Source of the DNA: Xanthomonas sacchari
GTDB lineage: Bacteria; Pseudomonadota; Gammaproteobacteria; Xanthomonadales; Xanthomonadaceae
Assembly: GCF_024266585.1 (NCBI RefSeq)
Contig: NZ_CP100647.1
Span: 3,701,001 to 3,765,000 of the forward strand
Direction: 5' to 3'
Length of the DNA stretch: 64,000 bases
Positions 1 to 64,000 of the stretch are shown here, one piece after another (within the stretch, counting starts at the first letter, position 1; the number at the start of each line of letters is the position of its first letter). The translations under genes and the position numbers were made by a program. The notes beneath the pieces are model-generated. The model had not been told where the DNA came from, did no database searches, and saw only the letters and a list, made by a program, of their open reading frames with translations.

Positions 1-563
1 TGGCGCTGGTCCAGGCCCAGCACGGGCACCGCCAACGGCAGCAGCAACACCACCAGCACGCCCAGGGCGGCGGTGAACGCGATCGAGGCGGCGACGTCGT
101 CGGAGTCGGCCTCGATCACCGGCGCCGCGGCGACGATCGCCGAATTGCCGCAGATCGCGTTGCCGCAGGCGACCAGGGTGGCCAGCCGCGACGGCAGCCC
201 CAGCGCGCGGCCGATGCCGTAGCCGAGCGCGATCGCCAGCAGCACCACCACGGCGATGGCGCCCAGCAACACGCCCCCTGCCGCGCCGATGGCGCCGAGG
301 CCGACCGAGGCGCCGAGCAGCACGATCGCCAGTTCCAGCGGCAGCTTGGCGGCAAAGGCGATGCCCGCGTGGGTGGACGGCGGCAGCCGCCAGGCCGTGC
401 GCAACAGGGTGCCGAGCACGATCGCGAACACCAGCGCGTCGATCCAGCGCCGGCCCAGCCACTGCAGTTGCGCGCGTTCGGCCAGCCAGGCCAACGCCGC
501 CACCCCGAGGGCCAGGGCCAGCCCGGGCAGCAAGGCCGACGGTCTCTGCAACTGCGTACGCAT
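1..563 (-). CDS. yeiH: YeiH family putative sulfate/sulfite exporter (3' end cut by window edge)
   Basis: This is a polytopic inner-membrane protein whose N-terminal 187 residues are in the window; the reading frame runs off the left edge with no stop. The translation starts MRTQLQRPSALL and contains several hydrophobic segments. It carries the motif CGNAICGNSAIVAAAPVIEA, the recognisable signature of the UPF0324/YeiH family of putative sulfate exporters. The start at 563 fits the first hydrophobic segment and leaves about 100 bp to the divergent LysR gene. A YeiH gene beside a LysR regulator is the arrangement of yeiH and yeiE in enterobacteria, where the pair is linked to sulfite handling. 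Family assignment is firm. The transported ion is inferred from the family. Confidence 0.85.
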   Translation of the reverse strand, partial: MRTQLQRPSALLPGLALALGVAALAWLAERAQLQWLGRRWIDALVFAIVLGTLLRTAWRLPPSTHAGIAFAAKLPLELAIVLLGASVGLGAIGAAGGVLLGAIAVVVLLAIALGYGIGRALGLPSRLATLVACGNAICGNSAIVAAAPVIEADSDDVAASIAFTAALGVLVVLLLPLAVPVLGLDQR

Positions 564-666
564 GGGAGCGATCCGGATCGAAGTGGCGGCAGGGTGCGCC
601 CGCGAACCGTTTCGATCCATCGCATAATTGCGCACACTTCATTCGCCTCATCCGAATGGTTTCCCC

Positions 667-1560
667 ATGACGCTGGAACAACTCGCACTGTTCGTGGCGG
701 TGGCCGAGCGCCAGCACCTGACCCTGGGCGCGCAGGCCGCGCACCGCACGCCCTCGGCCGCCAGCGCCGCGATCAAGGCACTGGAACGCCAGTACGGGGT
801 GGCGCTGTTCGACCGGGTCGGCCGCGGCCTGGCGCTGACCGCGGCCGGCGCGGCGTTCTGCGAGGACGCCAAGGCGATCCTGGCGCGCAGTCGCGCCGCC
901 GAACTGGCGCTGAGCGAATGGCGCGGCGTGCTGCGCGGCACCCTCGACCTGCATGCCAGCCAGACCGTGGCCAGCTACTGGTTGCCGACCCGGCTGATGG
1001 CGTTCCATGCGCGCTATCCGCAGATCGAGATCCGCCTGAGCGTGGGCAACACCGACAGCGTGGCGCGCGCGGTGCGCGCGGGACGCGCCGAACTGGGCTT
1101 CGTCGAGGGCCGGGTGCAGGCCGCGGAGCTGCTGAGTTCGCCGCTGGACCACGACCGGCTGAGCGTGGTGGCCGCACCGGGCCACCCGCTGGCCGGACGC
1201 CGCCGCCCCGGGCTGGCGCGGCTGGTCGCCGACAGCACCTGGATCATGCGCGAACCCGGCTCGGGCACGCGCTCGGCGTTCGAGGCGGCGTTGCGCGCCG
1301 CCGGCATCGCCCCCGAGCGCCTGCGCGTGGCCCTGTCCCTGCCCTCCAACGAAGCGGTGCTGTCGGCGGTGCAGGCCGGGCCCAGCCTGGCGGCGATCTC
1401 GCAGCTGGCCGCGGCGCCGTGGCTGGAGAGCGGCCGGCTGCAGCGCCTCGCCGTGACGCTGGGCGAACGCAGCTTCCATGCGCTGCGCCACCGCGAACGC
1501 AGCCTGGGCGCGGCGGCGGTCGCCCTGCTCGGCTTGCAGGCCCCATCCGCGGCGGCCTGA
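667..1560 (+). CDS. LysR family transcriptional regulator, YeiE-like
   Basis: This is a 297-residue LysR-type regulator. The N-terminal winged helix-turn-helix (about residues 1-60) begins MTLEQLALFVAVAER and contains the recognition-helix region TPSAASAAIKALE. The rest matches a periplasmic-binding-protein-like effector domain. I start it at 667 because the usual LysR N-terminus begins there; an in-frame upstream start at 628 would add 13 residues without family support. The divergent neighbour is a YeiH-family exporter, so control of that gene, as for YeiE in Escherichia coli, is likely. YeiE-type proteins have been linked to sulfite; whether this one senses sulfite is inference. Confidence 0.88.
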   Translation: MTLEQLALFVAVAERQHLTLGAQAAHRTPSAASAAIKALERQYGVALFDRVGRGLALTAAGAAFCEDAKAILARSRAAELALSEWRGVLRGTLDLHASQTVASYWLPTRLMAFHARYPQIEIRLSVGNTDSVARAVRAGRAELGFVEGRVQAAELLSSPLDHDRLSVVAAPGHPLAGRRRPGLARLVADSTWIMREPGSGTRSAFEAALRAAGIAPERLRVALSLPSNEAVLSAVQAGPSLAAISQLAAAPWLESGRLQRLAVTLGERSFHALRHRERSLGAAAVALLGLQAPSAAA

Positions 1561-1598
1561 ACGCCGGGCGTGCCGGCACGCGGCGCCGCGCGCGACAT

Positions 1599-1644
1599 CC
1601 ATTCCAAAACAAGATAGCCCTCGGCAAATGCTTCATTGGAATGG
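1599..1644. promoter_or_regulatory. Inverted repeat in the galactan receptor upstream region
   Basis: The 326-bp stretch between the LysR gene and the TonB-dependent receptor holds two 9-bp arms, CCATTCCAA (1599-1607) and TTGGAATGG (1636-1644), separated by 28 bp. The right arm continues into a second partial copy (GGAATGCC). A related CATTCCAATTCC sequence occurs upstream of the GH51 gene near 29637. This may be a regulator binding site, but no regulator for it lies in the window and the arms are short. I saw nothing else that I could call in this gap apart from the ribosome binding site GGGAGGGA at 1873-1880. Confidence 0.35.
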
Positions 1645-1886
1645 AATGCCTGGCGCTTCTATCCTCGCTCCCGGTCTCTCGCGCGCCAAGGCAGCGGAAG
1701 GGGATGTCCACGGCGCCGCCGCCGGACATGCCACGCACGCCCGGCCGCGCCGCCAGATACGTCATCGAGGACAACGATCGGGACAGCCTGCAGACATGGT
1801 TGGCGCCCCGCCGCTGTTCCCAGGGCCGGACTGTTCCGGCCCACGCCAATTTGCTCGGTCACTTTTTGTCCTGGGAGGGAACAAAA

Positions 1887-4583
1887 ATGCCTTTGGAACA
1901 GTCCCGTCGCCTGGTCGGCGGGCGTGCGCATCGCCCTGCCGCCCGCACCCTGCTGGGCGCGGCCATCGTCCTGGCCCTGTCCGGCAGCTTCGCCGCGCAT
2001 GCGCAGAGCGCCACCGCCGATCCGGCGGCCACGGCCACGCCCCCCACCACGCCCGAGGCCAAGAACGGCCAGCAACCGGTCACCCTGGACAACGTGATGG
2101 TGGTCGGCCAGCGCGCCAGCCTGGAACAGGCGGTGCAGGCCAAGCAACTCGACGACCACGTGGTCGAGGTGATCTCCGCCGACAACATGGGGCAGATGCC
2201 CAACGTCACCGTGGCCGAGGCGCTGGTGCGCCTGCCCGGCGTCAACGGCACCCGCGACCGTGGCAACGAAAGCCTGGCCACGGTGCGCGGCCTCGGCCCG
2301 CGCATGACCATGGGCACGGTCAACGGCCGCGAGATCGCCTCCTCCGAACCCAACCGCGCGGTGCGCTGGGAGGTGTTCCCCACCGAGATCGTCTCCACCG
2401 TCAAGGTCTACAAGACCCCGTCGGCGGACCTGATCGCCGGCGGCATCGCCGCCACCGTGGACATCTCCACCATCAACCCGCTCGACCACACCGGCCCGAC
2501 CTTCGTCGCCACCGCCGGCCCGGTCTACTACGACGAGGCCAAGGACGCGCGCGACTATTCGCCGTGGGGCCAGCGCCTGGGCGCGAGCTGGATCCACCGC
2601 ATCAACGACAACCTGGCGGTCGCGCTCGGCGCCACCTACCAGAAGCAGAAGAACGCCGGCGTCTCGATCGGCACCTGGGGCTACACCGACGCCAGCAACG
2701 CGCGCGACGTCGATGGCGACGGCAAGGTCGACTACACCCCGTGGGGCGCGGCCGACCAGCTCAAGCTGACCGAGCAGACCCGCACCGGCGCCATGGGCAC
2801 CGTGCAGTGGCGCTCGGGCAACCTGGAACTCAAGCTCGACGGCCTGTACTCGCGCATCCGCATCGACGAGGACCAGCGCCAGAACTGGTTCAACAACCTC
2901 GGCTACAGCATCTACTCGGCCAGCAATCCGTACACCACGCCCGGCTCGTCCTACACCATCGTCGACGGCGACGTGGTCGCCGGCACCCTGGCCAATTCCA
3001 ACCTGCAGGTGGACCACGTCGTCGCCCGCTACGACGAGGTCAAGACGCTGGCGGCCGGCGGCCTCAACGCCAAGTGGCGCGGCGACGTGTGGACGCTGGG
3101 CGGCGACCTGTCGTTCTCGCAGGCCAAGCGCGACAACGACTGGCGCGCGGTGCGCTTCGGCAGCAACCCGGACACGGTCTCGTTCGACTTCCGCCACGGC
3201 GTCCCCCCCACCATCAGCACCAGCTCCGACGCGCCGGAATGGGGCATCAGCGGCCAGACCGAACCGCAGGCGCTGCGCGACCGCATCGCCGCCTTGGCGC
3301 TGAGCGCCAGCCGCGCGATCGAGGATTCGCCGGTCACCGCGCTGGAGTTCGGCGCGCGCGTCGCGCGCCGCGAGAAGCAGAACCGCCACTTCACCAGCTC
3401 CCAGTCCGGCTACGGCCAGCCGATCTCCGCCTACCAGGACCTGATCTACCCGGAGACGATGCCGGATCTGAACGTGCCGCCCCTGACCGGCGGCGACCTG
3501 GACGCGATCGCCAGGCTCGGCTTCGGCGGCTTCGATCCCAGCCTGGCCGTCGAACAGCGCCTGGACCACTGGAACGTCGAGGAGAACGTGCGCGAGGCCT
3601 TCGCCAAGGCGGTGTTCAGTTCGCAGTGGTTCGGCGTGGACGTCACCGGCAACGCCGGCGTGCGCGTGGTCCACACCGATACCGACAGCCACGGCTACGA
3701 CACCGTCGGCGGCGTGCTGCAGCCGAGCAGCGCCGGCAAGACCTACACCGACGTGCTGCCCAGCGCCACGGTCAACTTCCTGATCGATCCAGAGCGCATT
3801 CTGCGCGTGTCGGTAGCCAAGGTGATGGCGCGGCCGCCGCTGGACGAACTGCGCACCGGGCGCGCGCTCGACGATCCCAACACCACCGTCGGCCAGCTCA
3901 CCGGCAGCGGCGGCAACCCGCAGCTCAACCCGTTCCGCGCCACCCAGCTCGACCTGTCCTACGAGTGGTACTTCCACAAGGAGGCGCTGGCGGCGCTGGC
4001 GCTGTACCGCAAGTGGGTGGATTCGAGCATCGGCTACAAGACCCAGCACGAGACCATCGACGGCCGCGACTACCTGATCAGCGGCCCGTTCAACGGTGGC
4101 GGCGGCTACATCAACGGTGCCGAGCTGACTTTCCAGACGCCGTTCTTCTTCATCCCGCACCTGGAGAACTTCGGCATCTACTCCAACTACTCGTACGTGG
4201 AATCCAACCTGCACGAGTTCTCGCCGGCGGACAATCCGCTGCCGCTCAGCGGCCTGGCGCGCAACACCGGCACGCTGGACCTCTGGTACAACAACGGCAG
4301 CTTCGAAGCGCGGATCGGCTACAAGTACCACAGCCCCTACACCGTGGTGTACGGCTGGAACGCGGCGCGGCTGGCGCGGCTGGAGAGCGAAGGCACGGTG
4401 GACCTGAGCCTGGCCTGGCGCTACAGCGAACACCTGGGCTTCAAGTTCCAGGTCGGCAACCTGACCAACGAGCCGCTGCGCGCGTACAGCGACAACAAGC
4501 GCAATCGCCTGGCCAACCAGGACGACGGCGGCTACCAGTTGTTCGGCCGCCGCTTCGCCCTGGAAGCGACCTACACGTTCTGA
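1887..4583 (+). CDS. TonB-dependent outer-membrane receptor, galactan locus
   Basis: This 898-residue outer-membrane receptor would import an oligosaccharide using energy from TonB-ExbB-ExbD. The start at 1887 follows a strong ribosome binding site (GGGAGGGA) and gives a clean signal peptide ending near AAHAQS. A candidate TonB box (VMVVGQRAS) follows, then the plug domain with NVTVAEALVRLPGV and VRGLGPRMTMGTVNGRE. The C-terminal two thirds form the beta-barrel, which ends in the aromatic residue expected of an outer-membrane protein (EATYTF). There is no STN signalling domain, so it is unlikely to signal to a sigma factor. It lies 16 bp upstream of a GH53 galactanase and a GH2 beta-galactosidase. 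That context makes galacto-oligosaccharides from pectic galactan the likely substrate, by inference. Confidence 0.9.
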   Translation: MPLEQSRRLVGGRAHRPAARTLLGAAIVLALSGSFAAHAQSATADPAATATPPTTPEAKNGQQPVTLDNVMVVGQRASLEQAVQAKQLDDHVVEVISADNMGQMPNVTVAEALVRLPGVNGTRDRGNESLATVRGLGPRMTMGTVNGREIASSEPNRAVRWEVFPTEIVSTVKVYKTPSADLIAGGIAATVDISTINPLDHTGPTFVATAGPVYYDEAKDARDYSPWGQRLGASWIHRINDNLAVALGATYQKQKNAGVSIGTWGYTDASNARDVDGDGKVDYTPWGAADQLKLTEQTRTGAMGTVQWRSGNLELKLDGLYSRIRIDEDQRQNWFNNLGYSIYSASNPYTTPGSSYTIVDGDVVAGTLANSNLQVDHVVARYDEVKTLAAGGLNAKWRGDVWTLGGDLSFSQAKRDNDWRAVRFGSNPDTVSFDFRHGVPPTISTSSDAPEWGISGQTEPQALRDRIAALALSASRAIEDSPVTALEFGARVARREKQNRHFTSSQSGYGQPISAYQDLIYPETMPDLNVPPLTGGDLDAIARLGFGGFDPSLAVEQRLDHWNVEENVREAFAKAVFSSQWFGVDVTGNAGVRVVHTDTDSHGYDTVGGVLQPSSAGKTYTDVLPSATVNFLIDPERILRVSVAKVMARPPLDELRTGRALDDPNTTVGQLTGSGGNPQLNPFRATQLDLSYEWYFHKEALAALALYRKWVDSSIGYKTQHETIDGRDYLISGPFNGGGGYINGAELTFQTPFFFIPHLENFGIYSNYSYVESNLHEFSPADNPLPLSGLARNTGTLDLWYNNGSFEARIGYKYHSPYTVVYGWNAARLARLESEGTVDLSLAWRYSEHLGFKFQVGNLTNEPLRAYSDNKRNRLANQDDGGYQLFGRRFALEATYTF

Positions 4584-4599
4584 GTCGGTGGAGACCCGC

Positions 4600-5775
4600 A
4601 TGCGATCCAGACGCACCTGGCTGCCGGCGCTCGCGCTGGCCCTCGCCGCCGCCCTCGCCACGCCCATGGCCGGCGCCGGCACGCTGTACCTCGGCGCCGA
4701 CCTGTCCTACGTCAACGAGATGGAGGATTGCGGCGTGCAGTACCGCGAACACGGCACGGTGCGCGACCCGTTCGAACTGTTCCACGCGCACGGCGCCAAC
4801 CTGGTGCGCGTGCGCCTGTGGAACGATGCGCGCTGGACCCGCTACAGCGACCTGAGCGACGTCAAGAAGACCATCCGCCGCGCGCGCGCGCAGGGCATGC
4901 AGGTGCTGCTGGACTTCCACTACTCCGACGACTGGGCCGACGGCGACAAGCAACTGATCCCCAAGGCCTGGGCCAGCATCACCGACCAGGACGAACTGGC
5001 GCGCACGCTGTACGGCTTCACCTACGACACGCTGAGCGCGCTGGACCGCGCCGGGCTGATGCCGGAACTGGTGCAGGTGGGCAACGAGAGCAATTCCGAC
5101 CTGATGGACAGCCAGCCCTGGGACAAGCGCCGGCCGATCGACTGGCGCCGCAACGCCAAGCTGTTCAACGCCGGCATCCAGGCGGTGCGCGACGCCGGCG
5201 CACGCTCGTCGATCAAGCCGAAGGTGATGCTGCACATCGCCCAGCCGGAGAACGTGGAGCCGTGGTTCGCCGCCGCGGCCAAGGCCGGCGTGCGCGACTT
5301 CGACTTCATCGGCATCAGCTACTACCGCAAGTGGTCGCGCGAGACCATGGACCAGCTCGGCGCCACCATCAAGCGCCTGCGCCAGCACTACCCGGCCGAG
5401 GTGACGGTGGTGGAGACCGCCTACCCGTGGACGCTGGAAAGCGGCGACCCCTCGCCCAACCTGCTCGGCGCCGATTCGCTGATTCCGGGCTACCCGGCCA
5501 CGCCGCAGGGCCAGTTGAAATATCTGGTGGACCTCACCCAACTGGTGGTCGACAACGGCGGCAGCGGCGTCGTGTACTGGGAACCGGCCTGGACCAGCAA
5601 CACCTGCAAGACCCGCTGGGGCGTCGGCTCCTCATGGGAGAACGCCAGCTTCTTCGATTTCCGCCACGGCAACGAACTGCTGCCCGGCATCGGCTTCATG
5701 CAGCACGCCTACAGGCCGGCCCCGGCTACGGCCGCGGGCACCTCTGCCGCGCCCGCGCAGGACCCGCGGCCATGA
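4600..5775 (+). CDS. Arabinogalactan endo-beta-1,4-galactanase, GH53
   Basis: This 391-residue secreted glycoside hydrolase of family 53 cuts the beta-1,4-galactan side chains of type I arabinogalactan in pectin. A signal peptide ends near residue 26 (ATPMAGA). The catalytic acid/base is Glu163 in VQVGNESNSD and the nucleophile is Glu272 in VVETAYPWT; both motifs are intact. I start at ATG 4600, which has GGTGGAG 6 nt upstream; a GTG at 4588 is possible but would sit on that ribosome binding site. The stop overlaps the start of the next gene (ATGA), so this gene and the beta-galactosidase are translationally coupled. The length and motifs are typical of an active enzyme. Confidence 0.93.
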   Translation: MRSRRTWLPALALALAAALATPMAGAGTLYLGADLSYVNEMEDCGVQYREHGTVRDPFELFHAHGANLVRVRLWNDARWTRYSDLSDVKKTIRRARAQGMQVLLDFHYSDDWADGDKQLIPKAWASITDQDELARTLYGFTYDTLSALDRAGLMPELVQVGNESNSDLMDSQPWDKRRPIDWRRNAKLFNAGIQAVRDAGARSSIKPKVMLHIAQPENVEPWFAAAAKAGVRDFDFIGISYYRKWSRETMDQLGATIKRLRQHYPAEVTVVETAYPWTLESGDPSPNLLGADSLIPGYPATPQGQLKYLVDLTQLVVDNGGSGVVYWEPAWTSNTCKTRWGVGSSWENASFFDFRHGNELLPGIGFMQHAYRPAPATAAGTSAAPAQDPRP

Positions 5776-8333
5776 TCGAACTGAGCCGACGCGACCTGCT
5801 GCGCTCGCTGGTCGCCGGCGGCGTGCAGGTGGCGGTACCCGGTGCCGCTGCGGCCCTGGCGCCGGCCGCGCCCGCGGCTGCGCCTGCCAGCGACAACGCC
5901 ATGCCGCCACTGCCGCTGGACCTGGACGACGACGCACCGCGCCAGCGCCTGCTGTGCGATGGCGGCTGGCGTTTCCACCTCGGCCACGCCGACGACCCGG
6001 CGCGCGACTTCCATTTCGGCACCTTCCAGCGCACCTACGCCAAGGCCGGCAAGGACACCGCCGACGCCGCCCTGCTCGCCTTCGACGACAGCGACTGGGA
6101 GCGCATCGACCTGCCGCACGACTGGGCGGTGGCGCTGCCGCCGCGCCAGGACCCGACCTCCACCCTGGTCAACGGCGAAGACCCGGCCGCCGCGCACGGC
6201 TACACGCCGCTGGGCCGCACCGATCCGCAGACCAGCATCGGCTGGTACCGGCGCGTGCTGGAGATCCCGGCCGAGGACCTGGGCAAGCGGATCAGCCTGG
6301 AATTCGACGGCGTGTTCCGCGACTGCCTGGTGTTCTGCAACGGCCACATCGTCGGCCGCAACGGCAGCGGCTACTGCGGCTTCGAGGTCGACCTCAGCGA
6401 CGTACTCGACTACGGCGCCAGGAACATCATCGCGGTGCGCGTGGACGCCACGCTCGGCGAAGGCTGGTTCTACGAAGGCGCCGGCATCTACCGCCACGTC
6501 TGGCTGCGCACCACCGACGCGCTGCACGTGCCGATGGACGGCGTCTACGTGCGCAGCGTCTGGGACGGCGGCGACGCGCAGGCGCTGGTGGAGACCGAAC
6601 TCGGCAACAGCGGCGCCGAACCGCGCCAATGCAGCGTGGTGTCGGTGATCCGCGCGCCGGACGGGCGCATCGTCGCCCAGGCCAGCTCCGCACCGGTCAC
6701 GGTCGAAGCGGGCGTGGTGCAGCGTGTGCAGCAGACCCTGGACCTGGGCACGCCGCTGCCGTGGTCGCCAGAGAACCCGCAGCGCTACACACTGTCCACG
6801 CGCGTGCTCGGCGATGGCCGCACCTGCGACGCGACCACCACGCACTTCGGCGTGCGCCGCCTGCAGTTCGACCCGCAGCGCGGCCTGCTGCTCAACGGTG
6901 CGGCCTACAAGCTGCACGGCACCAACAACCACCAGGACCATGCCGGCGTCGGCACCGCCATTCCCGACCGCCTGCACGAATGGCGCCTGCGCCAGCTCAA
7001 GTCGATGGGCTGCAACGCCTACCGCAGCGCGCACAACCCGGCCTCGCCGGCAGTGCTGGAGCTGTGCGACCGGCTGGGCCTGCTGCTGATCGACGAGAGC
7101 CGGCGCATGTCCTCCGACGACGAGGCCATGGCCGAACTGACGTCGATGGTGCGGCGCGGCCGCAACCATCCCTGCGTGATGCTGTGGTCGCTGGGCAACG
7201 AGGAGCCGCAGATGGTCACCGCGCGCGGCGCGCGCATCGTTGCGCGCATGCAGCGCCTGGTCCGACGCCTGGACCCGACCCGCCCCACCACCTTCGCCAT
7301 GGACAAGGGTTTCGACGACGGCGTCGGCCAGGTCGTGGACGTGGTCGGCTTCAACTACCGCACCACGCAGATGGACGCCTTCCATGCGCGCCATCCGCAG
7401 ATCCCGGTCTACGGCAGCGAGACCGGCAGCACCGTCGGCGTGCGCGGCAACTACCGCACCGACGACGTGCGCGGCTACGCCCGCGCCTACGACCTCGACT
7501 ACCCGTGGTGGGCGAGCAGCGCCGAGGCCTGGTGGAGCTATGTCGCGCAGCGCCCGTACATCGCCGGCGGCTTCGTCTGGACCGGCTTCGACTACCGCGG
7601 CGAGCCGACCCCGTACAACCGCTGGCCGAACGTGGCCTCGCAGTTCGGCATCCTCGACAGTTGCGGCTTCCCCAAGGACAACTACTGGTACTACCGGGCG
7701 CAATGGACCCGCGAACCGTTGCTGCACCTGTTCCCGCACTGGAACTGGGACGGCCTGCTGGAGGCGCGCGACAACGGCATGATCGACGTGTGGTGCCACA
7801 GCAACCTGGACGCGGTGGAACTGCTGGTCAACGGCGTCAGCCAGGGCCTGCAGCAGGTGCCGGCCTACGGCCACGTCGAGTGGCGCGTGCGCTACGCGCC
7901 CGGCCACATCGAAGCGCGCGGCTACCGCGGCGGCAAGCAGGTGCTGACGCAACGCCGCGAGACCGTCGGCGCCCCGGCCGCGGTACGCCTGCGCTGCGAC
8001 CGCCCCACCCTGTTGGCCGATGCGGAGGACGTGGCCGTGGTCGCGGTGGAGATCGTCGACGCGCAGGGCCGCGTCGTCCCCACCGCCAGCGACACCGTGC
8101 ACTTCGCCGTCCGCGGCCCCGGCCGCCTGATCGGCGTCGGCAACGGCGACCCGTCCAGCCACGAACGCGACAAGGCCGACCAGCGCCGTGCCTTCAACAG
8201 CCTGTGCATGGCGCTGCTGCAGACCACGCGCGCGGCGGGGACGCTGACGTTGGAGGCCACAGCGCCCGGGTTGGCACCGGCGCGGCTGGCGCTGCCGGTG
8301 GAACGCGCGCGGTCGCGGCCGTTCGTGGCGTAA
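5772..8333 (+). CDS. Beta-galactosidase, GH2, with Tat-type signal
   Basis: This 853-residue family 2 glycoside hydrolase probably removes galactose from the galacto-oligosaccharides made by the upstream GH53 enzyme. It has the usual order: sugar-binding domain (about residues 60-230), immunoglobulin-like sandwich, TIM barrel (about 330-600) and extra C-terminal beta domains. The acid/base is Glu477 in SLGNEEP and the nucleophile is Glu550 in VYGSETGS. The N-terminus MIELSRRDLLRSLVAGG has the twin-arginine pattern followed by a hydrophobic stretch, so export by Tat is likely. That places the enzyme in the periplasm, downstream of the TonB receptor. The start overlaps the upstream stop by 4 nt. 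Beta-galactosidase is the best substrate guess from context; GH2 also contains other activities. Confidence 0.9.
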   Translation: MIELSRRDLLRSLVAGGVQVAVPGAAAALAPAAPAAAPASDNAMPPLPLDLDDDAPRQRLLCDGGWRFHLGHADDPARDFHFGTFQRTYAKAGKDTADAALLAFDDSDWERIDLPHDWAVALPPRQDPTSTLVNGEDPAAAHGYTPLGRTDPQTSIGWYRRVLEIPAEDLGKRISLEFDGVFRDCLVFCNGHIVGRNGSGYCGFEVDLSDVLDYGARNIIAVRVDATLGEGWFYEGAGIYRHVWLRTTDALHVPMDGVYVRSVWDGGDAQALVETELGNSGAEPRQCSVVSVIRAPDGRIVAQASSAPVTVEAGVVQRVQQTLDLGTPLPWSPENPQRYTLSTRVLGDGRTCDATTTHFGVRRLQFDPQRGLLLNGAAYKLHGTNNHQDHAGVGTAIPDRLHEWRLRQLKSMGCNAYRSAHNPASPAVLELCDRLGLLLIDESRRMSSDDEAMAELTSMVRRGRNHPCVMLWSLGNEEPQMVTARGARIVARMQRLVRRLDPTRPTTFAMDKGFDDGVGQVVDVVGFNYRTTQMDAFHARHPQIPVYGSETGSTVGVRGNYRTDDVRGYARAYDLDYPWWASSAEAWWSYVAQRPYIAGGFVWTGFDYRGEPTPYNRWPNVASQFGILDSCGFPKDNYWYYRAQWTREPLLHLFPHWNWDGLLEARDNGMIDVWCHSNLDAVELLVNGVSQGLQQVPAYGHVEWRVRYAPGHIEARGYRGGKQVLTQRRETVGAPAAVRLRCDRPTLLADAEDVAVVAVEIVDAQGRVVPTASDTVHFAVRGPGRLIGVGNGDPSSHERDKADQRRAFNSLCMALLQTTRAAGTLTLEATAPGLAPARLALPVERARSRPFVA

Positions 8334-8421
8334 GCGTAGATGTGCCAGCGACGCGTCAGTCCTGAGGTCGAGGCTGATGCCAGGCGGTCCGAACAGCAAC
8401 AGCCTCCTCCGATCCCAGCCT

Positions 8422-8451
8422 CCCCCATCTGGCATCCGTAAGCGATGGGGG
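8422..8451. terminator. Hairpin between convergent genes
   Basis: An 8-bp stem, CCCCCATC (8422-8429) with GATGGGGG (8444-8451), has a 14-nt loop and lies in the 164-bp gap between the convergent beta-galactosidase and lipoprotein genes. It has no T-run on either strand, so a terminator role is only plausible. Confidence 0.35.
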
Positions 8452-8497
8452 CCTCTGCGCGCTCTTGGGATTCGACAAGGCGGCGTTCGCAGCCTTG

Positions 8498-9013
8498 TCA
8501 GGGTCCGGTGGCAGTCGGGTTGCGGCAACCGGCATTGAGTCGCGTCACGAGCTGCATGCGCGCATCGCCGACCGCTGCGCCCAGAATCCCCAACGCATCG
8601 GACGTGGATGAGTTCCAGTTGACCCTGGCCGACTGCCCGCGCACGACGAACGCCGCCGCCCCCTGAGGCCGAATCTCGAATGCCGCCACCCCCGTTACGG
8701 TTGCGGGCAAGGCATTCAGATAGAGCTTCTGAACGGCGATTGTCACCGATGGCGCATCGGCAACGCGCGACCAGCCCAGCGAACCCAGTGCCTCACGGAC
8801 GCTGGCAGCGATGTCGGGAAATACATACGTGTGGTTTCCAAGCATTCCCACCTCTGTGGTCGATCGCGCATCGACGATTTGTCCCAGTCGGTAAGGACAG
8901 CGCAGACCGGAATCGACCTTCGTTGGCAGATGCAGCACCTGCGTGCGTTCGATGCGGGCGGCACACCCACATAACGACAGCAGCAGGCTGAGCGAAACGG
9001 CGATGCGGACCAT
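8498..9013 (-). CDS. Putative lipoprotein of unknown function
   Basis: This 171-residue protein is not one I recognise. The first 20 residues are a hydrophobic export signal ending SLCGCAAR; the LCGC stretch can serve as a lipobox, although Cys at the -2 position is unusual. The mature part has PYRLGQIVDARSTTEVG and YVFPDIAASVREALGSLGW, reminiscent of small envelope lipoproteins that hold DUF-type copies of an alpha/beta fold. The ATG overlaps the stop of the upstream gene by one base, so the two are translationally coupled and probably act together in the envelope. No catalytic motif is visible. Confidence 0.7.
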   Translation of the reverse strand: MVRIAVSLSLLLSLCGCAARIERTQVLHLPTKVDSGLRCPYRLGQIVDARSTTEVGMLGNHTYVFPDIAASVREALGSLGWSRVADAPSVTIAVQKLYLNALPATVTGVAAFEIRPQGAAAFVVRGQSARVNWNSSTSDALGILGAAVGDARMQLVTRLNAGCRNPTATGP

Positions 9014-10158
9014 CAGGGATGGGTCGCTTGGCCTTGGGGAGTCGGTGGATCCTTGGGCCTGTATGTTTCCCAGAAGGTCTTGCGGTGGCTCGGCACCGTG
9101 GGCACCGACGTCTCTGCAGGCGCCTGCGCTGGGCGGGCAGATGTGTCGACCGCGGCGGACGCGACCACGCTCGGAGTCGGATCGTTGGGCGACACGGCGG
9201 CGACTTGTACGATGGACGCTTCAGCGCTCGGAGTCGGCGCGATTGCGTGTGATGCCGCTGCTTCGGCGGCAAGCGACGGATTCGGAATGGCCGCCGTCAA
9301 CGCTGCCGGCTGATAGTCGGAACGCAATGACTGGTATCCGGTGATGGCCTGGAAGCGCGGGTTGCCAGCACGCACCCACACCACGCCCCCGTAGCGCCGC
9401 TCGATGCGGCCAGACACGCTATGCCCGGCAATGTCCGACTTTCCCTTGATCTTCTGGCCCCATTGCTGGCGACCTTCTGCAGAAAAATCGTAGACCATCA
9501 TGGCAACGGCCTGGTCGATCGATTGATCGATCAGCCCGCCCATCCGGGCTGCCCCCAACTCGAGCCAAGGCTTGCTTTCGCCAGGGGTGGGAAACTGGAA
9601 ACTGGAGCGAACGGCATAAGGGCGCGAGAACAGGAACCTGGTCTTGACCTTTCCGTTCTTTATCTCGCGATCTTCGATCGCCACGTTGAGTAGAACATAG
9701 GCCGTACCCATCGCATCGCCCATGGCGTAACGCGGCCTGATGACCAACACATGCTTCGGCATGGCGTCCAGATCCTGCCGTGCCTGCCAAGGTGCGTGAA
9801 CGATAGTGAGCACAGGGCGATCGGCGATTCCCGAGCCCGGCAGCCGGCGTTGCAGGGATCCCATCAACGGCGTTTCGAAGTCGTATCCAACCATCATGTT
9901 GCGCAACGGCAGCACGGCGGCTTCGGCGTTCTTGTTCTGCGAGTTCTGCACGGCAGTCCCGATGAGCGCACCGACCAGCCCGAACTGCATTCCCATCTGC
10001 ATCGCCGTCGACGAGACATCGATCGCCAGTTCCTGCTGGGTGAGTTCCACCTCGACCGGCATGTCGGGCGCCAATGGCAACGGCAACGCATTGTCGCGGG
10101 CCATCGAAGACGCACAGAACACACTCAGCCCTAAGGCCAAGCACAGTCGCTTGAACAT
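9013..10158 (-). CDS. Exported protein of unknown function, first gene of a two-gene operon
   Basis: This 381-residue protein is not one I recognise. It has a signal peptide (MFKRLCLALGLSVFCASSMA) and an N-terminal half of about 250 residues with a hydrophobic, Gly/Met-rich patch (MQMGMQFGLVGALIGTA) that could be membrane-associated. The sequence FLFSRPYAVRSSF and the region around WLELGAARMGGLIDQSIDQA look like an ordered domain. The last 110 residues are rich in Ala, Pro, Ser and Thr and probably disordered. Its stop overlaps the start of the lipoprotein gene by one base. The pair is flanked by convergent and divergent housekeeping or sugar genes that give no hint of function. Confidence 0.7.
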   Translation of the reverse strand: MFKRLCLALGLSVFCASSMARDNALPLPLAPDMPVEVELTQQELAIDVSSTAMQMGMQFGLVGALIGTAVQNSQNKNAEAAVLPLRNMMVGYDFETPLMGSLQRRLPGSGIADRPVLTIVHAPWQARQDLDAMPKHVLVIRPRYAMGDAMGTAYVLLNVAIEDREIKNGKVKTRFLFSRPYAVRSSFQFPTPGESKPWLELGAARMGGLIDQSIDQAVAMMVYDFSAEGRQQWGQKIKGKSDIAGHSVSGRIERRYGGVVWVRAGNPRFQAITGYQSLRSDYQPAALTAAIPNPSLAAEAAASHAIAPTPSAEASIVQVAAVSPNDPTPSVVASAAVDTSARPAQAPAETSVPTVPSHRKTFWETYRPKDPPTPQGQATHP

Positions 10159-10552
10159 CGTTATCCCGCTGAGTCGACACCCACCGGCCAGCGGCTTGCC
10201 CGCCGACCTCCCCGATTCGGCAGTCTAGCCACGCCACATGGGTGAGTAAAGGCGAGCAACGGCGCGCTTCGATTGCCGAGCACGTTCCGAACGGATAGCA
10301 AAATGGAATCAGGTAAAGAAGCTCCCACACTTCGCACGTCACCCACTGAACAAACGCGAGAAACGCCTGACCGCCCTTCGTCCAGCGATCACGTCCGCGA
10401 GCCGCGCCCAGCCGCCACATCGCCGTACCCGACCAGGCGCAACCCCAATCCACTAAACTTGCCTCCCCCACGGGCGGCCCGCCGCCCATGCCCTGTCGCA
10501 CCGGCGGCGCGCGCCAGGCGCCGTCGCCCCCGCACGTCCGCACGAAGGCGCC
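10159..10552. other. Intergenic region between a divergent hypothetical operon and mutS
   Basis: This 394-bp divergent region must carry promoters for mutS and for the two exported proteins. It is less GC-rich in the middle (about 10225-10340). I could not identify a convincing -35/-10 pair or operator. Open frames across it lack family resemblance and ribosome binding sites. Confidence 0.4.
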
Positions 10553-13144
10553 ATGACCTCAGAGAAAGTCCCCGAACACACCCCGCTGATGAAGCAGTTC
10601 TTCGCCGCCAAGTCCGAGTACCCGGACCTGCTGCTGTTCTTCCGCATGGGCGATTTCTACGAACTGTTCTACGACGACGCGCGCAAGGCCGCGCGGCTGC
10701 TGGACATCACCCTGACCCAGCGCGGCAGTTCCGGCGGCGCGCCGATCCCGATGGCCGGGGTGCCGGTGCACGCCTACGAGGGCTATCTGGCGCGGCTGGT
10801 GGCGCTGGGCGAGTCGGTGGCGATCTGCGAGCAGATCGGCGATCCGGCGCTGGCCAAGGGCCTGGTCGAGCGCAAGGTGGTGCGCATCGTCACCCCCGGC
10901 ACGGTCACCGACGAGGCCTTGCTGGACGAGCGCCGCGACACCCTGCTGATGGCCATCGCGCGCACCAAGCAGGGCTACGGCCTGGCCTGGGCCGACCTGG
11001 CCGGCGGCCGCTTCCTGGTCAACGAGGTGGACAACGAGGACGCGCTGGAAGCCGAACTGGCGCGGCTGGAGCCGGCCGAGCTGCTGGTGCCCGACGAGGA
11101 CCAGTGGCCGGAGTTCCTGCGCGAGCGCCGTGGCGTGCGCCGTCGGCCGCCGTGGCTGTTCGACGCCGACAGCGGCCGCCGCCAGTTGCTGGCGTTCTTC
11201 CAATTGCACGATCTGACCGGCTTCGGCATCGACGACAAGCCGCGCGCCACCGCCGCCGCCGGCGCCCTGCTCGGCTACGTGGAGGAAACCCAGAAGCAGC
11301 GCCTGCCGCACCTGACCGCGATCGCGATGGAAACCGCCGGCGAGGCGATCGCGATGAACGCGGCCACCCGCCGCCATTTGGAACTGGACACGCGCGTCGA
11401 CGGCGACACCCGCAACACCCTGCTCGGCGTGCTCGACAGCACGGTCACGCCGATGGGCGGGCGCCTGCTGCGGCGCTGGCTGCACCGTCCGCTGCGCCTG
11501 CGCGAGGTGCTGGTGCAGCGCCACCACGCGGTCGGCACCCTGATCGACCGCGGCGCCGACGCCGACCTGCGCGAGGCGTTCCGCGCGCTCGGCGACGTCG
11601 AACGCATCCTCACCCGCGTCGCCCTGCGTTCGGCGCGCCCGCGCGACTTCTCCACCCTGCGCGACGGCCTGGGCCTGCTGCCGAAGGTGCGCGCGGTCCT
11701 GGCGCCGCTGGATTCGCCGCGGCTGGCGGCGCTGGCCGCGGAGCTGGGCCAGCATGACGAGATCGCGCACCTGTTGGCGGCGGCGATCGCCGAACAGCCG
11801 CCGCTCAAGCTCAGCGACGGCGGCGTCATCGCCACCGACTACGACGCCGAGCTGGACGAACTGCGCCGGCTCAGCACCAACGCCGACCAGTTCCTGATCG
11901 ACCTGGAAGCGCGCGAGCGCGCCAGCAGCGGCATCGCCACGCTGAAGGTCGGCTACAACCGTGTGCACGGTTACTACATCGAGATCAGCAAGGGCCAGGC
12001 CGACAAGGCGCCGGTGCACTACAGCCGGCGCCAGACCCTGACCAACGCCGAGCGCTACATCACCGAGGAACTGAAGAACTTCGAGGACAAGGTGCTGTCG
12101 GCGCGCGAGCGTGCGCTGTCGCGCGAGAAGCTGCTCTACGAAGGCCTGCTGGACACGCTGGGCGAATGCCTGGAACCGCTCAAGCGCGCCGCCGCCGCGC
12201 TCAGCGAACTGGACGTGCTGGCCGGCTTCGCCGAACGCGCGCAGGCGCTGGACTGGACCCAGCCGGAACTGGAGACCGGTGCGTGCCTGCGCATCGAGCG
12301 CGGCCGTCACCCGGTGGTGGAAGCGGTGCGCGAGCAACCGTTCGAGCCCAACGACCTGGACCTGCACCCCGACCGACGCATGCTGGTGATCACCGGCCCG
12401 AACATGGGCGGTAAGTCGACCTACATGCGCCAGAACGCGCTGATCGTGCTGCTCGCGCACATCGGCAGCTACGTGCCGGCGCGGCGCGCGGTGATCGGCC
12501 CGATCGACCGCATCCTCACCCGCATCGGCGCCGGCGACGACCTGGCCCGCGGCCAGTCGACCTTCATGGTCGAGATGGCCGAGACCAGCTACATCCTGCA
12601 CCACGCCACCGCGCAGTCGCTGGTGCTGATGGACGAGATCGGCCGCGGCACCTCCACCTACGACGGCCTGGCCCTGGCCGACGCGGTGGCGCGCCACCTG
12701 GCCCACCACAACCGCTGCTACACGCTGTTCGCCACGCACTATTTCGAGCTGACCGCGCTGGCCGACGCATCGGTCGAAGGCGGCCCCAGCGGCATCGCCA
12801 ACGTGCACCTGGACGCGGTCGAGCACGGCGACCGCCTGGTGTTCATGCACGCGGTCAAGGACGGCCCGGCCAACCGCAGCTTCGGCCTGCAGGTGGCGGC
12901 GCTGGCCGGCCTGCCCAAGGCCACCGTGGCGCAGGCGCGGCGGCGCCTGGCGGAACTGGAACAGCGCGGCGGCGAAAGCCACGCCTCGCAGATGGCGCCG
13001 CAGGCGCTGGACGCGCCGCAGCAGTTCGGCCTGTTCGCGGCCGCGCCTTCCGCCGCGCAGGAAGCGCTGGCCGCGTTGGATCCGGACGAACTGACACCCA
13101 AGCAGGCGTTGGAGGCGCTGTACCGGCTCAAGTCGCTGCTGTAA
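10553..13144 (+). CDS. mutS: DNA mismatch repair ATPase MutS
   Basis: This 863-residue protein recognises base mismatches and small loops and recruits MutL. The N-terminal mismatch-binding domain has the invariant Phe-X-Glu pattern in [14 protein letters not shown] (near residues 31-44). Connector, core and clamp domains follow. The ATPase has the Walker A motif GPNMGGKST at residues 615-623, then the [10 protein letters not shown] Walker B region and ATHYFEL. The C-terminus ends in the dimer/tetramer segment ([21 protein letters not shown] region). Length and order are those of MutS1. It appears to be a single-gene unit, followed by a long repeat array. Confidence 0.98.
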
Positions 13145-13163
13145 CGCAATGTGCGGCTTAGCA

Positions 13164-13622
13164 CCTCTCCCACCGGGAGAGGGGTTGGGGGTGAGGGTCC
13201 GGCGCGCAGCATCTCGCAATGTCAGGGCGCACGAGGCTGCGCCCGTACCCTCATCCGCCCCTGCGGGGCACCTTCTCCCGAGGGGAGAAGGGAAAGCGCT
13301 AGCCCCTCTCCCACCGGGAGAGGGGTTGGGGTGAGGGTCCGGCGCGCAGCGTCTCGTGGTGTTTGGATGTACGAGGCTTCGCCCGCACCCTCATCCGCCC
13401 CTGCGGGGCACCTTCTCCCGACGGGAGAAGGAACCGCTGCTAGCCCCTCTCCCCCCGGGAGAGGGGTTGGGGTGAGGGTCCGGCGCGTAGCGTCTCGTGG
13501 TGTTTGGATGTACGAGGCTGCGCCTGTACCCTCATCCGCCCCTTCGGGGCACCTTCTCCCGATGGGAGAAGGAACCGCTGCTAGCCCCTTTCCCCTCGGG
13601 AGAAGGGCTGGGGTGAGGGTCC
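13164..13622. repeat. Alternating A/B intergenic repeat array, period about 140 bp
   Basis: The whole 518-bp gap between the convergent mutS and GST genes is filled by two alternating palindromic elements. The A units, each beginning CCTCTCCC..GGGAGAGGGG and ending GGGTGAGGGTCC, start near 13164, 13302, 13443 and 13583. The B units, of form CCCTCATCCGCCCC..GGGGCACC followed by TTCTCCCG..GGGAGAAGG, start near 13247, 13387 and 13527. A and B are in opposite orientation. The spacers also repeat (GGCGCGCAGC..TCTC and ACGAGGCTGCGCC-like). The period is 138-141 bp. A single A unit recurs at 31560-31599. This is an intergenic repeat family of the REP type, not a CRISPR array. Confidence 0.85.
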
Positions 13623-13662
13623 ATCCACACGGCACACCCAGCCGCCGGTGGTCCACATCCCG

Positions 13663-14322
13663 CTAGGCGTTCGCCGGCACGGCGTTCGGGCGCGGCATGA
13701 ACGGATTCGGATGGGCGGGCAGCAACGCATCGTCGATGGCCGCGGCACGCTGCGCCGCCGGGCGCACCAGGTGCCGCTGCACGAACGCGACGAACGCCGA
13801 CCGCGCCTCCAGCACGCCGATGCGCGTGTAGAAGCCGAGGAACGCGGCGGCATAGAGGTCGGCTGCACTGAAGCGGTCGCCGGCCAGATGCTCGCGACCG
13901 GCCACGCCCTGCTCCAGCATGTCCAGCAGATCCTCGCCATGGCCGTAGCCGGCGCTGTGCGCCGGCGCCAGCGTGCCGTACTGTTTGGCGGTCAGGAAGG
14001 CTTCGGCCGGCCCCGCCAGCAGGAACAGCCAACGGTAGTAATCGGCCCGCGCCGGCGATCCCGGCGGCGGCGCCAGTTGCCGCTCCGGCACCAGATCGGC
14101 CAGGTAGGCGCAGATCGCGGCGTTCTCGGTGACGATCGTGGTGCCGTGGACCAGCGCCGGCACCTTGCCCATCGGGTTGATCGCCAGGTACGCCGGCGCC
14201 TTCATGCCGGTGCCGTAGTCGAGGATCTGCGCGCGGTACGGCAGGCCGGTTTCTTCGAGCATCCAGCGTGCGATGCGGCCGCGCGACATGGGGTGGGTGT
14301 AGAGCACAAGATCGTGGGACAT
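13663..14322 (-). CDS. Glutathione S-transferase family protein
   Basis: This 219-residue protein is a soluble glutathione S-transferase, conjugating glutathione to electrophiles or acting as a peroxidase. The thioredoxin-like N-terminal domain begins MSHDLVLYTHPMSRGRI and has the cis-Pro motif GKVPALV and the gamma-glutamyl-binding ENAAICAYLAD. The helical C-terminal domain follows. I start at 14322 because the fold begins there; an upstream in-frame ATG at 14373 would add 17 residues without family support. It lies 57 bp downstream of a WYL-type regulator on the same strand, so the two probably form an operon. The substrate is not predictable. Confidence 0.88.
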   Translation of the reverse strand: MSHDLVLYTHPMSRGRIARWMLEETGLPYRAQILDYGTGMKAPAYLAINPMGKVPALVHGTTIVTENAAICAYLADLVPERQLAPPPGSPARADYYRWLFLLAGPAEAFLTAKQYGTLAPAHSAGYGHGEDLLDMLEQGVAGREHLAGDRFSAADLYAAAFLGFYTRIGVLEARSAFVAFVQRHLVRPAAQRAAAIDDALLPAHPNPFMPRPNAVPANA

Positions 14323-14379
14323 GGTCGGACTCCGTGGTGGACGCCGCGCAGTCTGCGCCGCCCCTGCTGACAACCGCTG

Positions 14380-15075
14380 TCAGGAGGCCACACGGTGGCC
14401 GGTGGCGGCGCGCCAGCGCCGGATCAGCAGATGCCGACGGTCCGGGTAGCGTTCGCCGTCGTCGCGCAGCGCCAGCACCCGGTCGGCGCGAAAATGGCGG
14501 AAGTCGCCGCGCAGTTCGCACCAGGCCGCGATCATCCCGTAGCCATCGAGGAAGGCCATCGCGAACGGCCAGATGCGCCGCTGCGAGGCGGTGCCGCCGG
14601 CATCGGCGTACTCCATGTGCAACACGTGCTCCAGGCGAATGCCCCGGCGCAGGACCGGCAGCCACGGCGCCGCCGGCTGCGCCAGCGCGGCCGCGGGCAC
14701 CAGCAACCCGCTGGTCTCCAGCGCCAGCCGCAACGGCGCCGGCAGCGTCGCGCCGATCCGGGTGATCGCCCGCTGCGCGGCCTGCGCCAGTTCCGGATCG
14801 GCCTGGCTCGCCACCCAGCGCGCGCCCAGGGTCAGCGCCTCCAGTTCGTCCTCGCTGAAATGCAGCTCCGGTAGCAGGAACCCCGGGCGCAGCACATACC
14901 CCACGCCCGGGTCGCCGAGGATGTCGGCGCCCTGCCCGCGCAGGCTGGCGATGTCGCGGTACAGCGTGCGCAGGCTCACCCCCAGGTCGGCGGCGAGTCG
15001 CGCCCCGGCCACGGGCCGGCGGCGTCCACGCAGGGCATCGAGCAGGCGCAGCAACCGGGTGGCGCGTTGGGTCAT
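14380..15075 (-). CDS. Helix-turn-helix transcriptional regulator with WYL domain, YafY type
   Basis: This 231-residue regulator has an N-terminal DeoR-like HTH (residues 1-60, with ARLAADLGVSLRTLYRDI) and a C-terminal WYL domain (about 125-225), in which the family's Trp-Tyr-Leu motif is loosely represented by RRIWPFAMAFLDGYGMIAAW. WYL domains bind ligands, often nucleic acids or nucleotides. The start at 15075 is the first Met before the HTH (MTQRATRLLRLLD). It is followed by a GST gene, which it probably controls. The divergent neighbour is katG, but katG has its own OxyR-like site. Confidence 0.85.
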   Translation of the reverse strand: MTQRATRLLRLLDALRGRRRPVAGARLAADLGVSLRTLYRDIASLRGQGADILGDPGVGYVLRPGFLLPELHFSEDELEALTLGARWVASQADPELAQAAQRAITRIGATLPAPLRLALETSGLLVPAAALAQPAAPWLPVLRRGIRLEHVLHMEYADAGGTASQRRIWPFAMAFLDGYGMIAAWCELRGDFRHFRADRVLALRDDGERYPDRRHLLIRRWRAATGHRVAS

Positions 15076-15193
15076 CCGCACAGGATAGCGAGCGCCGCCG
15101 CCGGCCGGCATGGCATGCCCGCGTCCAACCGGATCGCCATGCGTGCCCGGCATGCCTGCAGCCCCGGGCCTTGCAGCGCCATCGAACGATGCG

Positions 15194-15230
15194 ATAGCTA
15201 TTACCTATCGATTGATTAGAAGAATTCGAA
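15194..15230 (+). promoter_or_regulatory. OxyR-like operator upstream of katG
   Basis: The sequence ATAG-CTATTAC-CTAT at 15194-15208 matches the OxyR half-site consensus ATAGntnnnanCTAT at every fixed position. After a 7-bp spacer comes TTAG (15216-15219), then another 7 bp and CGAA, a weaker second half-site with the correct periodicity. A possible -10 hexamer TATAAA lies at 15234-15239 with TTGATT at 15213-15218. The position, about 110 bp before katG, suits activation by oxidised OxyR. The consensus is established for Escherichia coli; OxyR control of katG is also known in Xanthomonas. Confidence 0.65.
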
Positions 15231-15303
15231 TTCTATAAATAGCCGCTTCCGCCTATCGTGTGCCCAGTTCCACCGTATCGCCGCCGCATGATCGCGGCGC
15301 TGA

Positions 15304-17592
<2,289 letters not shown>

Positions 17593-17608
17593 GGCCGGCA
17601 GCGCACGC

Positions 17609-17643
17609 CACGACAGCGCCCCGCTCGCCGGGGCGTTGTCGTG
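17609..17643 (+). terminator. Hairpin after katG
   Basis: The stem CACGACAGCGCCCCG pairs with CGGGGCGTTGTCGTG with one mismatch around a short loop, starting 17 nt after the katG stop. There is no T-run. Position and stability suggest a transcript end. Confidence 0.6.
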
Positions 17644-17713
17644 CGCGTGGGTGGCAATCGCCATGCTCCGAGGTGTGGCGGAGACGACACCATCGCCGCG
17701 CGACGCCGCCGCG

Positions 17714-17926
17714 CGTCGCGGCTGAAGCCGCTCCTGCAGCAACGTCCCACCACGCTCCGCGCAGCCACTCCCCGTAGGAACGGCTTCAGCCGCGACCGCG
17801 TGTCTGCCCGGAACGCATACCGCATGCGGCGTACCTCGACACGTCGCTCCTCTGGCAGTACCGGCAAAGACGAGTGCCTGGTGTGGCGGAACGAATCCGC
17901 GTGTCGCGGCTGAAGCCGCTCCTGCG
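17714..17926. repeat. Three copies of the GGAGCGGCTTCAGCCGCGAC repeat
   Basis: The gap between the convergent katG and hslR-like genes (17593-18023) holds three copies of this genome-wide repeat: inverted at 17714-17738, forward at 17774-17797 and inverted at 17903-17926. A diverged relative (GGGAGGGGACTTCGTCCCGAC) follows near 17963-17983. Each copy contains the palindrome GCGGCTTCAGCCGC. Confidence 0.8.
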
Positions 17927-18023
17927 CAAAGCCGCGACCACACCGAGCGCAGCCGCTCGTGGTGGGAGGGGACTTCGTCCCGACCTCGGATACCAGAAGG
18001 CGGGACCACGCCGATGCCGCCGG

Positions 18024-18431
18024 CTACAGCGCGTCGAGGTCGCCCAGCGCGCGAATCAGGCGGCGCGCGCGCTTGTCCGGCTTGGTGTCGGGAGCCTGGT
18101 AACCGTTGCGCTCGGCGCTGCGCTGCGCGCGCAGTTGCGCGCGGCGTTCGCGCGAGGCCTCGCTCTCCTGGTACAGCGTCTGCGCCACGCTGGCCGGGCC
18201 ACGGGTGTCGCTGAGGCCCAGCACCTGGATCTCGAACACCTCCTCGCCGCGCTGCACGCGCAACTGCTCGCCCACGCGCACCGCGCGCGAGGACTTGGGC
18301 CGCTGCCCGGCCACGTCCACCTTGCCGGTTTCCACCGCCTGCTTGGACAGGCTGCGGGTCTTGAAGAAGCGCGCGGCCCACAGCCACACGTCCAGTCGCA
18401 CCGCCACCGCTTGTTCAACGGGTTCGTTCAT
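18024..18431 (-). CDS. hslR: S4-domain RNA-binding protein, Hsp15 homologue
   Basis: This 135-residue protein matches Hsp15, which binds stalled 50S subunits carrying nascent chain-tRNA and recycles them. The S4 domain occupies residues 1-75 and has the family pattern [17 protein letters not shown] followed by [18 protein letters not shown]. The tail is basic and charged ([12 protein letters not shown]), as expected for rRNA contact. I start at 18431, where the alignment with Hsp15 begins; an ATG at 18455 would add 8 residues. It is a single-gene unit. Confidence 0.85.
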
Positions 18432-18816
18432 CGCGTTCAGGCCATCCACCTGCATGTTTGTTCGCCCGGTCGCGGCGCATCGCCTGCGCGGGTGCCGCGC
18501 TTGGCGCCGGGTACCGCGGCCTGCGGCACTGTACGCCCCTGCCGGCCCCGGACCGTATTGCCCGGCGCACGACCGCGGCACCGCGCCGCGCCCGTTCCAG
18601 TGCAGGTGGCGGCACGGTCGCCGCATTGCAAGTCTTCACCATTGGCCGCACCACCCGCCGCGTACGCGGCGGCCCGGTGGCGCGAGGCGCCCGGTTCGCA
18701 TCGACGCCTCCATTCCAGGGCGTGAGCGGTCGCGCCACATCCGCCGTCCGTTGTCTCCCGGCGGCCGGGCGCCGGTGCTAGTGTGCACGCCTTCCCCGCC
18801 CCTCCACAGGCAACCG
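18432..18816. other. Divergent intergenic region, hslR-like gene and MATE exporter
   Basis: This 385-bp region separates two divergent genes and must hold both promoters. It is GC-rich. I found no convincing promoter hexamers, operator or small gene, only local palindromes such as CCGCGTACGCGG near 18658. Confidence 0.35.
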
Positions 18817-20277
18817 ATGCAAAAGCCCGCCACGCTGACCGAAGGCCCGATCGGCCGCCAGTTGCTGCTGTTCTCGCTGCCGATCCTGGCCGGCAACATC
18901 GCGCAGTCGCTCAACGGCTCGGTCAATGCGGTGTGGATCGGCCGTTATCTGGGCGAAGCGGCGCTCACCGCCGCGGCCAACGCCAACAGCATCATGTTCT
19001 TCCTGATCGGCTCGGTGTTCGGCATCGGCATGGCCGCCACCATCCTGATCGGCCAGGCGATGGGCCGCGGCGACGTGGCCCAGGCGCGGCGGGTGATGGG
19101 CACCAGCGCCACCTTCTTCATCGGCATCTCGGTGCTGATCGCCGCCAGCGGCTGGTGGCTGGCGCGACACCTGCTGGCGGCGATGGGCACGCCGGCGGCC
19201 TCGCTGCCGCTGGCCGAGGCCTACCTGCGGGTGATCTTCCTGGCGATGCCGCTGCTGTACACCTTCGCGTTCCTGTCGGCGGCGCTGCGCGGTACGGGCG
19301 ATTCGCGCACGCCGTTCCGCTTCCTGCTGCTGTCGGTGGCGCTGGACATCGGCTTCAACCCGCTGCTGCTGTTCGGGCTGGGCCCGTTCCCCAAGCTGGG
19401 CATCGCAGGTGCGGCCTGGGCCACCTTGATCGCGCAGGCGGTGTCGCTGGCCGGGTTGCTGCTGTTCCTGCGGCACAAGCGCCATGTGCTGTGGCTGGGC
19501 CGCGGCGACGCGCGGCTGTTCCGGCTCGACCTGCCGATCCTGCGCGCGCTGATCGTCAAGGGCGTGCCGATGGGCCTGCAGATGGTGCTGATCTCGCTGG
19601 CGATGATCGTGATGATCGCGCTGGTCAACGGCTACGGCACCGCCACCTCCGCGGCCTACGGCGCGGCGCTGCAGTTGTGGGCCTACCTGCAGATGCCGGC
19701 GATGGCGATCGGCGCGGCCTGTTCGTCGATGGCCGCGCAGAACGTTGGCGCGCAGCGCTGGGACCGGGTCGCGGCGACCGCGCGCAAGGGCGTGCTGTTC
19801 AACTTCCTGCTGACCGGCGCGCTGATCGCGCCGCTGATCCTGTTCGACCGCTGGACCCTGGCGCTGTTCCTGCCGCCGCACAGTGCGGCGCTGGAGATCG
19901 CGCGCCACCTCAACCACATCGCGGTGTGGTCGTTCCTGTTCTTCGGCGTCACCTTCGTGATCTCCGGCGTGGTCCGCGCCACCGGCGCGGTGATCCCGCC
20001 GCTGCTGATCCTGGCGCTGTCGCTGTGGGGCGTACGCGTGCCGTTCGCGCAATTGCTGCAACCGCAACTGGGCGCCGATGCGGTGTGGTGGAGCTTCCCG
20101 ACCAGCGCCACCTGCGCGATGCTGCTGTCGCTGGCGTACTACCGCTGGGGCAACTGGCGCAAGGCGCGGATGCTGGCGCCGTCGCGTCCGGACACGCTGG
20201 CGCATCCGGCCGAAGTGCCGGCGCAGCCGCCGGCACCGGTCGCCGACGTGGCGGTGGCGCCGGATCCGGCGCGCTGA
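18817..20277 (+). CDS. MATE family multidrug/cation exporter
   Basis: This 486-residue inner-membrane protein has about 12 hydrophobic segments arranged as two related halves, the MATE plan. It exports drugs or other organic cations in exchange for protons or sodium ions. The N-terminal GPIGRQLLLFSLPILAGNIAQ and the conserved ALRGTGDSRTP region after the sixth segment are typical. The C-terminal 30 residues are an Ala/Pro-rich cytoplasmic tail. The start at 18817 is the ATG just before the first MATE helix. Its substrate cannot be read from sequence. Confidence 0.9.
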   Translation: MQKPATLTEGPIGRQLLLFSLPILAGNIAQSLNGSVNAVWIGRYLGEAALTAAANANSIMFFLIGSVFGIGMAATILIGQAMGRGDVAQARRVMGTSATFFIGISVLIAASGWWLARHLLAAMGTPAASLPLAEAYLRVIFLAMPLLYTFAFLSAALRGTGDSRTPFRFLLLSVALDIGFNPLLLFGLGPFPKLGIAGAAWATLIAQAVSLAGLLLFLRHKRHVLWLGRGDARLFRLDLPILRALIVKGVPMGLQMVLISLAMIVMIALVNGYGTATSAAYGAALQLWAYLQMPAMAIGAACSSMAAQNVGAQRWDRVAATARKGVLFNFLLTGALIAPLILFDRWTLALFLPPHSAALEIARHLNHIAVWSFLFFGVTFVISGVVRATGAVIPPLLILALSLWGVRVPFAQLLQPQLGADAVWWSFPTSATCAMLLSLAYYRWGNWRKARMLAPSRPDTLAHPAEVPAQPPAPVADVAVAPDPAR

Positions 20278-20317
20278 GCGCCCGGGGCAACGATGCCTTG
20301 CCGCTGAATCCCGCTCG

Positions 20318-20421
20318 CGCAGGAGCGGCTTCAGCCGCGACCAGCCCGCCGGCAGAGCGCGAGATACAGGGCGCGTTCGGTCGCGCGGCAGGATCCGGTC
20401 GCAGCTGAAGCCGCTCCTGCG
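20318..20421. repeat. Inverted pair of the GGAGCGGCTTCAGCCGCGAC repeat
   Basis: A forward copy at 20319-20342 and an inverted copy at 20397-20421 face each other in the gap between the convergent MATE and rplS genes. Confidence 0.8.
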
Positions 20422-20471
20422 GGCGTGCCGTGCGCGGCCATGGGCTGAAGCATGGCACCGACGCATTCCCC

Positions 20472-20502
20472 AAACGCAAACGGCCGCCCGAAGGCGGCCG
20501 TT
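20472..20502 (-). terminator. Rho-independent terminator of the rpsP-rplS operon
   Basis: A perfect 10-bp stem AACGGCCGCC/GGCGGCCGTT with a 4-nt loop lies 28 bp after the rplS stop. On the minus strand it is followed by TTGCGTTTGG. Confidence 0.85.
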
Positions 20503-20529
20503 GCGGCAGCGACCGAGGGTCGCTGGGAA

Positions 20530-20946
20530 TTACTCGGCCTTGGCGGCAGCGGCAGCGGCCTGGCGCGCGACCTTGGCCTGCGCAGCGGCGGCCAGGTCTT
20601 CCTTGATGCGGGCAGCCTTGCCTTCCAGGCCACGCAGGTAGTACAGCTTGCCGGCGCGGACCTTGCCGCGGCGCTTCACTTCGACCGAGTCGATGGTGGC
20701 GCTGTGGGTCTGGAACACGCGCTCGACGCCGTAGCCGTGCGAGATCTTGCGCACGGTGAACGAGGAGTTCAGGCCGGCGTTCTTGGTGCCGATCACCACG
20801 CCTTCGTAGGCCTGCACGCGCTCGCGGTTGCCTTCCTTCACCTTGACGTTGACGACAACGGTGTCGCCCTGGTTGAACTCCGGCAGCTTGCGCTGGATCT
20901 GGGCGGCTTCGAAGTCGGCCAGGATGGTCTTGTTGAGCTTGCTCAT
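20530..20946 (-). CDS. rplS: 50S ribosomal protein L19
   Basis: This 138-residue protein is L19, which sits at the subunit interface and contacts 16S rRNA. The hallmarks are [20 protein letters not shown] and the basic [23 protein letters not shown]. The tail is Ala/Lys-rich, somewhat longer than in Escherichia coli. It is the last gene of the rpsP-rimM-trmD-rplS operon and is followed by a strong terminator. The start at 20946 gives the standard N-terminus [13 protein letters not shown]. Confidence 0.98.
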
Positions 20947-21077
20947 GGTGGGCACCGCTTGTGTCTGGTGAGGTGGTCCGGCAGTCGCCGCACGGCGATT
21001 GCGCGATATCGGATGGGCCAAGCACGGAACGCACTGGCCGGAAAGCCGGGCATTTTAACCCAGCTCGGCAGCCATGG

Positions 21078-21860
21078 CTAGGGCTTGGGTGGATTTTCCT
21101 GTTCGGCGGCCGGCGCCGCCTCCCGCTCCTGGCGGAATTCCTGCAGCAGGCGCCGGTCGGCCGCGCTCAGCGCCGCCTCGTCCAGCAGCTCCGGGCGCCG
21201 CAGCCAGGTCCGCCCCAGCGCCTGCATGCGCCGCCAGCGGGCGATCGCGGCGTGGTTGCCGGACCGCAGCACCGCCGGCACCTCGCCCAGCGCGTGCTCG
21301 CGCGGGTGGGTGTAGTGCGGGCAGTCGAGCAGGCCGTCCGGCCCCTCGAAACTGTCCTGGGCGGCGGATTCGGCATCGTTCAGCGCCCCCTCCTGCAGCC
21401 GGGTCACCGCGTCCACCAGCACCGCCGCGGCCAGTTCGCCGCCGGACAGCACGTAGTCGCCGATCGAGATTTCCTCGTCCACGGCCGCGGCGACGAAACG
21501 CTCGTCCACGCCCTCGTAGCGCCCGCACAGCAGCAGCAGCCGCGGCAGCGCAGCGAGTTCGCGGGCCTTGGCCTGGGTCAGCGGCCGCCCTTGCGGGCTC
21601 AGATAGATCAACGGCGCCGGCTGCGGATCGGCCGCGCGCACCGCCTGCAGGCAGGCCTGCAGCGGCTCGATCATCATCACCATGCCCGGGCCGCCGCCGA
21701 ACGGGCGGTCGTCGACCTTGCGGTAGCCGCCAGTGGCGTAATCGCGCGGGTTCCACCCGTGCAGGTCCAGCAGCGCGCGCTCCTGCGCACGCCCGACCAC
21801 GCCGAACGCGGCGCACTGGGCGACGAAGTCGGGGAACAGGCTGATGACGTCGATGCGCAT
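21078..21860 (-). CDS. trmD: tRNA (guanine-37-N1)-methyltransferase
   Basis: This 260-residue SPOUT-fold enzyme methylates G37 in tRNAs that read CNN and GGN-type codons, preventing frameshifts. The knot region has [15 protein letters not shown] and [17 protein letters not shown], the S-adenosylmethionine-binding trefoil of TrmD. The N-terminal [13 protein letters not shown] and the GGGPGMVM loop are typical. It lies 73 bp after rimM and 131 bp before rplS in the ribosomal operon. Confidence 0.97.
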
Positions 21861-21933
21861 GAGGCGGGGAATGGGGAGTCGGGAATGGGGAATGGGAAAG
21901 GCAAAAGCTAAAGCGGCCGCATGGCCGCTTTGC

Positions 21934-22446
21934 TCAGAACTCGGGGTCCCAGTCGACCACGACCAGGTTGGCCTCGAAATCCACCGACTTGATGTAGTCC
22001 GGCTGCACGAACGGCACCAGCCGCTCGCGGTCGCCACGCACCACCAGCACGTCGTTGGCGCCGGTGGAGAACAGGTGCGAGACCTGCCCCAGCGCCACGC
22101 CGTCGACGGTGCGCACGTCCAGGCCTTCCAGGTCCACCCAGTAATATTCGTCCGGCCGCGGCGGCGGCAGGCTGCTGCGCGCCACGTAGATCTCGGTGCC
22201 GCGCAGGGCCTCGACCGCGTCGCGGTCGGTGATCTCGGGCAGCGTGGCGATCAGGTACTTGCCGGATTCGCGGCCGCGCACGCCACCCAGGCTGCTCTCG
22301 CTGCCGTCGGGCTTGCGCACGATCCAGGGCTGATAACGGAAAATGGCGAGGCGCGGCTCGGTCCAGGACTCGAGCTTGGCCTCGCCACGGATGCCGAACG
22401 CGCCGAGGACCCGACCGAGCAGGATGCGGCGCTGGCTGTCTTTCAT
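21934..22446 (-). CDS. rimM: Ribosome maturation factor RimM
   Basis: This 170-residue factor binds S19 and assists maturation of the 30S head. The N-terminal RimM domain has [20 protein letters not shown]; the C-terminal PRC-barrel domain has [21 protein letters not shown] and a Val/Asp-rich end (VVVDWDPEF). It lies 44 bp after rpsP. Confidence 0.96.
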
Positions 22447-22490
22447 CGGGGCAAACGCAAGGGCCGCGCGCCAGGCGCGGCCCGCAAGGA

Positions 22491-22751
22491 TCAGGCCGCG
22501 GCGGCCTGGGCCTTGGTGGCTTCCTTGTACAGGTTGCGCACCTTGTCGGTCAGCTGCGCGCCATTGGACAGCCAATGGTCGACGCGGGCCAGATCCAGCA
22601 CCACGCGCGGCTCGGCGCCCTGGGCGACCGGGTTGTAGTAACCGACGCGTTCGATGTTGCGGCCGTCGCGCGCGCTGCGCACGTCGGTGACGATGATGTG
22701 GTAGAAGGGGCGCTTCTTGGCGCCGCCACGGGTAAGGCGGATCTTGACCAT
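22491..22751 (-). CDS. rpsP: 30S ribosomal protein S16
   Basis: This 86-residue protein is S16, needed for 30S assembly. It has the standard N-terminus [19 protein letters not shown] and the GYYNP motif. It is the first gene of the operon. Unlike in Escherichia coli, ffh does not lie directly upstream: pabC, a nitronate monooxygenase gene and a secreted-protein gene intervene. Confidence 0.97.
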
Positions 22752-22900
22752 GGTGAGTTTCCGGTGTTGCCCAGTCGCCAGGATGGCGCGGTGAACCGAC
22801 GATTATAGCCACCGCTCCTGCTGCTGCCAAGTCGTTGCCGCGGCAAGGGGATTGGGGATTGGGGGATTCGCGGGAAGCGGCAGCACTGTCCTCGGGGCGC

Positions 22901-23701
22901 TCAGATCGCCTGCCAGGGCTGGGTGCGCAGCGCTTGCTCCAGCAACTCCAGCAGTTCTCCGGCCGGGCGCAGCGCACGCCCGTCCACCGCCGCCACCGCC
23001 TGCTGCCCGCGGGCGTTGCAGGTGAAGGCGGCCACGCCCGCCCCCAGCTCCTCGACCGATAGCGGCCGTACCTGCTGCGCCACGCCCAGCGCGGCCAGCC
23101 CGGCCTGCAACAGCCGCTGCTGGGTGCCACGCAGCGCCGGCGCCTGCGGCCAGTGCAGGCAGGCCCCGTCCCACACGCCCAGGTTCCAGGTCGGCCCCTC
23201 GGCCACCTGCCCCTGAGCGTCGACGAACAGCGCATCGTCGCTGCCGGCCTGCAGCGCCAGGCGGCGCTGCTGGAACGCGCCGAAGGTGCCGACATGCTTG
23301 AGCTGCGGCGCCTCGCGCGCGAACGCGCCGCTGCGCAGGCGCAGCGGTGCCGGGTCGGCCTGCGCCGGTTCCGCCAGCGACACCAACAGCTCCACCGCGC
23401 AGTCGTCGGCGGCCCGGCGCAGGGTGAAGGCAGGCGAGAACACGGTGACGCGCAGCGACGCATCGGCACGCCCAGATGCGGCCAACGCCGCACGCAGTTC
23501 GCCGCGCAGGCGCGCCTCCGCCAAGGCACTGCCGAACAGGGCCGCGGTGGCCTGCTGCAGCCGCTGCAGGTGCAGGTCGAAACCGCGCACGGCGCCGTCG
23601 CGCACCTGCATGGTGCTGAAGTGGCCGTAGTTGACCAGCGCCGCCGCGGCCAGCACGTCGGCCGTGGCCGGCTGGCCGCCATGGAAGACCTGCGCGCTCA
23701 C
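22901..23701 (-). CDS. pabC: Aminodeoxychorismate lyase, class IV PLP enzyme
   Basis: This 266-residue class IV aminotransferase-fold enzyme probably converts 4-amino-4-deoxychorismate to p-aminobenzoate and pyruvate for folate. The fold is clear from [17 protein letters not shown] at the N-terminus, the Lys of LKHVGTF (the PLP-binding lysine), and the motif [20 protein letters not shown]. The start is a GTG at 23701, overlapping the stop of the upstream gene by 4 nt (GTGA), so the two are translationally coupled. D-amino-acid or branched-chain aminotransferase activity is the alternative within the family. The FQQRR stretch after the Lys fits PabC. Confidence 0.8.
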
Positions 23702-24768
23702 AGCAGGGCCTGCGCCTGCGCCCACCAGCGCGCCAGCAGTTCCGCCGCCGGCTGCGCCGGTGCCATCCATGCCGACTGCCCCGCCCAGGCCTGCATCGCC
23801 GCCAAGCGGTCCTCGCGCTGCGCGGCCTGGCGCATCGGCGCGGTCAGCCCGCGCTGCACCGGGTACGGCCGCGGCGGCGGCGCCTCCGGCGCGGCGGCGG
23901 CGCGCACGTAGTCGGTGGCCAGCGCCCGGCCCAGGCGGCCGGAGAAGGCACGGGTCAACGTGGTCTGCTCGGGTTCGGCCTGAGCCAGCCCGTCCGCCCA
24001 GGCCGGCGCCAGCGCCGCCTCGGGGGTGCGCAGCAAGGCGGTGCCGATCTGCACCGCGCTCGCGCCCAGGGTCAGCGCGGCGGCGATGCCGCGTCCGTCG
24101 CCGATGCCGCCGGCGGCGATCACCGGCACCTGCAGGTGGTCGGCCAGCCGCGGCAGCAAGGCGAACAGGCCGCTCAGTTGCCGCTCGGCGCTGCCGGCCT
24201 CGAAGGCACCGCGGTGGCCGCCGGCCTCGGCGCCCTGGGCGACCACCGCATCGGCACCGGCAGCCTGCGCAGCCAGCGCCTCCTCCAGGGTCGTGGCGCA
24301 GGCGAACCAGGCGATCCCGGCCTGTTGCAGGCGCTGCACCTGGTCCGGCCGGAACAGGCCCATGATCGACGAGGCCACCGTCGGACGCGCCGCAAGCAGG
24401 GCCTCGAACTGGGCGTCGAAATCGGCCGGCGCCGCATCGCCGGCGGCGGCGTCGACCGGCGGCCCCCAGCCGCCGAGGAAGCTGCGCACCTCGGCTTCGG
24501 CCGTGGCATCGCGCGCGGGCGGCGGGTCCGGCACCCACAGGTTGACCTGCGTCGGGCCGCCACCGGCGGCGCGGAACGCATCCATCCACGCCGCGATGTC
24601 CTGCGGCGCGGACAACACCGCCCCCATCGCGCCCATGCCGCCGGCAGCGGCGACCGCGGCCGACAGCGGCACCGGGCAGGCGCCGGCCATCGGGCTGAGC
24701 AGGATCGGCAGGCGCAGGCCGAAGCGAGCGCAAAATGTGGTGGCGCGAGCCTGAAGCGAAGGATGCAT
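23698..24768 (-). CDS. Nitronate monooxygenase family flavoprotein
   Basis: This 356-residue FMN protein has the TIM-barrel of the 2-nitropropane dioxygenase/nitronate monooxygenase family, which oxidises toxic nitronates such as propionate-3-nitronate. Signs are [15 protein letters not shown] at the N-terminus, the glycine-rich [13 protein letters not shown] with the catalytic-region His, and the phosphate-binding [24 protein letters not shown]. The start at 24768 has GAGAGGG just upstream. Its stop overlaps the GTG of pabC. Why a detoxifying flavoenzyme is coupled to pabC is unclear. Related enzymes of this superfamily act as enoyl reductases, so the substrate is uncertain. Confidence 0.85.
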
Positions 24769-25013
24769 TGCCCTCTCACCGTGCACAGAAGGCATCAGTA
24801 TGCGCGACACGCCCAGCCATCTGCCGGCAGCTGAGCATGAATGGAAAGGCGCGCCGCCTATCGTCGTGGCGGCGCGTCCAACGCCAATGCCGTGGACTGT
24901 TGCGCTCGCCATGGCACGCATTGACGGGACTTCCGGCACCCTTCCCACAAATCCGCGGAGGTCACCAGCGCAACCCCAGAAGCGGGTCCGTGCATCCGGA
25001 CCCGCCAGCGCCG

Positions 25014-25916
25014 TCAGGCGCCGAAGTGGATGCTGCCACGCAAAGGCGTGGAATTCGCGTCGCAGTACTGCTCGAAGTCCGCATAGAGCCGAACGACATT
25101 TCCCTGAGCATCCTGCTCGATCTTGCGCACATTCAAGGTGCCACGGGTCGCGTTGCACCCGCGCCCGTTGCCATCGAAATCGAAACCGGCGTTGACGCTA
25201 TCGGCGAACCGACTGAAGGTGTACCGCCCGGGCACCAAGGTCTTGCCAGCGGGCGCGGCGATGGTCGCAGTCCAATCGTCGCGCAGGCCAGAGGCGGCAT
25301 ACTGAAGCCGTGAGGGCGTCCCGCTCAGCGCAAACACGCTCGTATCGTTGTAATAGGTCTTGTCCACGCCACCCGCGACATAATCGTCGTCGCCGCTGTT
25401 CAACTTTAGGAACAGCGGCGCGGCGTTGTAGCTGACCACGCCCGCAAGCGCCGGCGCCTTGTTGGTCTCGCATTGCTGAACGAACGACGCCTCCAGCTGA
25501 TCCACGTTCCCGGCGGCATCGAACGAGACCTGCCTGATCGACACCTTTCCCCAGATGTCGTTGCAGCCTCGTCCGGTGCTGGAGACGTCGAGCCCGGGCG
25601 AGCGGCCGGTCCTGAACGACGAACGCTCTGCATTGGCGTAGACGCTGGGAGCGAGCCCGGTCCCGACCGGGGGAGTGATCGTGATCGACCAGTACTCGCC
25701 GGTCGTACTGGTGATGGATAACGAGACCCGATCCTTGTTGCCGCGCACACCGAATGTCGCGTTCGCGTCGGTCAGGACGGCCTTCTTGCCCTGGCCGATG
25801 TAGTCGCCTGCGTTGCTGGAATACGAAAAGATCGAGGCGGCGTCACACGCGAACGCCAATCCGGCACCCGCCACCACCGCCGCGAACCTGCACACGTGTC
25901 CATTGAGTCCTTGCAT
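25014..25916 (-). CDS. Secreted protein with two internal repeats, unknown function
   Basis: This 300-residue protein is not one I recognise. It has a signal peptide ending near ACDAAS. The mature part is two related copies of about 130 residues: copy 1 covers about 31-160 and copy 2 about 168-300. Both share the order Gly-Asp/Tyr opening, a W-S/T-I-T..P or W-T-A-T-I..P strand, [14 protein letters not shown] matched by [14 protein letters not shown], the motif GRGCND or GRGCNA, then a strand with VRK or IRQ, and a final QQCE or EQYC. The two Cys per copy are conserved and probably form one disulfide per repeat. The composition suggests a beta-sandwich exported to the surface or medium. It is transcribed alone. 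Confidence 0.75.
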
Positions 25917-26029
25917 ACATCCTCCGATGATTAGGTTTGCCCGGTCCGGAGCAAGCCGCGTCCGTCCACGGACGCGTCATCCTAAGCATCGGCAGTGTCA
26001 TGCGCTGCGACAGGCACCGCCACCGCGGT

Positions 26030-27409
26030 TCAGCGGAACGGCAGGCCGCCGCGCCCCCCCATGCCGCCCATCATGCCCTTCATGCCGCGCATCAGGCCCT
26101 TCATGCCGCCGCCGGCCATCTTGCTCATCATCTTTTCCATCTGCTGATACTGCTTCATCAGCTTGTTGACGTCGGCCGGCTGGGTGCCGGAGCCGCGGGC
26201 GATGCGCGCGCGGCGCGAGCCGTTGAGCAGGCCCGGGTTGCGCCGCTCCTTCTTGGTCATCGAGCCGATGATGGCGATCATCCGCGGCACGTCCTTGTTG
26301 CCGGCGACCTGCTGCTTGAGGTGCTCGGGGATCTGGCCCATGCCCGGCAGCTTGTCCATCAACCCGGACAGGCCGCCCATGTTCTGCATCTGCTCGAGCT
26401 GGTCGCGCATGTCGTTGAGGTCGAACTTCTTGCCCTTGGCGACCTTCTCGGCGAGCTTCTGCGCCTTGTCCTTGTCGACCTGGTGCTCGACCTGCTCGAC
26501 CAGCGACAGCACGTCGCCCATGTCCAGGATGCGGCTGGCCAGGCGGTCGGGGTGGAACACGTCCAGGCCGTCGGGCTTCTCGCCGATGCCGATGAACTTG
26601 ATCGGCTTGCCGGTGATGTAGCGCACGCTCAACGCCGCGCCGCCGCGGGCGTCGCCGTCGGTCTTGGTCAGCACCACGCCGGTCAGCGGCAAGGCCTCGC
26701 TGAACGCCTTGGCGGTGTTGGCCGCGTCCTGGCCGGTCATCGCGTCGACCACGAACAGGGTTTCGGCCGGGGTGATCGCCGCGTGCAGCGCCTTGATCTC
26801 CTCCATCATCGCCGCGTCGATGGCCAGGCGGCCGGCGGTATCGACCAGCAGCACGTCGACGAAGGACTTGCGCGCATCGGCGATGGCGGCGCGGACGATG
26901 TCCACCGGCTTCTGCGAGGCCTCGGACGGGAAGAACAGCCCCCCGACCTGCTCGGCCAGGGTCTTGAGCTGCTCGATCGCGGCCGGGCGGTACACGTCGG
27001 CCGACACCACCATCACCTTCTTCTTGCGCTTTTCCTTCAGGTGCTTGGCCAGCTTGCCGACCGTGGTGGTCTTGCCCGCGCCCTGCAGGCCGGCCATCAG
27101 CACGATCGCCGGCGCCGGCACGTTGAGGTTGAGGTCGCTGGCGGCCGAGCCCATCACCGTGGTCAGCTCGTCGCGCACGACCTTGATCAGCGCCTGGCCC
27201 GGGGTCAGGCTCTTGAGCACCTCCTGGCCGACCGCGCGCACCTTGATGCGCTCGATCAGCGCCTGCACCACCGGCAGGGCGACGTCGGCCTCGAGCAGCG
27301 CGATGCGCACTTCGCGGGTGGCTTCGCGGATGTTCTCCTCGGTCAGGCGACCGCGGCCGCGCAGGCGCTGCATGGTGCCGGAGAGGCGTTGGGTGAGGGA
27401 TTCGAACAT
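26030..27409 (-). CDS. ffh: Signal recognition particle protein Ffh
   Basis: This 459-residue SRP54 GTPase binds signal sequences on nascent chains with 4.5S RNA and delivers them to FtsY. The N domain (residues 1-85) begins MFESLTQRLSGTMQRLRGRG. The G domain has GLQGAGKTTTVGKLAKHLK (P-loop), LVDTAGRL and TKTDGDARGG. The M domain from about 300 is methionine-rich, contains RIARGSGTQPADVNKLMKQY for RNA binding, and ends in a Met/Gly-rich tail. It diverges from ypjD, as in enterobacteria. Confidence 0.98.
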   Translation of the reverse strand: MFESLTQRLSGTMQRLRGRGRLTEENIREATREVRIALLEADVALPVVQALIERIKVRAVGQEVLKSLTPGQALIKVVRDELTTVMGSAASDLNLNVPAPAIVLMAGLQGAGKTTTVGKLAKHLKEKRKKKVMVVSADVYRPAAIEQLKTLAEQVGGLFFPSEASQKPVDIVRAAIADARKSFVDVLLVDTAGRLAIDAAMMEEIKALHAAITPAETLFVVDAMTGQDAANTAKAFSEALPLTGVVLTKTDGDARGGAALSVRYITGKPIKFIGIGEKPDGLDVFHPDRLASRILDMGDVLSLVEQVEHQVDKDKAQKLAEKVAKGKKFDLNDMRDQLEQMQNMGGLSGLMDKLPGMGQIPEHLKQQVAGNKDVPRMIAIIGSMTKKERRNPGLLNGSRRARIARGSGTQPADVNKLMKQYQQMEKMMSKMAGGGMKGLMRGMKGMMGGMGGRGGLPFR

Positions 27410-27514
27410 GCGGGCGGGTCGCGGACGGGAAACGGCCGTCGATTATAGCCGGGCGCGCCGGCGATCCCGGCCGCCGCCGTCACAGGCGCCGGCGCGATAT
27501 GCGAAACTGACCCG

Positions 27515-28309
27515 ATGCTCATCACCGTCCTCGCCACCGTGCTGTACCTGGCCGCAACCGGCCTGCTGATCGCCGCGGTGGTGCGCGACCGGGTGGACCG
27601 CAGCCGCGCCTGGCTGTGGCCGGCGCTGCCGGCGGTGGCCCTGCATGCGGGCTATCACGTGCAGGTCGCCCTGCACACCGCCGGCGGCCCGGACATGCAC
27701 TTCTTCGCCGCGCTGTCGCTGGTCAGCCTGGGCATGGCGCTGATGACCACGCTGGTCGGCGCCAGCGGGCGCATGGCCGCGCTGGGCGTGGTGGTGTTCC
27801 CGCTGTCGGCGGCGCTGCTGCTGGCCTACCACGGCTACGGCCACGCGCCGGCGCCGGTGCTGGACTGGCGACTGCAGTTGCACGCCTGGCTGGCGCTGCT
27901 GGCCTACGCCACGCTGGGCATCGCCGCCCTGCTGGCGGTGATGCTGTGGCTGCAGGAACGCGCGCTGCGACGTCGCGACTTCCATCCCTGGCTGCGCGCG
28001 CTGCCGCCGCTGACCGCGCTGGAGACGCTGCTGTTCCGCACCATCGTGGTCGGCTTCATCCTGCTGACCCTGACCCTGCTGACCGGGGTGCTGTTCGTGC
28101 AGGATTTCCTGGCGCAGCGGCTGGTGCAGAAGACCGTGCTCAGCGTGCTGTCGTGGATCGTGTTCGGCGCGCTGCTGTTCGGCCGCTGGCGCTACGGCTG
28201 GCGCGGGGTCAAGGCGGTGCACTGGACCCTGGCGGCGATGGTGTTGCTGCTGCTGTCGTTCTTCGGCAGCAAGTTCGTGATCGAACTGGTGTTGGGGCAC
28301 GCACAGTAG
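27515..28309 (+). CDS. ypjD: CcsA/YpjD-type inner-membrane cytochrome c assembly protein
   Basis: This 264-residue polytopic protein has eight predicted transmembrane segments and belongs to the CcsA/CcmC haem-handling family. A conserved pattern near residues 127-150 (LQLHAWLALLAYATLG) includes a His in the right place for haem, and a second His lies in AVHWTLAAM near residue 238. In YpjD proteins the function is undefined, unlike in true CcsA. It lies divergent from ffh, the classical context of ypjD. Confidence 0.85.
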   Translation: MLITVLATVLYLAATGLLIAAVVRDRVDRSRAWLWPALPAVALHAGYHVQVALHTAGGPDMHFFAALSLVSLGMALMTTLVGASGRMAALGVVVFPLSAALLLAYHGYGHAPAPVLDWRLQLHAWLALLAYATLGIAALLAVMLWLQERALRRRDFHPWLRALPPLTALETLLFRTIVVGFILLTLTLLTGVLFVQDFLAQRLVQKTVLSVLSWIVFGALLFGRWRYGWRGVKAVHWTLAAMVLLLLSFFGSKFVIELVLGHAQ

Positions 28310-28338
28310 CCTGCGCAGCCGGTCGCAGCACATCGGTT

Positions 28339-28408
28339 CGCAGGAGCGGCTTCAGCCGCGACCGGGCGTTCCCGGGAATGCCCGGTCGCGGCTGAAGCCG
28401 CTCCTGCG
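28339..28408. repeat. Perfect 29-bp inverted repeat between convergent genes
   Basis: The arms at 28339-28367 and 28380-28408 are exact reverse complements and consist of the genome-wide GGAGCGGCTTCAGCCGCGAC element plus flanks. The 12-nt centre (GTTCCCGGGAAT) is itself nearly palindromic. It sits between the 3' ends of ypjD and galM and could terminate both. Confidence 0.9.
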
Positions 28409-28419
28409 ACGCCCCTCCA

Positions 28420-29487
28420 TCAACCGCCGCCCGGCTCCGCCAGCGCCGCTTCCACCGCGGCCCAGTCGGCGCCGCGGCCGACCTCGGCGAAGCGGTAGGC
28501 GATGCGGTGCCGGTAGACCTGGCCCGGACGCAGGATGCTGTCGGGGAAATCCGGCTGGTTCGGTGCATCCGGGTAGCCCTGCGGCTCCAGGCAGATGCCG
28601 CGGCCCAGCGTCGGATGCTGCCGGTCCAGGCCCTGGCCCTCGTACAGCTGCACGGCCGGCATCGGGCTGGCGACGCGCATGGCCACGCCGCTGTGCGGCG
28701 AATACAGCAGCGCGGTGCAGTCGTGGCCCGCGGCCAGCACCAGGCAGTGGTCGTAGCCGGCGCTGAGCGACAATTGCGGATCGGCGGCGATGTCCTTGTC
28801 GGCGATCGCGCGCGCCTGGCGGAAATCGAACGGCGTGCCGGCGACGGCGGCGACCTCGCCGCGCGGCAGCAGCGCCGCGTCGCGCACCGGCAGGTAGCGG
28901 TCGGCCGGCACCCGCAGCCACTGCGCCGCGGCGGGCGGCACCGCGGCATCGCCGGCCAGGTTGAAATAGGGGTGATGGGTGAGATTGAGCGGGGTCGGCG
29001 CATCGGTCCGCGCGACGAACTCGACGCTCAGGCAGCGGCCTTCGACGCGATAGGTCGCCTCCACCGACAGGTTGCCCGGGTAGCCCTCCTCGCCGGCCGG
29101 CGAGTCGTAGCGCAACTGCAGCGTGCGCTCGGTCTGCGCCAGCAGCGTCCACACCCGGCGGCCGAAGCCCAGCGCCCCGCCGTGCAGGTGGTTGGCGCCC
29201 TCGTTGGCGGTGACCGCGTAGCGCCGGCCATCGACGGTGAAGGCCGACCCGGCGATGCGGTTGCCGAAGCGCCCGACCAGCACGCCCAGGTAGGCCGGGT
29301 CCTGCAGGTAGTCCTGCAGCGTCGGCAGCCCCAGCACCAGTTCGGTCGCGCCGTGCGTGCCCTGCAGGCGCAGGCTGCGCAACAGGCCGCCATAGGTCAG
29401 CAGTTCGGCGCGCAGGCCGTCGCCGCTGTCCAGGACCACGCACTGGATGGCGGTACCGTCGGGAAGATGACCGAAGAGCGAGGACAT
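28420..29487 (-). CDS. galM: Aldose 1-epimerase (mutarotase)
   Basis: This 355-residue enzyme interconverts the alpha and beta anomers of aldoses. The family pattern is full: GRFGNRIAGSAF, the substrate-binding ANEGANHLHGG, the catalytic His in LNLTHHPYFNLAGD and the catalytic Glu in GICLEPQGYPDAPNQ. The start at 29487 matches the family N-terminus; an ATG 9 codons upstream is possible. It has no signal peptide. It is transcribed away from a secreted GH51 arabinofuranosidase gene from a shared region, which suggests it handles arabinose or galactose released from arabinogalactan, though the enzyme is general. Confidence 0.93.
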   Translation of the reverse strand: MSSLFGHLPDGTAIQCVVLDSGDGLRAELLTYGGLLRSLRLQGTHGATELVLGLPTLQDYLQDPAYLGVLVGRFGNRIAGSAFTVDGRRYAVTANEGANHLHGGALGFGRRVWTLLAQTERTLQLRYDSPAGEEGYPGNLSVEATYRVEGRCLSVEFVARTDAPTPLNLTHHPYFNLAGDAAVPPAAAQWLRVPADRYLPVRDAALLPRGEVAAVAGTPFDFRQARAIADKDIAADPQLSLSAGYDHCLVLAAGHDCTALLYSPHSGVAMRVASPMPAVQLYEGQGLDRQHPTLGRGICLEPQGYPDAPNQPDFPDSILRPGQVYRHRIAYRFAEVGRGADWAAVEAALAEPGGG

Positions 29488-29673
29488 GCAGGAGCCTGGG
29501 GCGGTGACGCGCATGCGCGGGCCCCGCAGCATAACCAGCGCTGGCGCGACACGGCCATCGCCGCGCGGGCATCGGCGCTGCGCTGTGCGATGGCGCGCAC
29601 ACTCGAGCAACGCACCGCCTGCGGTGCCACGCCGCGCATTCCAATTCCGATATAGCGGCAACGCATTTGGGCA

Positions 29674-29703
29674 TTGGTCCGCCCTTCGCGTGTCTTTTAT
29701 GCT
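29674..29703 (+). promoter_or_regulatory. Possible promoter of the GH51 gene
   Basis: TTGGTC (29674-29679) and TATGCT (29698-29703) with an 18-bp spacer form a weak sigma-70-like pair in the 396-bp region between galM and the GH51 gene. Upstream, GCATTCCAATTCC at 29636-29648 resembles the arms found before the galactan receptor. The remainder of this gap has nothing I can call. Confidence 0.3.
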
Positions 29704-29883
29704 CGGGCTGGGGAATGGACAGGGGCGACCGGGGACAGCGCACCACGGCGGCGCGGACGCGATCGCACCTGGGCTGCGTTCCCCGATGCGGCACCGGCCC
29801 GGCGCCACGCCAAGGCCGCGTGCCGGCTGCCATTTCCAAGCGGCGCTGGCGACGGCGCCGCCCTACCCGACAAGGAGCTCCCG

Positions 29884-31473
29884 ATGCGTTCGCCCCGTTT
29901 CCTGAAGCAGCGCGCGGTGCGTTGGCGGCGGCTGCCGCTGATCGCCGCGACGCTCGGCCTGGCACTGGCCGCCCCGCTGGCGCAGGCCGCCGACGTCGAG
30001 GTCCGCGGCAGCCTGCATGCCGACCGCCCTGGCGCCGCGGTGTCGCGCCACCTGTTCGGGCAGTTCGCCGAGCACCTGGGCACCGGCATCTACGGCGGCG
30101 TCTGGGTCGGCCCGGACTCGAAGATCCCCAACACCCGCGGCTACCGCAACGACGTGGTCGCGGCGCTGAAGGCGCTGGACGTGCCGGACATCCGCTGGCC
30201 CGGCGGCTGCTTCGCCGACGAGTACCACTGGCGCGACGGCATCGGCCCGCGCAACCAGCGCCCGACCAGCGTCAACACCCACTGGGGCGGCGTGGAGGAA
30301 CCCAACAGCTTCGGCACCCACGAGTTCATGGACTTCACCGAACTGCTCGGCACGCAGGCCTACGTGGCCGGCAACGTCGGCGACGCGGTGCCGGACGAGA
30401 TGGCGCAGTGGGTGGAGTACATGACCGCGCCCACGCGCTCGACCCTGGCCGAACAGCGCCGCCGCAACGGCCGCCAGGCGCCGTGGAAGGTGCCGTTCTT
30501 CGGCGTCGGCAACGAGCTGTGGGGCTGCGGCGGCAACATGCGCGCCGAGTACGCCGCCGACGTGTTCCGCCGCTACCAGACCTTCGTCAAGGCGCCGGCC
30601 GACCAGAAGATCCTCAAGATCGCGCCCGGCCCGAACGAAGACGACTACCACTGGACCGAGGTGATGATGCGCGAGGCCGGCAAATTCATGGACGGCCTGA
30701 GCCTGCACTACTACACCGTTCCCGGCGGCTGGCCGCCGCGCGCCTCCTCCACCACCTTCGACGAGGCGGCCTGGATCGAAACGCTGTCGCGCACGCTGCG
30801 GATGGACGAGCTGATCGCCAAGCACAGCGCGATCATGGACAAGTACGACCCGGACAAGAAGGTCGCGCTGGTGGTCGACGAATGGGGCACCTGGTACAAG
30901 GGCCTGCCCGACGCGAATCCGGGCTTCCTGCACCAGCAGAACACCTTGCGCGATGCGCTGGTGGCCTCGCTCAACCTGGACATCTTCGTCCAGCATGCCG
31001 ACCGCGTGCGCATGGCCAACATCGCGCAGATGGTCAACGTGCTGCAGGCGATGATCCTTACCGACGGCGACAGGATGCTGCTCACGCCGACCTACCATGT
31101 CTTCATGCTGTACAAGCCGTACCAGGACGCGACCGCGCTGCCGCTGCAGATCGACACGCCGGACTACCGGCATGCCGGCTACACGGTACCGGCGGTGCAC
31201 GGCTCGGCGGTCCGGGCCAAGGACGGGCACGTGTACGTGGCGCTGACCAACCTGGACCCCAACCGCAGCGCGGACGTCGCGGTCCGGGTCGACGGCGTGC
31301 AGGCGCGCGGCGTCGGCGGCCAGATCCTGACCGCGCCGACCATCGACGCGCTCAACACCTTCGCACAGCCGCAGGCGGTGCGCCCGGCCGCGTTCGCGGG
31401 CGCGCGCCTGCAGGGCGACACGCTGCAGGTGGCGCTGCCGGCCAAGGCGATCGTGATGCTGAAGCTGCAGTAG
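29884..31473 (+). CDS. Alpha-L-arabinofuranosidase, GH51, secreted
   Basis: This 529-residue enzyme removes L-arabinofuranose from arabinan, arabinogalactan and arabinoxylan. A signal peptide ends near residue 36 (APLAQAAD); many GH51 enzymes are cytoplasmic, so the export signal is notable. The barrel has the acid/base Glu211 in FGVGNELWG and the nucleophile Glu333 in VVDEWGTWY. The N-terminal [19 protein letters not shown] and [13 protein letters not shown] are typical. The C-terminal beta domain ends in KAIVMLKLQ. The ATG at 29884 has AAGGAG upstream. With GH53 and GH2 elsewhere in the window it covers both sugars of type I arabinogalactan. Confidence 0.94.
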
Positions 31474-31559
31474 CCACAGGCCACTGCCGCGCCCTCCCCA
31501 GCTGCGGCGCGCAGCAGACTCTGGATACCTGCCAGGCCGCACACGCGGTGCCGCGCTCC

Positions 31560-31599
31560 TAGTCCCTCTCCTGCCGGGAGAGGGGTTGGGGTGAGGGTC
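31560..31599. repeat. Solitary A-type intergenic repeat
   Basis: One copy of the A unit from the mutS-GST array (CCTCTCCTGCCGGGAGAGGGG followed by TTGGGGTGAGGGTC) lies between the convergent GH51 and small exported protein genes. The rest of the 326-bp gap (31474-31799) holds nothing I can call. Confidence 0.8.
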
Positions 31600-31799
31600 G
31601 ATCCGCGCCGCACATCCACCTATCCCCAATCCCCAAGCCGCCGCTAGACACAGAGTGCACGTGCGCGAAGGAGACCTTGCCTGCCCGCGCATCCCTCACA
31701 TCCCGCCCAGTGAGGGCGGATGCGGCCATGCGCACGGCGCCGTCTTCCCCCTCTTCCGTAAAGGGGTTTGGATTCCTGGGCAGCGCGATCTTCTGCGCG

Positions 31800-32282
31800 C
31801 TAGTCATGCGGGTCGGTCAGCAGCGCGAACAGCGATTGCCCATCCGGCGCGATCAGGTCGCTGACCGCCCAGCAGCCGTTGCCGCGGCGCTGCAGTTCGA
31901 TCTTGACCGAACGCGCCCGCGCGGCGCGGCCGCCGAGCGCGAGCCGGTAGTCCATCCGCACCTCCACCACCGTGGCCTGCGAGCCGCCCGAAACCAGGGT
32001 GAAGCTCGGCGCGCCCTGGATCTCGCCATCCTGCGCGCTGGTCCACGGATCGAAGTCCAGGCGGCACGCGCCCTCGCGCGCGGCGCAGCGCTGGTCGGTC
32101 TGCAGCGCATGCGCGAGGGCCGGCGTCAGCAAGCCGTCCAGGTCCTGCGGCTTCCAGTAGAAATCGCGCGCCTTGTACAGGCGCTCGGCCATCTGCAGCG
32201 GCGTCGCGCAGGCCGGCGGCTGCGCCGCGGCGAGCGCAGGCGCCAGGGCAAGCAGAGTCAGGACGGCAAGACGGCGATGCAT
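31800..32282 (-). CDS. Small exported protein, DUF3828-like
   Basis: This 160-residue protein has a signal peptide (MHRRLAVLTLLALAPALAAAQ) and a mature domain of about 135 residues. The stretch LLTPALAHALQ followed by DFDPWTSAQDGEIQ resembles the DUF3828 pattern found in small periplasmic proteins; DUF3828 proteins have no assigned function. The C-terminal half has VVEVRMDYRL and GCWAVSDLIAPDGQSLFALL, typical strands of a cystatin/NTF2-like fold. I start at 32282 because the signal peptide begins there. Assignment to DUF3828 is from memory of the pattern and moderate. Confidence 0.6.
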   Translation of the reverse strand: MHRRLAVLTLLALAPALAAAQPPACATPLQMAERLYKARDFYWKPQDLDGLLTPALAHALQTDQRCAAREGACRLDFDPWTSAQDGEIQGAPSFTLVSGGSQATVVEVRMDYRLALGGRAARARSVKIELQRRGNGCWAVSDLIAPDGQSLFALLTDPHD

Positions 32283-32469
32283 GGGCGGCTCCGGCGATCG
32301 AGGCCGGCTATGAAGCCCGGATCGCGACGCCAACGCAAGCGCGAGGGGCGTGGCGAACGCAACGGCGCGCGCCGTCGCCACGCAGGTGCGACCGCGCACA
32401 GGCTGCGCGGTGGACAGCGGAAGCCGAGCAACCGACCTGACGGCCGCGCCGCAATCGCACTGGCCGCTC

Positions 32470-32503
32470 CAAAAAAAAAGAGGAGCCGGCGAACCGGCTC
32501 CTC
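32470..32503 (-). terminator. Rho-independent terminator of the EF-G paralogue
   Basis: On the minus strand a perfect 10-bp stem GAGGAGCCGG/CCGGCTCCTC with a 4-nt loop is followed by nine T residues. It lies 35 bp after the stop of the EF-G-like gene. Confidence 0.92.
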
Positions 32504-32537
32504 GTTCTCCTAGTGCATTACCGGACGGCGATCCGGC

Positions 32538-34601
32538 TCACGCGGCCTTGACCGGCGCATAGCCGTCGAAGGTCATGCTCGCCGATGCCCGTCCCTGGGT
32601 CAGCGACCGCAACGCGGTGGCATAGGCCTGCAGCTGCGCCAACGGCGCCTGCGCGATGACCTCGGCACGGGATCCGCGCTCTTCGATCGCCAGGACGCGT
32701 CCTCCGCGCCGCTGCAGATCGCCGAGCACGTCGCCGACGCTGCTCGCCGGCGCCTCGATCGCCACCGCCATCACCGGCTCCAGCAGCAGCGTGCCGGCCT
32801 GCGCCAGCGCCGCCTTCACCGCCTCGGAGGCCGCGCGCTGGAACGCCAGGTCCGACGAATCCACCGCATGCGCCTGGCCATCGACCAGCACCACCTCCAC
32901 GCCGACCACCGGATGGCCGAGCGGGCCTTGCGCCAGCGCCGCCCGCACACCCTTCTCGGTGGCGGCGACGAAGGCCTTCGGCACCACGCCGCCGCGGCTG
33001 CGGTCGGCGAAGGTCACCGCGCCGTCCGCGCGCGGCAGCACATCCAGCACCACCTGCGCGAACTGGCCCTGGCCGCCGTTCTGCTTGGACAGCCGAACGG
33101 CCACGCCCAGCGCAGCCGCACGCGGCGTTTCCTGGTAGGCCACGCGCGGCGCACCGGTGCGCACGTCCACCTGCCACTCGCTGCGCAACCGCTCCACCAT
33201 CACCTCCAGGTGCAGCTCGCCCATGCCCCAGATCACCGCTTCGCCGGTCTCCGGATCGCTGTCGACGCGGAAGGACGGATCCTCCTGCACCAGCCGCGCC
33301 AGGCCCTGGCCCAGCCGCACCAGTTCGGCCGCGTTGGCCGCGCCAAGCCGCCATGCCAACACCGGCGGCTGCGTGCGGATGCGTTCCAGCACCCACCGCG
33401 CCTGCACGCCGCTGAGCGTCTCGCCGCTGACCGCGTCCTTCCAGCCGAGCACGGCGACGATCTCGCCGGCCTCGGCCTGCGCCACGTCGCGAGTGCGCTG
33501 CGCCTGCACCACCGCCAGCCGGCCGACCCGGCGCGGACGCCGCGCATGCGACGTCCACACCGTGTCGCCGACGCGCAAGGTGCCCGAATACACGCGCACG
33601 AACGCCAGCGGCCCCTGCGCGGTATGCGCGAACTTGAACACCAGCGCCGCCAACGGACCGGATGGATCCGGCGCCAGCAACGTCGTGTGTCCGTCCTCGG
33701 CATCGGCGTCGGTGTCCGCATCGGCGCGGGCGGCGACCGGCGGGCGGTCCAGCGGCGACGGCAGCCAGTCGACGATCGCGTCCAGCAACGGCTCGATGCC
33801 CTTGCGCTTGAACGCCGAGCCGGCCAGCACCGGCACGCCGGCGCCGGCCAGGGTGGCCCGGCGCAAGGCGGCGCGCAGCAGCTCGACGTCGATCGCACGC
33901 TCCTCGAGATAGGCCTGCGCCAGCGCGTCGTCGTGGTCGGCCACCGCGGCGATCAACTGCTCGCGCGCGTCCGCGAACGCGGCCGCTTCGTCGGCCTGCC
34001 AGGCGCGCGTGTGCAGTTGCCCGTCGGCGTCCCAGGTCAACACGCGGCCGCCGACCAGGTCGCTCCAGCCGTCGAAGCCGGAGTCGCCGGGCAGCGGCAC
34101 GCCGACCGCCCAGACCGTCGCGTCGAGCTTGCTGCGCAACTGCGCCAGCACGCCGTCGAACGACGCGCCCGCGCGGTCCATCTTGTTGACGAACGCGAGC
34201 ATCGGCACGCCGTGGCGGCGCGCCTGCCGCCACACGGTTTCCGACTGCGGCTGCACGCCGTCGACCGCGGAGAACACCGCGACGGCGCCATCGAGCACGC
34301 GCAGCGAGCGCTCCACCTCGATCGCGAAATCGATGTGTCCGGGCGTGTCGATCAGGGTCAGGCGATGCGCCGGCTGCCCGGCCTGCGCCCACTGCACCTG
34401 CACCGCGGCCGCGCCGATGCTGATGCCGCGCGCGCGTTCGATGTCCGAGAAGTCGGTGGTGGCGGCGCCGTCGTGGACTTCGCCGAGACGATGGATCGCG
34501 CCGGCAGCCCACAACAGGCGTTCGGTGAGGGTGGTCTTGCCGGCGTCGATGTGGGCGATGATGCCGAGATTGCGCCAGCGGGAAAGGGTGTGCGTGTTCA
34601 T
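32538..34601 (-). CDS. Elongation factor G paralogue (translational GTPase)
   Basis: This 687-residue GTPase has the five-domain order of EF-G: G domain with HIDAGKTTLTERLL, DTPGHIDFAIEVERSL and NKMDRAG; domain II; domain III with FRVDSDPETGEAVIWGMGELHLEV; domain IV with the GGVVPKAF loop; and domain V ending in the VGDVLGDLQRRGGRV motif. It differs from housekeeping EF-G in the switch I region (FSDIERARGISIGAAAVQ) and is not next to rpsL, rpsG or tuf, so it is a second, specialised copy. Related factors include EF-G2 and tetracycline-type ribosome protection proteins; which activity it has cannot be read here. The start at 34601 has only a weak ribosome binding site and follows a leader with a nine-codon reading frame and a strong hairpin. 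It is monocistronic. Confidence 0.88.
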   Translation of the reverse strand: MNTHTLSRWRNLGIIAHIDAGKTTLTERLLWAAGAIHRLGEVHDGAATTDFSDIERARGISIGAAAVQVQWAQAGQPAHRLTLIDTPGHIDFAIEVERSLRVLDGAVAVFSAVDGVQPQSETVWRQARRHGVPMLAFVNKMDRAGASFDGVLAQLRSKLDATVWAVGVPLPGDSGFDGWSDLVGGRVLTWDADGQLHTRAWQADEAAAFADAREQLIAAVADHDDALAQAYLEERAIDVELLRAALRRATLAGAGVPVLAGSAFKRKGIEPLLDAIVDWLPSPLDRPPVAARADADTDADAEDGHTTLLAPDPSGPLAALVFKFAHTAQGPLAFVRVYSGTLRVGDTVWTSHARRPRRVGRLAVVQAQRTRDVAQAEAGEIVAVLGWKDAVSGETLSGVQARWVLERIRTQPPVLAWRLGAANAAELVRLGQGLARLVQEDPSFRVDSDPETGEAVIWGMGELHLEVMVERLRSEWQVDVRTGAPRVAYQETPRAAALGVAVRLSKQNGGQGQFAQVVLDVLPRADGAVTFADRSRGGVVPKAFVAATEKGVRAALAQGPLGHPVVGVEVVLVDGQAHAVDSSDLAFQRAASEAVKAALAQAGTLLLEPVMAVAIEAPASSVGDVLGDLQRRGGRVLAIEERGSRAEVIAQAPLAQLQAYATALRSLTQGRASASMTFDGYAPVKAA

Positions 34602-34631
34602 GGGATGGGTTCCGCAATTGCCAACACGGGG

Positions 34632-34672
34632 GAAGCCGCATGCCCCGGTTGGCGAGGCGGGCATGCGGCTAG
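34632..34672 (-). promoter_or_regulatory. Leader hairpin before the EF-G paralogue
   Basis: GCCGCATGCCC at one end pairs with GGGCATGCGGC at the other around a loop of about 12 nt, directly after the stop codon of the nine-codon leader frame and about 35 nt before the EF-G-like start. On the minus strand it is followed by CTTCCCCCG, not a T-run. A role in attenuating expression or in translational coupling is inferred. Confidence 0.5.
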
Positions 34673-34698
34673 GTTTCGGGTTCGGCGGCGTAGTGCAT
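34669..34698 (-). CDS. Nine-codon leader peptide candidate upstream of the EF-G paralogue
   Basis: The frame encodes MHYAAEPET. It has a much better ribosome binding site (AAGGAG, 8 nt before the ATG) than the downstream EF-G-like gene. It ends on the base of the leader hairpin. That arrangement suits a leader peptide whose translation controls hairpin folding. I know of no matching described peptide. Confidence 0.45.
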   Translation of the reverse strand: MHYAAEPET

Positions 34699-34746
34699 GG
34701 CACGTTCTCCTTGGCGTGTCGGAACGGTGGAACAGCGAAAAACAGG

Positions 34747-34773
34747 CAATAAAAAAGCACCCATCGGGTGCTT
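34747..34773 (-). terminator. Rho-independent terminator with T-run upstream of the EF-G leader
   Basis: On the minus strand an 8-bp stem AAGCACCC/GGGTGCTT with a 3-nt loop runs into TTTTTTATT. It either ends the dipeptidase transcript, whose stop is 286 bp upstream, or attenuates a long leader of the EF-G-like gene. Confidence 0.85.
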
Positions 34774-34801
34774 GTCTGCGGCGGATCGGCGATGGCCGGC
34801 G

Positions 34802-34897
34802 TTAGCGCACGGCGTCGACCACTCCTTCAGGCAGGCGCACCCGGCCTGCGCTGACGCGCAGGGCGTTGGGCAATATCAGCAGCGGTGCATACGGCAT
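34802..34897 (-). CDS. Possible 31-residue small protein before a terminator
   Basis: The frame encodes a 31-residue peptide beginning MPYAPLLILPNALRVSAG and ends 29 nt before the terminator at 34747-34773. It has no good ribosome binding site. It could be a small gene, a leader peptide or chance. The Leu/Ile/Val content is modest and not enough to call a branched-chain attenuator. Confidence 0.25.
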   Translation of the reverse strand: MPYAPLLILPNALRVSAGRVRLPEGVVDAVR

Positions 34898-35058
34898 GGC
34901 GGCGTGACGATGGGTGCGAATGAGGGCGGGAAGTCTGCGCCCGTGTCAGGTCGAGGTCAATGGATGTGCCGCAACGCCGCTGGAACGGTCGGAGGCGTTG
35001 CGTGGAACGACAGCGTGCCGGCCCCCGACACGGCCGTCAGCCGCGCCATCGGGCAGCG

Positions 35059-36189
35059 TCAGTCGGCCCAGATCTGCGCGAACACCCGCTCGAAATTCGC
35101 CCCCAGCACCTTCTCGGCCACCCGTGCGCTGTAGCCCTGGCGCAGCAGCGCGTCGGCGACGCGTTCGAGCTTGCGCGGGGTGTTGGCGTCGGGCAGATAG
35201 GGCAGACGGTTCTCGCCCGGGGCACCGATGCCGTCGCGGCGGCGCTGCACCAGGTCGGCCTCGAACGCGCGCCGGTCCTGCTCGGTGATCGGGAAGAAAA
35301 ACGAGTCGGTCCCGATGCCGACATGGTCCTCGCCGCACACATCCAGCGCGTGCTGCATGTGATGCATGTAGTCGGCCAGCTGCGGCTGGCGGCTGTCCTC
35401 GGTCAGGAACGGCAGCATGTAGATGCCCACCACCCCGCCCTTGTCGGCCAGCGCGCGCAGCTCGGCGTCCTGCTTGTTGCGCGGATGCGCGAACACCGCC
35501 GCGCAGCCGGCATGGGTGATGACCGGCGGGCGCTGCGACAGGGCGATGCCGTCGCGGGTGGTCTGCTGGTTGCAGTGGCTCAGGTCCAGCGCCACCCCGA
35601 GCCGGTTCATGCGCGCGATCGCCTCGCGGCCGAGCGCGGTGACGCCGCCCGCGTCGCCATCCAGGCAGCCCACGCCGAACGGCGTGGTGCGGTTGTAGGT
35701 CAGTTGCATGACCCGCACCCCGAACTGGCGGAACAGGTCGATGCGCGCGGGCTTGTCCTCCAGCATCGCCGCCGACTCGAAGGAAAAGATCAAGGCGACG
35801 CGGCCGTCGCGCTTGGCGCGACGCAGGTCGGCCGCCTGCAGCACCTTGAGGAAGTGCTGCGGATAGCGCTCGACCAGCGCCTGCGCGGCGGCGATGTCCT
35901 GCACGGCGGTCTCGAAGTCGCCGGCCGCACCGCCCAGCGTGGTCTTCAACGCCGATACGCCGGAATCGCGCAGTTGCTGCAGCAGCTGCGGCACATCCGG
36001 GCCATCGACCATCTGCCCGATCGAGGCCAGGGTGTTGGCATCGAGCACCAGCGCGCGCCGGTACAGCGCATCGGCATCGCTCGCATCGGCAGCGGCGGCG
36101 CCCGCGATGGCGGCCCCGGGCAGCAGGCCGCCCACTGCGCCCGCGGCAGCGGCGCCCAGGCATTGCCGCCGTGTCCATCCCTTGCTCAT
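35059..36189 (-). CDS. Membrane dipeptidase family M19, Tat-exported
   Basis: This 376-residue metallopeptidase belongs to the renal dipeptidase family, which hydrolyses dipeptides, including D-amino-acid ones, with two zinc ions. The N-terminus has GWTRRQCLGAAAAGAVGG, a twin-arginine signal that may also carry a lipobox-like Cys. The amidohydrolase barrel has VLDANTLA in place of the usual HxD opening, DLSHCNQQT, PPVITHAGCAAVFAHPRN and GEDHVGIGTDSFF. The first metal motif normally reads D-G-H-x-D; here it is DANTLAS, so one metal ligand set is altered. The ATG at 36189 begins the signal. It diverges from the antiporter gene. Confidence 0.85.
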   Translation of the reverse strand: MSKGWTRRQCLGAAAAGAVGGLLPGAAIAGAAAADASDADALYRRALVLDANTLASIGQMVDGPDVPQLLQQLRDSGVSALKTTLGGAAGDFETAVQDIAAAQALVERYPQHFLKVLQAADLRRAKRDGRVALIFSFESAAMLEDKPARIDLFRQFGVRVMQLTYNRTTPFGVGCLDGDAGGVTALGREAIARMNRLGVALDLSHCNQQTTRDGIALSQRPPVITHAGCAAVFAHPRNKQDAELRALADKGGVVGIYMLPFLTEDSRQPQLADYMHHMQHALDVCGEDHVGIGTDSFFFPITEQDRRAFEADLVQRRRDGIGAPGENRLPYLPDANTPRKLERVADALLRQGYSARVAEKVLGANFERVFAQIWAD

Positions 36190-36367
36190 CGCGTCGCTCT
36201 CCTGGTGCGTCCTGCGGTGTCGGCCCGCACAGGTGCCGGGCATGCGCGATGCGCGCGCGAGGCACCATACCGCATACGCGCCCCACCTCACCACGTGGCA
36301 CCGCGCCCGCATGGATTTCGCGGCGCCGGCCTCCTATCATCCGCCGACACTTCCAGGACGGCCGCCC

Positions 36368-37636
36368 ATGACCACCCCGCAGATGTCGGTGTACTTCTTC
36401 CTGCAGGCGGCGGTGATCCTGTTGGCCTGCCGCCTGGTCGGCCTGCTGGCGAAACGCGTGGGCCAGCCGCAGGTGGTCGGGGAGATGATCGCCGGCGTCG
36501 CGCTGGGCCCGTCGCTGTTCGGCGCGCTGCTGCCGGACCTGCAGCAGGCGCTGTTTCCCAAGCCGACTCTGGACATGCTGTACGTGGCCGCGCAGTTCGG
36601 CGTGGGCCTGTACATGTTCCTGGTCGGCACCGATTTCCGCGGCGAGCATTTCCGCACGCGCTATCGCAGCGCGATGGGCGTGTCGCTGGCCGGCATCGCC
36701 GTGCCGTTCGTGCTGGCGTTGGTGCTGGCGCCGTGGCTGCTGCACGTACCGGGGCTGTTCTCGGCCAAGGCCAAGCTGCTGGAGGCCTCGCTGTTCCTGG
36801 GCGCGGCCATCGCCATCACCGCGTTCCCGATGCTGGCGCGGATCATCCACGAACGCGGCCTCACCGACAGCCCGTTGGGCACCCTGGCGCTGACCGCCGG
36901 CGCGGTCGACGACGCCGCGGCCTGGTGCATCCTCGCGGTGGTGCTGGCCAGCTTCGGCGGCAGCTGGGGCAGCGCCTATCTGGCGATCGGCGGCGGCGTG
37001 GGCTACGCGCTGTTCATGCTGCTGGTCGGCCGCCACTGGCTGCGCCGCCTGGCCGCCCACGTGCGCCCCGACCAGCCGCTGAGCGCCGGCGTGCTGGCGG
37101 TGGTGCTGATGCTGTTCTGCACCAGCGCCTGGGCGATGGACGCGATCGGCATCCACGCGGTGTTCGGCGGCTTCCTGCTCGGCGCCTGCCTGCCCAAGGG
37201 CGCGCTGACCGAAAAGCTGCGCGAGCAGTTGCAACCGTTCGTGGTGGTGTTCCTGCTGCCGATGTTCTTCACCTTCTCCGGGCTCAAGACCGAACTGAGC
37301 GTGCTGCTGGACCCGCAGATCCTGCTGGCCGCCGGCGCGGTCCTGCTGGCCTCGTTCCTGGGCAAGGGCATCGCCTGCTGGGCCGCGGCGCGGATCAGCG
37401 GCGAAAACAACCGCGATGCGATGGCGATCGGCGCGCTGATGAACGCGCGCGGCCTGATGGAGCTGATCATCATCAACATCGGCCTGCAGGCCGGGGTGAT
37501 CGAACAGGGCCTGTTCTCGATCCTGGTGCTGATGGCGATCGTCTCCACGCTGATGGCCACGCCGCTGTTCAACTGGGTGATGCGTCGCGCGACCGGCGAC
37601 GAAAACACCACGGCGGTGGCGGGCGGCCGGCTATAG
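36368..37636 (+). CDS. CPA2 family cation:proton antiporter
   Basis: This 422-residue inner-membrane protein has 11-12 hydrophobic segments and the sequence marks of the CPA2 antiporter family (KefB/KefC/NapA type): GQPQVVGEMIAGVALGPSLFG at the second helix, FLVGTDF, and the ion-binding region LTAGAVDDAAAWCIL with the two Asp residues. It exchanges Na+ or K+ for protons. It lacks the C-terminal TrkA-N domain of Kef proteins. The start at 36368 comes 178 bp from the divergent dipeptidase gene. Confidence 0.9.
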   Translation: MTTPQMSVYFFLQAAVILLACRLVGLLAKRVGQPQVVGEMIAGVALGPSLFGALLPDLQQALFPKPTLDMLYVAAQFGVGLYMFLVGTDFRGEHFRTRYRSAMGVSLAGIAVPFVLALVLAPWLLHVPGLFSAKAKLLEASLFLGAAIAITAFPMLARIIHERGLTDSPLGTLALTAGAVDDAAAWCILAVVLASFGGSWGSAYLAIGGGVGYALFMLLVGRHWLRRLAAHVRPDQPLSAGVLAVVLMLFCTSAWAMDAIGIHAVFGGFLLGACLPKGALTEKLREQLQPFVVVFLLPMFFTFSGLKTELSVLLDPQILLAAGAVLLASFLGKGIACWAAARISGENNRDAMAIGALMNARGLMELIIINIGLQAGVIEQGLFSILVLMAIVSTLMATPLFNWVMRRATGDENTTAVAGGRL

Positions 37637-37653
37637 CGATGGCATCGAAGCGT

Positions 37654-37719
37654 GCAGGAGCGGCTTCAGCCGCGACGGGGCCGGTCGGTGAAGCCTGTCG
37701 CGGCTGAAGCCGCTCCTAC
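37654..37719. repeat. Inverted pair of the GGAGCGGCTTCAGCCGCGAC repeat
   Basis: Copies at 37654-37676 and 37697-37719 are exact opposites over about 22 bp except for one base and lie between the convergent antiporter and GST genes. Confidence 0.85.
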
Positions 37720-37779
37720 GGAAGCGAAGAGCACGTCGTCGCGGTGGTTCTGCCACGCGTGGGGCCAATGCCGGTCGCC

Positions 37780-38400
37780 TCACGTCAGCGCGGTCATTAC
37801 GCCCTTGCGATACGCCGGGCGCTGCTGCAGGCGCTGGTACCAGGCGTGCAGGTGCGGCAGCGCCGGGCGTTCGATCGGCATCTCGAACCAGGCATAGGCG
37901 AAGCTGCCGAGCGGGATGTCGCCCATCGCGAAGTGCTCGCCCGACAGCCAGGGCTGCTGCGCCAGCGCGGCGTCGGCGGTGCGCAGCAGCTTGGCCGATT
38001 GCTCCAGCGCGGCGGCGATCCTGGCGGCGTCGCGCTGCTCGGGCGCGGTGCGCAGCACGCCCCAGAACAGGTCGCGGAAGGCGCCGGCGAAGCACGAGGT
38101 GGTCCAGTCCATCCACTTGTCGCCGCGCGCGCGCAGCGCCGGGTCCTGCGGGTACAGCGTACCCGGGGCGTAGCGCGCGGCCAGGTAGCGGACGATGGCG
38201 TTGGATTCCCACAACGCCAGGCCATCGTCCTCGATCGCCGGCACCAGGCCGTTGGGATTGAGCGCGCGATAGGCCGGTGCATCGTTGCCGCCGAACGCGC
38301 CGCCGACCTCGATGGCGGTATAGGCCAGGCCGATCTCCTCGGCGCACCACAGCACCTTGCGCACGTTGCTCGAATTATGCCGGCCCCAGATCTTCACCAT
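37780..38400 (-). CDS. Glutathione S-transferase family protein
   Basis: This 206-residue GST begins MVKIWGRHNSSNVRKVLW, in which the Ser of SSNVRK is placed like the glutathione-activating residue of theta/beta-like classes. The cis-Pro segment is NGLVPAIEDD and the glutathione contact is ESNAIVRYLAARY. The helical domain ends near residue 200. It lies 45 bp before the permease gene yjfF in transcription order but on the same strand downstream of it, so it could be the last gene of the sugar operon. Its link to sugar use is not obvious. Confidence 0.9.
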   Translation of the reverse strand: MVKIWGRHNSSNVRKVLWCAEEIGLAYTAIEVGGAFGGNDAPAYRALNPNGLVPAIEDDGLALWESNAIVRYLAARYAPGTLYPQDPALRARGDKWMDWTTSCFAGAFRDLFWGVLRTAPEQRDAARIAAALEQSAKLLRTADAALAQQPWLSGEHFAMGDIPLGSFAYAWFEMPIERPALPHLHAWYQRLQQRPAYRKGVMTALT

Positions 38401-38445
38401 GTCGACGCTCCCGTTGCGTACCGGAATTCTACGCCGCCGCGCCGC

Positions 38446-39471
38446 TCAATCGCCCATCGCCGCCTCCGGCAGGCGCCGTGCCAGCAGCCGTTGCAGCAGG
38501 CAGAACAGCAGCAGCAGGCCACCGATCACGATGCGCGTCCACCACGAGCTGAGCGTGCCGTCGAACACGATCAGGGTCTGGATCGCGCCCAGGATCAGCA
38601 CGCCGAACAGGGTGCCGATCACGTAGCCGCTGCCGCCGGCGAGCAGGGTGCCGCCGATCACCACCGCGGCGATGGCGTCCAGTTCCAGGCCCTGCGCGTG
38701 CAGGCTGTAGCCGGACAGCATGTAGAACGTGCATACCACCCCGGCCAGCGCCGAGCAGAAGCCGCTGAAGGCGTAGACGCGCACCTGGGTCGCCTCCACC
38801 GGCAGGCCCATCAGCCGCGCCGAGGCCTCGCTGCCGCCGAGCGCGTACACGCAGCGGCCGAAGCGGGTGCACTGGGTCAGCCACATGCCCAGCGCCACCA
38901 TCGCCAGCGCGATCAGCGCGCCGACCGACAGCGACGCGCCGCCGCCCAGCGGCAGCCGCGACTGCGCGATCGCGGTGTACAGCGGGTCGGTGATCGGGAT
39001 CGAATCGACGCTGATCAAGTAGCTGGCGCCGCGCGCCAGGAACATGCCGGCCAGGGTCACCACGAACGGCTGCAGGCGGTAGCGCTGGATCAGCAAGCCC
39101 ATACCGGCGCCGAACACGCTACCGAGCAGCAGCACCAGCGGGATCGCCGCCAGCGGCGACCAGCCATGGCGCTCGACCAAGGATGCAGACAGCACGGTGG
39201 CGAAGGCCAGCACCGCGCCCACCGACAGGTCGATGCCGCCGCTGAGGATCACCAGGCTCATGCCGACCGCGGCGATGCACAGGAAGGCGTTGTCGATCAG
39301 CAGATTGGCCAGCACCTGCGGCGCCAGGAAGCCGTCGTAGAGCACGCCGCCGGCAGCGAGCATGACCACGAACAGCGCCACCGTGATCGCCAGCGGCAGG
39401 CGCGCGCCCTGCAGCACGCCCGCGGCCTTGCGCAGGCCGGACGTGGCCAGACGCGGCGCGGTCGCGCTCAT
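38446..39471 (-). CDS. yjfF: Sugar ABC transporter permease, YjfF type
   Basis: This 341-residue permease has about ten hydrophobic segments of the BPD_transp_2 family and forms one half of the membrane channel with YtfT. The signature region is LDAIAAVVIGGTLLAGGSGYV. Its ATG overlaps the YtfT stop (ATGA). In Escherichia coli the homologous YtfQRT-YjfF system imports galactofuranose; here the neighbouring enzymes suggest L-arabinose and/or D-galactose, by inference. Confidence 0.92.
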   Translation of the reverse strand: MSATAPRLATSGLRKAAGVLQGARLPLAITVALFVVMLAAGGVLYDGFLAPQVLANLLIDNAFLCIAAVGMSLVILSGGIDLSVGAVLAFATVLSASLVERHGWSPLAAIPLVLLLGSVFGAGMGLLIQRYRLQPFVVTLAGMFLARGASYLISVDSIPITDPLYTAIAQSRLPLGGGASLSVGALIALAMVALGMWLTQCTRFGRCVYALGGSEASARLMGLPVEATQVRVYAFSGFCSALAGVVCTFYMLSGYSLHAQGLELDAIAAVVIGGTLLAGGSGYVIGTLFGVLILGAIQTLIVFDGTLSSWWTRIVIGGLLLLFCLLQRLLARRLPEAAMGD

Positions 39472-40523
39472 GGCCGCGCCTCCGGCGGCGGCCGCCGGAT
39501 CCAGCCGCGCAGGTTGGCGCGGAAGGTCGGCGATTGCAGCAGCATCACCGCGAACACCAGCAGCGCCTTGATCAGCATGGTGACCTGCGCCGGCACGCCG
39601 AAGGCGTAGATGGTCGCGGTCAGGGTCTGGATGATCAGCGCGCCGATCACGCTGCCGGCCAGGCTGAAGCGGCCGCCATCGAGCAGCGTGCCGCCGAGGG
39701 TGACCGCGAGGATCGCGTCCAGTTCCATCAGCTGCCCGGCGTTGTTGGCGTCGGCGCTCTTGACGTTGGAACTGATCAGCAACCCGGCCAGGCCGGCGCT
39801 GAACGCGCAGAACACGTACAGCAGCACCGCGATCAACCGCGCGCGCACGCCGGCGAGCCGCGCCGCACGCGGATTGTGGCCGATGGCGCGCACGAACAGG
39901 CCCAGTGCGGTGCGCCCCAGCAGCAGCTGCAATGCCACGAACACCGCGGCGACCACGAACAAGGCGAACGGCAGGCCGAGCAGGAAGCCGTTGCCGAGGT
40001 AGAAGTAAGGCGGGTAGTAGATGGTCAGGATCTGCCCGTCGCCGATCAGCTGCGCGATGCCGCGCCCGGCCACCATCAGGATCAGCGTGGCGATGATCGG
40101 CTGCATGCCGACCTTGACCACCAGCAGCCCGTTCCACAGCCCGCACAGCGCCGCCACCAGCAGCGGCGTCAGCAGCACCGCCCACAGCGGGAAACGGCTG
40201 TGCTCGCCGCCGCCGATCATCCACGCCGCCACCGTGGCGGCGATCGCCACCACCGCACCGACCGAGATGTCTAGGCCGCGCACCGCGATCACCAGGGTCA
40301 TGCCCATCGCCACCAGCGCCAGCGGCGCGGCGCGGTTGCCGATGTCGACCAGGCTGCCGTACAGGTGGCCGTCGCGCCATTGCAGGCTCAGGAAGCCGGG
40401 ATCGAACAGGCCGTTGCCGAGCAGCAGCACCGCCAGCGTCGCCAGCGGCCAGAACAGCGGGTGCGCGCGCAGCCGCGCCGGCCAGCGCGGCACAGTCGTG
40501 TCCGGCGTGGCGGCGGCGCTCAT
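39468..40523 (-). CDS. ytfT: Sugar ABC transporter permease, YtfT type
   Basis: This 351-residue permease is the second channel subunit, with about ten hydrophobic segments and the motif MELDAILAVTLGGTLLDGGRF. The N-terminus (MSAAATPDTTVPRWPARLRA) is cytoplasmic. Its start overlaps the stop of ytfR by 4 nt and its stop overlaps the yjfF start, so ytfR, ytfT and yjfF are translationally coupled. Confidence 0.92.
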   Translation of the reverse strand: MSAAATPDTTVPRWPARLRAHPLFWPLATLAVLLLGNGLFDPGFLSLQWRDGHLYGSLVDIGNRAAPLALVAMGMTLVIAVRGLDISVGAVVAIAATVAAWMIGGGEHSRFPLWAVLLTPLLVAALCGLWNGLLVVKVGMQPIIATLILMVAGRGIAQLIGDGQILTIYYPPYFYLGNGFLLGLPFALFVVAAVFVALQLLLGRTALGLFVRAIGHNPRAARLAGVRARLIAVLLYVFCAFSAGLAGLLISSNVKSADANNAGQLMELDAILAVTLGGTLLDGGRFSLAGSVIGALIIQTLTATIYAFGVPAQVTMLIKALLVFAVMLLQSPTFRANLRGWIRRPPPEARP

Positions 40524-42031
40524 GCCGCGCTCCCGGCGATCAGGTCGAAGATCGCGCGCTCGCCGCAGCCGCCGGGCAGCTCGCCGACCAGGCGGCGTTC
40601 GCGCAGCACCGCGATGCGGTCGGCAATGCGCGCGATCTCGGCGACCTCGGCAGAGATGAACAGCACCGCCATGCCCTCGCGGGCCAGGGCCAGGATCCGG
40701 GTCATGATCTCCTGCTTGGCGGCGATGTCGATGCCGCGGGTAGGTTCGTCGAGGATCAGCAGCCGCGGCCGCGTCGCCAGCCAGCGCGCCAGCACCACCT
40801 TCTGCTGGTTGCCGCCGGACAGCAGCCCCACCGGCGTCTCCACGCTGGCGGTCTTGATGCCCAACGCGTCCACATAGCCCTGCGCGATGCGCACCTGCTC
40901 GGCCGGCGCCAGGAAACGGCGCAGGCCCAGGCGCGCCTGCAGGGCCAGCACGATGTTCTCGCGCACCGACAGCGCGGCGACGATGCCCTCGGTCTTGCGC
41001 TCTTCCGGGCACAGCGCCAGGCCGTGGGCGATCGCATCGGGCGGGCCGCGCAACGCCACGTCGCGCCCATCGATCAAGACGCGACCGCGGTCGGCACGGT
41101 CCAGCCCGAACAGCAGCCGCGCCAGTTCGGTGCGGCCGGCGCCGAGCAGGCCGGCCAGGCCCAGCACCTGGCCGCGGCACACGTGCAGGTCGGTCGGCTG
41201 CAACTGGCCGCGCCGGCCCAGGCCCTGCGCCTGCAGCAGCGGCACCGCGTCCTCGGGCGCCGCTGCGCGCACCGTGGCGGCCGCGGCGCTGGCCGGGTCG
41301 AGCGCGCGCCCGACCATCGCCGCGACCAGTTGCGGCGCGGGCAACGCGTCGGGCGTGTATTCGCCGACCAGGCGCCCGTTGCGCAATACGCTGATGCGGT
41401 CGGCCACCGCGTACACCTGGTCCAGGAAGTGGGTGACGAACAGGATCGCCATGCCGGCCTCGCGCAGCGCGCGCATCACCCGGAACAGCTCGGCCACCTC
41501 GCCCTCGTCGAGGCTGGAGGTGGGTTCGTCGAGGATCAGCACCCGCGCCGACACGCCGACCGCGCGCGCGATCGCCACCATCTGCTGCACCGCCACCGGA
41601 TAGCTGCCCAGCGCGCGCCGCACGTCGACGGCGATGCCCAGGCGCTGCAGGCCGGCCTCGGCCTCGCGCTCGACCCGCCGCCAGTCGATGCGCCGCGGCC
41701 AGCCGCGCAGCGGATAGCGGCCGGCGAACAGGTTCTCGGCCACCGACAGGTTCGGGCACAGGTTCACTTCCTGGTACACGGTGCTGATGCCGAGCCGTTG
41801 CGCCTGCTGTGGCGACGCCGGCGCGACGACCGCACCGTCCAGCACGATGCGCCCGGCGTCGGCGGGCGTCACCCCGGTCAGCAGCTTGATCAGGGTCGAC
41901 TTGCCGGCGCCGTTCTGGCCCATCAGCGCATGGATCTCGCCGCCGCGCAGGCGCAGCGCCACGTCCTCCAGCGCGGCCACGCTGGCGTAGGCCTTGCGCA
42001 GCCCCTGTGCCTCCAGTACCGGCGGATGCAT
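40520..42031 (-). CDS. ytfR: Sugar ABC transporter ATP-binding protein, two NBDs, YtfR type
   Basis: This 503-residue protein carries two nucleotide-binding domains, as in all monosaccharide importers of the CUT2 family. NBD1 has Walker A GQNGAGKSTL and Walker B VLILDEPTSSLDEGE. NBD2 has a degenerate P-loop (LLGAGRTELA) but a full LSGGNQQKVVLARWL signature and LLILDEPTRGID; such asymmetry is normal in CUT2 ATPases. It follows ytfQ by 10 bp. The ATG at 42031 starts the family N-terminus MHPPVLEAQGLRKAY. Confidence 0.94.
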   Translation of the reverse strand: MHPPVLEAQGLRKAYASVAALEDVALRLRGGEIHALMGQNGAGKSTLIKLLTGVTPADAGRIVLDGAVVAPASPQQAQRLGISTVYQEVNLCPNLSVAENLFAGRYPLRGWPRRIDWRRVEREAEAGLQRLGIAVDVRRALGSYPVAVQQMVAIARAVGVSARVLILDEPTSSLDEGEVAELFRVMRALREAGMAILFVTHFLDQVYAVADRISVLRNGRLVGEYTPDALPAPQLVAAMVGRALDPASAAAATVRAAAPEDAVPLLQAQGLGRRGQLQPTDLHVCRGQVLGLAGLLGAGRTELARLLFGLDRADRGRVLIDGRDVALRGPPDAIAHGLALCPEERKTEGIVAALSVRENIVLALQARLGLRRFLAPAEQVRIAQGYVDALGIKTASVETPVGLLSGGNQQKVVLARWLATRPRLLILDEPTRGIDIAAKQEIMTRILALAREGMAVLFISAEVAEIARIADRIAVLRERRLVGELPGGCGERAIFDLIAGSAA

Positions 42032-42041
42032 GCGCGCGCCC

Positions 42042-43034
42042 TCAGTACTTGCGCTTGGGCAATTCGGCCGCGGCCTGGTCCTGGGTGTACACCGATTCCT
42101 CCACCACGATGCGCTTGGGCAGCGGCTTGCCGGCCTTGAGGTCGCCAATGGCCTGCACCAGTTGCGGGCCGAGCAGCGGATTGCATTCGACGGTGACGTT
42201 GAGCTTGCCGGCCTGCATCGCCTCGAACGCGCCCTTCACCCCGTCCACCGAGATCACCAGGATGTCCTTACCCGGCCGCAGCCCGGCTTCCTCGATCGCC
42301 TGGATCGCGCCGATCGCCATGTCGTCGTTGTGCGCATAGAGCACGTCGATGTTGCGTCCCTCCGATTTCAGGAACGCTTCCATCACTTCCTTGCCCTTGG
42401 CGCGGGTGAAGTCGCCGCTCTGCGAGCGCACGATCTGGAAGCGCGGATGCGCCGCCAGGATCTCCTTGAAGCCGCGCATGCGGTCGAGCGCCGGCGCCGA
42501 GCCGACGGTGCCCTGCAGTTCGACGATGCGCACCGGTTTGTCGCCGTCCTTCAGCGGCGAACGCTCGACCAGCCAGCGCGCCGCCTTGCGCCCTTCCTCG
42601 ACGAAATCCGAGCCGATCAGGGTGACGTACAGGCTGTCGTCGGACACCTTCACCGCGCGGTCGGTGAGCACCACCGGGATCTGCGCGGCCTTGGCCTCGC
42701 GCAACACCGTCTCCCAGCCCGACTCCACCACCGGCGAAAACGCGATCACGTCCACGCGCTGGGCGATGAACGAGCGCAGCGCCTTGATCTGGTTCTCCTG
42801 CTTCTGCTGCGCATCGGAGAACTTCAGTTTCATGCCGGCATCGGCGACGGCCTGCTTGATCGAGGCGGTGTTGGCGGTGCGCCATTCGCTCTCGGCGCCG
42901 ACCTGGCTGAAGCCGACGGTCAGTTGCCCGGGCGCCTTGCCCGCCTCCTTGCCGCCGCCGGAACAGGCGGCCAGCACCACACCCAGCACCGCCGCGATTC
43001 CCAGCGCACGCATTCCCGACTGCTGCTTCTGCAT
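42042..43034 (-). CDS. ytfQ: Sugar ABC transporter substrate-binding protein, YtfQ type
   Basis: This 330-residue periplasmic-binding protein delivers the sugar to YtfR-YtfT-YjfF. The signal ends in a lipobox-like VLAACSGG, so it may be a lipoprotein, unlike soluble enterobacterial YtfQ. Typical features are TVGFSQVGAESEWRTANTAS, DVIAFSPVVESGW and LYAHNDDMAIGAIQAIEEAG. YtfQ proteins bind galactofuranose and related pentose or hexose forms. The adjoining oxidative pathway suggests arabinose or galactose as the physiological ligand here. Confidence 0.92.
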   Translation of the reverse strand: MQKQQSGMRALGIAAVLGVVLAACSGGGKEAGKAPGQLTVGFSQVGAESEWRTANTASIKQAVADAGMKLKFSDAQQKQENQIKALRSFIAQRVDVIAFSPVVESGWETVLREAKAAQIPVVLTDRAVKVSDDSLYVTLIGSDFVEEGRKAARWLVERSPLKDGDKPVRIVELQGTVGSAPALDRMRGFKEILAAHPRFQIVRSQSGDFTRAKGKEVMEAFLKSEGRNIDVLYAHNDDMAIGAIQAIEEAGLRPGKDILVISVDGVKGAFEAMQAGKLNVTVECNPLLGPQLVQAIGDLKAGKPLPKRIVVEESVYTQDQAAAELPKRKY

Positions 43035-43131
43035 AGCCCCTCCTCATTGATGGCACGCTGGCAGCGGACGGGCCCGGGGGCCACGACGCGCCACCCACCC
43101 TCCCAGGCCGGCGTGCGCTGGTTCGATCAGT

Positions 43132-44571
43132 TCATGGCGCGGACGTATAGGCGGTCTTGACCGTGGTGTAGAACTCCACCGCATAGCGGCCCTGCTCGCG
43201 CGGGCCGTAGCTGGACGCCTTGCGCCCGCCGAACGGCACATGCGGGTCGACGCCGGCGGTGGGCAGATTGACCATCACCATGCCCGCCTGCGCATGCCGC
43301 TTGAAATGCGTGGCGTGTTTGAGCGAGCGCGTGGCGATGCCGGCGCACAGGCCGAATTCGGTGTCGTTGGCCAGGGCCAGCGCGTGTTCGTAGTCGTCGG
43401 CCACCAATACCGCGGCGACCGGGCCGAACACTTCCTCGCGGGCGATGCGGTGCTGCGGCTGCGCCGCGACCAGCGCCGGGCGCAGGTAGTAGCCGCGGTG
43501 CGGGCACTCCAGCGCCTCGCCGCCGTACAGCAGCTCGGCGCCTTCCTCGCGGGCGATGCGCAGGTAGTCGCGGTCCTGTTCGAACTGGCTGGCGCTGGCG
43601 ACCGGGCCGATGTCCACGCCCGGCTCCAGCGCGTGGCCGATCTTCAGCGCACTCAGGCGCGTGCGCAGCCGCGTGACGAAGTCGTCGTGCACCGCGCGCT
43701 CGACGATCAGCCGGCTCGACGCGGTGCAGCGCTGGCCGGTGGAGAAGTAGGCGCCGTTGACCGCGAGTTCCACCGCCAGGTCCAGGTCGGCATCGGCCAG
43801 CACCACCAGCGGGTTCTTGCCGCCCATCTCCAGCTGGATCTTCAGCCCGCGCTCGGCGGCCTGGCGCAGCAAGCGCGTGCCGGTCGGCACCGAGCCGGTG
43901 AAGCTCAGCGCATCGATGCCGTGCTCGGCGACCAGCGCCTGGCCGACCGTGCCGCCGCTGCCGAGCACCAGGTTGAACGCGCCGTTGGGCAGGCCGGCGC
44001 GGCTGAGGATTTCGGCCAGCGCCCAGGCGCAGCCGGGCACGCTTTCCGCCGGCTTGAACACCACGGTGTTGCCATAGGCCAGCGCCGGCGCGATCTTCCA
44101 CGCCGGGATCGCCAGCGGAAAATTCCACGGCGCGATGAGGCCGACCGTGCCCACCGGCTCGCGGGTGATCTCGACGTTGACCCCGGGCCGGGTGGAGGCC
44201 AGCGTCTCGCCGGGAATGCGCAGGGCCTCGCCGGCGAAGAATTTGAAGATCTGCCCGGCGCGTGCCGCTTCGGCGATGCTCTCGGGCAGGGTCTTGCCCT
44301 CTTCCGAAGCCAGCAGCGTGCCCAGTTCCTGCCTGCGCGCCAGGATCTCGCTGCCGACCGCGTCCAGCGCGTCGGCGCGCTGCTGCGGGGTGCTCGCGGC
44401 CCACGCCGCCTGCGCCGCGTTGGCCGCGGCGATCGCCTCGCGCACCGTGGCCGCGTCGACACTGCCGGCTTCGCCGACCGGGGCCGACAGGTCGGACGGA
44501 TTCTCGTCGGGGGCGAGGTCGTCGCCGGCCACCCAGCGGCCGTCGATGTAGCTCTGGAAACGTCGGGTCAT
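43132..44571 (-). CDS. Aldehyde dehydrogenase, probable 2-oxoglutarate semialdehyde dehydrogenase
   Basis: This 479-residue NAD(P)+-dependent aldehyde dehydrogenase has the catalytic Cys282 in STGQRCTASSR and Glu248 in LEMGGKNP, plus the cofactor-site GLIAPWNFPLAIPAWK and GSVPTGTRL. In this cluster the fitting reaction is oxidation of 2,5-dioxopentanoate (2-oxoglutarate semialdehyde) to 2-oxoglutarate, the last step of the oxidative pentose pathway. I start at ATG 44571: GGAGG lies 6 nt before it, and the alternative ATG at 44583 overlaps that ribosome binding site. The gene follows araD1 by 18 bp and precedes ytfQ by 97 bp, so it belongs to the same operon. Confidence 0.9.
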   Translation of the reverse strand: MTRRFQSYIDGRWVAGDDLAPDENPSDLSAPVGEAGSVDAATVREAIAAANAAQAAWAASTPQQRADALDAVGSEILARRQELGTLLASEEGKTLPESIAEAARAGQIFKFFAGEALRIPGETLASTRPGVNVEITREPVGTVGLIAPWNFPLAIPAWKIAPALAYGNTVVFKPAESVPGCAWALAEILSRAGLPNGAFNLVLGSGGTVGQALVAEHGIDALSFTGSVPTGTRLLRQAAERGLKIQLEMGGKNPLVVLADADLDLAVELAVNGAYFSTGQRCTASSRLIVERAVHDDFVTRLRTRLSALKIGHALEPGVDIGPVASASQFEQDRDYLRIAREEGAELLYGGEALECPHRGYYLRPALVAAQPQHRIAREEVFGPVAAVLVADDYEHALALANDTEFGLCAGIATRSLKHATHFKRHAQAGMVMVNLPTAGVDPHVPFGGRKASSYGPREQGRYAVEFYTTVKTAYTSAP

Positions 44572-44589
44572 GCCTACCTCCATGCGGTT

Positions 44590-45597
44590 CTACAGCGCGC
44601 GCACGCCGCCCAGGGCGAATCCGCTCTCAACGCGCTGCAAGGGATTGACCAGCGCCGCGCCGAACTCGGGCAGTTCGATCTCGAAGCGGTCGCCGGGCTG
44701 CGCCTGCACGCCGTCGGCGAAGCTCAACGTGGCGGTGCCGAAGAAATGCAGGTGCACGTCGCCGGGCACGCGGTGCGCGGCGTACTTGAAATGGTGGTAT
44801 TCGAGATTGGCCAGCGAGTGGCACATGTTGGCTTCGCCGGTGACGAACGGCTTCTCCCAGATCACCGCATCGCCGCGGCGGATGCGGCTGTGGCCGCGCA
44901 GGTCGCGCGGCAGCGCGCCGCAGCGCAGCTCCGGGCCGACCGCGCAGGCGCGCAGCTTGGAATGGGCCAGGTACAGGTAGTTCTGGCGCTCGGTGACGTG
45001 GTCGGAGAACTCGTTGCCCAGCGCGAAGCCGAGCCGGTACGGCACGCCGTCGGCGCCGATCACGTACAGCCCGACCAGTTCCGGCTCCTCGCCGCCGTCC
45101 AGGGCGAAGTCCGGCGACGGCAGCGGTGCGCCCGGCGCGACCAGACTGCTGCCGTCGCCCTTGTAGAACCATTCCGGCTGCGCACCGGGCTGGCCGTCGC
45201 GCGGGATGCCGCCGTCCACGCCAAGCTGGAAGATCTTCATCGAATCGGTGAGCGTGCCCTGCGCCGCCTGCTGCTGCAGGTTCTGGTGCATGGCATCGCG
45301 GGTGGCGGCGCTGCCCAGATGGGTCAGGCCGGTGCCGGTGACGCGGCAATGCGCCGGGTCCGGATGGGTCAGCGGCGGCAGCACGCGGCCGGCGGCGAGC
45401 AGAGCGGCGTAGTCGAGCACGCGCTCGCCGCGCAACTGCTGCGCTTGGGCGTCCAGGCGGTTGCCGGCGGCCAGCGCGGCGTTGGCCAGCGCGTAGGTCG
45501 ACGCCACCTCGCGCAACAGCCGCACCTGGCGGCCCTCGTCCTCCACCACGCCTACGCCGGGAATGCCTGCGTCATCGAGCAACTGGATCAATCGCAT
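44590..45597 (-). CDS. araD1: FAH-family protein of the AraD1/GguC type, probable 2-keto-3-deoxy-L-arabonate dehydratase
   Basis: This 335-residue protein has the fumarylacetoacetate hydrolase fold in its C-terminal two thirds; metal-site and lid motifs are visible in GGEEPELVGLYVIG, GFALGNEFSDHVTE and WEKPFVTGEANMCHS. The family (GguC/AraD1) lies beside CUT2 importers of arabinose/galactose in Agrobacterium and others. By analogy with FAH-type 2-keto-3-deoxypentonate dehydratases, it would convert 2-keto-3-deoxy-L-arabonate to 2-oxoglutarate semialdehyde, the substrate of the next gene product. It is the first gene of the six-gene operon and diverges from the LysR gene. The enzymatic role is inferred. 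Confidence 0.82.
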   Translation of the reverse strand: MRLIQLLDDAGIPGVGVVEDEGRQVRLLREVASTYALANAALAAGNRLDAQAQQLRGERVLDYAALLAAGRVLPPLTHPDPAHCRVTGTGLTHLGSAATRDAMHQNLQQQAAQGTLTDSMKIFQLGVDGGIPRDGQPGAQPEWFYKGDGSSLVAPGAPLPSPDFALDGGEEPELVGLYVIGADGVPYRLGFALGNEFSDHVTERQNYLYLAHSKLRACAVGPELRCGALPRDLRGHSRIRRGDAVIWEKPFVTGEANMCHSLANLEYHHFKYAAHRVPGDVHLHFFGTATLSFADGVQAQPGDRFEIELPEFGAALVNPLQRVESGFALGGVRAL

Positions 45598-45687
45598 GAA
45601 TCGGTCGCCTGTCGGAATGCGGACGCGCGGCGCGCGGCACGGAACACGCGCAACGCGATGCGCCCGTCCTATTCTGGCCGGACGACC

Positions 45688-45704
45688 TATATGCAACAAA
45701 TATC
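45688..45704. promoter_or_regulatory. Candidate operator TATATG..CAAATATC, copy 1
   Basis: TATATGCAACAAATATC lies between the divergent araD1 and LysR genes. It differs from the copy at 48044-48061 only by one inserted base and one substitution. A LysR-type site is plausible because both target promoters serve one pathway. Confidence 0.6.
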
Positions 45705-45720
45705 TGTTTTGGCTTAATGT

Positions 45721-45736
45721 ATACGAACATTCGTAT
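45721..45736. promoter_or_regulatory. Palindrome ATACGAA-CA-TTCGTAT before the LysR gene
   Basis: Two perfect 7-bp arms with a 2-bp centre lie 14 bp upstream of the LysR start. It probably overlaps the 5' untranslated region or promoter and could mediate autoregulation. Confidence 0.5.
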
Positions 45737-45749
45737 CTTTCTGAGCGCC

Positions 45750-46748
45750 ATGCCCGCTGCCCCGCCCTGGTTCGTCCGCGCCCGCCTGAAGACCCGGCAA
45801 TTGATGCTGCTGCTGGCGATCGAGGAGGAAGGCAACATCCACCGCGCCGCCGAGACCTTGAACATGTCGCAGCCGGCCGCGTCCAAGCTGCTCAAGGACC
45901 TGGAGGACATGCTGGCGGTGCCGCTGTTCGAGCGCCTGCCGCGCGGCATGCGCGCGACCTGGTACGGCGAGGCGATGATCCGCCACGCGCGCATCGCTCT
46001 GGCCAGCCTCGGCGAGGCCGGCGCCGAGATCGAGGCGCTGAAGGCCGGCTATGCCGGCAGCGTCGCCGTCGGCGCGATCGCCGGCCCGGCGATGAGCCTG
46101 CTGCCGGCGGCCCTGGCCCAGGTCGGCGCGCAGCATCCGCTGCTGCGGGTGAGCCTGCGCGTGGACGGCAGCGACGTGCTGCTGGAGCAGCTGGCGCAGA
46201 ACAAGCTGGACATCGTGGTGGCGCGGCTGTTCGCGCGGCACGACAAGCGCCACCTGCACTACCAGGCGCTGGCCGAGGAAAAGGTCTGCGCCATCGCCCG
46301 CCCTGGCCATCCTCTGCTGGCGGCGCCGGCGCCGACGCTGGCGGTGCTGGCCGAGGCGCCGTGGATCGTGCCGCCGGACGGCAGCGTGCTGCGCCACCGT
46401 TTCGAACTGATGTTCCAGAACGCCGGGCTGGAGGCGCCCAAGCGGGTGATCGAGACCTCGGCGCTGGTGGTGCTGCCGCAACTGTTGCGCCATGGCGACG
46501 CGCTGGCGGTGGTGCCGGAGGACGTGGCCCGGCATTTCGCCGACCACGGCAGCGTGGCGATCGTGCCGGTGGCGCTGTCCTGCCGCATGGACGCCTTCGG
46601 CCTGATCACCCGCCGCGACTGGCTGCTGTCGCCGGGCGCGCGGATCGTGCTGCAGGCGCTGCAGGAGGCCGCGGCCGCGGTCTACGGCGTCGCCGCAGCA
46701 GGGGGAGCGCAGTCGCTACCCACGGACAGTGAATCGCGTCGGGACTGA
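45750..46748 (+). CDS. LysR family regulator of the arabinose/galactose cluster, GbpR-like
   Basis: This 332-residue LysR protein has the N-terminal HTH (RARLKTRQLMLLLAIEEEGNI then AAETLNMSQPAASKLLKDLE) and a C-terminal ligand domain with AEEKVCAIARPGHPLL. The presence of 17 residues before the usual LysR start and its location resemble GbpR, which controls sugar-binding-protein genes in response to arabinose, fucose and galactose in Agrobacterium and Azospirillum. The start at 45750 is chosen because an upstream frame-compatible ATG at 45717 would translate through a perfect palindrome. Shared operator-like elements lie in both divergent promoters nearby. The inducing sugar is inferred. Confidence 0.86.
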   Translation: MPAAPPWFVRARLKTRQLMLLLAIEEEGNIHRAAETLNMSQPAASKLLKDLEDMLAVPLFERLPRGMRATWYGEAMIRHARIALASLGEAGAEIEALKAGYAGSVAVGAIAGPAMSLLPAALAQVGAQHPLLRVSLRVDGSDVLLEQLAQNKLDIVVARLFARHDKRHLHYQALAEEKVCAIARPGHPLLAAPAPTLAVLAEAPWIVPPDGSVLRHRFELMFQNAGLEAPKRVIETSALVVLPQLLRHGDALAVVPEDVARHFADHGSVAIVPVALSCRMDAFGLITRRDWLLSPGARIVLQALQEAAAAVYGVAAAGGAQSLPTDSESRRD

Positions 46749-47193
46749 AGTCCCTCCCACAGAGCCTCCGCCCGTACCGCCGCGCGGCTTCTTGTGGGAG
46801 CGACATTAAGCCGCGACGCGCAGTGGGGGGCTCACCTGCCACTGTCCAAGGGCAGCCGATCGCGTCGGCACTGAAGTCCCTCCCACAATGCCTCTGCCCA
46901 TGCCGGCGCGCAGCTTTTGTTGGAGCGGCTTCAGCCGCGACGCGCAGTGCGGGGCTCACCTGCCACTGTCGAAGGACAGCCGATCGCGTCGGCACTGAAG
47001 TCCCTCCCACAATGCCTCCGCCCGTGCCGGCGCGCAGTTTTTGTGGGAGCGGCTTCAGCCGCGACGCGATGCGCGGGAATCACCCGCACTGCCAAGGACC
47101 GCCGATCGCGTCGGGCCTGAAATCCCTCCCACACCGCCTCCACCCGTACCGGTGCGCAGCTTCTTGTGGGAGCGGCTTCAGCCGCGACGCGGG
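46738..47193. repeat. Tandem array of about 124-bp units, about 3.7 copies
   Basis: Units recur with the anchor CTGAAGTCCCTCCCAC at 46745, 46871, 46995 and (as CTGAAATCCCTCCCAC) 47117, at spacings 126, 124 and 122 bp. Each unit contains two palindromic elements: GGGACTTCAGTCCC-like (inverted) and GTGGGAGCGGCTTCAGCCGCGACGCG. The tail CTCACCTGCCACTGTC..GGACAGCCGATCGCGTCGG is also repeated. The array fills the 466-bp gap between the convergent LysR and dehydrogenase genes. It is not protein-coding. Confidence 0.88.
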
Positions 47194-47214
47194 AAGCTGG
47201 CATCCTGCGCGGCT

Positions 47215-48012
47215 TCAGGTCCAGCCGCCGTCCACCACGAACTCCTGCGCGGTGATCGCGCGCGCCTCGTCCGAGGCCAGGAACAGCGCCATGCGCGCGA
47301 TGTCCTCCGGCATCACCTTGTCCGGCAGGCACTGGTTGCGCGCCAGTTCGCGTTCGCCGGCCTCGTCCAGCCACAGGGTGACCTGGCGCTCGGTCATCAC
47401 CCAGCCCGGGGTCAGCACGTTGATGCGGATCCGCGCCGCGCCCAGGTCGCGCGCCAGGCCACGGGTCAGGCCGTTCACCGAGGACTTGGCGGTGGCGTAC
47501 ACCGGGTAGCCGCCGGTCTTGCTCTGCCAGCCGGTGGAGCCGAGGTTGACGATGGAACCGCCGCCCAGCCGCTGCATGCCCGGCACCACCGCCTGGATGG
47601 CGAAGAACGCTGCGCGCTGGTTGATCGACACGCAGCGCTCCCAGTAGTCCGGGGTCACCGCCTCCAACGCATGGCGGTCGTCGCTGCCGACGTTGTTGAG
47701 CAGCACGTGGAAATCGCCCAATTCGGCCGCCGCCGCGCCGATCGCCGCCTGCAGCGCGGCCACGTCGGTGACGTCGCAGCGGCGCCACCACGGCGCGGTC
47801 AGGCCGGCCGCGGCCAGGCGCTCGGCCAGCGCGGCGCTGGCCTCGGCCGCGACATCGACGAAGGCCACCTGCGCCCCCTGCGCGGCGAAGGCCTCGACCA
47901 ACGCGGCGCCGATGCCGGAGCCGCCGCCGGTGATGAAGACGCGGCGCCCGCGCAGGCTGCCGTAGGTTGCGTTGCCGAGGGAGGAAGGCGCCGCGCTTGC
48001 CGAGTTGTCCAT
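47215..48012 (-). CDS. SDR family sugar dehydrogenase, probable L-arabinose/D-galactose 1-dehydrogenase
   Basis: This 265-residue short-chain dehydrogenase has the NAD(P)-binding TGGGSGIG (near residue 29) and the catalytic Ser159, Tyr172 and Lys176 (NLGSTGW, YPVYATAK). Given its place, divergent from the sugar-acid dehydratase, it most likely oxidises L-arabinose and/or D-galactose at C1 to the lactone. Similar SDRs do this in other oxidative pathways. A signal peptide is absent, so the reaction is cytoplasmic. No lactonase gene lies in the window, so lactone opening may be spontaneous or encoded elsewhere. Confidence 0.85.
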   Translation of the reverse strand: MDNSASAAPSSLGNATYGSLRGRRVFITGGGSGIGAALVEAFAAQGAQVAFVDVAAEASAALAERLAAAGLTAPWWRRCDVTDVAALQAAIGAAAAELGDFHVLLNNVGSDDRHALEAVTPDYWERCVSINQRAAFFAIQAVVPGMQRLGGGSIVNLGSTGWQSKTGGYPVYATAKSSVNGLTRGLARDLGAARIRINVLTPGWVMTERQVTLWLDEAGERELARNQCLPDKVMPEDIARMALFLASDEARAITAQEFVVDGGWT

Positions 48013-48043
48013 GCCGTTTCGCTCTAGGTGGATAGGATTTCGA

Positions 48044-48061
48044 TATATGAAAACAAATATC
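48044..48061. promoter_or_regulatory. Candidate operator TATATG..CAAATATC, copy 2
   Basis: TATATGAAAACAAATATC is the near-twin of the element at 45688-45704 and lies in the divergent promoter region of the dehydrogenase and dehydratase genes. Confidence 0.6.
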
Positions 48062-48077
48062 CATTCGAAGATATTTG
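48054..48077. promoter_or_regulatory. 24-bp palindrome CAAATATC-N8-GATATTTG
   Basis: Perfect 8-bp arms are separated by CATTCGAA in the AT-rich divergent region. The left arm is the conserved end of the TATATG..CAAATATC element. This looks like a dimeric regulator site controlling both genes. Confidence 0.65.
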
Positions 48078-48186
48078 CTATTTTTCACGTATCAATATGC
48101 CCGCTAGCATCCCCGGCGTAAAGCATCCGGGGGCGGCTTGCGCACAAGGCGGATCCCGGCGACCTGGACACGAGGAATCCGCCGAC

Positions 48187-49911
48187 ATGGGCTCACCCAG
48201 CAAACCGCCGCGCCGCAGCCAGGCGTGGTTCGGGCGCGAAGGCAAGCAGGGCTTCTACTACCGCAGCTGGCTCAAGAGCGCCGGCCATCCGCACGACATG
48301 TTTGACGGCCGCCCGGTGATCGGCATCTGCAACACCTGGTCGGAGCTGACCCCGTGCAACGGCCACCTGCGCGAACTGGCCGAGCACGTGAAGCGCGGCG
48401 TGTACGAGGCCGGCGGGTTTCCGCTGGAGTTCCCGGTGATGTCGCTGGGCGAAACGCAGATGCGCCCGACCGCGATGCTGTTCCGCAACCTGGCCAGCAT
48501 GGACGTGGAGGAATCGATCCGCGCCAATCCGCTGGACGGCGTGGTGCTGCTGATGGGCTGCGACAAGACCACCCCGGCGCTGCTGATGGGCGCGGCCAGC
48601 GTCGACCTGCCGACCATCGGCGTGTCCGGCGGGCCGTCGCTGTCGGGCAACTGGCGCGGGCAGCCGCTGGGCTCGGGCACCGGCGTGATCGAAATGTCGG
48701 AGATGGTTCGCGCCGGCACCTTGAGCCAGGACGATTTCGTCGAGGCCGAAGCCTGCATGCAGCGCTCCAAGGGCAGTTGCATGACCATGGGCACCGCCTC
48801 GACCATGGCCAGCATGGTCGAGGCGCTGGGCATGTCGCTGCCGGAAAACGCGGCGATCCCGGCGGTGGACGCGCGCCGCGCGCGGCTGGCGCGGCTCAGC
48901 GGACGGCGCATCGTGCAGATGGTGGAAGAGGACCTGCGCATGTCGCAGGTGCTGACCGCCGATGCCTTCGCCAACGCGATCAAGGTCAATGCGGCGATCG
49001 GCGGCTCCACCAATGCGGTGCTGCATCTGCTGGCCCTGGCCGGCCGCGTGGGCGTGCCGCTGCAGTTGGACGACTGGGACCGGCTCGGCTCGCGGCTGCC
49101 GTGCCTGGTGAACCTCAAACCGTCCGGACAGTACCTGATGGAAGACTTCTACTACGCCGGCGGGCTGCCGGCGGTGATGCGCGAACTCGGCGCCGAACTG
49201 GCGCTGGACGCGCGCACCGTCAACGGCCGCACCGTCGGCGAGAACGTGGCGCAGGCGCCGTGCTGGAACCGTGAGGTGATCCATCCGCTGGATGCGCCGG
49301 TGCGCGCGGAGGCCGGCATCGCCGTGCTGCGCGGCAACCTGGCGCCGGACGGGGCGGTGATCAAGCCCTCGGCCGCCTCGCCGCACCTGTTGCGGCATCG
49401 CGGGCGCGCGGTGGTGTTCGAGAGCATCGAGGACTTCAAGGCGCGTATCGACGACGAGGCGCTGGACATCGACGCCGACTGCATCATGGTACTCAAGCAC
49501 TGCGGCCCGCGCGGCTACCCGGGCATGGCCGAGGTCGGCAACATGCCGCTGCCGCCGAAACTGCTGCGCGCCGGCATCACCGACATGGTGCGCATCTCCG
49601 ACGCGCGCATGAGCGGCACCGCCTACGGCACCGTGGTGCTGCACGCCTCGCCTGAGGCCGCCGCCGGCGGCACCCTGGCGCTGGTACGCGACGGCGACAT
49701 CATCGAACTCGACGTCCCCGGCCGCGCCCTGCACCTGGAGGTCAGCGACGAGGAACTGCTGCGCCGGCGCAGCGAATGGACCCCGCCGCCGGCCCCGACC
49801 CGCGGCTGGAGCAAGCTCTACGTGGAGCACGTGCAGCAGGCGCACCTGGGCGCGGACCTGGACTTCCTGGTCGGCGGCAGCGGCGACGCCGTGGCGCGTG
49901 ATTCGCACTAG
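48187..49911 (+). CDS. IlvD/Edd family dehydratase, probable L-arabonate dehydratase
   Basis: This 574-residue iron-sulfur dehydratase converts a sugar acid to the 2-keto-3-deoxy acid; L-arabonate (or D-galactonate) is expected here. Cluster cysteines lie at 57 (SELTPCNGHL), 125 (LLMGCDKTTPALLMG) and 198 (SKGSCMTMGTAS), the spacing of the pentonate dehydratases rather than of IlvD proper. AAIGGSTNAVLHL and the C-terminal GGTLALVRDGDIIELDVPGR are family motifs. The ATG at 48187 has GAGGA 10 nt upstream. It is transcribed away from the 1-dehydrogenase gene from a palindrome-bearing promoter region. Confidence 0.9.
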   Translation: MGSPSKPPRRSQAWFGREGKQGFYYRSWLKSAGHPHDMFDGRPVIGICNTWSELTPCNGHLRELAEHVKRGVYEAGGFPLEFPVMSLGETQMRPTAMLFRNLASMDVEESIRANPLDGVVLLMGCDKTTPALLMGAASVDLPTIGVSGGPSLSGNWRGQPLGSGTGVIEMSEMVRAGTLSQDDFVEAEACMQRSKGSCMTMGTASTMASMVEALGMSLPENAAIPAVDARRARLARLSGRRIVQMVEEDLRMSQVLTADAFANAIKVNAAIGGSTNAVLHLLALAGRVGVPLQLDDWDRLGSRLPCLVNLKPSGQYLMEDFYYAGGLPAVMRELGAELALDARTVNGRTVGENVAQAPCWNREVIHPLDAPVRAEAGIAVLRGNLAPDGAVIKPSAASPHLLRHRGRAVVFESIEDFKARIDDEALDIDADCIMVLKHCGPRGYPGMAEVGNMPLPPKLLRAGITDMVRISDARMSGTAYGTVVLHASPEAAAGGTLALVRDGDIIELDVPGRALHLEVSDEELLRRRSEWTPPPAPTRGWSKLYVEHVQQAHLGADLDFLVGGSGDAVARDSH

Positions 49912-49937
49912 CGCCGGCACCCCCGCGCAACGCCGCT

Positions 49938-50004
49938 GTTGGTGCGACTTCGGTCGCGACCGGGCCTTGCCGGGAAAGCCCGTCGCGACCGAAGTCGCTC
50001 CCAC
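49938..50004. repeat. Inverted repeat of the GTGCGACTTCGGTCGCGAC type
   Basis: Arms at 49938-49960 and 49982-50004 are reverse complements apart from one or two bases around GGGCCTTGCCGGGAAAGCCC. It is a variant of the repeat family, with GACTTCGGTC in place of GGCTTCAGCC. A second relative (TGTGGGAGGGACTTCAGTCCCGACGC) follows at 50035-50060. The rest of this 316-bp gap holds nothing I can call. Confidence 0.8.
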
Positions 50005-50227
50005 ATCGGCTTGCGGCGAACCCGCCAGGTGCACTGTGGGAGGGACTTCAGTCCCGACGCATTGCGCCATCGGAAAGCACACCACTTCGTGCCTCGCGAC
50101 TGCATGACAGTCGACTCCAATAGCAAGTGGCCAGCGCCGCCTTCTTCCACGCGCATCGCCCCCACGTCACCGCACCGTCATCTGCAGCTTCTAGCCTGCG
50201 CCGCACCCCAGGGACAAGGCAGGCTCG

Positions 50228-50752
50228 GTGGCGGCTCACCCCAAACGCGCATGGGCGCGCATGTTCGCGGAACACGGCCCGGTGCTGCGCGGCTTCTTCG
50301 TGCGCCGCGGCGCGCGCGAGGATGCCGAGGACATGGTGCAGGAGACCTATCTGCGGCTGCTGCGCGCGCATCGGCAGCAGGGCGAGGCCATCGCCAATCC
50401 GGAAGCCTACCTGTACACCGTCGCGCAGAACCTGGCGCGCGAACAGGCCGCGCGGCGCCGCCAGGCGCCGCTGCGCATCGAGGAGATGGAGCAGTTCTCG
50501 CAATTGCTGGCGGCGGGAGACGACGTGGAAGACAGCGCACAGCGGCGGCAGCGCCAGCAGCACCTGCAGGCCCTGCTCGCCGACCTGCCCGCGCGCACCC
50601 GCGCGGTGCTGGTGATGCAGTACCGCGACGGGCTGAGCTACAAGCAGATCGCCGAACGCATGGGCGTGTCGCCGCACATGGTCAAGAAGCACGTGGTGCG
50701 CGGCCTGTCGGCGTGCCGGCGCGCGCTCGCCGACCGCGGAGAGCACTGGTGA
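50228..50752 (+). CDS. ECF sigma factor, FecI type
   Basis: This 174-residue extracytoplasmic-function sigma factor has region 2 with REDAEDMVQETYLRLLRAH and region 4 with LPARTRAVLVMQYRDGLSYKQIAERMGVSPHMVKKHV. It heads a surface-signalling unit with a FecR-like anti-sigma factor and an STN-bearing TonB receptor, so its likely targets are the receptor operon and itself. The start is a GTG at 50228; the next in-frame start, ATG 50261, is shorter by 11 residues. The stop overlaps the start of the anti-sigma gene by 4 nt (GTGA). Confidence 0.9.
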   Translation: MAAHPKRAWARMFAEHGPVLRGFFVRRGAREDAEDMVQETYLRLLRAHRQQGEAIANPEAYLYTVAQNLAREQAARRRQAPLRIEEMEQFSQLLAAGDDVEDSAQRRQRQQHLQALLADLPARTRAVLVMQYRDGLSYKQIAERMGVSPHMVKKHVVRGLSACRRALADRGEHW

Positions 50753-51825
50753 ACGACAGCGGCTTCCCCTCGCGCAGCGCCACCGCCGATGCCGCACACT
50801 GGCACGCGCTGCAGCGCATGCACCCCTTGGACGCGAAACAGGAACAGCAGTTGCTGGACTGGCTGACCGCCTCGCCGCAGCACCTGCGCGAGTATCTGGC
50901 GCTGCAGCGCGTGGCCGGCGAACTCGGCGAGGCGCTGCGCGGCATGGACCTGGACGTGGATGCCCTGCTGGCCAGCGACGACACCGCCGACGGCGCCGCG
51001 GCCGGCAACGTGATCGCCCTGCCCTTGTCGCCGCGCGCGACAGCGCCAGCGACGGCTGCATCCGCGCGCGCCAAGCGTGCCAGCCCCACGCCGCGCTGGC
51101 GCCTGGCCGCGGCCGCCGCCGTGTGCGCGGTGGCGGTGCTGGTCGGCTGGGCCTGGCCGAGCAGCCAGACCTACCGCACCGCGCTCGGCGAACAACGCAG
51201 CGTGCGACTGGCCGACGGCAGCAGGGTGCGGCTCAACGCACAGACCCAGGTGCGTGCCACGCTGACGCCCTGGAGCCGGAGGCTGCAGTTGCTGCAGGGC
51301 CAGGCCAGCTTCGTGGTCGCCGCCGACCGCCGCCCGCTGCAGGTGCAGGCCGGCGGCCTGCGCGTGGAGGACATCGGCACCACCTTCGACATCGCCCTGC
51401 ACCAGGACCAGGCGCGCATCGAGGTCTCGTCCGGGCGCGTGCACGTGTGGCGCCAGGACCGGCCGCAGCAGCCGATGCTGGCCGATCTCGGCGCCGGCCA
51501 GAGCGCACGCATCGACACCGCCGATGGCCGGGTCGAACTGGGCAACGAGGACGTCGCCGCGATGCATGCCTGGTGGCAACGGCGCATCGTCTTCCGCGAC
51601 GAACCGCTGGTCAACGTCGCCGAGGACTTCAACCGGCTCAATCGCACCCGCCTGCGGATCGACGACGCCGACGCCGGCGCGATGCGGCTGACCGGCAACC
51701 TGCGCGGCGACGATGTCGCCGCATTGCGCGCCTTCCTCGATGCGCAGCCGACCCTACAGGTACGCACCAGCGCCGACGGCATCCACGTGCGCAGCCGCGC
51801 ACAGGCGCAGGCACACAGGCAGTAG
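50749..51825 (+). CDS. FecR family anti-sigma regulator
   Basis: This 358-residue protein has an N-terminal cytoplasmic part of about 115 residues (including a DUF4880-like HPLDAKQEQQLLDWL), a single transmembrane segment near 121-140 (WRLAAAAAVCAVAVLVGWAW), and a periplasmic FecR domain with the pattern LGEQRSVRLADGSRVRLNAQT and IGTTFDIALHQDQARIEVSSGRV. It senses the loaded TonB receptor through the STN domain and controls the sigma factor. The start GTG at 50749 overlaps the sigma stop. The C-terminal 60 residues match a DUF4974/STN-contacting segment. Confidence 0.9.
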   Translation: MNDSGFPSRSATADAAHWHALQRMHPLDAKQEQQLLDWLTASPQHLREYLALQRVAGELGEALRGMDLDVDALLASDDTADGAAAGNVIALPLSPRATAPATAASARAKRASPTPRWRLAAAAAVCAVAVLVGWAWPSSQTYRTALGEQRSVRLADGSRVRLNAQTQVRATLTPWSRRLQLLQGQASFVVAADRRPLQVQAGGLRVEDIGTTFDIALHQDQARIEVSSGRVHVWRQDRPQQPMLADLGAGQSARIDTADGRVELGNEDVAAMHAWWQRRIVFRDEPLVNVAEDFNRLNRTRLRIDDADAGAMRLTGNLRGDDVAALRAFLDAQPTLQVRTSADGIHVRSRAQAQAHRQ

Positions 51826-52147
51826 CTGCAGCCAGCACAGCGCGCGACGCGCGGCGGCTGCGCGGCGCCGCAGCGTACGCATACGCGCCTTGCCCGAGAA
51901 CACGCCGCCGCGGCACACCCAGCCAATATGGGCGCAAACGCTGCTCGCGCTGATGAAGGGGGCGATCGACTCTTCGCGCACGCGGCGAACCCAGCGCACG
52001 CTCCGCGCACGTGTCACAGAAAATTCATCGAAAAAACGGTGCCCGATCGTCGCCGTCGCGCCTCGTAGTCCGGGGACAGCGCAGGCAATCGCCCTCTCGC
52101 GGCGATGCCTCGCGCATCACCACCCCCGCTGCCACTGGACCTCGACG
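51826..52147. other. Intergenic region upstream of the signalling TonB receptor
   Basis: This 322-bp gap probably carries the promoter read by the ECF factor. A GAAAAT (52019-52024) and a CGTC (52048-52051) are present, but their spacing (23 bp) is not standard, so I do not call a promoter. No small gene is evident. Confidence 0.3.
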
Positions 52148-55045
52148 ATGCGCCGCACCCTGTTCCTTTCCATCGCCCTCGCCCTGCATGCCGGCGCCGC
52201 CGGCGCACAGACCGCCCCCGTCGCGGTCGATGCGATTCCCGCTCAGCCGCTGGCGCGTGCACTCAATGCCCTGTCGCGGCAGACCGGCCTGCAGTTCGTC
52301 TACGCCGCCGGCAGCACCGGCAATCCGCAGACCCACGGCAGCCGCGCCGGCGCGGCGCCGGAACAGGCGCTGCAGCAACTGCTCGACGGCACCGGCCTGC
52401 GCTACCGTTTCCTGACCCCGACCACGGTGACCATCGAGGCCGCGAGCGCGCCGGCCGAAACCGCCAGCACCACGCCGGCCGCGATGACCGCCGCACCAGC
52501 ACCGGTGCCGGCACCGCCCGCGGACGCGCCGGTCAAGCAACTGGACGGCATCCAGGTACTCGGCAGCTACGCCGGCAGCCTCAGCGCCGCGCTGCGCGAG
52601 AAGCGCTACGCCGACAGCGTGGTCGACGTGATCGCTGCCGAGGACATCGGCAAGCTGCCGGCGCAGAACGTGGCCGAAGCGCTGCAGCGCGTGCCCGGCG
52701 TGTCGATCGTGCGCGACCGCGGCGAAGGCGTGTACGTGCGCGTGCGCGGCCTGGGCCCCAACTTCCAGGTGACCACGCTCAACGGCCAGACCATGGCGGT
52801 CAACGAAAACGTGCGCACCTCCGGCCAGACCGGCCGCCAGTTCCGCTACGACACCCTGCCGGCGGAACTGGTCGCCGGCCTGGAGGTGATCAAGAGTCCC
52901 ACCGCCGACCTGGACGAAGGCGCGATCGGCGGCATCGTCAACGTGCGCACCTTCCGCCCGCTGGAACTGGGCAAGCCCCTGACCAACGTGTCGCTGGAAT
53001 CGAGCCAGGCGCAGCGCACCCACGCCAACGACCCGCGCGTGTCCGGCCTGTTCAACTGGGTCAACGCCGACGGCACCTTCGGCGTGCTGCTCTCCGGCGC
53101 CTATGCGCAGCGCAGCCTGCGCCAGGACCGGGTCAACGAAGTGAGTTGGGACTACTACCGCAACGGCGTGCCGGGCGTACCGGGCGCCCACTACGTGGCC
53201 ACCGGCCTGCGCCCGACACTGGAACTGGAGCAGCGCGAACGCACCGGCATCGCCGCCTCCCTGCAATGGAAGCCGAGCGCGGCGTGGGAAACCAATCTGG
53301 ACCTGCTGTACGCCAGGCAGACCGTGCACTACGACGAATACAGCCTGGGCGTCGGCTTCGACAGCCTCGCCAAGCTCGGCAACCTACGCGTGGCGCACGA
53401 CGGCATTGCCGGTTTCGATTACCGCAACGGCCAGGTGCAGATCTCGCGCGAGACTTCCGGCATCACCGACGACAACCGCAGCGCGCGTCTGTCCAGCACC
53501 TGGAGCGGCGATGCGTGGACGCTGGGCGCGGTGGCGTTCCACTCGCAGGCGCACAGCTACGACTCCGATCCGATCCGGCGCACGCGCCTGCGCAGCGGCA
53601 CCACCTTGTCGATGCGCGTGGACATGCCGCAGGCCGATGGCGACGACGTGCCCGACTGGCGCTTCACCAACGGCTTCGACCCGACCAACCCGGCCAGCGT
53701 GGCCGGGCGCCGCCTGGAGTGGCGCGAGATCGACGCGCGCGACAAGGAAGACGCGCTGCAGCTCGACGCCAAGCGCGCGCTCGGCGACGGCTTCTTCCGC
53801 GACCTCAAGTTCGGCGCCAAGTACCGGCAACGCTCGCGCACCTACGATCGCGCCGACCTGCTGCTGACCAGCATCGCCGGCGTGCGCTTCCCGGCCGGCA
53901 ACTTCACCGCGCTGCCGGTGGACGACATGCTCGCCGACGCCCACGGCAACCTGCCGCGACAGTGGCTGGCGCCGATCGAATCGACCTTCTTCGGCACCTG
54001 GCCGACCGCCGCGGACCTGGTCAACACGCCGAACAGCGCCGACCTGCAGAACTCCTACGAAGTGAAGGAGAAGATCGGCTCGGCCTATGCGATGGCCGAC
54101 TTCGGCAGCGAACTGGCCGGCCGCGAACTGCGCGGCAACCTCGGCGTGCGCCTGGTCCGCACCGAGCAGACCACCGACGGCCACGCCGACGTCAAAGGCA
54201 GCGCGCAACCGGTGCATTTCGCGCGCAGCTACAGCAACGCACTGCCCTCGTTCAACGCCGCCTGGGACGTGCGCGAGGACATCGTGCTGCGCAGCTCCGC
54301 GGCCAAGGTCATCACCCGCCCCGACCTCACCGACCTGTCGTCCAAGCTCACCTTCAATTCCAGCGGCGAAATCCTCACCGCCAGCGGCGGCAATCCATCG
54401 CTGCGCCCATTCGAGGCCTGGCAGTACGACCTGACCTTCGAGTGGTACATCGACGGCACCTCGGCGCTGACCGGCGGCGTGTTCTACAAGGACATCTCCC
54501 GCTTCATCCAGACCCAGCTGTCGAACCTGCAGTACCAGGGCCAGACCTACCTGCTCTCGTCCAAGACCAACGGCAGCCAGGCCAGCGTCAAGGGCGTGGA
54601 AGTGGCCTACCAGCAGGTCTTCGCCGGCCTGCCGGCGCCGCTGGACGGGCTGGGCATGCAGCTCAACTACACCTGGACCGACAGCGAGGCCACCTACCGC
54701 GACGGCAGCCGCAGCTTCACCGACAGCCTCGAAGGCGTGGCCAAGAACACCTACAACGCGGTGCTGTTCTACGAGAAGGGCCCGCTGATGGCGCGGGTGA
54801 GCTACAGCTGGAGCGACGACATCGTCAACGCGGTCGGCACCGCCAACGTCGCCACGCTCAACAGCGACACGTTCGGCAGCCTCGATGCGAACGTGGCCTG
54901 GAAGGTCAACGACACCCTGTCGCTGTTCGTCAACGCGATCAACCTCACCGGCGCCGTGCAGCGCCAGTACGTCGGCGACCGCCTGTTCGGCGGCTACACC
55001 GATTACGGGCGCACCTGGTCGGTGGGCCTGCGCGCGCGTTTCTGA
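52148..55045 (+). CDS. TonB-dependent receptor with N-terminal STN signalling domain
   Basis: This 965-residue outer-membrane receptor has a signal peptide (LALHAGAAGAQ), then an STN domain at about residues 24-100 (FVYAAGSTG, LLDGTGLRYRF), an Ala/Pro/Thr linker, a TonB-box-like region (LDGIQVLGSYAGSL), the plug (LPAQNVAEALQRVPGVSIVRDRGEG and VRGLGPNFQVTTLNGQTMAVN) and a beta-barrel ending in RTWSVGLRARF. The STN domain makes it a signalling receptor that informs the FecR/ECF pair. The genes after it encode secreted phosphate-cleaving enzymes. The ligand may therefore be an organophosphate or its product, by inference. It is not typical of siderophore receptors in plug sequence. Confidence 0.9.
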   Translation: MRRTLFLSIALALHAGAAGAQTAPVAVDAIPAQPLARALNALSRQTGLQFVYAAGSTGNPQTHGSRAGAAPEQALQQLLDGTGLRYRFLTPTTVTIEAASAPAETASTTPAAMTAAPAPVPAPPADAPVKQLDGIQVLGSYAGSLSAALREKRYADSVVDVIAAEDIGKLPAQNVAEALQRVPGVSIVRDRGEGVYVRVRGLGPNFQVTTLNGQTMAVNENVRTSGQTGRQFRYDTLPAELVAGLEVIKSPTADLDEGAIGGIVNVRTFRPLELGKPLTNVSLESSQAQRTHANDPRVSGLFNWVNADGTFGVLLSGAYAQRSLRQDRVNEVSWDYYRNGVPGVPGAHYVATGLRPTLELEQRERTGIAASLQWKPSAAWETNLDLLYARQTVHYDEYSLGVGFDSLAKLGNLRVAHDGIAGFDYRNGQVQISRETSGITDDNRSARLSSTWSGDAWTLGAVAFHSQAHSYDSDPIRRTRLRSGTTLSMRVDMPQADGDDVPDWRFTNGFDPTNPASVAGRRLEWREIDARDKEDALQLDAKRALGDGFFRDLKFGAKYRQRSRTYDRADLLLTSIAGVRFPAGNFTALPVDDMLADAHGNLPRQWLAPIESTFFGTWPTAADLVNTPNSADLQNSYEVKEKIGSAYAMADFGSELAGRELRGNLGVRLVRTEQTTDGHADVKGSAQPVHFARSYSNALPSFNAAWDVREDIVLRSSAAKVITRPDLTDLSSKLTFNSSGEILTASGGNPSLRPFEAWQYDLTFEWYIDGTSALTGGVFYKDISRFIQTQLSNLQYQGQTYLLSSKTNGSQASVKGVEVAYQQVFAGLPAPLDGLGMQLNYTWTDSEATYRDGSRSFTDSLEGVAKNTYNAVLFYEKGPLMARVSYSWSDDIVNAVGTANVATLNSDTFGSLDANVAWKVNDTLSLFVNAINLTGAVQRQYVGDRLFGGYTDYGRTWSVGLRARF

Positions 55046-55167
55046 TCCGCCGCGCTGCCGCCCGCGCGCGGCAGCAAGCCTGCGCCGCTGCCTGCACGGC
55101 AGCGACCGCAGCCAGCGCACCGTGCGCCGCCGCGCACGGCGCCCCCGCCCCTGCCTGGAGCTTGCCG

Positions 55168-56469
55168 ATGCCACCGCTGTCGTACCTCGCCGCCCTCGCC
55201 GTGTTCGCCCTCGCGCCGCTGGCCTGCACCGCGGCACGCGCGCAAGCGGCCGCGACCGACACCCTGGAGAAAGTGCTGATCCTCAAGCGCCACGGCGTGC
55301 GCGCGGCGATGTCCAGCACCGCGCAACTGGAGCGCTACTCGGCGCGCCCATGGCCACGCTTCGCGGTTCCCGCCGGGCATCTCACCGCGAACGGCGCGGC
55401 GCTGGAACGGCTGTTCGGCGCCTATTACCGCGCCCGCTACGCACCGCTGGGGCTGTTCGCCGGCGACGGCTGCGCGGCCGCGTACTACTGGGCCAACCGC
55501 ACCCAGCGCACCATTGCCTCGGCGCAGGCACTGGCCAGCACACTGACCCCGGGCTGCGCGAATCCGGTGCACAGCGTCGCCGACGGCGCCTCTGATCCGC
55601 TGTTCGACGGCGCGCCCGCCCTGCGCGATCCCGCCGCGGTGGCGCAGATGCGCGCGGCCATCGCCGGCCGCATCGGCGGCGATGCACCCGCCTGGAACGC
55701 GGCGCAGGCCGACGCCATCGACAGCCTGCAGCAACTACTGCTGCAGTGCGCGCAGCGGCCCTGCCCGGCCGACGCCGGCAGCGGCAAATTGCGCCTGGAT
55801 GCGGTGCCGGCACGGCTGGGCGACGCCGGCGAGGCGATCCCCGGCATCGAAGGCCCGGCCGCGGCCGCCTCCGGCCTCAGCGAAAGCCTGTTGATGGGCT
55901 GGGCCGACGGCCAGGACTTCGCCGCGCTGGGCTGGCGCGGCGTCGACGAGGCCAGCCTGTTGCGCGCCTTCGCCCCGCACCAGGCCGAGTTCGCGCTGCG
56001 CCTGCGCGCACCGGCGGTGGCGCGCATGGCCGCCTCGCCGCTGGCGGCGCGGCTGCTGGCGACGCTGCTGGACGGCAGCGGCCAGGCCATGCACGCCGCG
56101 CCGATCGGCGGCGCGGCGCGGCTAGTGGTGCTGTCCGGCCACGACGGCACCCTGACCCTGCTCGCCGGCATGCTCGACCTGCACTGGCAACTGCCCGGCT
56201 ACCAGCCCGACCAGACCGTGCCCGGCGGCGCGCTGGTGTTCGAGCGCTGGCGCCGCGCCGACGGCGAGCGGGTGATCCGCCTGCGCTACACCGCGCAGAG
56301 CCTGGCGCAGTTGCGCGAACGCCGTGCGCTGACCGTGCAGGCGCCGCCGCTGGCGTCGGCGGTGTTCATCCCGCGCTGCAGCCGCGCCGATGGCGAGTAC
56401 GACTGCCCACTGGCCGCTTTCGCGACCGCGGTCGAGGCCGCGATCGACCCGCAGTTCCTGACCCCATGA
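55168..56469 (+). CDS. Secreted histidine acid phosphatase (phytase/glucose-1-phosphatase type)
   Basis: This 433-residue protein has a signal peptide ending near ARAQA. The phosphate-binding and nucleophile motif is RHGVR at residues 41-45 (His42 nucleophile), and the proton donor is the HD pair at 325-326 (VLSGHDGTL). The arrangement is that of branch-2 histidine phosphatases such as phytase, AppA and Agp. It carries several Cys that could form disulfides in the periplasm. The substrate may be phytate, a sugar phosphate or another phosphomonoester. It follows the receptor gene by 122 bp and precedes the EEP-family gene by 110 bp on the same strand. Confidence 0.88.
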   Translation: MPPLSYLAALAVFALAPLACTAARAQAAATDTLEKVLILKRHGVRAAMSSTAQLERYSARPWPRFAVPAGHLTANGAALERLFGAYYRARYAPLGLFAGDGCAAAYYWANRTQRTIASAQALASTLTPGCANPVHSVADGASDPLFDGAPALRDPAAVAQMRAAIAGRIGGDAPAWNAAQADAIDSLQQLLLQCAQRPCPADAGSGKLRLDAVPARLGDAGEAIPGIEGPAAAASGLSESLLMGWADGQDFAALGWRGVDEASLLRAFAPHQAEFALRLRAPAVARMAASPLAARLLATLLDGSGQAMHAAPIGGAARLVVLSGHDGTLTLLAGMLDLHWQLPGYQPDQTVPGGALVFERWRRADGERVIRLRYTAQSLAQLRERRALTVQAPPLASAVFIPRCSRADGEYDCPLAAFATAVEAAIDPQFLTP

Positions 56470-56579
56470 CGCCACGCGCGCCGGCCCCGGCCGGTCGCGC
56501 GGCGGCATCGGTGCTTCCGGCACCGTCCCCTGGCCCTCGCGCCACCCGCTGTTCCTCCCAACCCGCAAAGAGGCGATTC

Positions 56580-57884
56580 ATGATCCAGCATCTACGCACC
56601 CTCGTGAGCTACGGCATCGGATTGAGCCTGGCCTGCGCCGGCGTGGTCCACGCGCAATCGGACGTCGGCGTGCTCGACGTGCTCACCTACAACGTCGCCG
56701 GCCTGCCGCAGGGCATTTCCAGCAGCAACCCGGCCGCCAACACCGCCCAGATCGCACCGAAGCTGGCGCCCTACGGCCTGATCAACGTGCAGGAAGACTT
56801 CAACTACCACGCCACCCTGTACGCGGGCGACAACCATCCCTACCGCACCCCCACCAGTGGCGGCGCGGCGATCGGCGACGGCCTCAACACGCTGAGCAAC
56901 TACCGCTTCGACGACTTCACCCGCGTCAAGTGGGACAAGTGCAACGGCACCGACTGCCTCACTCCCAAGGGCTTCAGCTACATGCGCGTGCGCCTGGACG
57001 ACGGCGTGCTGCTGGACGTGTACAACGCGCACCCCAACGCCGGCACCGAGAGCGCCGACCTGGCCGCGCGGCGCGCCAACATCAGCCAGCTCTCGCAGTT
57101 CATCCAGACCTGGTCGGCCGGCAACGCGGTGCTGGTGATGATGGACTCCAACACCCGCTACACCCGCGCCGACGACAACATCCGCGAGCTGATCGCCGCC
57201 AACGGCCTGACCGATACCTGGGTCGAGCTGGTCAAGGGCAACGCCCCGGCCGCCGGCGCGGCGCCGCTGCTGTGCGGCACCCCGCCGACCAATGAGTGCG
57301 AGGTGGTGGACAAGATCCTGTACCGCGACGCGCCGCAACTGACCCTGGTCGCCAACCGCTACAAGCTCGACGACGGCAACTTCTACGACAGCGACGGCAA
57401 GCCGCTGTCCGACCACTACCCGCTGGCCGCGCAGTTCGGCTGGGCGGTCGGTGCCACCGTGCGCACCAGCGACCAGTTCGGCGGCCCGCACGGCACCCCG
57501 TTCAACGACATCGCCAAGGGCGCCGAGCAACGCACCATCGCCAGCGTGACCCTGCGTGGCGCCTCGCGCCTGGACGGCATCGCGCTGGGCCTGGACAACG
57601 GCAGCACCCTGGCCCACGGCGGCAGCGGCGGCGATCCGGTCACGCTGCGCCTGGGCAGCAACGAACGGCTGACCTCGGCCACGCTGAGCGTGGGCCAGTA
57701 CAACGGCCACACCCGGCTGTTCTCGCTGAGCCTGCGCACCAACCAGGGTCGCAGCCTCAGCGCCGGCACGCCGACCGCCGAGACCTACACGCTCACCGCG
57801 CCCAGCGGCTGGCACATCGCCGGCTTCACCGGCCGCGACGGCGACGAGATCGACAAGCTCGGCGCGATCTATCGCAAGGACTGA
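56580..57884 (+). CDS. Secreted EEP-family hydrolase with C-terminal jacalin-like domain
   Basis: This 434-residue exported protein has a signal peptide ending VVHAQ. Residues 30-285 form an endonuclease/exonuclease/phosphatase domain with the metal and catalytic set Asn38 (LTYNVAGLP), Glu72 (NVQEDFNYH), His151 (NAHPNAG), Asp189 and Asn191 (MMDSNTRY), and Asp278-His279 (LSDHYPL). Members cleave phosphoesters in DNA, sphingomyelin or inositol phosphates. Residues about 290-434 resemble a jacalin-like lectin domain, with GGPHGTPFNDI at the start, then DGIALGLDNG and the C-terminal FTGRDGDEIDKLGAIYRKD. The lectin part may target sugar-bearing surfaces. The start at 56580 is the ATG after AAAGAGGCG. 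The substrate is unknown. Confidence 0.85.
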   Translation: MIQHLRTLVSYGIGLSLACAGVVHAQSDVGVLDVLTYNVAGLPQGISSSNPAANTAQIAPKLAPYGLINVQEDFNYHATLYAGDNHPYRTPTSGGAAIGDGLNTLSNYRFDDFTRVKWDKCNGTDCLTPKGFSYMRVRLDDGVLLDVYNAHPNAGTESADLAARRANISQLSQFIQTWSAGNAVLVMMDSNTRYTRADDNIRELIAANGLTDTWVELVKGNAPAAGAAPLLCGTPPTNECEVVDKILYRDAPQLTLVANRYKLDDGNFYDSDGKPLSDHYPLAAQFGWAVGATVRTSDQFGGPHGTPFNDIAKGAEQRTIASVTLRGASRLDGIALGLDNGSTLAHGGSGGDPVTLRLGSNERLTSATLSVGQYNGHTRLFSLSLRTNQGRSLSAGTPTAETYTLTAPSGWHIAGFTGRDGDEIDKLGAIYRKD

Positions 57885-57925
57885 CGGAAACGCGGGTGCG
57901 ATCGCGCCCGCGGCAACGCAACGGC

Positions 57926-57953
57926 AACGGCGCGCGTGGCGACGCGCGCCGTT
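57926..57953. terminator. Hairpin between convergent EEP-jacalin and radA genes
   Basis: A perfect 12-bp stem AACGGCGCGCGT/ACGCGCGCCGTT with a 4-nt loop sits 42 bp after the EEP gene. There is no T-run. It may end transcripts from both sides. Confidence 0.55.
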
Positions 57954-58182
57954 CGCCATGCTGGACCGCCATACGCAGGCGGGGCCCATCGCCGGGTGTG
58001 CGCATCGGTGTGCAGCGAACGGCTGCGTCGCAGCCGACGACGCGCGCGGCAAACCTCATGCCAGGCCCCTCGATGCGGCGGCGCAGCTACGCCGATCGCC
58101 GCATCACCCGCACCACTGCGCCGCGCTTCGCAGGGACACAGCCTGCACGAACAACGAAGACGCAGCCTGCCGGCGGCGCGGC

Positions 58183-59568
58183 CTATTCGCTCGCCGCTTC
58201 CAGCGCCTGCGCCAGGCGCTCCACTGCGATCACCTCCATGCCCTTGACCGTGCCGGTCTTGGGCGCATTGGCCTTGGGCACGATGGCGCGCTTGAAGCCA
58301 TGCGTGGCGGCCTCGCGCAGCCGGTCCTCGCCGTTGGGCACCGGGCGGATCTCGCCGGACAGGCCGACCTCGCCGAAGGCGATGGTCTTCTCCGCCAGCG
58401 GCCGGTCGCGCAGCGACGACAGCACCGCCAGCAGCACCGGCAGGTCGGCCGCGGTCTCCTGCACGCGGATGCCGCCGACCACGTTGACGAACACGTCCTG
58501 GTCGCCGACCACGATGCCGCCATGGCGGTGCAGCACAGCCAGCAGCATCGCCAGCCGGTTCTGTTCCAGGCCCACCGCCACGCGTCGCGGATTGGACAGC
58601 GGCGAGGCATCGACCAGCGCCTGCACTTCCACCATCAGCGGCCGCGTGCCTTCGCGGGTGACCATCACGCAACTGCCGGGCTGGTGCGCACTGCCGCCGG
58701 AGAGGAAGATCGCCGACGGATTGGAGACTTCCTTCAGGCCCTTCTCGCCCATCGCGAACACGCCCAGCTCGTTGACCGCGCCGAAGCGGTTCTTGAAGGC
58801 GCGCAGCAGGCGGAAACGGCTGCCGCTCTCGCCCTCGAAGTACAACACCGCATCGACCATGTGCTCGAGCACGCGCGGGCCGGCGATGCCGCCCTCCTTG
58901 GTGACGTGGCCGACCAGGAACACCGCGGTGCCGGTCTCCTTGGCATAGCGCACCAGCCGCGCCGCGCTCTCGCGCACCTGGCTGACCGAGCCGGGCGCGG
59001 CGGTCAGCGCCTCGGTCCACAGGGTCTGCACCGAGTCGGCGACGATCAGCTTGGGCCGCGCCGCGCTGGCGTGCTGCAGGATGTGTTCGATGCCGGTCTC
59101 GGCCAGCGCATTGAGGCCGTCCAGCGGCAGGTCCAGGCGCACCGCGCGCCCGGCGACCTGGCCCAGCGATTCCTCGCCTGTCACGTACAGCACCGGCAGG
59201 GTGCCGGCCATCTTCGCCAGCGCCTGCAGCAGCAGGGTCGACTTGCCGATGCCCGGATCGCCGCCGATCAGCACCACCGCGCCCTCGACCAGGCCGCCGC
59301 CGAGCACCCGGTCGAACTCGCCGATGCCGGTGGACACGCGCGCCTGGTCGCGATGCTCCACGTCCTTGAGCGCGGTGATCTTCGGCGTCTCGGCCTTGCC
59401 GGCCCAGCCGCTGCGCCGCGCCGCGGCCGGCGCCTTGGCCGTGGCCGCGCTTTCCAGCACGATCTCGCTCAGCGTGTTCCAGGCGCCGCATTCGGTGCAC
59501 TGGCCCTGCCACTTGGTGTACTCGGCGCCGCATTCGCCGCAGACATAGGCCGTTTTCGCTTTCGCCAT
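58183..59568 (-). CDS. radA: DNA repair protein RadA
   Basis: This 461-residue RecA-like ATPase drives branch migration in recombination. It has the N-terminal zinc finger CGECGAEYTKWQGQCTECGAW, the Walker A GGDPGIGKSTLLLQ, the RadA-specific KNRFGAVNELGVF motif and a C-terminal Lon-like domain with GGIRVQETAADLPVLLAVLSS. The start at 59568 gives the standard MAKAKTAYVCGECG. It appears to be a single-gene unit. Confidence 0.97.
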   Translation of the reverse strand: MAKAKTAYVCGECGAEYTKWQGQCTECGAWNTLSEIVLESAATAKAPAAARRSGWAGKAETPKITALKDVEHRDQARVSTGIGEFDRVLGGGLVEGAVVLIGGDPGIGKSTLLLQALAKMAGTLPVLYVTGEESLGQVAGRAVRLDLPLDGLNALAETGIEHILQHASAARPKLIVADSVQTLWTEALTAAPGSVSQVRESAARLVRYAKETGTAVFLVGHVTKEGGIAGPRVLEHMVDAVLYFEGESGSRFRLLRAFKNRFGAVNELGVFAMGEKGLKEVSNPSAIFLSGGSAHQPGSCVMVTREGTRPLMVEVQALVDASPLSNPRRVAVGLEQNRLAMLLAVLHRHGGIVVGDQDVFVNVVGGIRVQETAADLPVLLAVLSSLRDRPLAEKTIAFGEVGLSGEIRPVPNGEDRLREAATHGFKRAIVPKANAPKTGTVKGMEVIAVERLAQALEAASE

Positions 59569-59684
59569 CTGCTTCTGGTCCGCTCAGACAATGCGCCAGC
59601 ATAGTGGCTGGCGGTCTCAAGGTCCGCGACGGCAAGGCGCCACGCTCCTCCAGCAGCCTCGGCGGGCCGGCAAACCACGCATTT

Positions 59685-59754
59685 CGTAGGAGCGGCTTCA
59701 GCCGCGAACGGGCTTTACCGGTCATGCCCCGTCGCGGCTGAAGCCGCTCCTACG
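59685..59754. repeat. Inverted repeat of the GTAGGAGCGGCTTCAGCCGCGA family
   Basis: Arms of about 27 bp at the two ends (CGTAGGAGCGGCTTCAGCCGCG and its complement) enclose CTTTACCGGTCATGC. It lies between radA and the M61 peptidase gene, which are on the same strand, in a 307-bp gap with nothing else to call. Confidence 0.85.
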
Positions 59755-59875
59755 ACAGACGCAGCGCCCGCCTCCTCGACGCAGCGGCGGCGATCGATCA
59801 CTCGCCGTACAGCGCGACGCGGGCGCCGTTCCCCGCCACCCGGCAGACGACGCCGGGCGGGGGGCATTCGCCGAC

Positions 59876-61765
59876 TCAGCGCGCCTTGTATAACTCGCTC
59901 AGGCGATCCGGCGTGCCGGCGATGCGCTCCAGGTGCGGATACTGCAGGCCGCCGGCGTAGGCGATGCGCAAGGTGTCGTAGCGGTCGCCGCGCTTGACCA
60001 GCAGTTCGATCGGGGCGCTGCCGCCCTTGGCCGCGGTGATCGCGTCCTTGAGCGCTTCGGCGCTGTACTCGCGGCCGCCGACCGCGACCACGCGGTTGCC
60101 GGCGATGAGGCCGGCGTTGAACGCCGGGCTGTCCCACAGCACGGACTGCACCTGGCCCTGCTGGTCCAGGCTCAGGCCCAGCGAATAGGTCAGGTCCAGG
60201 CTCTTGTTGCGCGCCTCGCTGGTCTTGTTGGCCGCGTTCGGCTGGTCGGTATAGACCAGCTTCCAGCCGCTGGCCTCGATGCCGCCGACCAGCGAACCGT
60301 GGTCGTCGAGACGGCTGCGCAGCAGGGTCGCCCAGTCGTACTTGGCGATCCCGTCGAGCGTGGCGACGATGTCGTCGAAGGTATAGGTGTTCACGTCCCA
60401 GGCGCCGTCGTGCATGCCGAAGAAGGCCTTGGCGAAGTCGTCCAGCGAGCGCTTGCCGCCGCTGAGTTCGCGCAGCTTGGCGTTGACCTCCAGCCACAGC
60501 ATCTGCCCGCCGGAATAGTAGTCCTCGCTCAGCTGGTAGCTGCGGTAGGCGCGCGGACGGCGCATCGACATGGTGGGATCGTTGGTGGTGTCCTGCAGCG
60601 CGCGCCAGGCCAGGCCGGGCCGGCCGCGCTGGTAGGTCGCGGCGACATTGGCCAGCATGTCGCGGGCCTGGTCCTGCGTCCACAGCCCGGCGCGCGCGGC
60701 GATCACCTCGCCCCAGAACTGGGTCTGGCCCTCGTACAGCCACAGCAGGCTGTCGCCCATCGGCACGTTGAAGTTGGGCGTGGCCAGGTCGGCGCCGCGG
60801 CGGTACTTGCCGTTCCAGGAGTGGTTGAACTCGTGCGCGAGCAGGTCGCGCATCTCCCAGCTCTTGTCCCATTCGGTGAAGTAGTCGAGCGGGCCGCTGT
60901 TCTCGCTGGAGCGATGATGCTCCAGGCCGATGCCGCCGAGCTTGTCGGTCAGCGCCAGCAGGAACTCGTAGTGGTCGAAGTGGCGCGCGCCGTACAGCTT
61001 GTCCATCTGCTGCACCAGGGCCACGTGCGCCTTGACCTGCTCGGGCTTGGCCTCCAGCGACTTGGGCTTGTCGGCGAACACGTTCAGCGCCACCGGCGCC
61101 TTGTCCTTGGCGTCCAGCACGATGCGCTTGTAGTACTTGCCGGCGAACATCGGCGAATCGACCAGGTCGTCGAAATCGATCGGCTTGAACGTCACCGTGT
61201 CGCCGGTCCGCGTGGCGGTCTCCAGCGCGGTGGCGTAGTCCCAGCCGGCCGGCAGGGTCACGCTGGCCTGCGCCTTGATGTTGCGCGCATACACCCCGGC
61301 CGGATACAGCGCGGTGGTGTTCCACTGCAGGTTGAGCATCTCCGGGGTCATCATCACCCGGCCCTGGCCGTCGCCCTGCGAGGACAGGAACTGGTACTCG
61401 GCGACGATCTCGCTGGCGCCGGCGGGCACGTCGATCTTGAACGCATAGACGTCGTACTGGTCGCGCGTCCACGGCAGCACCTTGCCGTTGGCCTTGATCA
61501 CCAGCCCGGCCAGCTTGTCGATCGGGCCGGTCGGCGAATGGTTGCCGGGGATCCACTGCGGATACAGCAGGGTCATCGGCCCCGGCGTGGCCGGGATGGT
61601 GGTGCGCACGCGGAAGATGCGGTGGGCCAGGTCGGTGGCGTCGACAGCGATCTTCAGCGTGCCGGCGAAGGGCACGTCGCGCGGCGGCGCGGTCTGCGCC
61701 GAAGCCTGGAACGCGACAGTGGCGGCCAGCAGCAACGGCGCCATCCAGGCGGTGGACTTTCTCAT
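59876..61765 (-). CDS. M61 family peptidase with PDZ domain
   Basis: This 629-residue zinc peptidase has a signal peptide ending in VAFQASAQ. The N-terminal beta domain precedes the thermolysin-like domain with zinc motif HEFNH at residues 311-315 (LLAHEFNHSWNGKYRRG) and the downstream Glu in LLWLYEGQTQFWGE. A PDZ domain lies at about 525-610 (VQSVLWDSPAFNAGLIAGNRVVAVGG). Family members are glycyl aminopeptidases or related periplasmic enzymes. The start at 61765 is the ATG before the signal peptide. It is a single-gene unit with the repeat downstream. Confidence 0.92.
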   Translation of the reverse strand: MRKSTAWMAPLLLAATVAFQASAQTAPPRDVPFAGTLKIAVDATDLAHRIFRVRTTIPATPGPMTLLYPQWIPGNHSPTGPIDKLAGLVIKANGKVLPWTRDQYDVYAFKIDVPAGASEIVAEYQFLSSQGDGQGRVMMTPEMLNLQWNTTALYPAGVYARNIKAQASVTLPAGWDYATALETATRTGDTVTFKPIDFDDLVDSPMFAGKYYKRIVLDAKDKAPVALNVFADKPKSLEAKPEQVKAHVALVQQMDKLYGARHFDHYEFLLALTDKLGGIGLEHHRSSENSGPLDYFTEWDKSWEMRDLLAHEFNHSWNGKYRRGADLATPNFNVPMGDSLLWLYEGQTQFWGEVIAARAGLWTQDQARDMLANVAATYQRGRPGLAWRALQDTTNDPTMSMRRPRAYRSYQLSEDYYSGGQMLWLEVNAKLRELSGGKRSLDDFAKAFFGMHDGAWDVNTYTFDDIVATLDGIAKYDWATLLRSRLDDHGSLVGGIEASGWKLVYTDQPNAANKTSEARNKSLDLTYSLGLSLDQQGQVQSVLWDSPAFNAGLIAGNRVVAVGGREYSAEALKDAITAAKGGSAPIELLVKRGDRYDTLRIAYAGGLQYPHLERIAGTPDRLSELYKAR

Positions 61766-61915
61766 GGGGTCTCCAGGGGGCGAACGACAGCGGACAAGCA
61801 AACCCCCATGCTATGCCTGCGCCGCCGCCGCGTGCCATGCCATAGGTCATGCCCGCGGCGATCGCGGCGCACTGCGCAAGCGGCATGGGCGGGCGCCGTT
61901 GCGCCGCCCCTCCGC

Positions 61916-62518
61916 TCAACGCCCGGCCAACTGGCTGCGCCGCTCGACGATGCGCGACACCAGGCCGTAGTCCATCGCCTCCTGCGCCGACATCCAGCAA
62001 TCGCGCTCGATGTCGGCTTCCACGCGTTGCAGCGGCTGGCCGGTCTCGCGGGCGATGACCCGGGCGATGCGGGCGCGCGCCTTGAGGATCTCGCTGGCCT
62101 GGATGGCGATGTCGCTGGCCGGGCCGCCGGCGCCACCGCTGGGCTGATGGATCAGGAACCGGGTCTGCGGCAGGCACACCCGGCGTTCGCGCGGCACGCC
62201 CAGGAACACGTGCGTGGCCGCGCTGCCGACCCAGCCCGAGCCGATCATGTCGACCGGCGCGGAAATGAAGCGCAGCGCATCGTGGATGGCGTCGCCGGAT
62301 TCGAGATGGCCGCCCGGCGAGGACACGATCATGGCGATCGGCGCGTCGGATTCGGCATCCAGCGCCAGCAGGTGGCGCACCGCCTGATAGGCGCTGGCGT
62401 CGGTGATGGTGCCGAACAGCAGCAGGGTCCGCGCACGGAACGCCTTCTCCTCCAGGAAGGCGCCGGACGGCGCGAGCGCGGCGGGCGCGGCGGGAGAGGT
62501 TTCGTCGGAACGCAGCAT
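61916..62518 (-). CDS. ClpP-like serine protease, paralogue
   Basis: This 200-residue protein aligns along ClpP with the intact triad Ser99 (GWVGSAATH), His124 (RFLIHQPSGG) and Asp173 (IERDCWMS). It is shorter in the N-terminal loops that form the ClpX contact and pore, and the region before the handle is also different, so it may work with another ATPase or alone. It is not beside clpX or tig. The divergent neighbour is a sigma-70-like factor gene, starting 55 bp away, so a sigma/protease regulatory unit is possible. The start at 62518 is the Met before the family alignment. Confidence 0.87.
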   Translation of the reverse strand: MLRSDETSPAAPAALAPSGAFLEEKAFRARTLLLFGTITDASAYQAVRHLLALDAESDAPIAMIVSSPGGHLESGDAIHDALRFISAPVDMIGSGWVGSAATHVFLGVPRERRVCLPQTRFLIHQPSGGAGGPASDIAIQASEILKARARIARVIARETGQPLQRVEADIERDCWMSAQEAMDYGLVSRIVERRSQLAGR

Positions 62519-62573
62519 CGGCCTGTCTCCATGTATGGTGGGTTTCCCTCCCAACGAACGACGGGGCCGCGAC

Positions 62574-63383
62574 GTGACATTCCCGACCGACGCGCAGGCT
62601 GCCAGCGGCGACGACGCGCTGCGCCCCCAGTTGCTGGCCCTGGCGCGACGCTGGGTCGGCCAGGGCGAGGACGCCGAGGATCTGGTGCAGGAGACCTATC
62701 TGCGGGCGGCCCAGGGGCCGCTGCCGGGGGGCGGCCGCGACGCCTGGCTGACCACCGTGCTGCGCCATCTGTGCATCGACCGCCAGCGTCGCCGCGGCCG
62801 CTACCGGGCCTTGTTGGAGCGCATGGCGCAGGAACACGCACCGCCCGTAGCCGACGACGCGGACGGGCCGCTGCGGTACGCCCTCCACAGCGCGGCGGTC
62901 GCGCAGGCCCTCGCCACGCTGGTGCGCACACTGCCGGCCGGCGACGTGGCGATGCTGCTGCTCGCCGAGGCCTTCGACTTCAGCCATGCCGAGTTGGCGG
63001 CGCTGGCGGCGCGCAGCGAAAGCGCCTCGCGCCAGCATCTGCGGCGCCTGTTGCAGCGCGCGCGTGCGGCGATGGCGGACGCCCCCGCGCCGACGACCGC
63101 CGACCCGCACGACGACGCCTGCCTGCTGGCGCTGTGCCGCCATGCCTTGCGGCACGGCGATCCGGCCGGGCTGGTCGCCACCTTGCGCGCGGCGCGGCCG
63201 CAGGCCCTGCTGGCCAGCGCCTGGTCGGTGTCGGCCTCGGCGCACGCCGCGCCCAGCCCCGCGCCGGTCTATGCGCAGCCGCTGCAGCAGCACGGGCAAC
63301 TGGGCCTGCTGATCCGCAACGGCGACGGCGTGCTGACTTGGCTGCCGTTGTGCGAACTCGCCGAGGCGCCCTGCCTGGCGTGA
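62574..63383 (+). CDS. ECF-like sigma factor with C-terminal extension
   Basis: This 269-residue protein has sigma region 2 (residues about 15-85, with GEDAEDLVQETYLRAAQGP and WLTTVLRHLCIDRQRRR) and region 4 (about 112-170, with LPAGDVAMLLLAEAFDFSHAE and SRQHLRRLLQRARA). The last 95 residues form an extension that includes ALRHGDPAGLVATLRA; such extensions in ECF factors often bind ligands or partners. The start is a GTG at 62574; an in-frame ATG at 62535 is also possible. It diverges from the ClpP paralogue gene, and no anti-sigma gene is adjacent, so the protease or the extension may hold it in check. Confidence 0.82.
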   Translation: MTFPTDAQAASGDDALRPQLLALARRWVGQGEDAEDLVQETYLRAAQGPLPGGGRDAWLTTVLRHLCIDRQRRRGRYRALLERMAQEHAPPVADDADGPLRYALHSAAVAQALATLVRTLPAGDVAMLLLAEAFDFSHAELAALAARSESASRQHLRRLLQRARAAMADAPAPTTADPHDDACLLALCRHALRHGDPAGLVATLRAARPQALLASAWSVSASAHAAPSPAPVYAQPLQQHGQLGLLIRNGDGVLTWLPLCELAEAPCLA

Positions 63384-63427
63384 GCACGGCACACGCCGGC
63401 GCGCCAGTCGCACCGGCGTCCCTCGCA

Positions 63428-64000
63428 TCAGTACCTGCGCACGGGAAAGCGCTCGGAGAACCCATCGAACACGGCACGCTCGACGTCGAGGCGATGCCGA
63501 AACTCCGCCGAAGCGGTCATCCCGAAGCCGAGTTCATCGGCCTGCCCCGCCGCGAGCCCGGCGAAGACGGCGTCGCAGAAGTCCTCCACGTCCGCGCCAT
63601 GGGCCACGCCAGAGCCCGCCAACCCGGTGCGGACGGCGGGCGGAATGATTTCCACGACCCTGACCGACGTCGCGGCGAGCGCGAACCGGAGGTTGGCCGT
63701 ATAGCTGTGGATCGCGGCCTTGCAGGCGCTGTAGACCGGGGCGAACGGCTGCGGAACGAGGGCGCCGCCGGAGGAGACATTGGCGATGAGCGCGGGCTTG
63801 CCATGCTGCAGCAACAGCGGGACCAGCAAATGGTTCAGATGCACGACGGCAGAAAACAGAATATCGATCTCGCGTTGGCGCTCGGCCCAGGGCGCCTGGT
63901 CGTCGGCGAGCGCGACGCGTCGCTGGATCCCGGCATTGTTGACGACCACGCGCAGCCCGGGATGCCGCACGTGCAGGTACTGCGCGAGTCGCTCGCGTTC
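63428..64000 (-). CDS. SDR family oxidoreductase (5' end beyond the window)
   Basis: The C-terminal 190 residues of a short-chain dehydrogenase are present; the frame is open to the right edge, so the N-terminus lies outside. It shows NNAGIQRR (NAG motif), the Ser of VSSGGALVP and the YSACK catalytic motif. The pattern suits the DltE-type SDR group that includes many stand-alone oxidoreductases of unknown substrate. It is convergent with the sigma-factor gene, 44 bp apart. Confidence 0.82.
   Translation of the reverse strand, partial: ERERLAQYLHVRHPGLRVVVNNAGIQRRVALADDQAPWAERQREIDILFSAVVHLNHLLVPLLLQHGKPALIANVSSGGALVPQPFAPVYSACKAAIHSYTANLRFALAATSVRVVEIIPPAVRTGLAGSGVAHGADVEDFCDAVFAGLAAGQADELGFGMTASAEFRHRLDVERAVFDGFSERFPVRRY

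Follow-up and report, generated by a model that had tools for sequence, protein, structure and literature searches.

What would a cell-surface signalling gene set sense when it stands in front of two predicted phosphate-cleaving enzymes? This question is raised by five genes in the window, the whole stretch of 64,000 nucleotides of the Xanthomonas sacchari contig NZ_CP100647.1 that was analysed. The genes encode an ECF sigma factor (50228..50752, 174 AA; Pfam Sigma70_r4_2, 3.8e-16), a FecR-type anti-sigma/sigma regulator (50749..51825, 358 AA; FecR, 5.3e-20), a TonB-dependent receptor with an STN signalling domain (52148..55045, 965 AA), a phytase-like histidine acid phosphatase (55168..56469, 433 AA; His_Phos_2, 6.9e-21) and an EEP-jacalin protein (56580..57884, 434 AA; Jacalin, 7.7e-20, and Exo_endo_phos2, 5e-15). 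All five reading frames lie on the + strand and are open, with zero internal stops. The ECF and FecR genes overlap by 4 bp, and gaps of 322 bp, 122 bp and 110 bp follow between FecR and receptor, receptor and phosphatase, and phosphatase and EEP genes, respectively; no terminator-like site was found in 49800-58200. The first-pass annotation had described this order on a single strand, with overlapping ECF and FecR genes, an STN receptor and two enzymes, and the reading frames and Pfam domains confirm it. With an ECF sigma factor, FecR and an STN-bearing TonB receptor encoded together, the locus has the gene set of the FecIRA type. N-terminal signal sequences of the locus proteins were assigned by eye only.

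The receptor combines a TonB barrel (PF00593, 6.1e-39) with Plug (2.6e-18) and STN (2.2e-9) domains, a composition that would fit a receptor that both signals and transports. Its whole-protein net charge of -12 is not basic, which says little either way. The phosphatase carries the motifs RHGVR at residue 41 and HD at residue 325, and its full-length similarity together with the RHGxR and HD motifs matches the description of histidine acid phytases. Its score against the curated AppA equivalog NF007552 is 234.6 bits, far below the cut-off of 585. By these comparisons it is a relative of the histidine acid phytases that is not filed as AppA.

In the EEP-jacalin protein, an EEP domain (approximately residues 26-295) precedes a jacalin-like lectin domain (residues 298-430; PF01419, 72.1 bits at a cut-off of 22). 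The eight best PDB matches of the EEP profile A3 all belong to the neutral sphingomyelinase family (7e-16 to 2.7e-8). Since sphingomyelinases head this profile search, an inositol 5-phosphatase, as first suggested by Pfam Exo_endo_phos2, was set aside. The residues N38, E72, D125, K130, H151, D189, N191, D278 and H279 are invariant in 16 sequences, and those other than the D/K pair have catalytic roles in EEP enzymes. The D-x4-K pair, represented here by D125 and K130, is essential in neutral sphingomyelinases according to the available part of PMC4544949. The cut-off of the curated sphingomyelinase model TIGR03395 (248.2 bits) was reached neither by the window domain (12.2) nor by that of L081 (20.9). 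The predicted structure, with 16 close relatives as input, had a mean pLDDT of 45, and the model was therefore not used. The best description of the protein is a predicted phosphodiesterase of the neutral-sphingomyelinase type that carries a jacalin lectin.

The upstream region of the ECF gene offers a clue to the signal. A Pho-box-like direct repeat, YGTCAY-N5-YGTCAY, is located at 50165..50181 on the + strand, and the -10-like hexamer TAGCCT (50192..50197, +) lies 10 bp downstream of it. By pattern only, this arrangement of a direct repeat with an 11-bp period and a spaced -10 element before the first gene is that of a PhoB-type promoter. The strict pattern occurs nine times in the 4.89-Mb genome, compared with two occurrences for a reversed control, and by our arithmetic nine sites correspond to about 1e-4 expected per 100 bp on one strand. 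Strict boxes are found 63 bp upstream of the start codon of the window ECF gene and 87 bp upstream of the ECF gene of a second locus, both loci having the order ECF-FecR-receptor-phytase. The second locus is an independent test, because the motif was found at the first, and its fetched relatives all have exactly one box of the looser form GTCA-N7-GTCA, located before the ECF gene (11/11). For the window locus, 22 of the 24 loci compared carry this looser box 60-65 bp upstream of ECF, with a total of 28 in the 964,936 strand bases searched, and TAGCCT, CAGGCT or TACCCT occurs at matching spacing in the 22 box-bearing loci. The box is absent from L081 and L088 within the stretch searched, which was counted from where the protein match begins. 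Upstream of the pst operon, which could have calibrated the pattern in the genus, there is no strict match and one near-match by eye; at the other seven strict sites, inspected by eye only, no phosphate genes were recognised. The site before the ECF gene is regarded as a putative PhoB binding element. A third receptor-phosphatase locus has no GTCA-N7-GTCA box in 8/8 fetched relatives. Its near-match in the X. sacchari genome was rejected because the repeat is inverted, not direct; something like it is kept only in the relatives L135 and L136.

A second element precedes the receptor gene. The core motif (52021-52043) of a conserved block at 52011..52076 (+) occurs only twice in the genome, once ahead of the receptor gene of each phytase locus. 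L081, whose ECF and FecR proteins have only 35 % and 29 % identity to those of the window, lacks the block, and the motif is likely an ECF-dependent promoter.

We consider it probable that the locus is a phosphate-starvation-gated, PhoB-controlled cell-surface signalling system for scavenging inositol phosphates, either phytate or lower forms. The protein families, the gene order and the conserved boxes can be read from the DNA, and from them we infer PhoB binding, the pairing of the ECF factor with its promoter, the ligand and the enzyme substrates. At low phosphate, PhoB would activate the ECF-FecR pair via the Pho box. Once the STN receptor has bound its ligand, FecR would release the sigma factor, which in turn would switch on the conserved promoter ahead of the receptor gene. 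Since this promoter would need both the PhoB-dependent ECF factor and the ligand, cells would make the receptor, and probably the enzymes, only under phosphate shortage and with the ligand present; the enzyme genes are presumed to be transcribed from the receptor promoter. The phosphorylated ligand would be imported by the receptor, and its phosphate would be stripped off by the phytase-like enzyme, in the periplasm or outside. In the first-pass annotation, the two enzymes prepare the ligand for the receptor; they may do so, but the phosphatase could equally work after ligand uptake. A lectin-bearing phosphodiesterase of the sphingomyelinase type would be an addition made in Xanthomonas and Pseudoxanthomonas, probably freeing phosphorylated lipid headgroups.

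The same genes could also serve iron. Phytate chelates iron, and the receptor may take up inositol-phosphate-bound iron or another iron carrier, with the phytase freeing the iron and the FecIRA chassis keeping its usual job. Sets of FecI, FecR and an STN receptor usually serve iron, as stated in the accessible parts of PMC1790865 and PMC4971064, and siderophore-type models come closest to the receptor of the second locus, at a score below the cut-off (TIGR01783, 122.8 of 223.5 bits). However, the window receptor falls into TIGR01782 (752 bits, above the cut-off of 310), and Pho-box-like sites stand at both phytase loci. Moreover, Fur matches upstream of the ECF and receptor genes of the window score at best 10 and 9 of 19, with a background mode of 9, and the second locus scores 9 of 19, whereas two of the five other FecR loci of the genome reach 15 of 19. 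Published Xanthomonas Fur sites score 13-17 on the same scale, as far as they are given in a table passage of PMC1790865. Pho scores at the five other loci are at most 9 of 12 wherever an ECF gene was found. Fur control of the ECF-FecR genes, which is usual but not universal for FecIRA, was not detected at the window locus. The first-pass preference for phosphate over iron gains support because the Pho-box-like site recurs and the Fur scores are at background level, and uptake of iron as the purpose of the locus appears quite improbable. Within one genome, the ECF/FecR/receptor chassis is apparently wired to iron at two loci with Fur matches and to phosphate at two loci with Pho-box-like sites. 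Alternatively, a broad acid phosphatase and a phosphodiesterase might scavenge organophosphates in general, such as sugar phosphates and phospholipids, with a receptor ligand other than inositol phosphates. This would agree with the low AppA score and with the match of the phosphatase to the glucose-1-phosphatase model (155.5 bits of 425 needed), and the ligand may differ because two receptor classes pair with related phosphatases. Nevertheless, we regard it as unlikely, as phytases rank ahead of glucose-1-phosphatases among the structure matches (5.4e-53 vs 1e-32) and a PI-PLC-C1-type gene (310 bits) at the third locus gives an independent hint towards inositol.

The place of the fifth gene in the proposed system can be judged from 31 loci fetched via the phosphatase, which are not independent of each other, so that the counts include kin. 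The order ECF-FecR-receptor-phosphatase is present in 23 of them and EEP and jacalin domains follow in 19, frequencies that a chance arrangement would not give and that bear out the proposed tie between enzyme and signalling genes. Frequent separation of the two, named in the first-pass annotation as evidence against its reading, does not occur for the EEP gene. Of 149 genomes, 13 hold EEP relatives with at least 79 % identity, and in every case a phosphatase match of at least 79 % stands 112-138 bp away (between matches); none of that identity was found elsewhere in those genomes. The membership of the EEP enzyme in the core did not hold up, since [Pseudomonas] boreopolis, a Stenotrophomonas and a Sphingobium have the first four genes but not the fifth, and only fragments are left in G001 of the same genus. 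A search of 369 genomes of the class for the EEP-jacalin protein matched five, namely the own genome and four partial, distant cases. A plasmid collection gave no match. Receptor and phytase form the older core, to which the sphingomyelinase-lectin gene is an add-on. This gene could even encode an unrelated secreted sphingomyelinase-type enzyme, hitch-hiking downstream and outside the pathway, as the four-gene sets, the fragments in G001 and a stop inside the gene in L078 might suggest; its constant position beside the phosphatase in the 13 genomes argues against this, and we consider it doubtful. Plants carry inositol-phosphate sphingolipids (GIPCs) in place of sphingomyelin. As a tentative possibility, the fifth gene may encode a lectin-guided phospholipase C for GIPCs, with headgroups cut from plant membranes at low phosphate, sensed by the receptor and dephosphorylated. 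If so, surface signalling would be coupled to host-lipid phosphorus. The locus opens both the import of inositol phosphates by a TonB receptor and the bacterial use of phosphate from inositol lipids to direct testing.

No published description of the locus was recognised in the literature searched, with subscription papers mostly outside its scope, and it is best read as a novel version of known systems, namely FecIRA, PUMA3 and the Flavobacterium phosphate-utilisation loci. As in the iron system FecI-FecR-FecA, an ECF sigma factor, FecR and an STN-bearing TonB receptor are encoded together, but a Pho-box-like element takes the place of a Fur box before the ECF gene, and a phosphatase and a phosphodiesterase follow the receptor. 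PUMA3 (VreA-VreI-VreR) of Pseudomonas aeruginosa is likewise a surface signalling system with an ECF sigma and an anti-sigma factor, whose expression at low phosphate depends on PhoB; the box suggests PhoB control for the window locus too. According to the sections available (PMC4971064), VreA has no barrel and its gene comes first, whereas the window receptor has plug and barrel and stands third, followed by a phytase-like gene. If our reading is true, phosphate-gated surface signalling would extend from the barrel-less PUMA3 to a barrel-bearing receptor with a phytase in plant-associated bacteria. In Flavobacterium, TonB transporters are grouped with phosphatases, among them a phytase-TBDT pair, and in some cases with ECF/FecR genes, as here, and are induced by phosphate depletion; in the part of PMC8115612 available, these Bacteroidetes systems have SusCD-type transporters and other phosphatase families, and their phytase belongs to Pfam family pf02333 rather than being a histidine acid phosphatase. 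The Caulobacter PhoB regulon includes TonB receptors and a phytase (PMC11208175), and in Citromicrobium a receptor adjoins a phytase gene (PMC3400609), but the accessible portions of both describe no ECF/FecR layer, unlike the window locus. The EEP domain shares its fold family with neutral sphingomyelinases including yeast Isc1 (PMC4544949, in part), from which the window enzyme differs in being bacterial, predicted to be secreted and equipped with a jacalin lectin domain.

The five genes named in the first-pass annotation were all found as described, all on the + strand. The ECF sigma factor gene (50228-50752), the FecR gene (50749-51825), the STN-bearing TonB receptor gene (52148-55045) and the histidine phosphatase gene (55168-56469) were identified with Pfam and NCBIfam; for the EEP-jacalin gene (56580-57884), both domains were identified with Pfam, and no NCBIfam family matched its product at the default threshold. 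Signal peptides were judged by eye. The locus lies between a dihydroxy-acid-dehydratase-family gene upstream (48028-49911) and, on the other strand downstream, a presumably RadA/Sms-like gene (58183-59568) whose product combines KaiC/ATPase, ChlI and zinc-ribbon domains. No terminator-like sites were detected in 49800-58200. A further TonB-dependent receptor, encoded at 1992-4499 (+) of the window, shares 31% identity with the receptor of the five-gene locus.

Conservation of the gene order was assessed in 31 loci collected by a genome-contig search with the phosphatase, with gene content determined by tblastn of the window proteins. Since these loci were drawn via short peptide patterns of the query, they are biased towards close relatives. 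The closest named relatives, L066 and L067, suggest that the source of the window is a Xanthomonas. The first four genes occur in this order in 23 of the 31 loci, and EEP and jacalin matches follow in 19 (18 Xanthomonas and Pseudoxanthomonas wuyuanensis). Of the four that lack EEP, L083 is from [Pseudomonas] boreopolis, L084 from a Stenotrophomonas and L088 from a Sphingobium; in the fourth, L082, just 579 bp are left beyond the phosphatase match. A receptor match lies upstream of the phosphatase in 29 of the 31 loci; none was found in L093 or in L090, where 105 bp precede the phosphatase match. Signs of decay were seen in L085 (X. phaseoli, 4927-5449), with an ECF match split over two frames, and in L078 (X. 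hortorum, 11517-12818), with an EEP-jacalin gene interrupted by a stop; both are counted among the 19.

Across 149 related genomes, EEP relatives with at least 79% identity were found in 13, each with a phosphatase match of at least 79% lying 112-138 bp away. The remaining four EEP matches were weak or partial (40% in G023, a 30-residue piece in G001 and two in the lectin region). A close phosphatase is present in 13 of 20 same-genus genomes, 12 of which carry the EEP gene with it; the exception, G001, retains EEP fragments where the gene is expected (L099, 4980-5185). We read the EEP gene as an add-on to an older core.

The phosphatase contains the RHGVR and HD motifs and is, by sequence, a relative of bacterial histidine acid phytases, with full-length similarity to 4aro (5.4e-53) and 1dkl (1.5e-47) and a match to the glucose-1-phosphatase 6rmr at 1e-32; it scored 234.6 bits against the curated AppA cut-off of 585. 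The EEP domain was assigned to Exo_endo_phos2 by Pfam. When the whole EEP-jacalin protein was compared with the PDB as a single sequence, the matches were lectin-type chains and covered the jacalin part only. With an EEP profile of nine relatives, neutral sphingomyelinases took the first eight places among the PDB matches (7e-16 to 2.7e-8; three carry the name beta-hemolysin), and tyrosyl-DNA phosphodiesterase 2 came next (0.098). The curated sphingomyelinase model gave the EEP domain 12.2 bits, far under its cut-off of 248.2. Nine residues are invariant in 16 EEP sequences (N38, E72, D125, K130, H151, D189, N191, D278 and H279). Passages of PMC4544949 call a D..K pair with the spacing found in the EEP domain conserved in sphingomyelinases, and describe the family member Isc1 of yeast as acting on inositol phosphosphingolipids.

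The same genome contains three phosphatase genes of this family. Locus 2 (L098, G000:C1:862000-876000, about 4552-10170) has the order ECF-FecR-receptor-phosphatase, the phosphatase being phytase-like, with 40% (ECF) and 30% (FecR) identity to the window proteins. No STN domain was detected by Pfam in its receptor, the first 96 residues of which (the STN region) show 46% identity by tblastn; it is closest to siderophore-type models, under their cut-off. Locus 3 (L097, G000:C1:4216000-4230000, about 3541-8938, minus strand) comprises a receptor gene, a PI-PLC-C1-type gene (PF16670, 310 bits) and a phosphatase gene, with no ECF or FecR match and no Pho box. Among its eight fetched relatives, six have a receptor match, three a PI-PLC match and none a box.

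Pho-box geometry includes the spacing to the -10 element. Alignment of 14 upstream regions revealed a direct repeat of YGTCAY with an 11-bp period and, 10 bp on, a -10-like hexamer. At sequence level this is the geometry of a Pho box, which is described in part of PMC4971064 as two 7-bp direct repeats. The strict pattern YGTCAY-N5-YGTCAY has nine sites in the 4.89-Mb genome versus two for the reversed control. One lies 63 bp upstream of the ECF start in the window and another 87 bp upstream of the ECF start of locus 2, which is an independent test because the motif was discovered at the window locus; the other seven are elsewhere, without explanation from nearby ORFs judged by eye. Of 24 loci scanned for the looser GTCA-N7-GTCA box (L101 and those 23 with the four-gene order), 22 have one 60-65 bp upstream of ECF; the 24 together contain 28 boxes in 964,936 strand bases. 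None was found there in L081 (ECF 35%, FecR 29% identity) or L088 (ECF 29%, FecR 32%), where the stretch scanned was set by the beginning of the protein match rather than by a confirmed start codon. Exactly one box, upstream of ECF, was found in all 11 locus 2 relatives fetched from the 12 other same-genus genomes having this locus; the compared loci are related, hence these counts are not independent. The region upstream of pst provided no calibrated PhoB target for the genus: it contained no strict match and, by eye, one near-match. In a Phenylobacterium MAG (L089, about 7077-11143), a strict site lies 208 bp upstream of the likely receptor start of a receptor-phytase pair, where ECF, FecR and STN were not detected; an alternative earlier start would put the site within the gene. 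This pair is perhaps under direct PhoB control.

A second conserved block, a probable promoter upstream of the receptor gene, can be made out in 13 of the 14 loci aligned, L081 being the exception; a related block precedes the locus 2 receptor in all 12 genomes aligned. Their common core, AAATTCAY-N{6,9}-CGGTRSC, has two sites in the genome, upstream of these two receptors (reversed control, one). As it was derived from those sites, it is informative only by its absence elsewhere.

Iron control was assessed with the Xanthomonas Fur consensus from an excerpt of PMC1790865, scored out of 19. The window locus scored 10 upstream of ECF and 9 upstream of the receptor, and ten loci scored 8 to 12; 1000 random 420-bp stretches had a mode of 9 and a maximum of 13. 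The genome has seven FecR loci: the window locus, locus 2 (Fur 9, Pho 12) and five others. ECF was found in four of these five, with Fur scores of 15 in two ECF upstream regions (L149, G000:C1:1428000-1440000; L150, G000:C1:4236000-4248000) and of 9 and 10 in two, and Pho scores of 8-9 of 12. The Fur-regulated FecI/FecR/transducer set XCC3593-3595, which according to PMC1790865 seems confined to strains of X. campestris pv. campestris, we take to differ from the window locus.

In the proposed mechanism, ECF and FecR would be provided through PhoB when phosphate is low, the sigma factor would be released once ligand reaches the receptor, and the freed sigma factor would drive the receptor gene and probably the enzyme genes too. 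The closest regulatory precedent for the window locus is PUMA3 of P. aeruginosa (PMC4971064), and functional precedents are the Flavobacterium phosphate-utilisation loci (PMC8115612), the Caulobacter PhoB regulon (PMC11208175) and the Citromicrobium receptor adjoining a phytase gene (PMC3400609).
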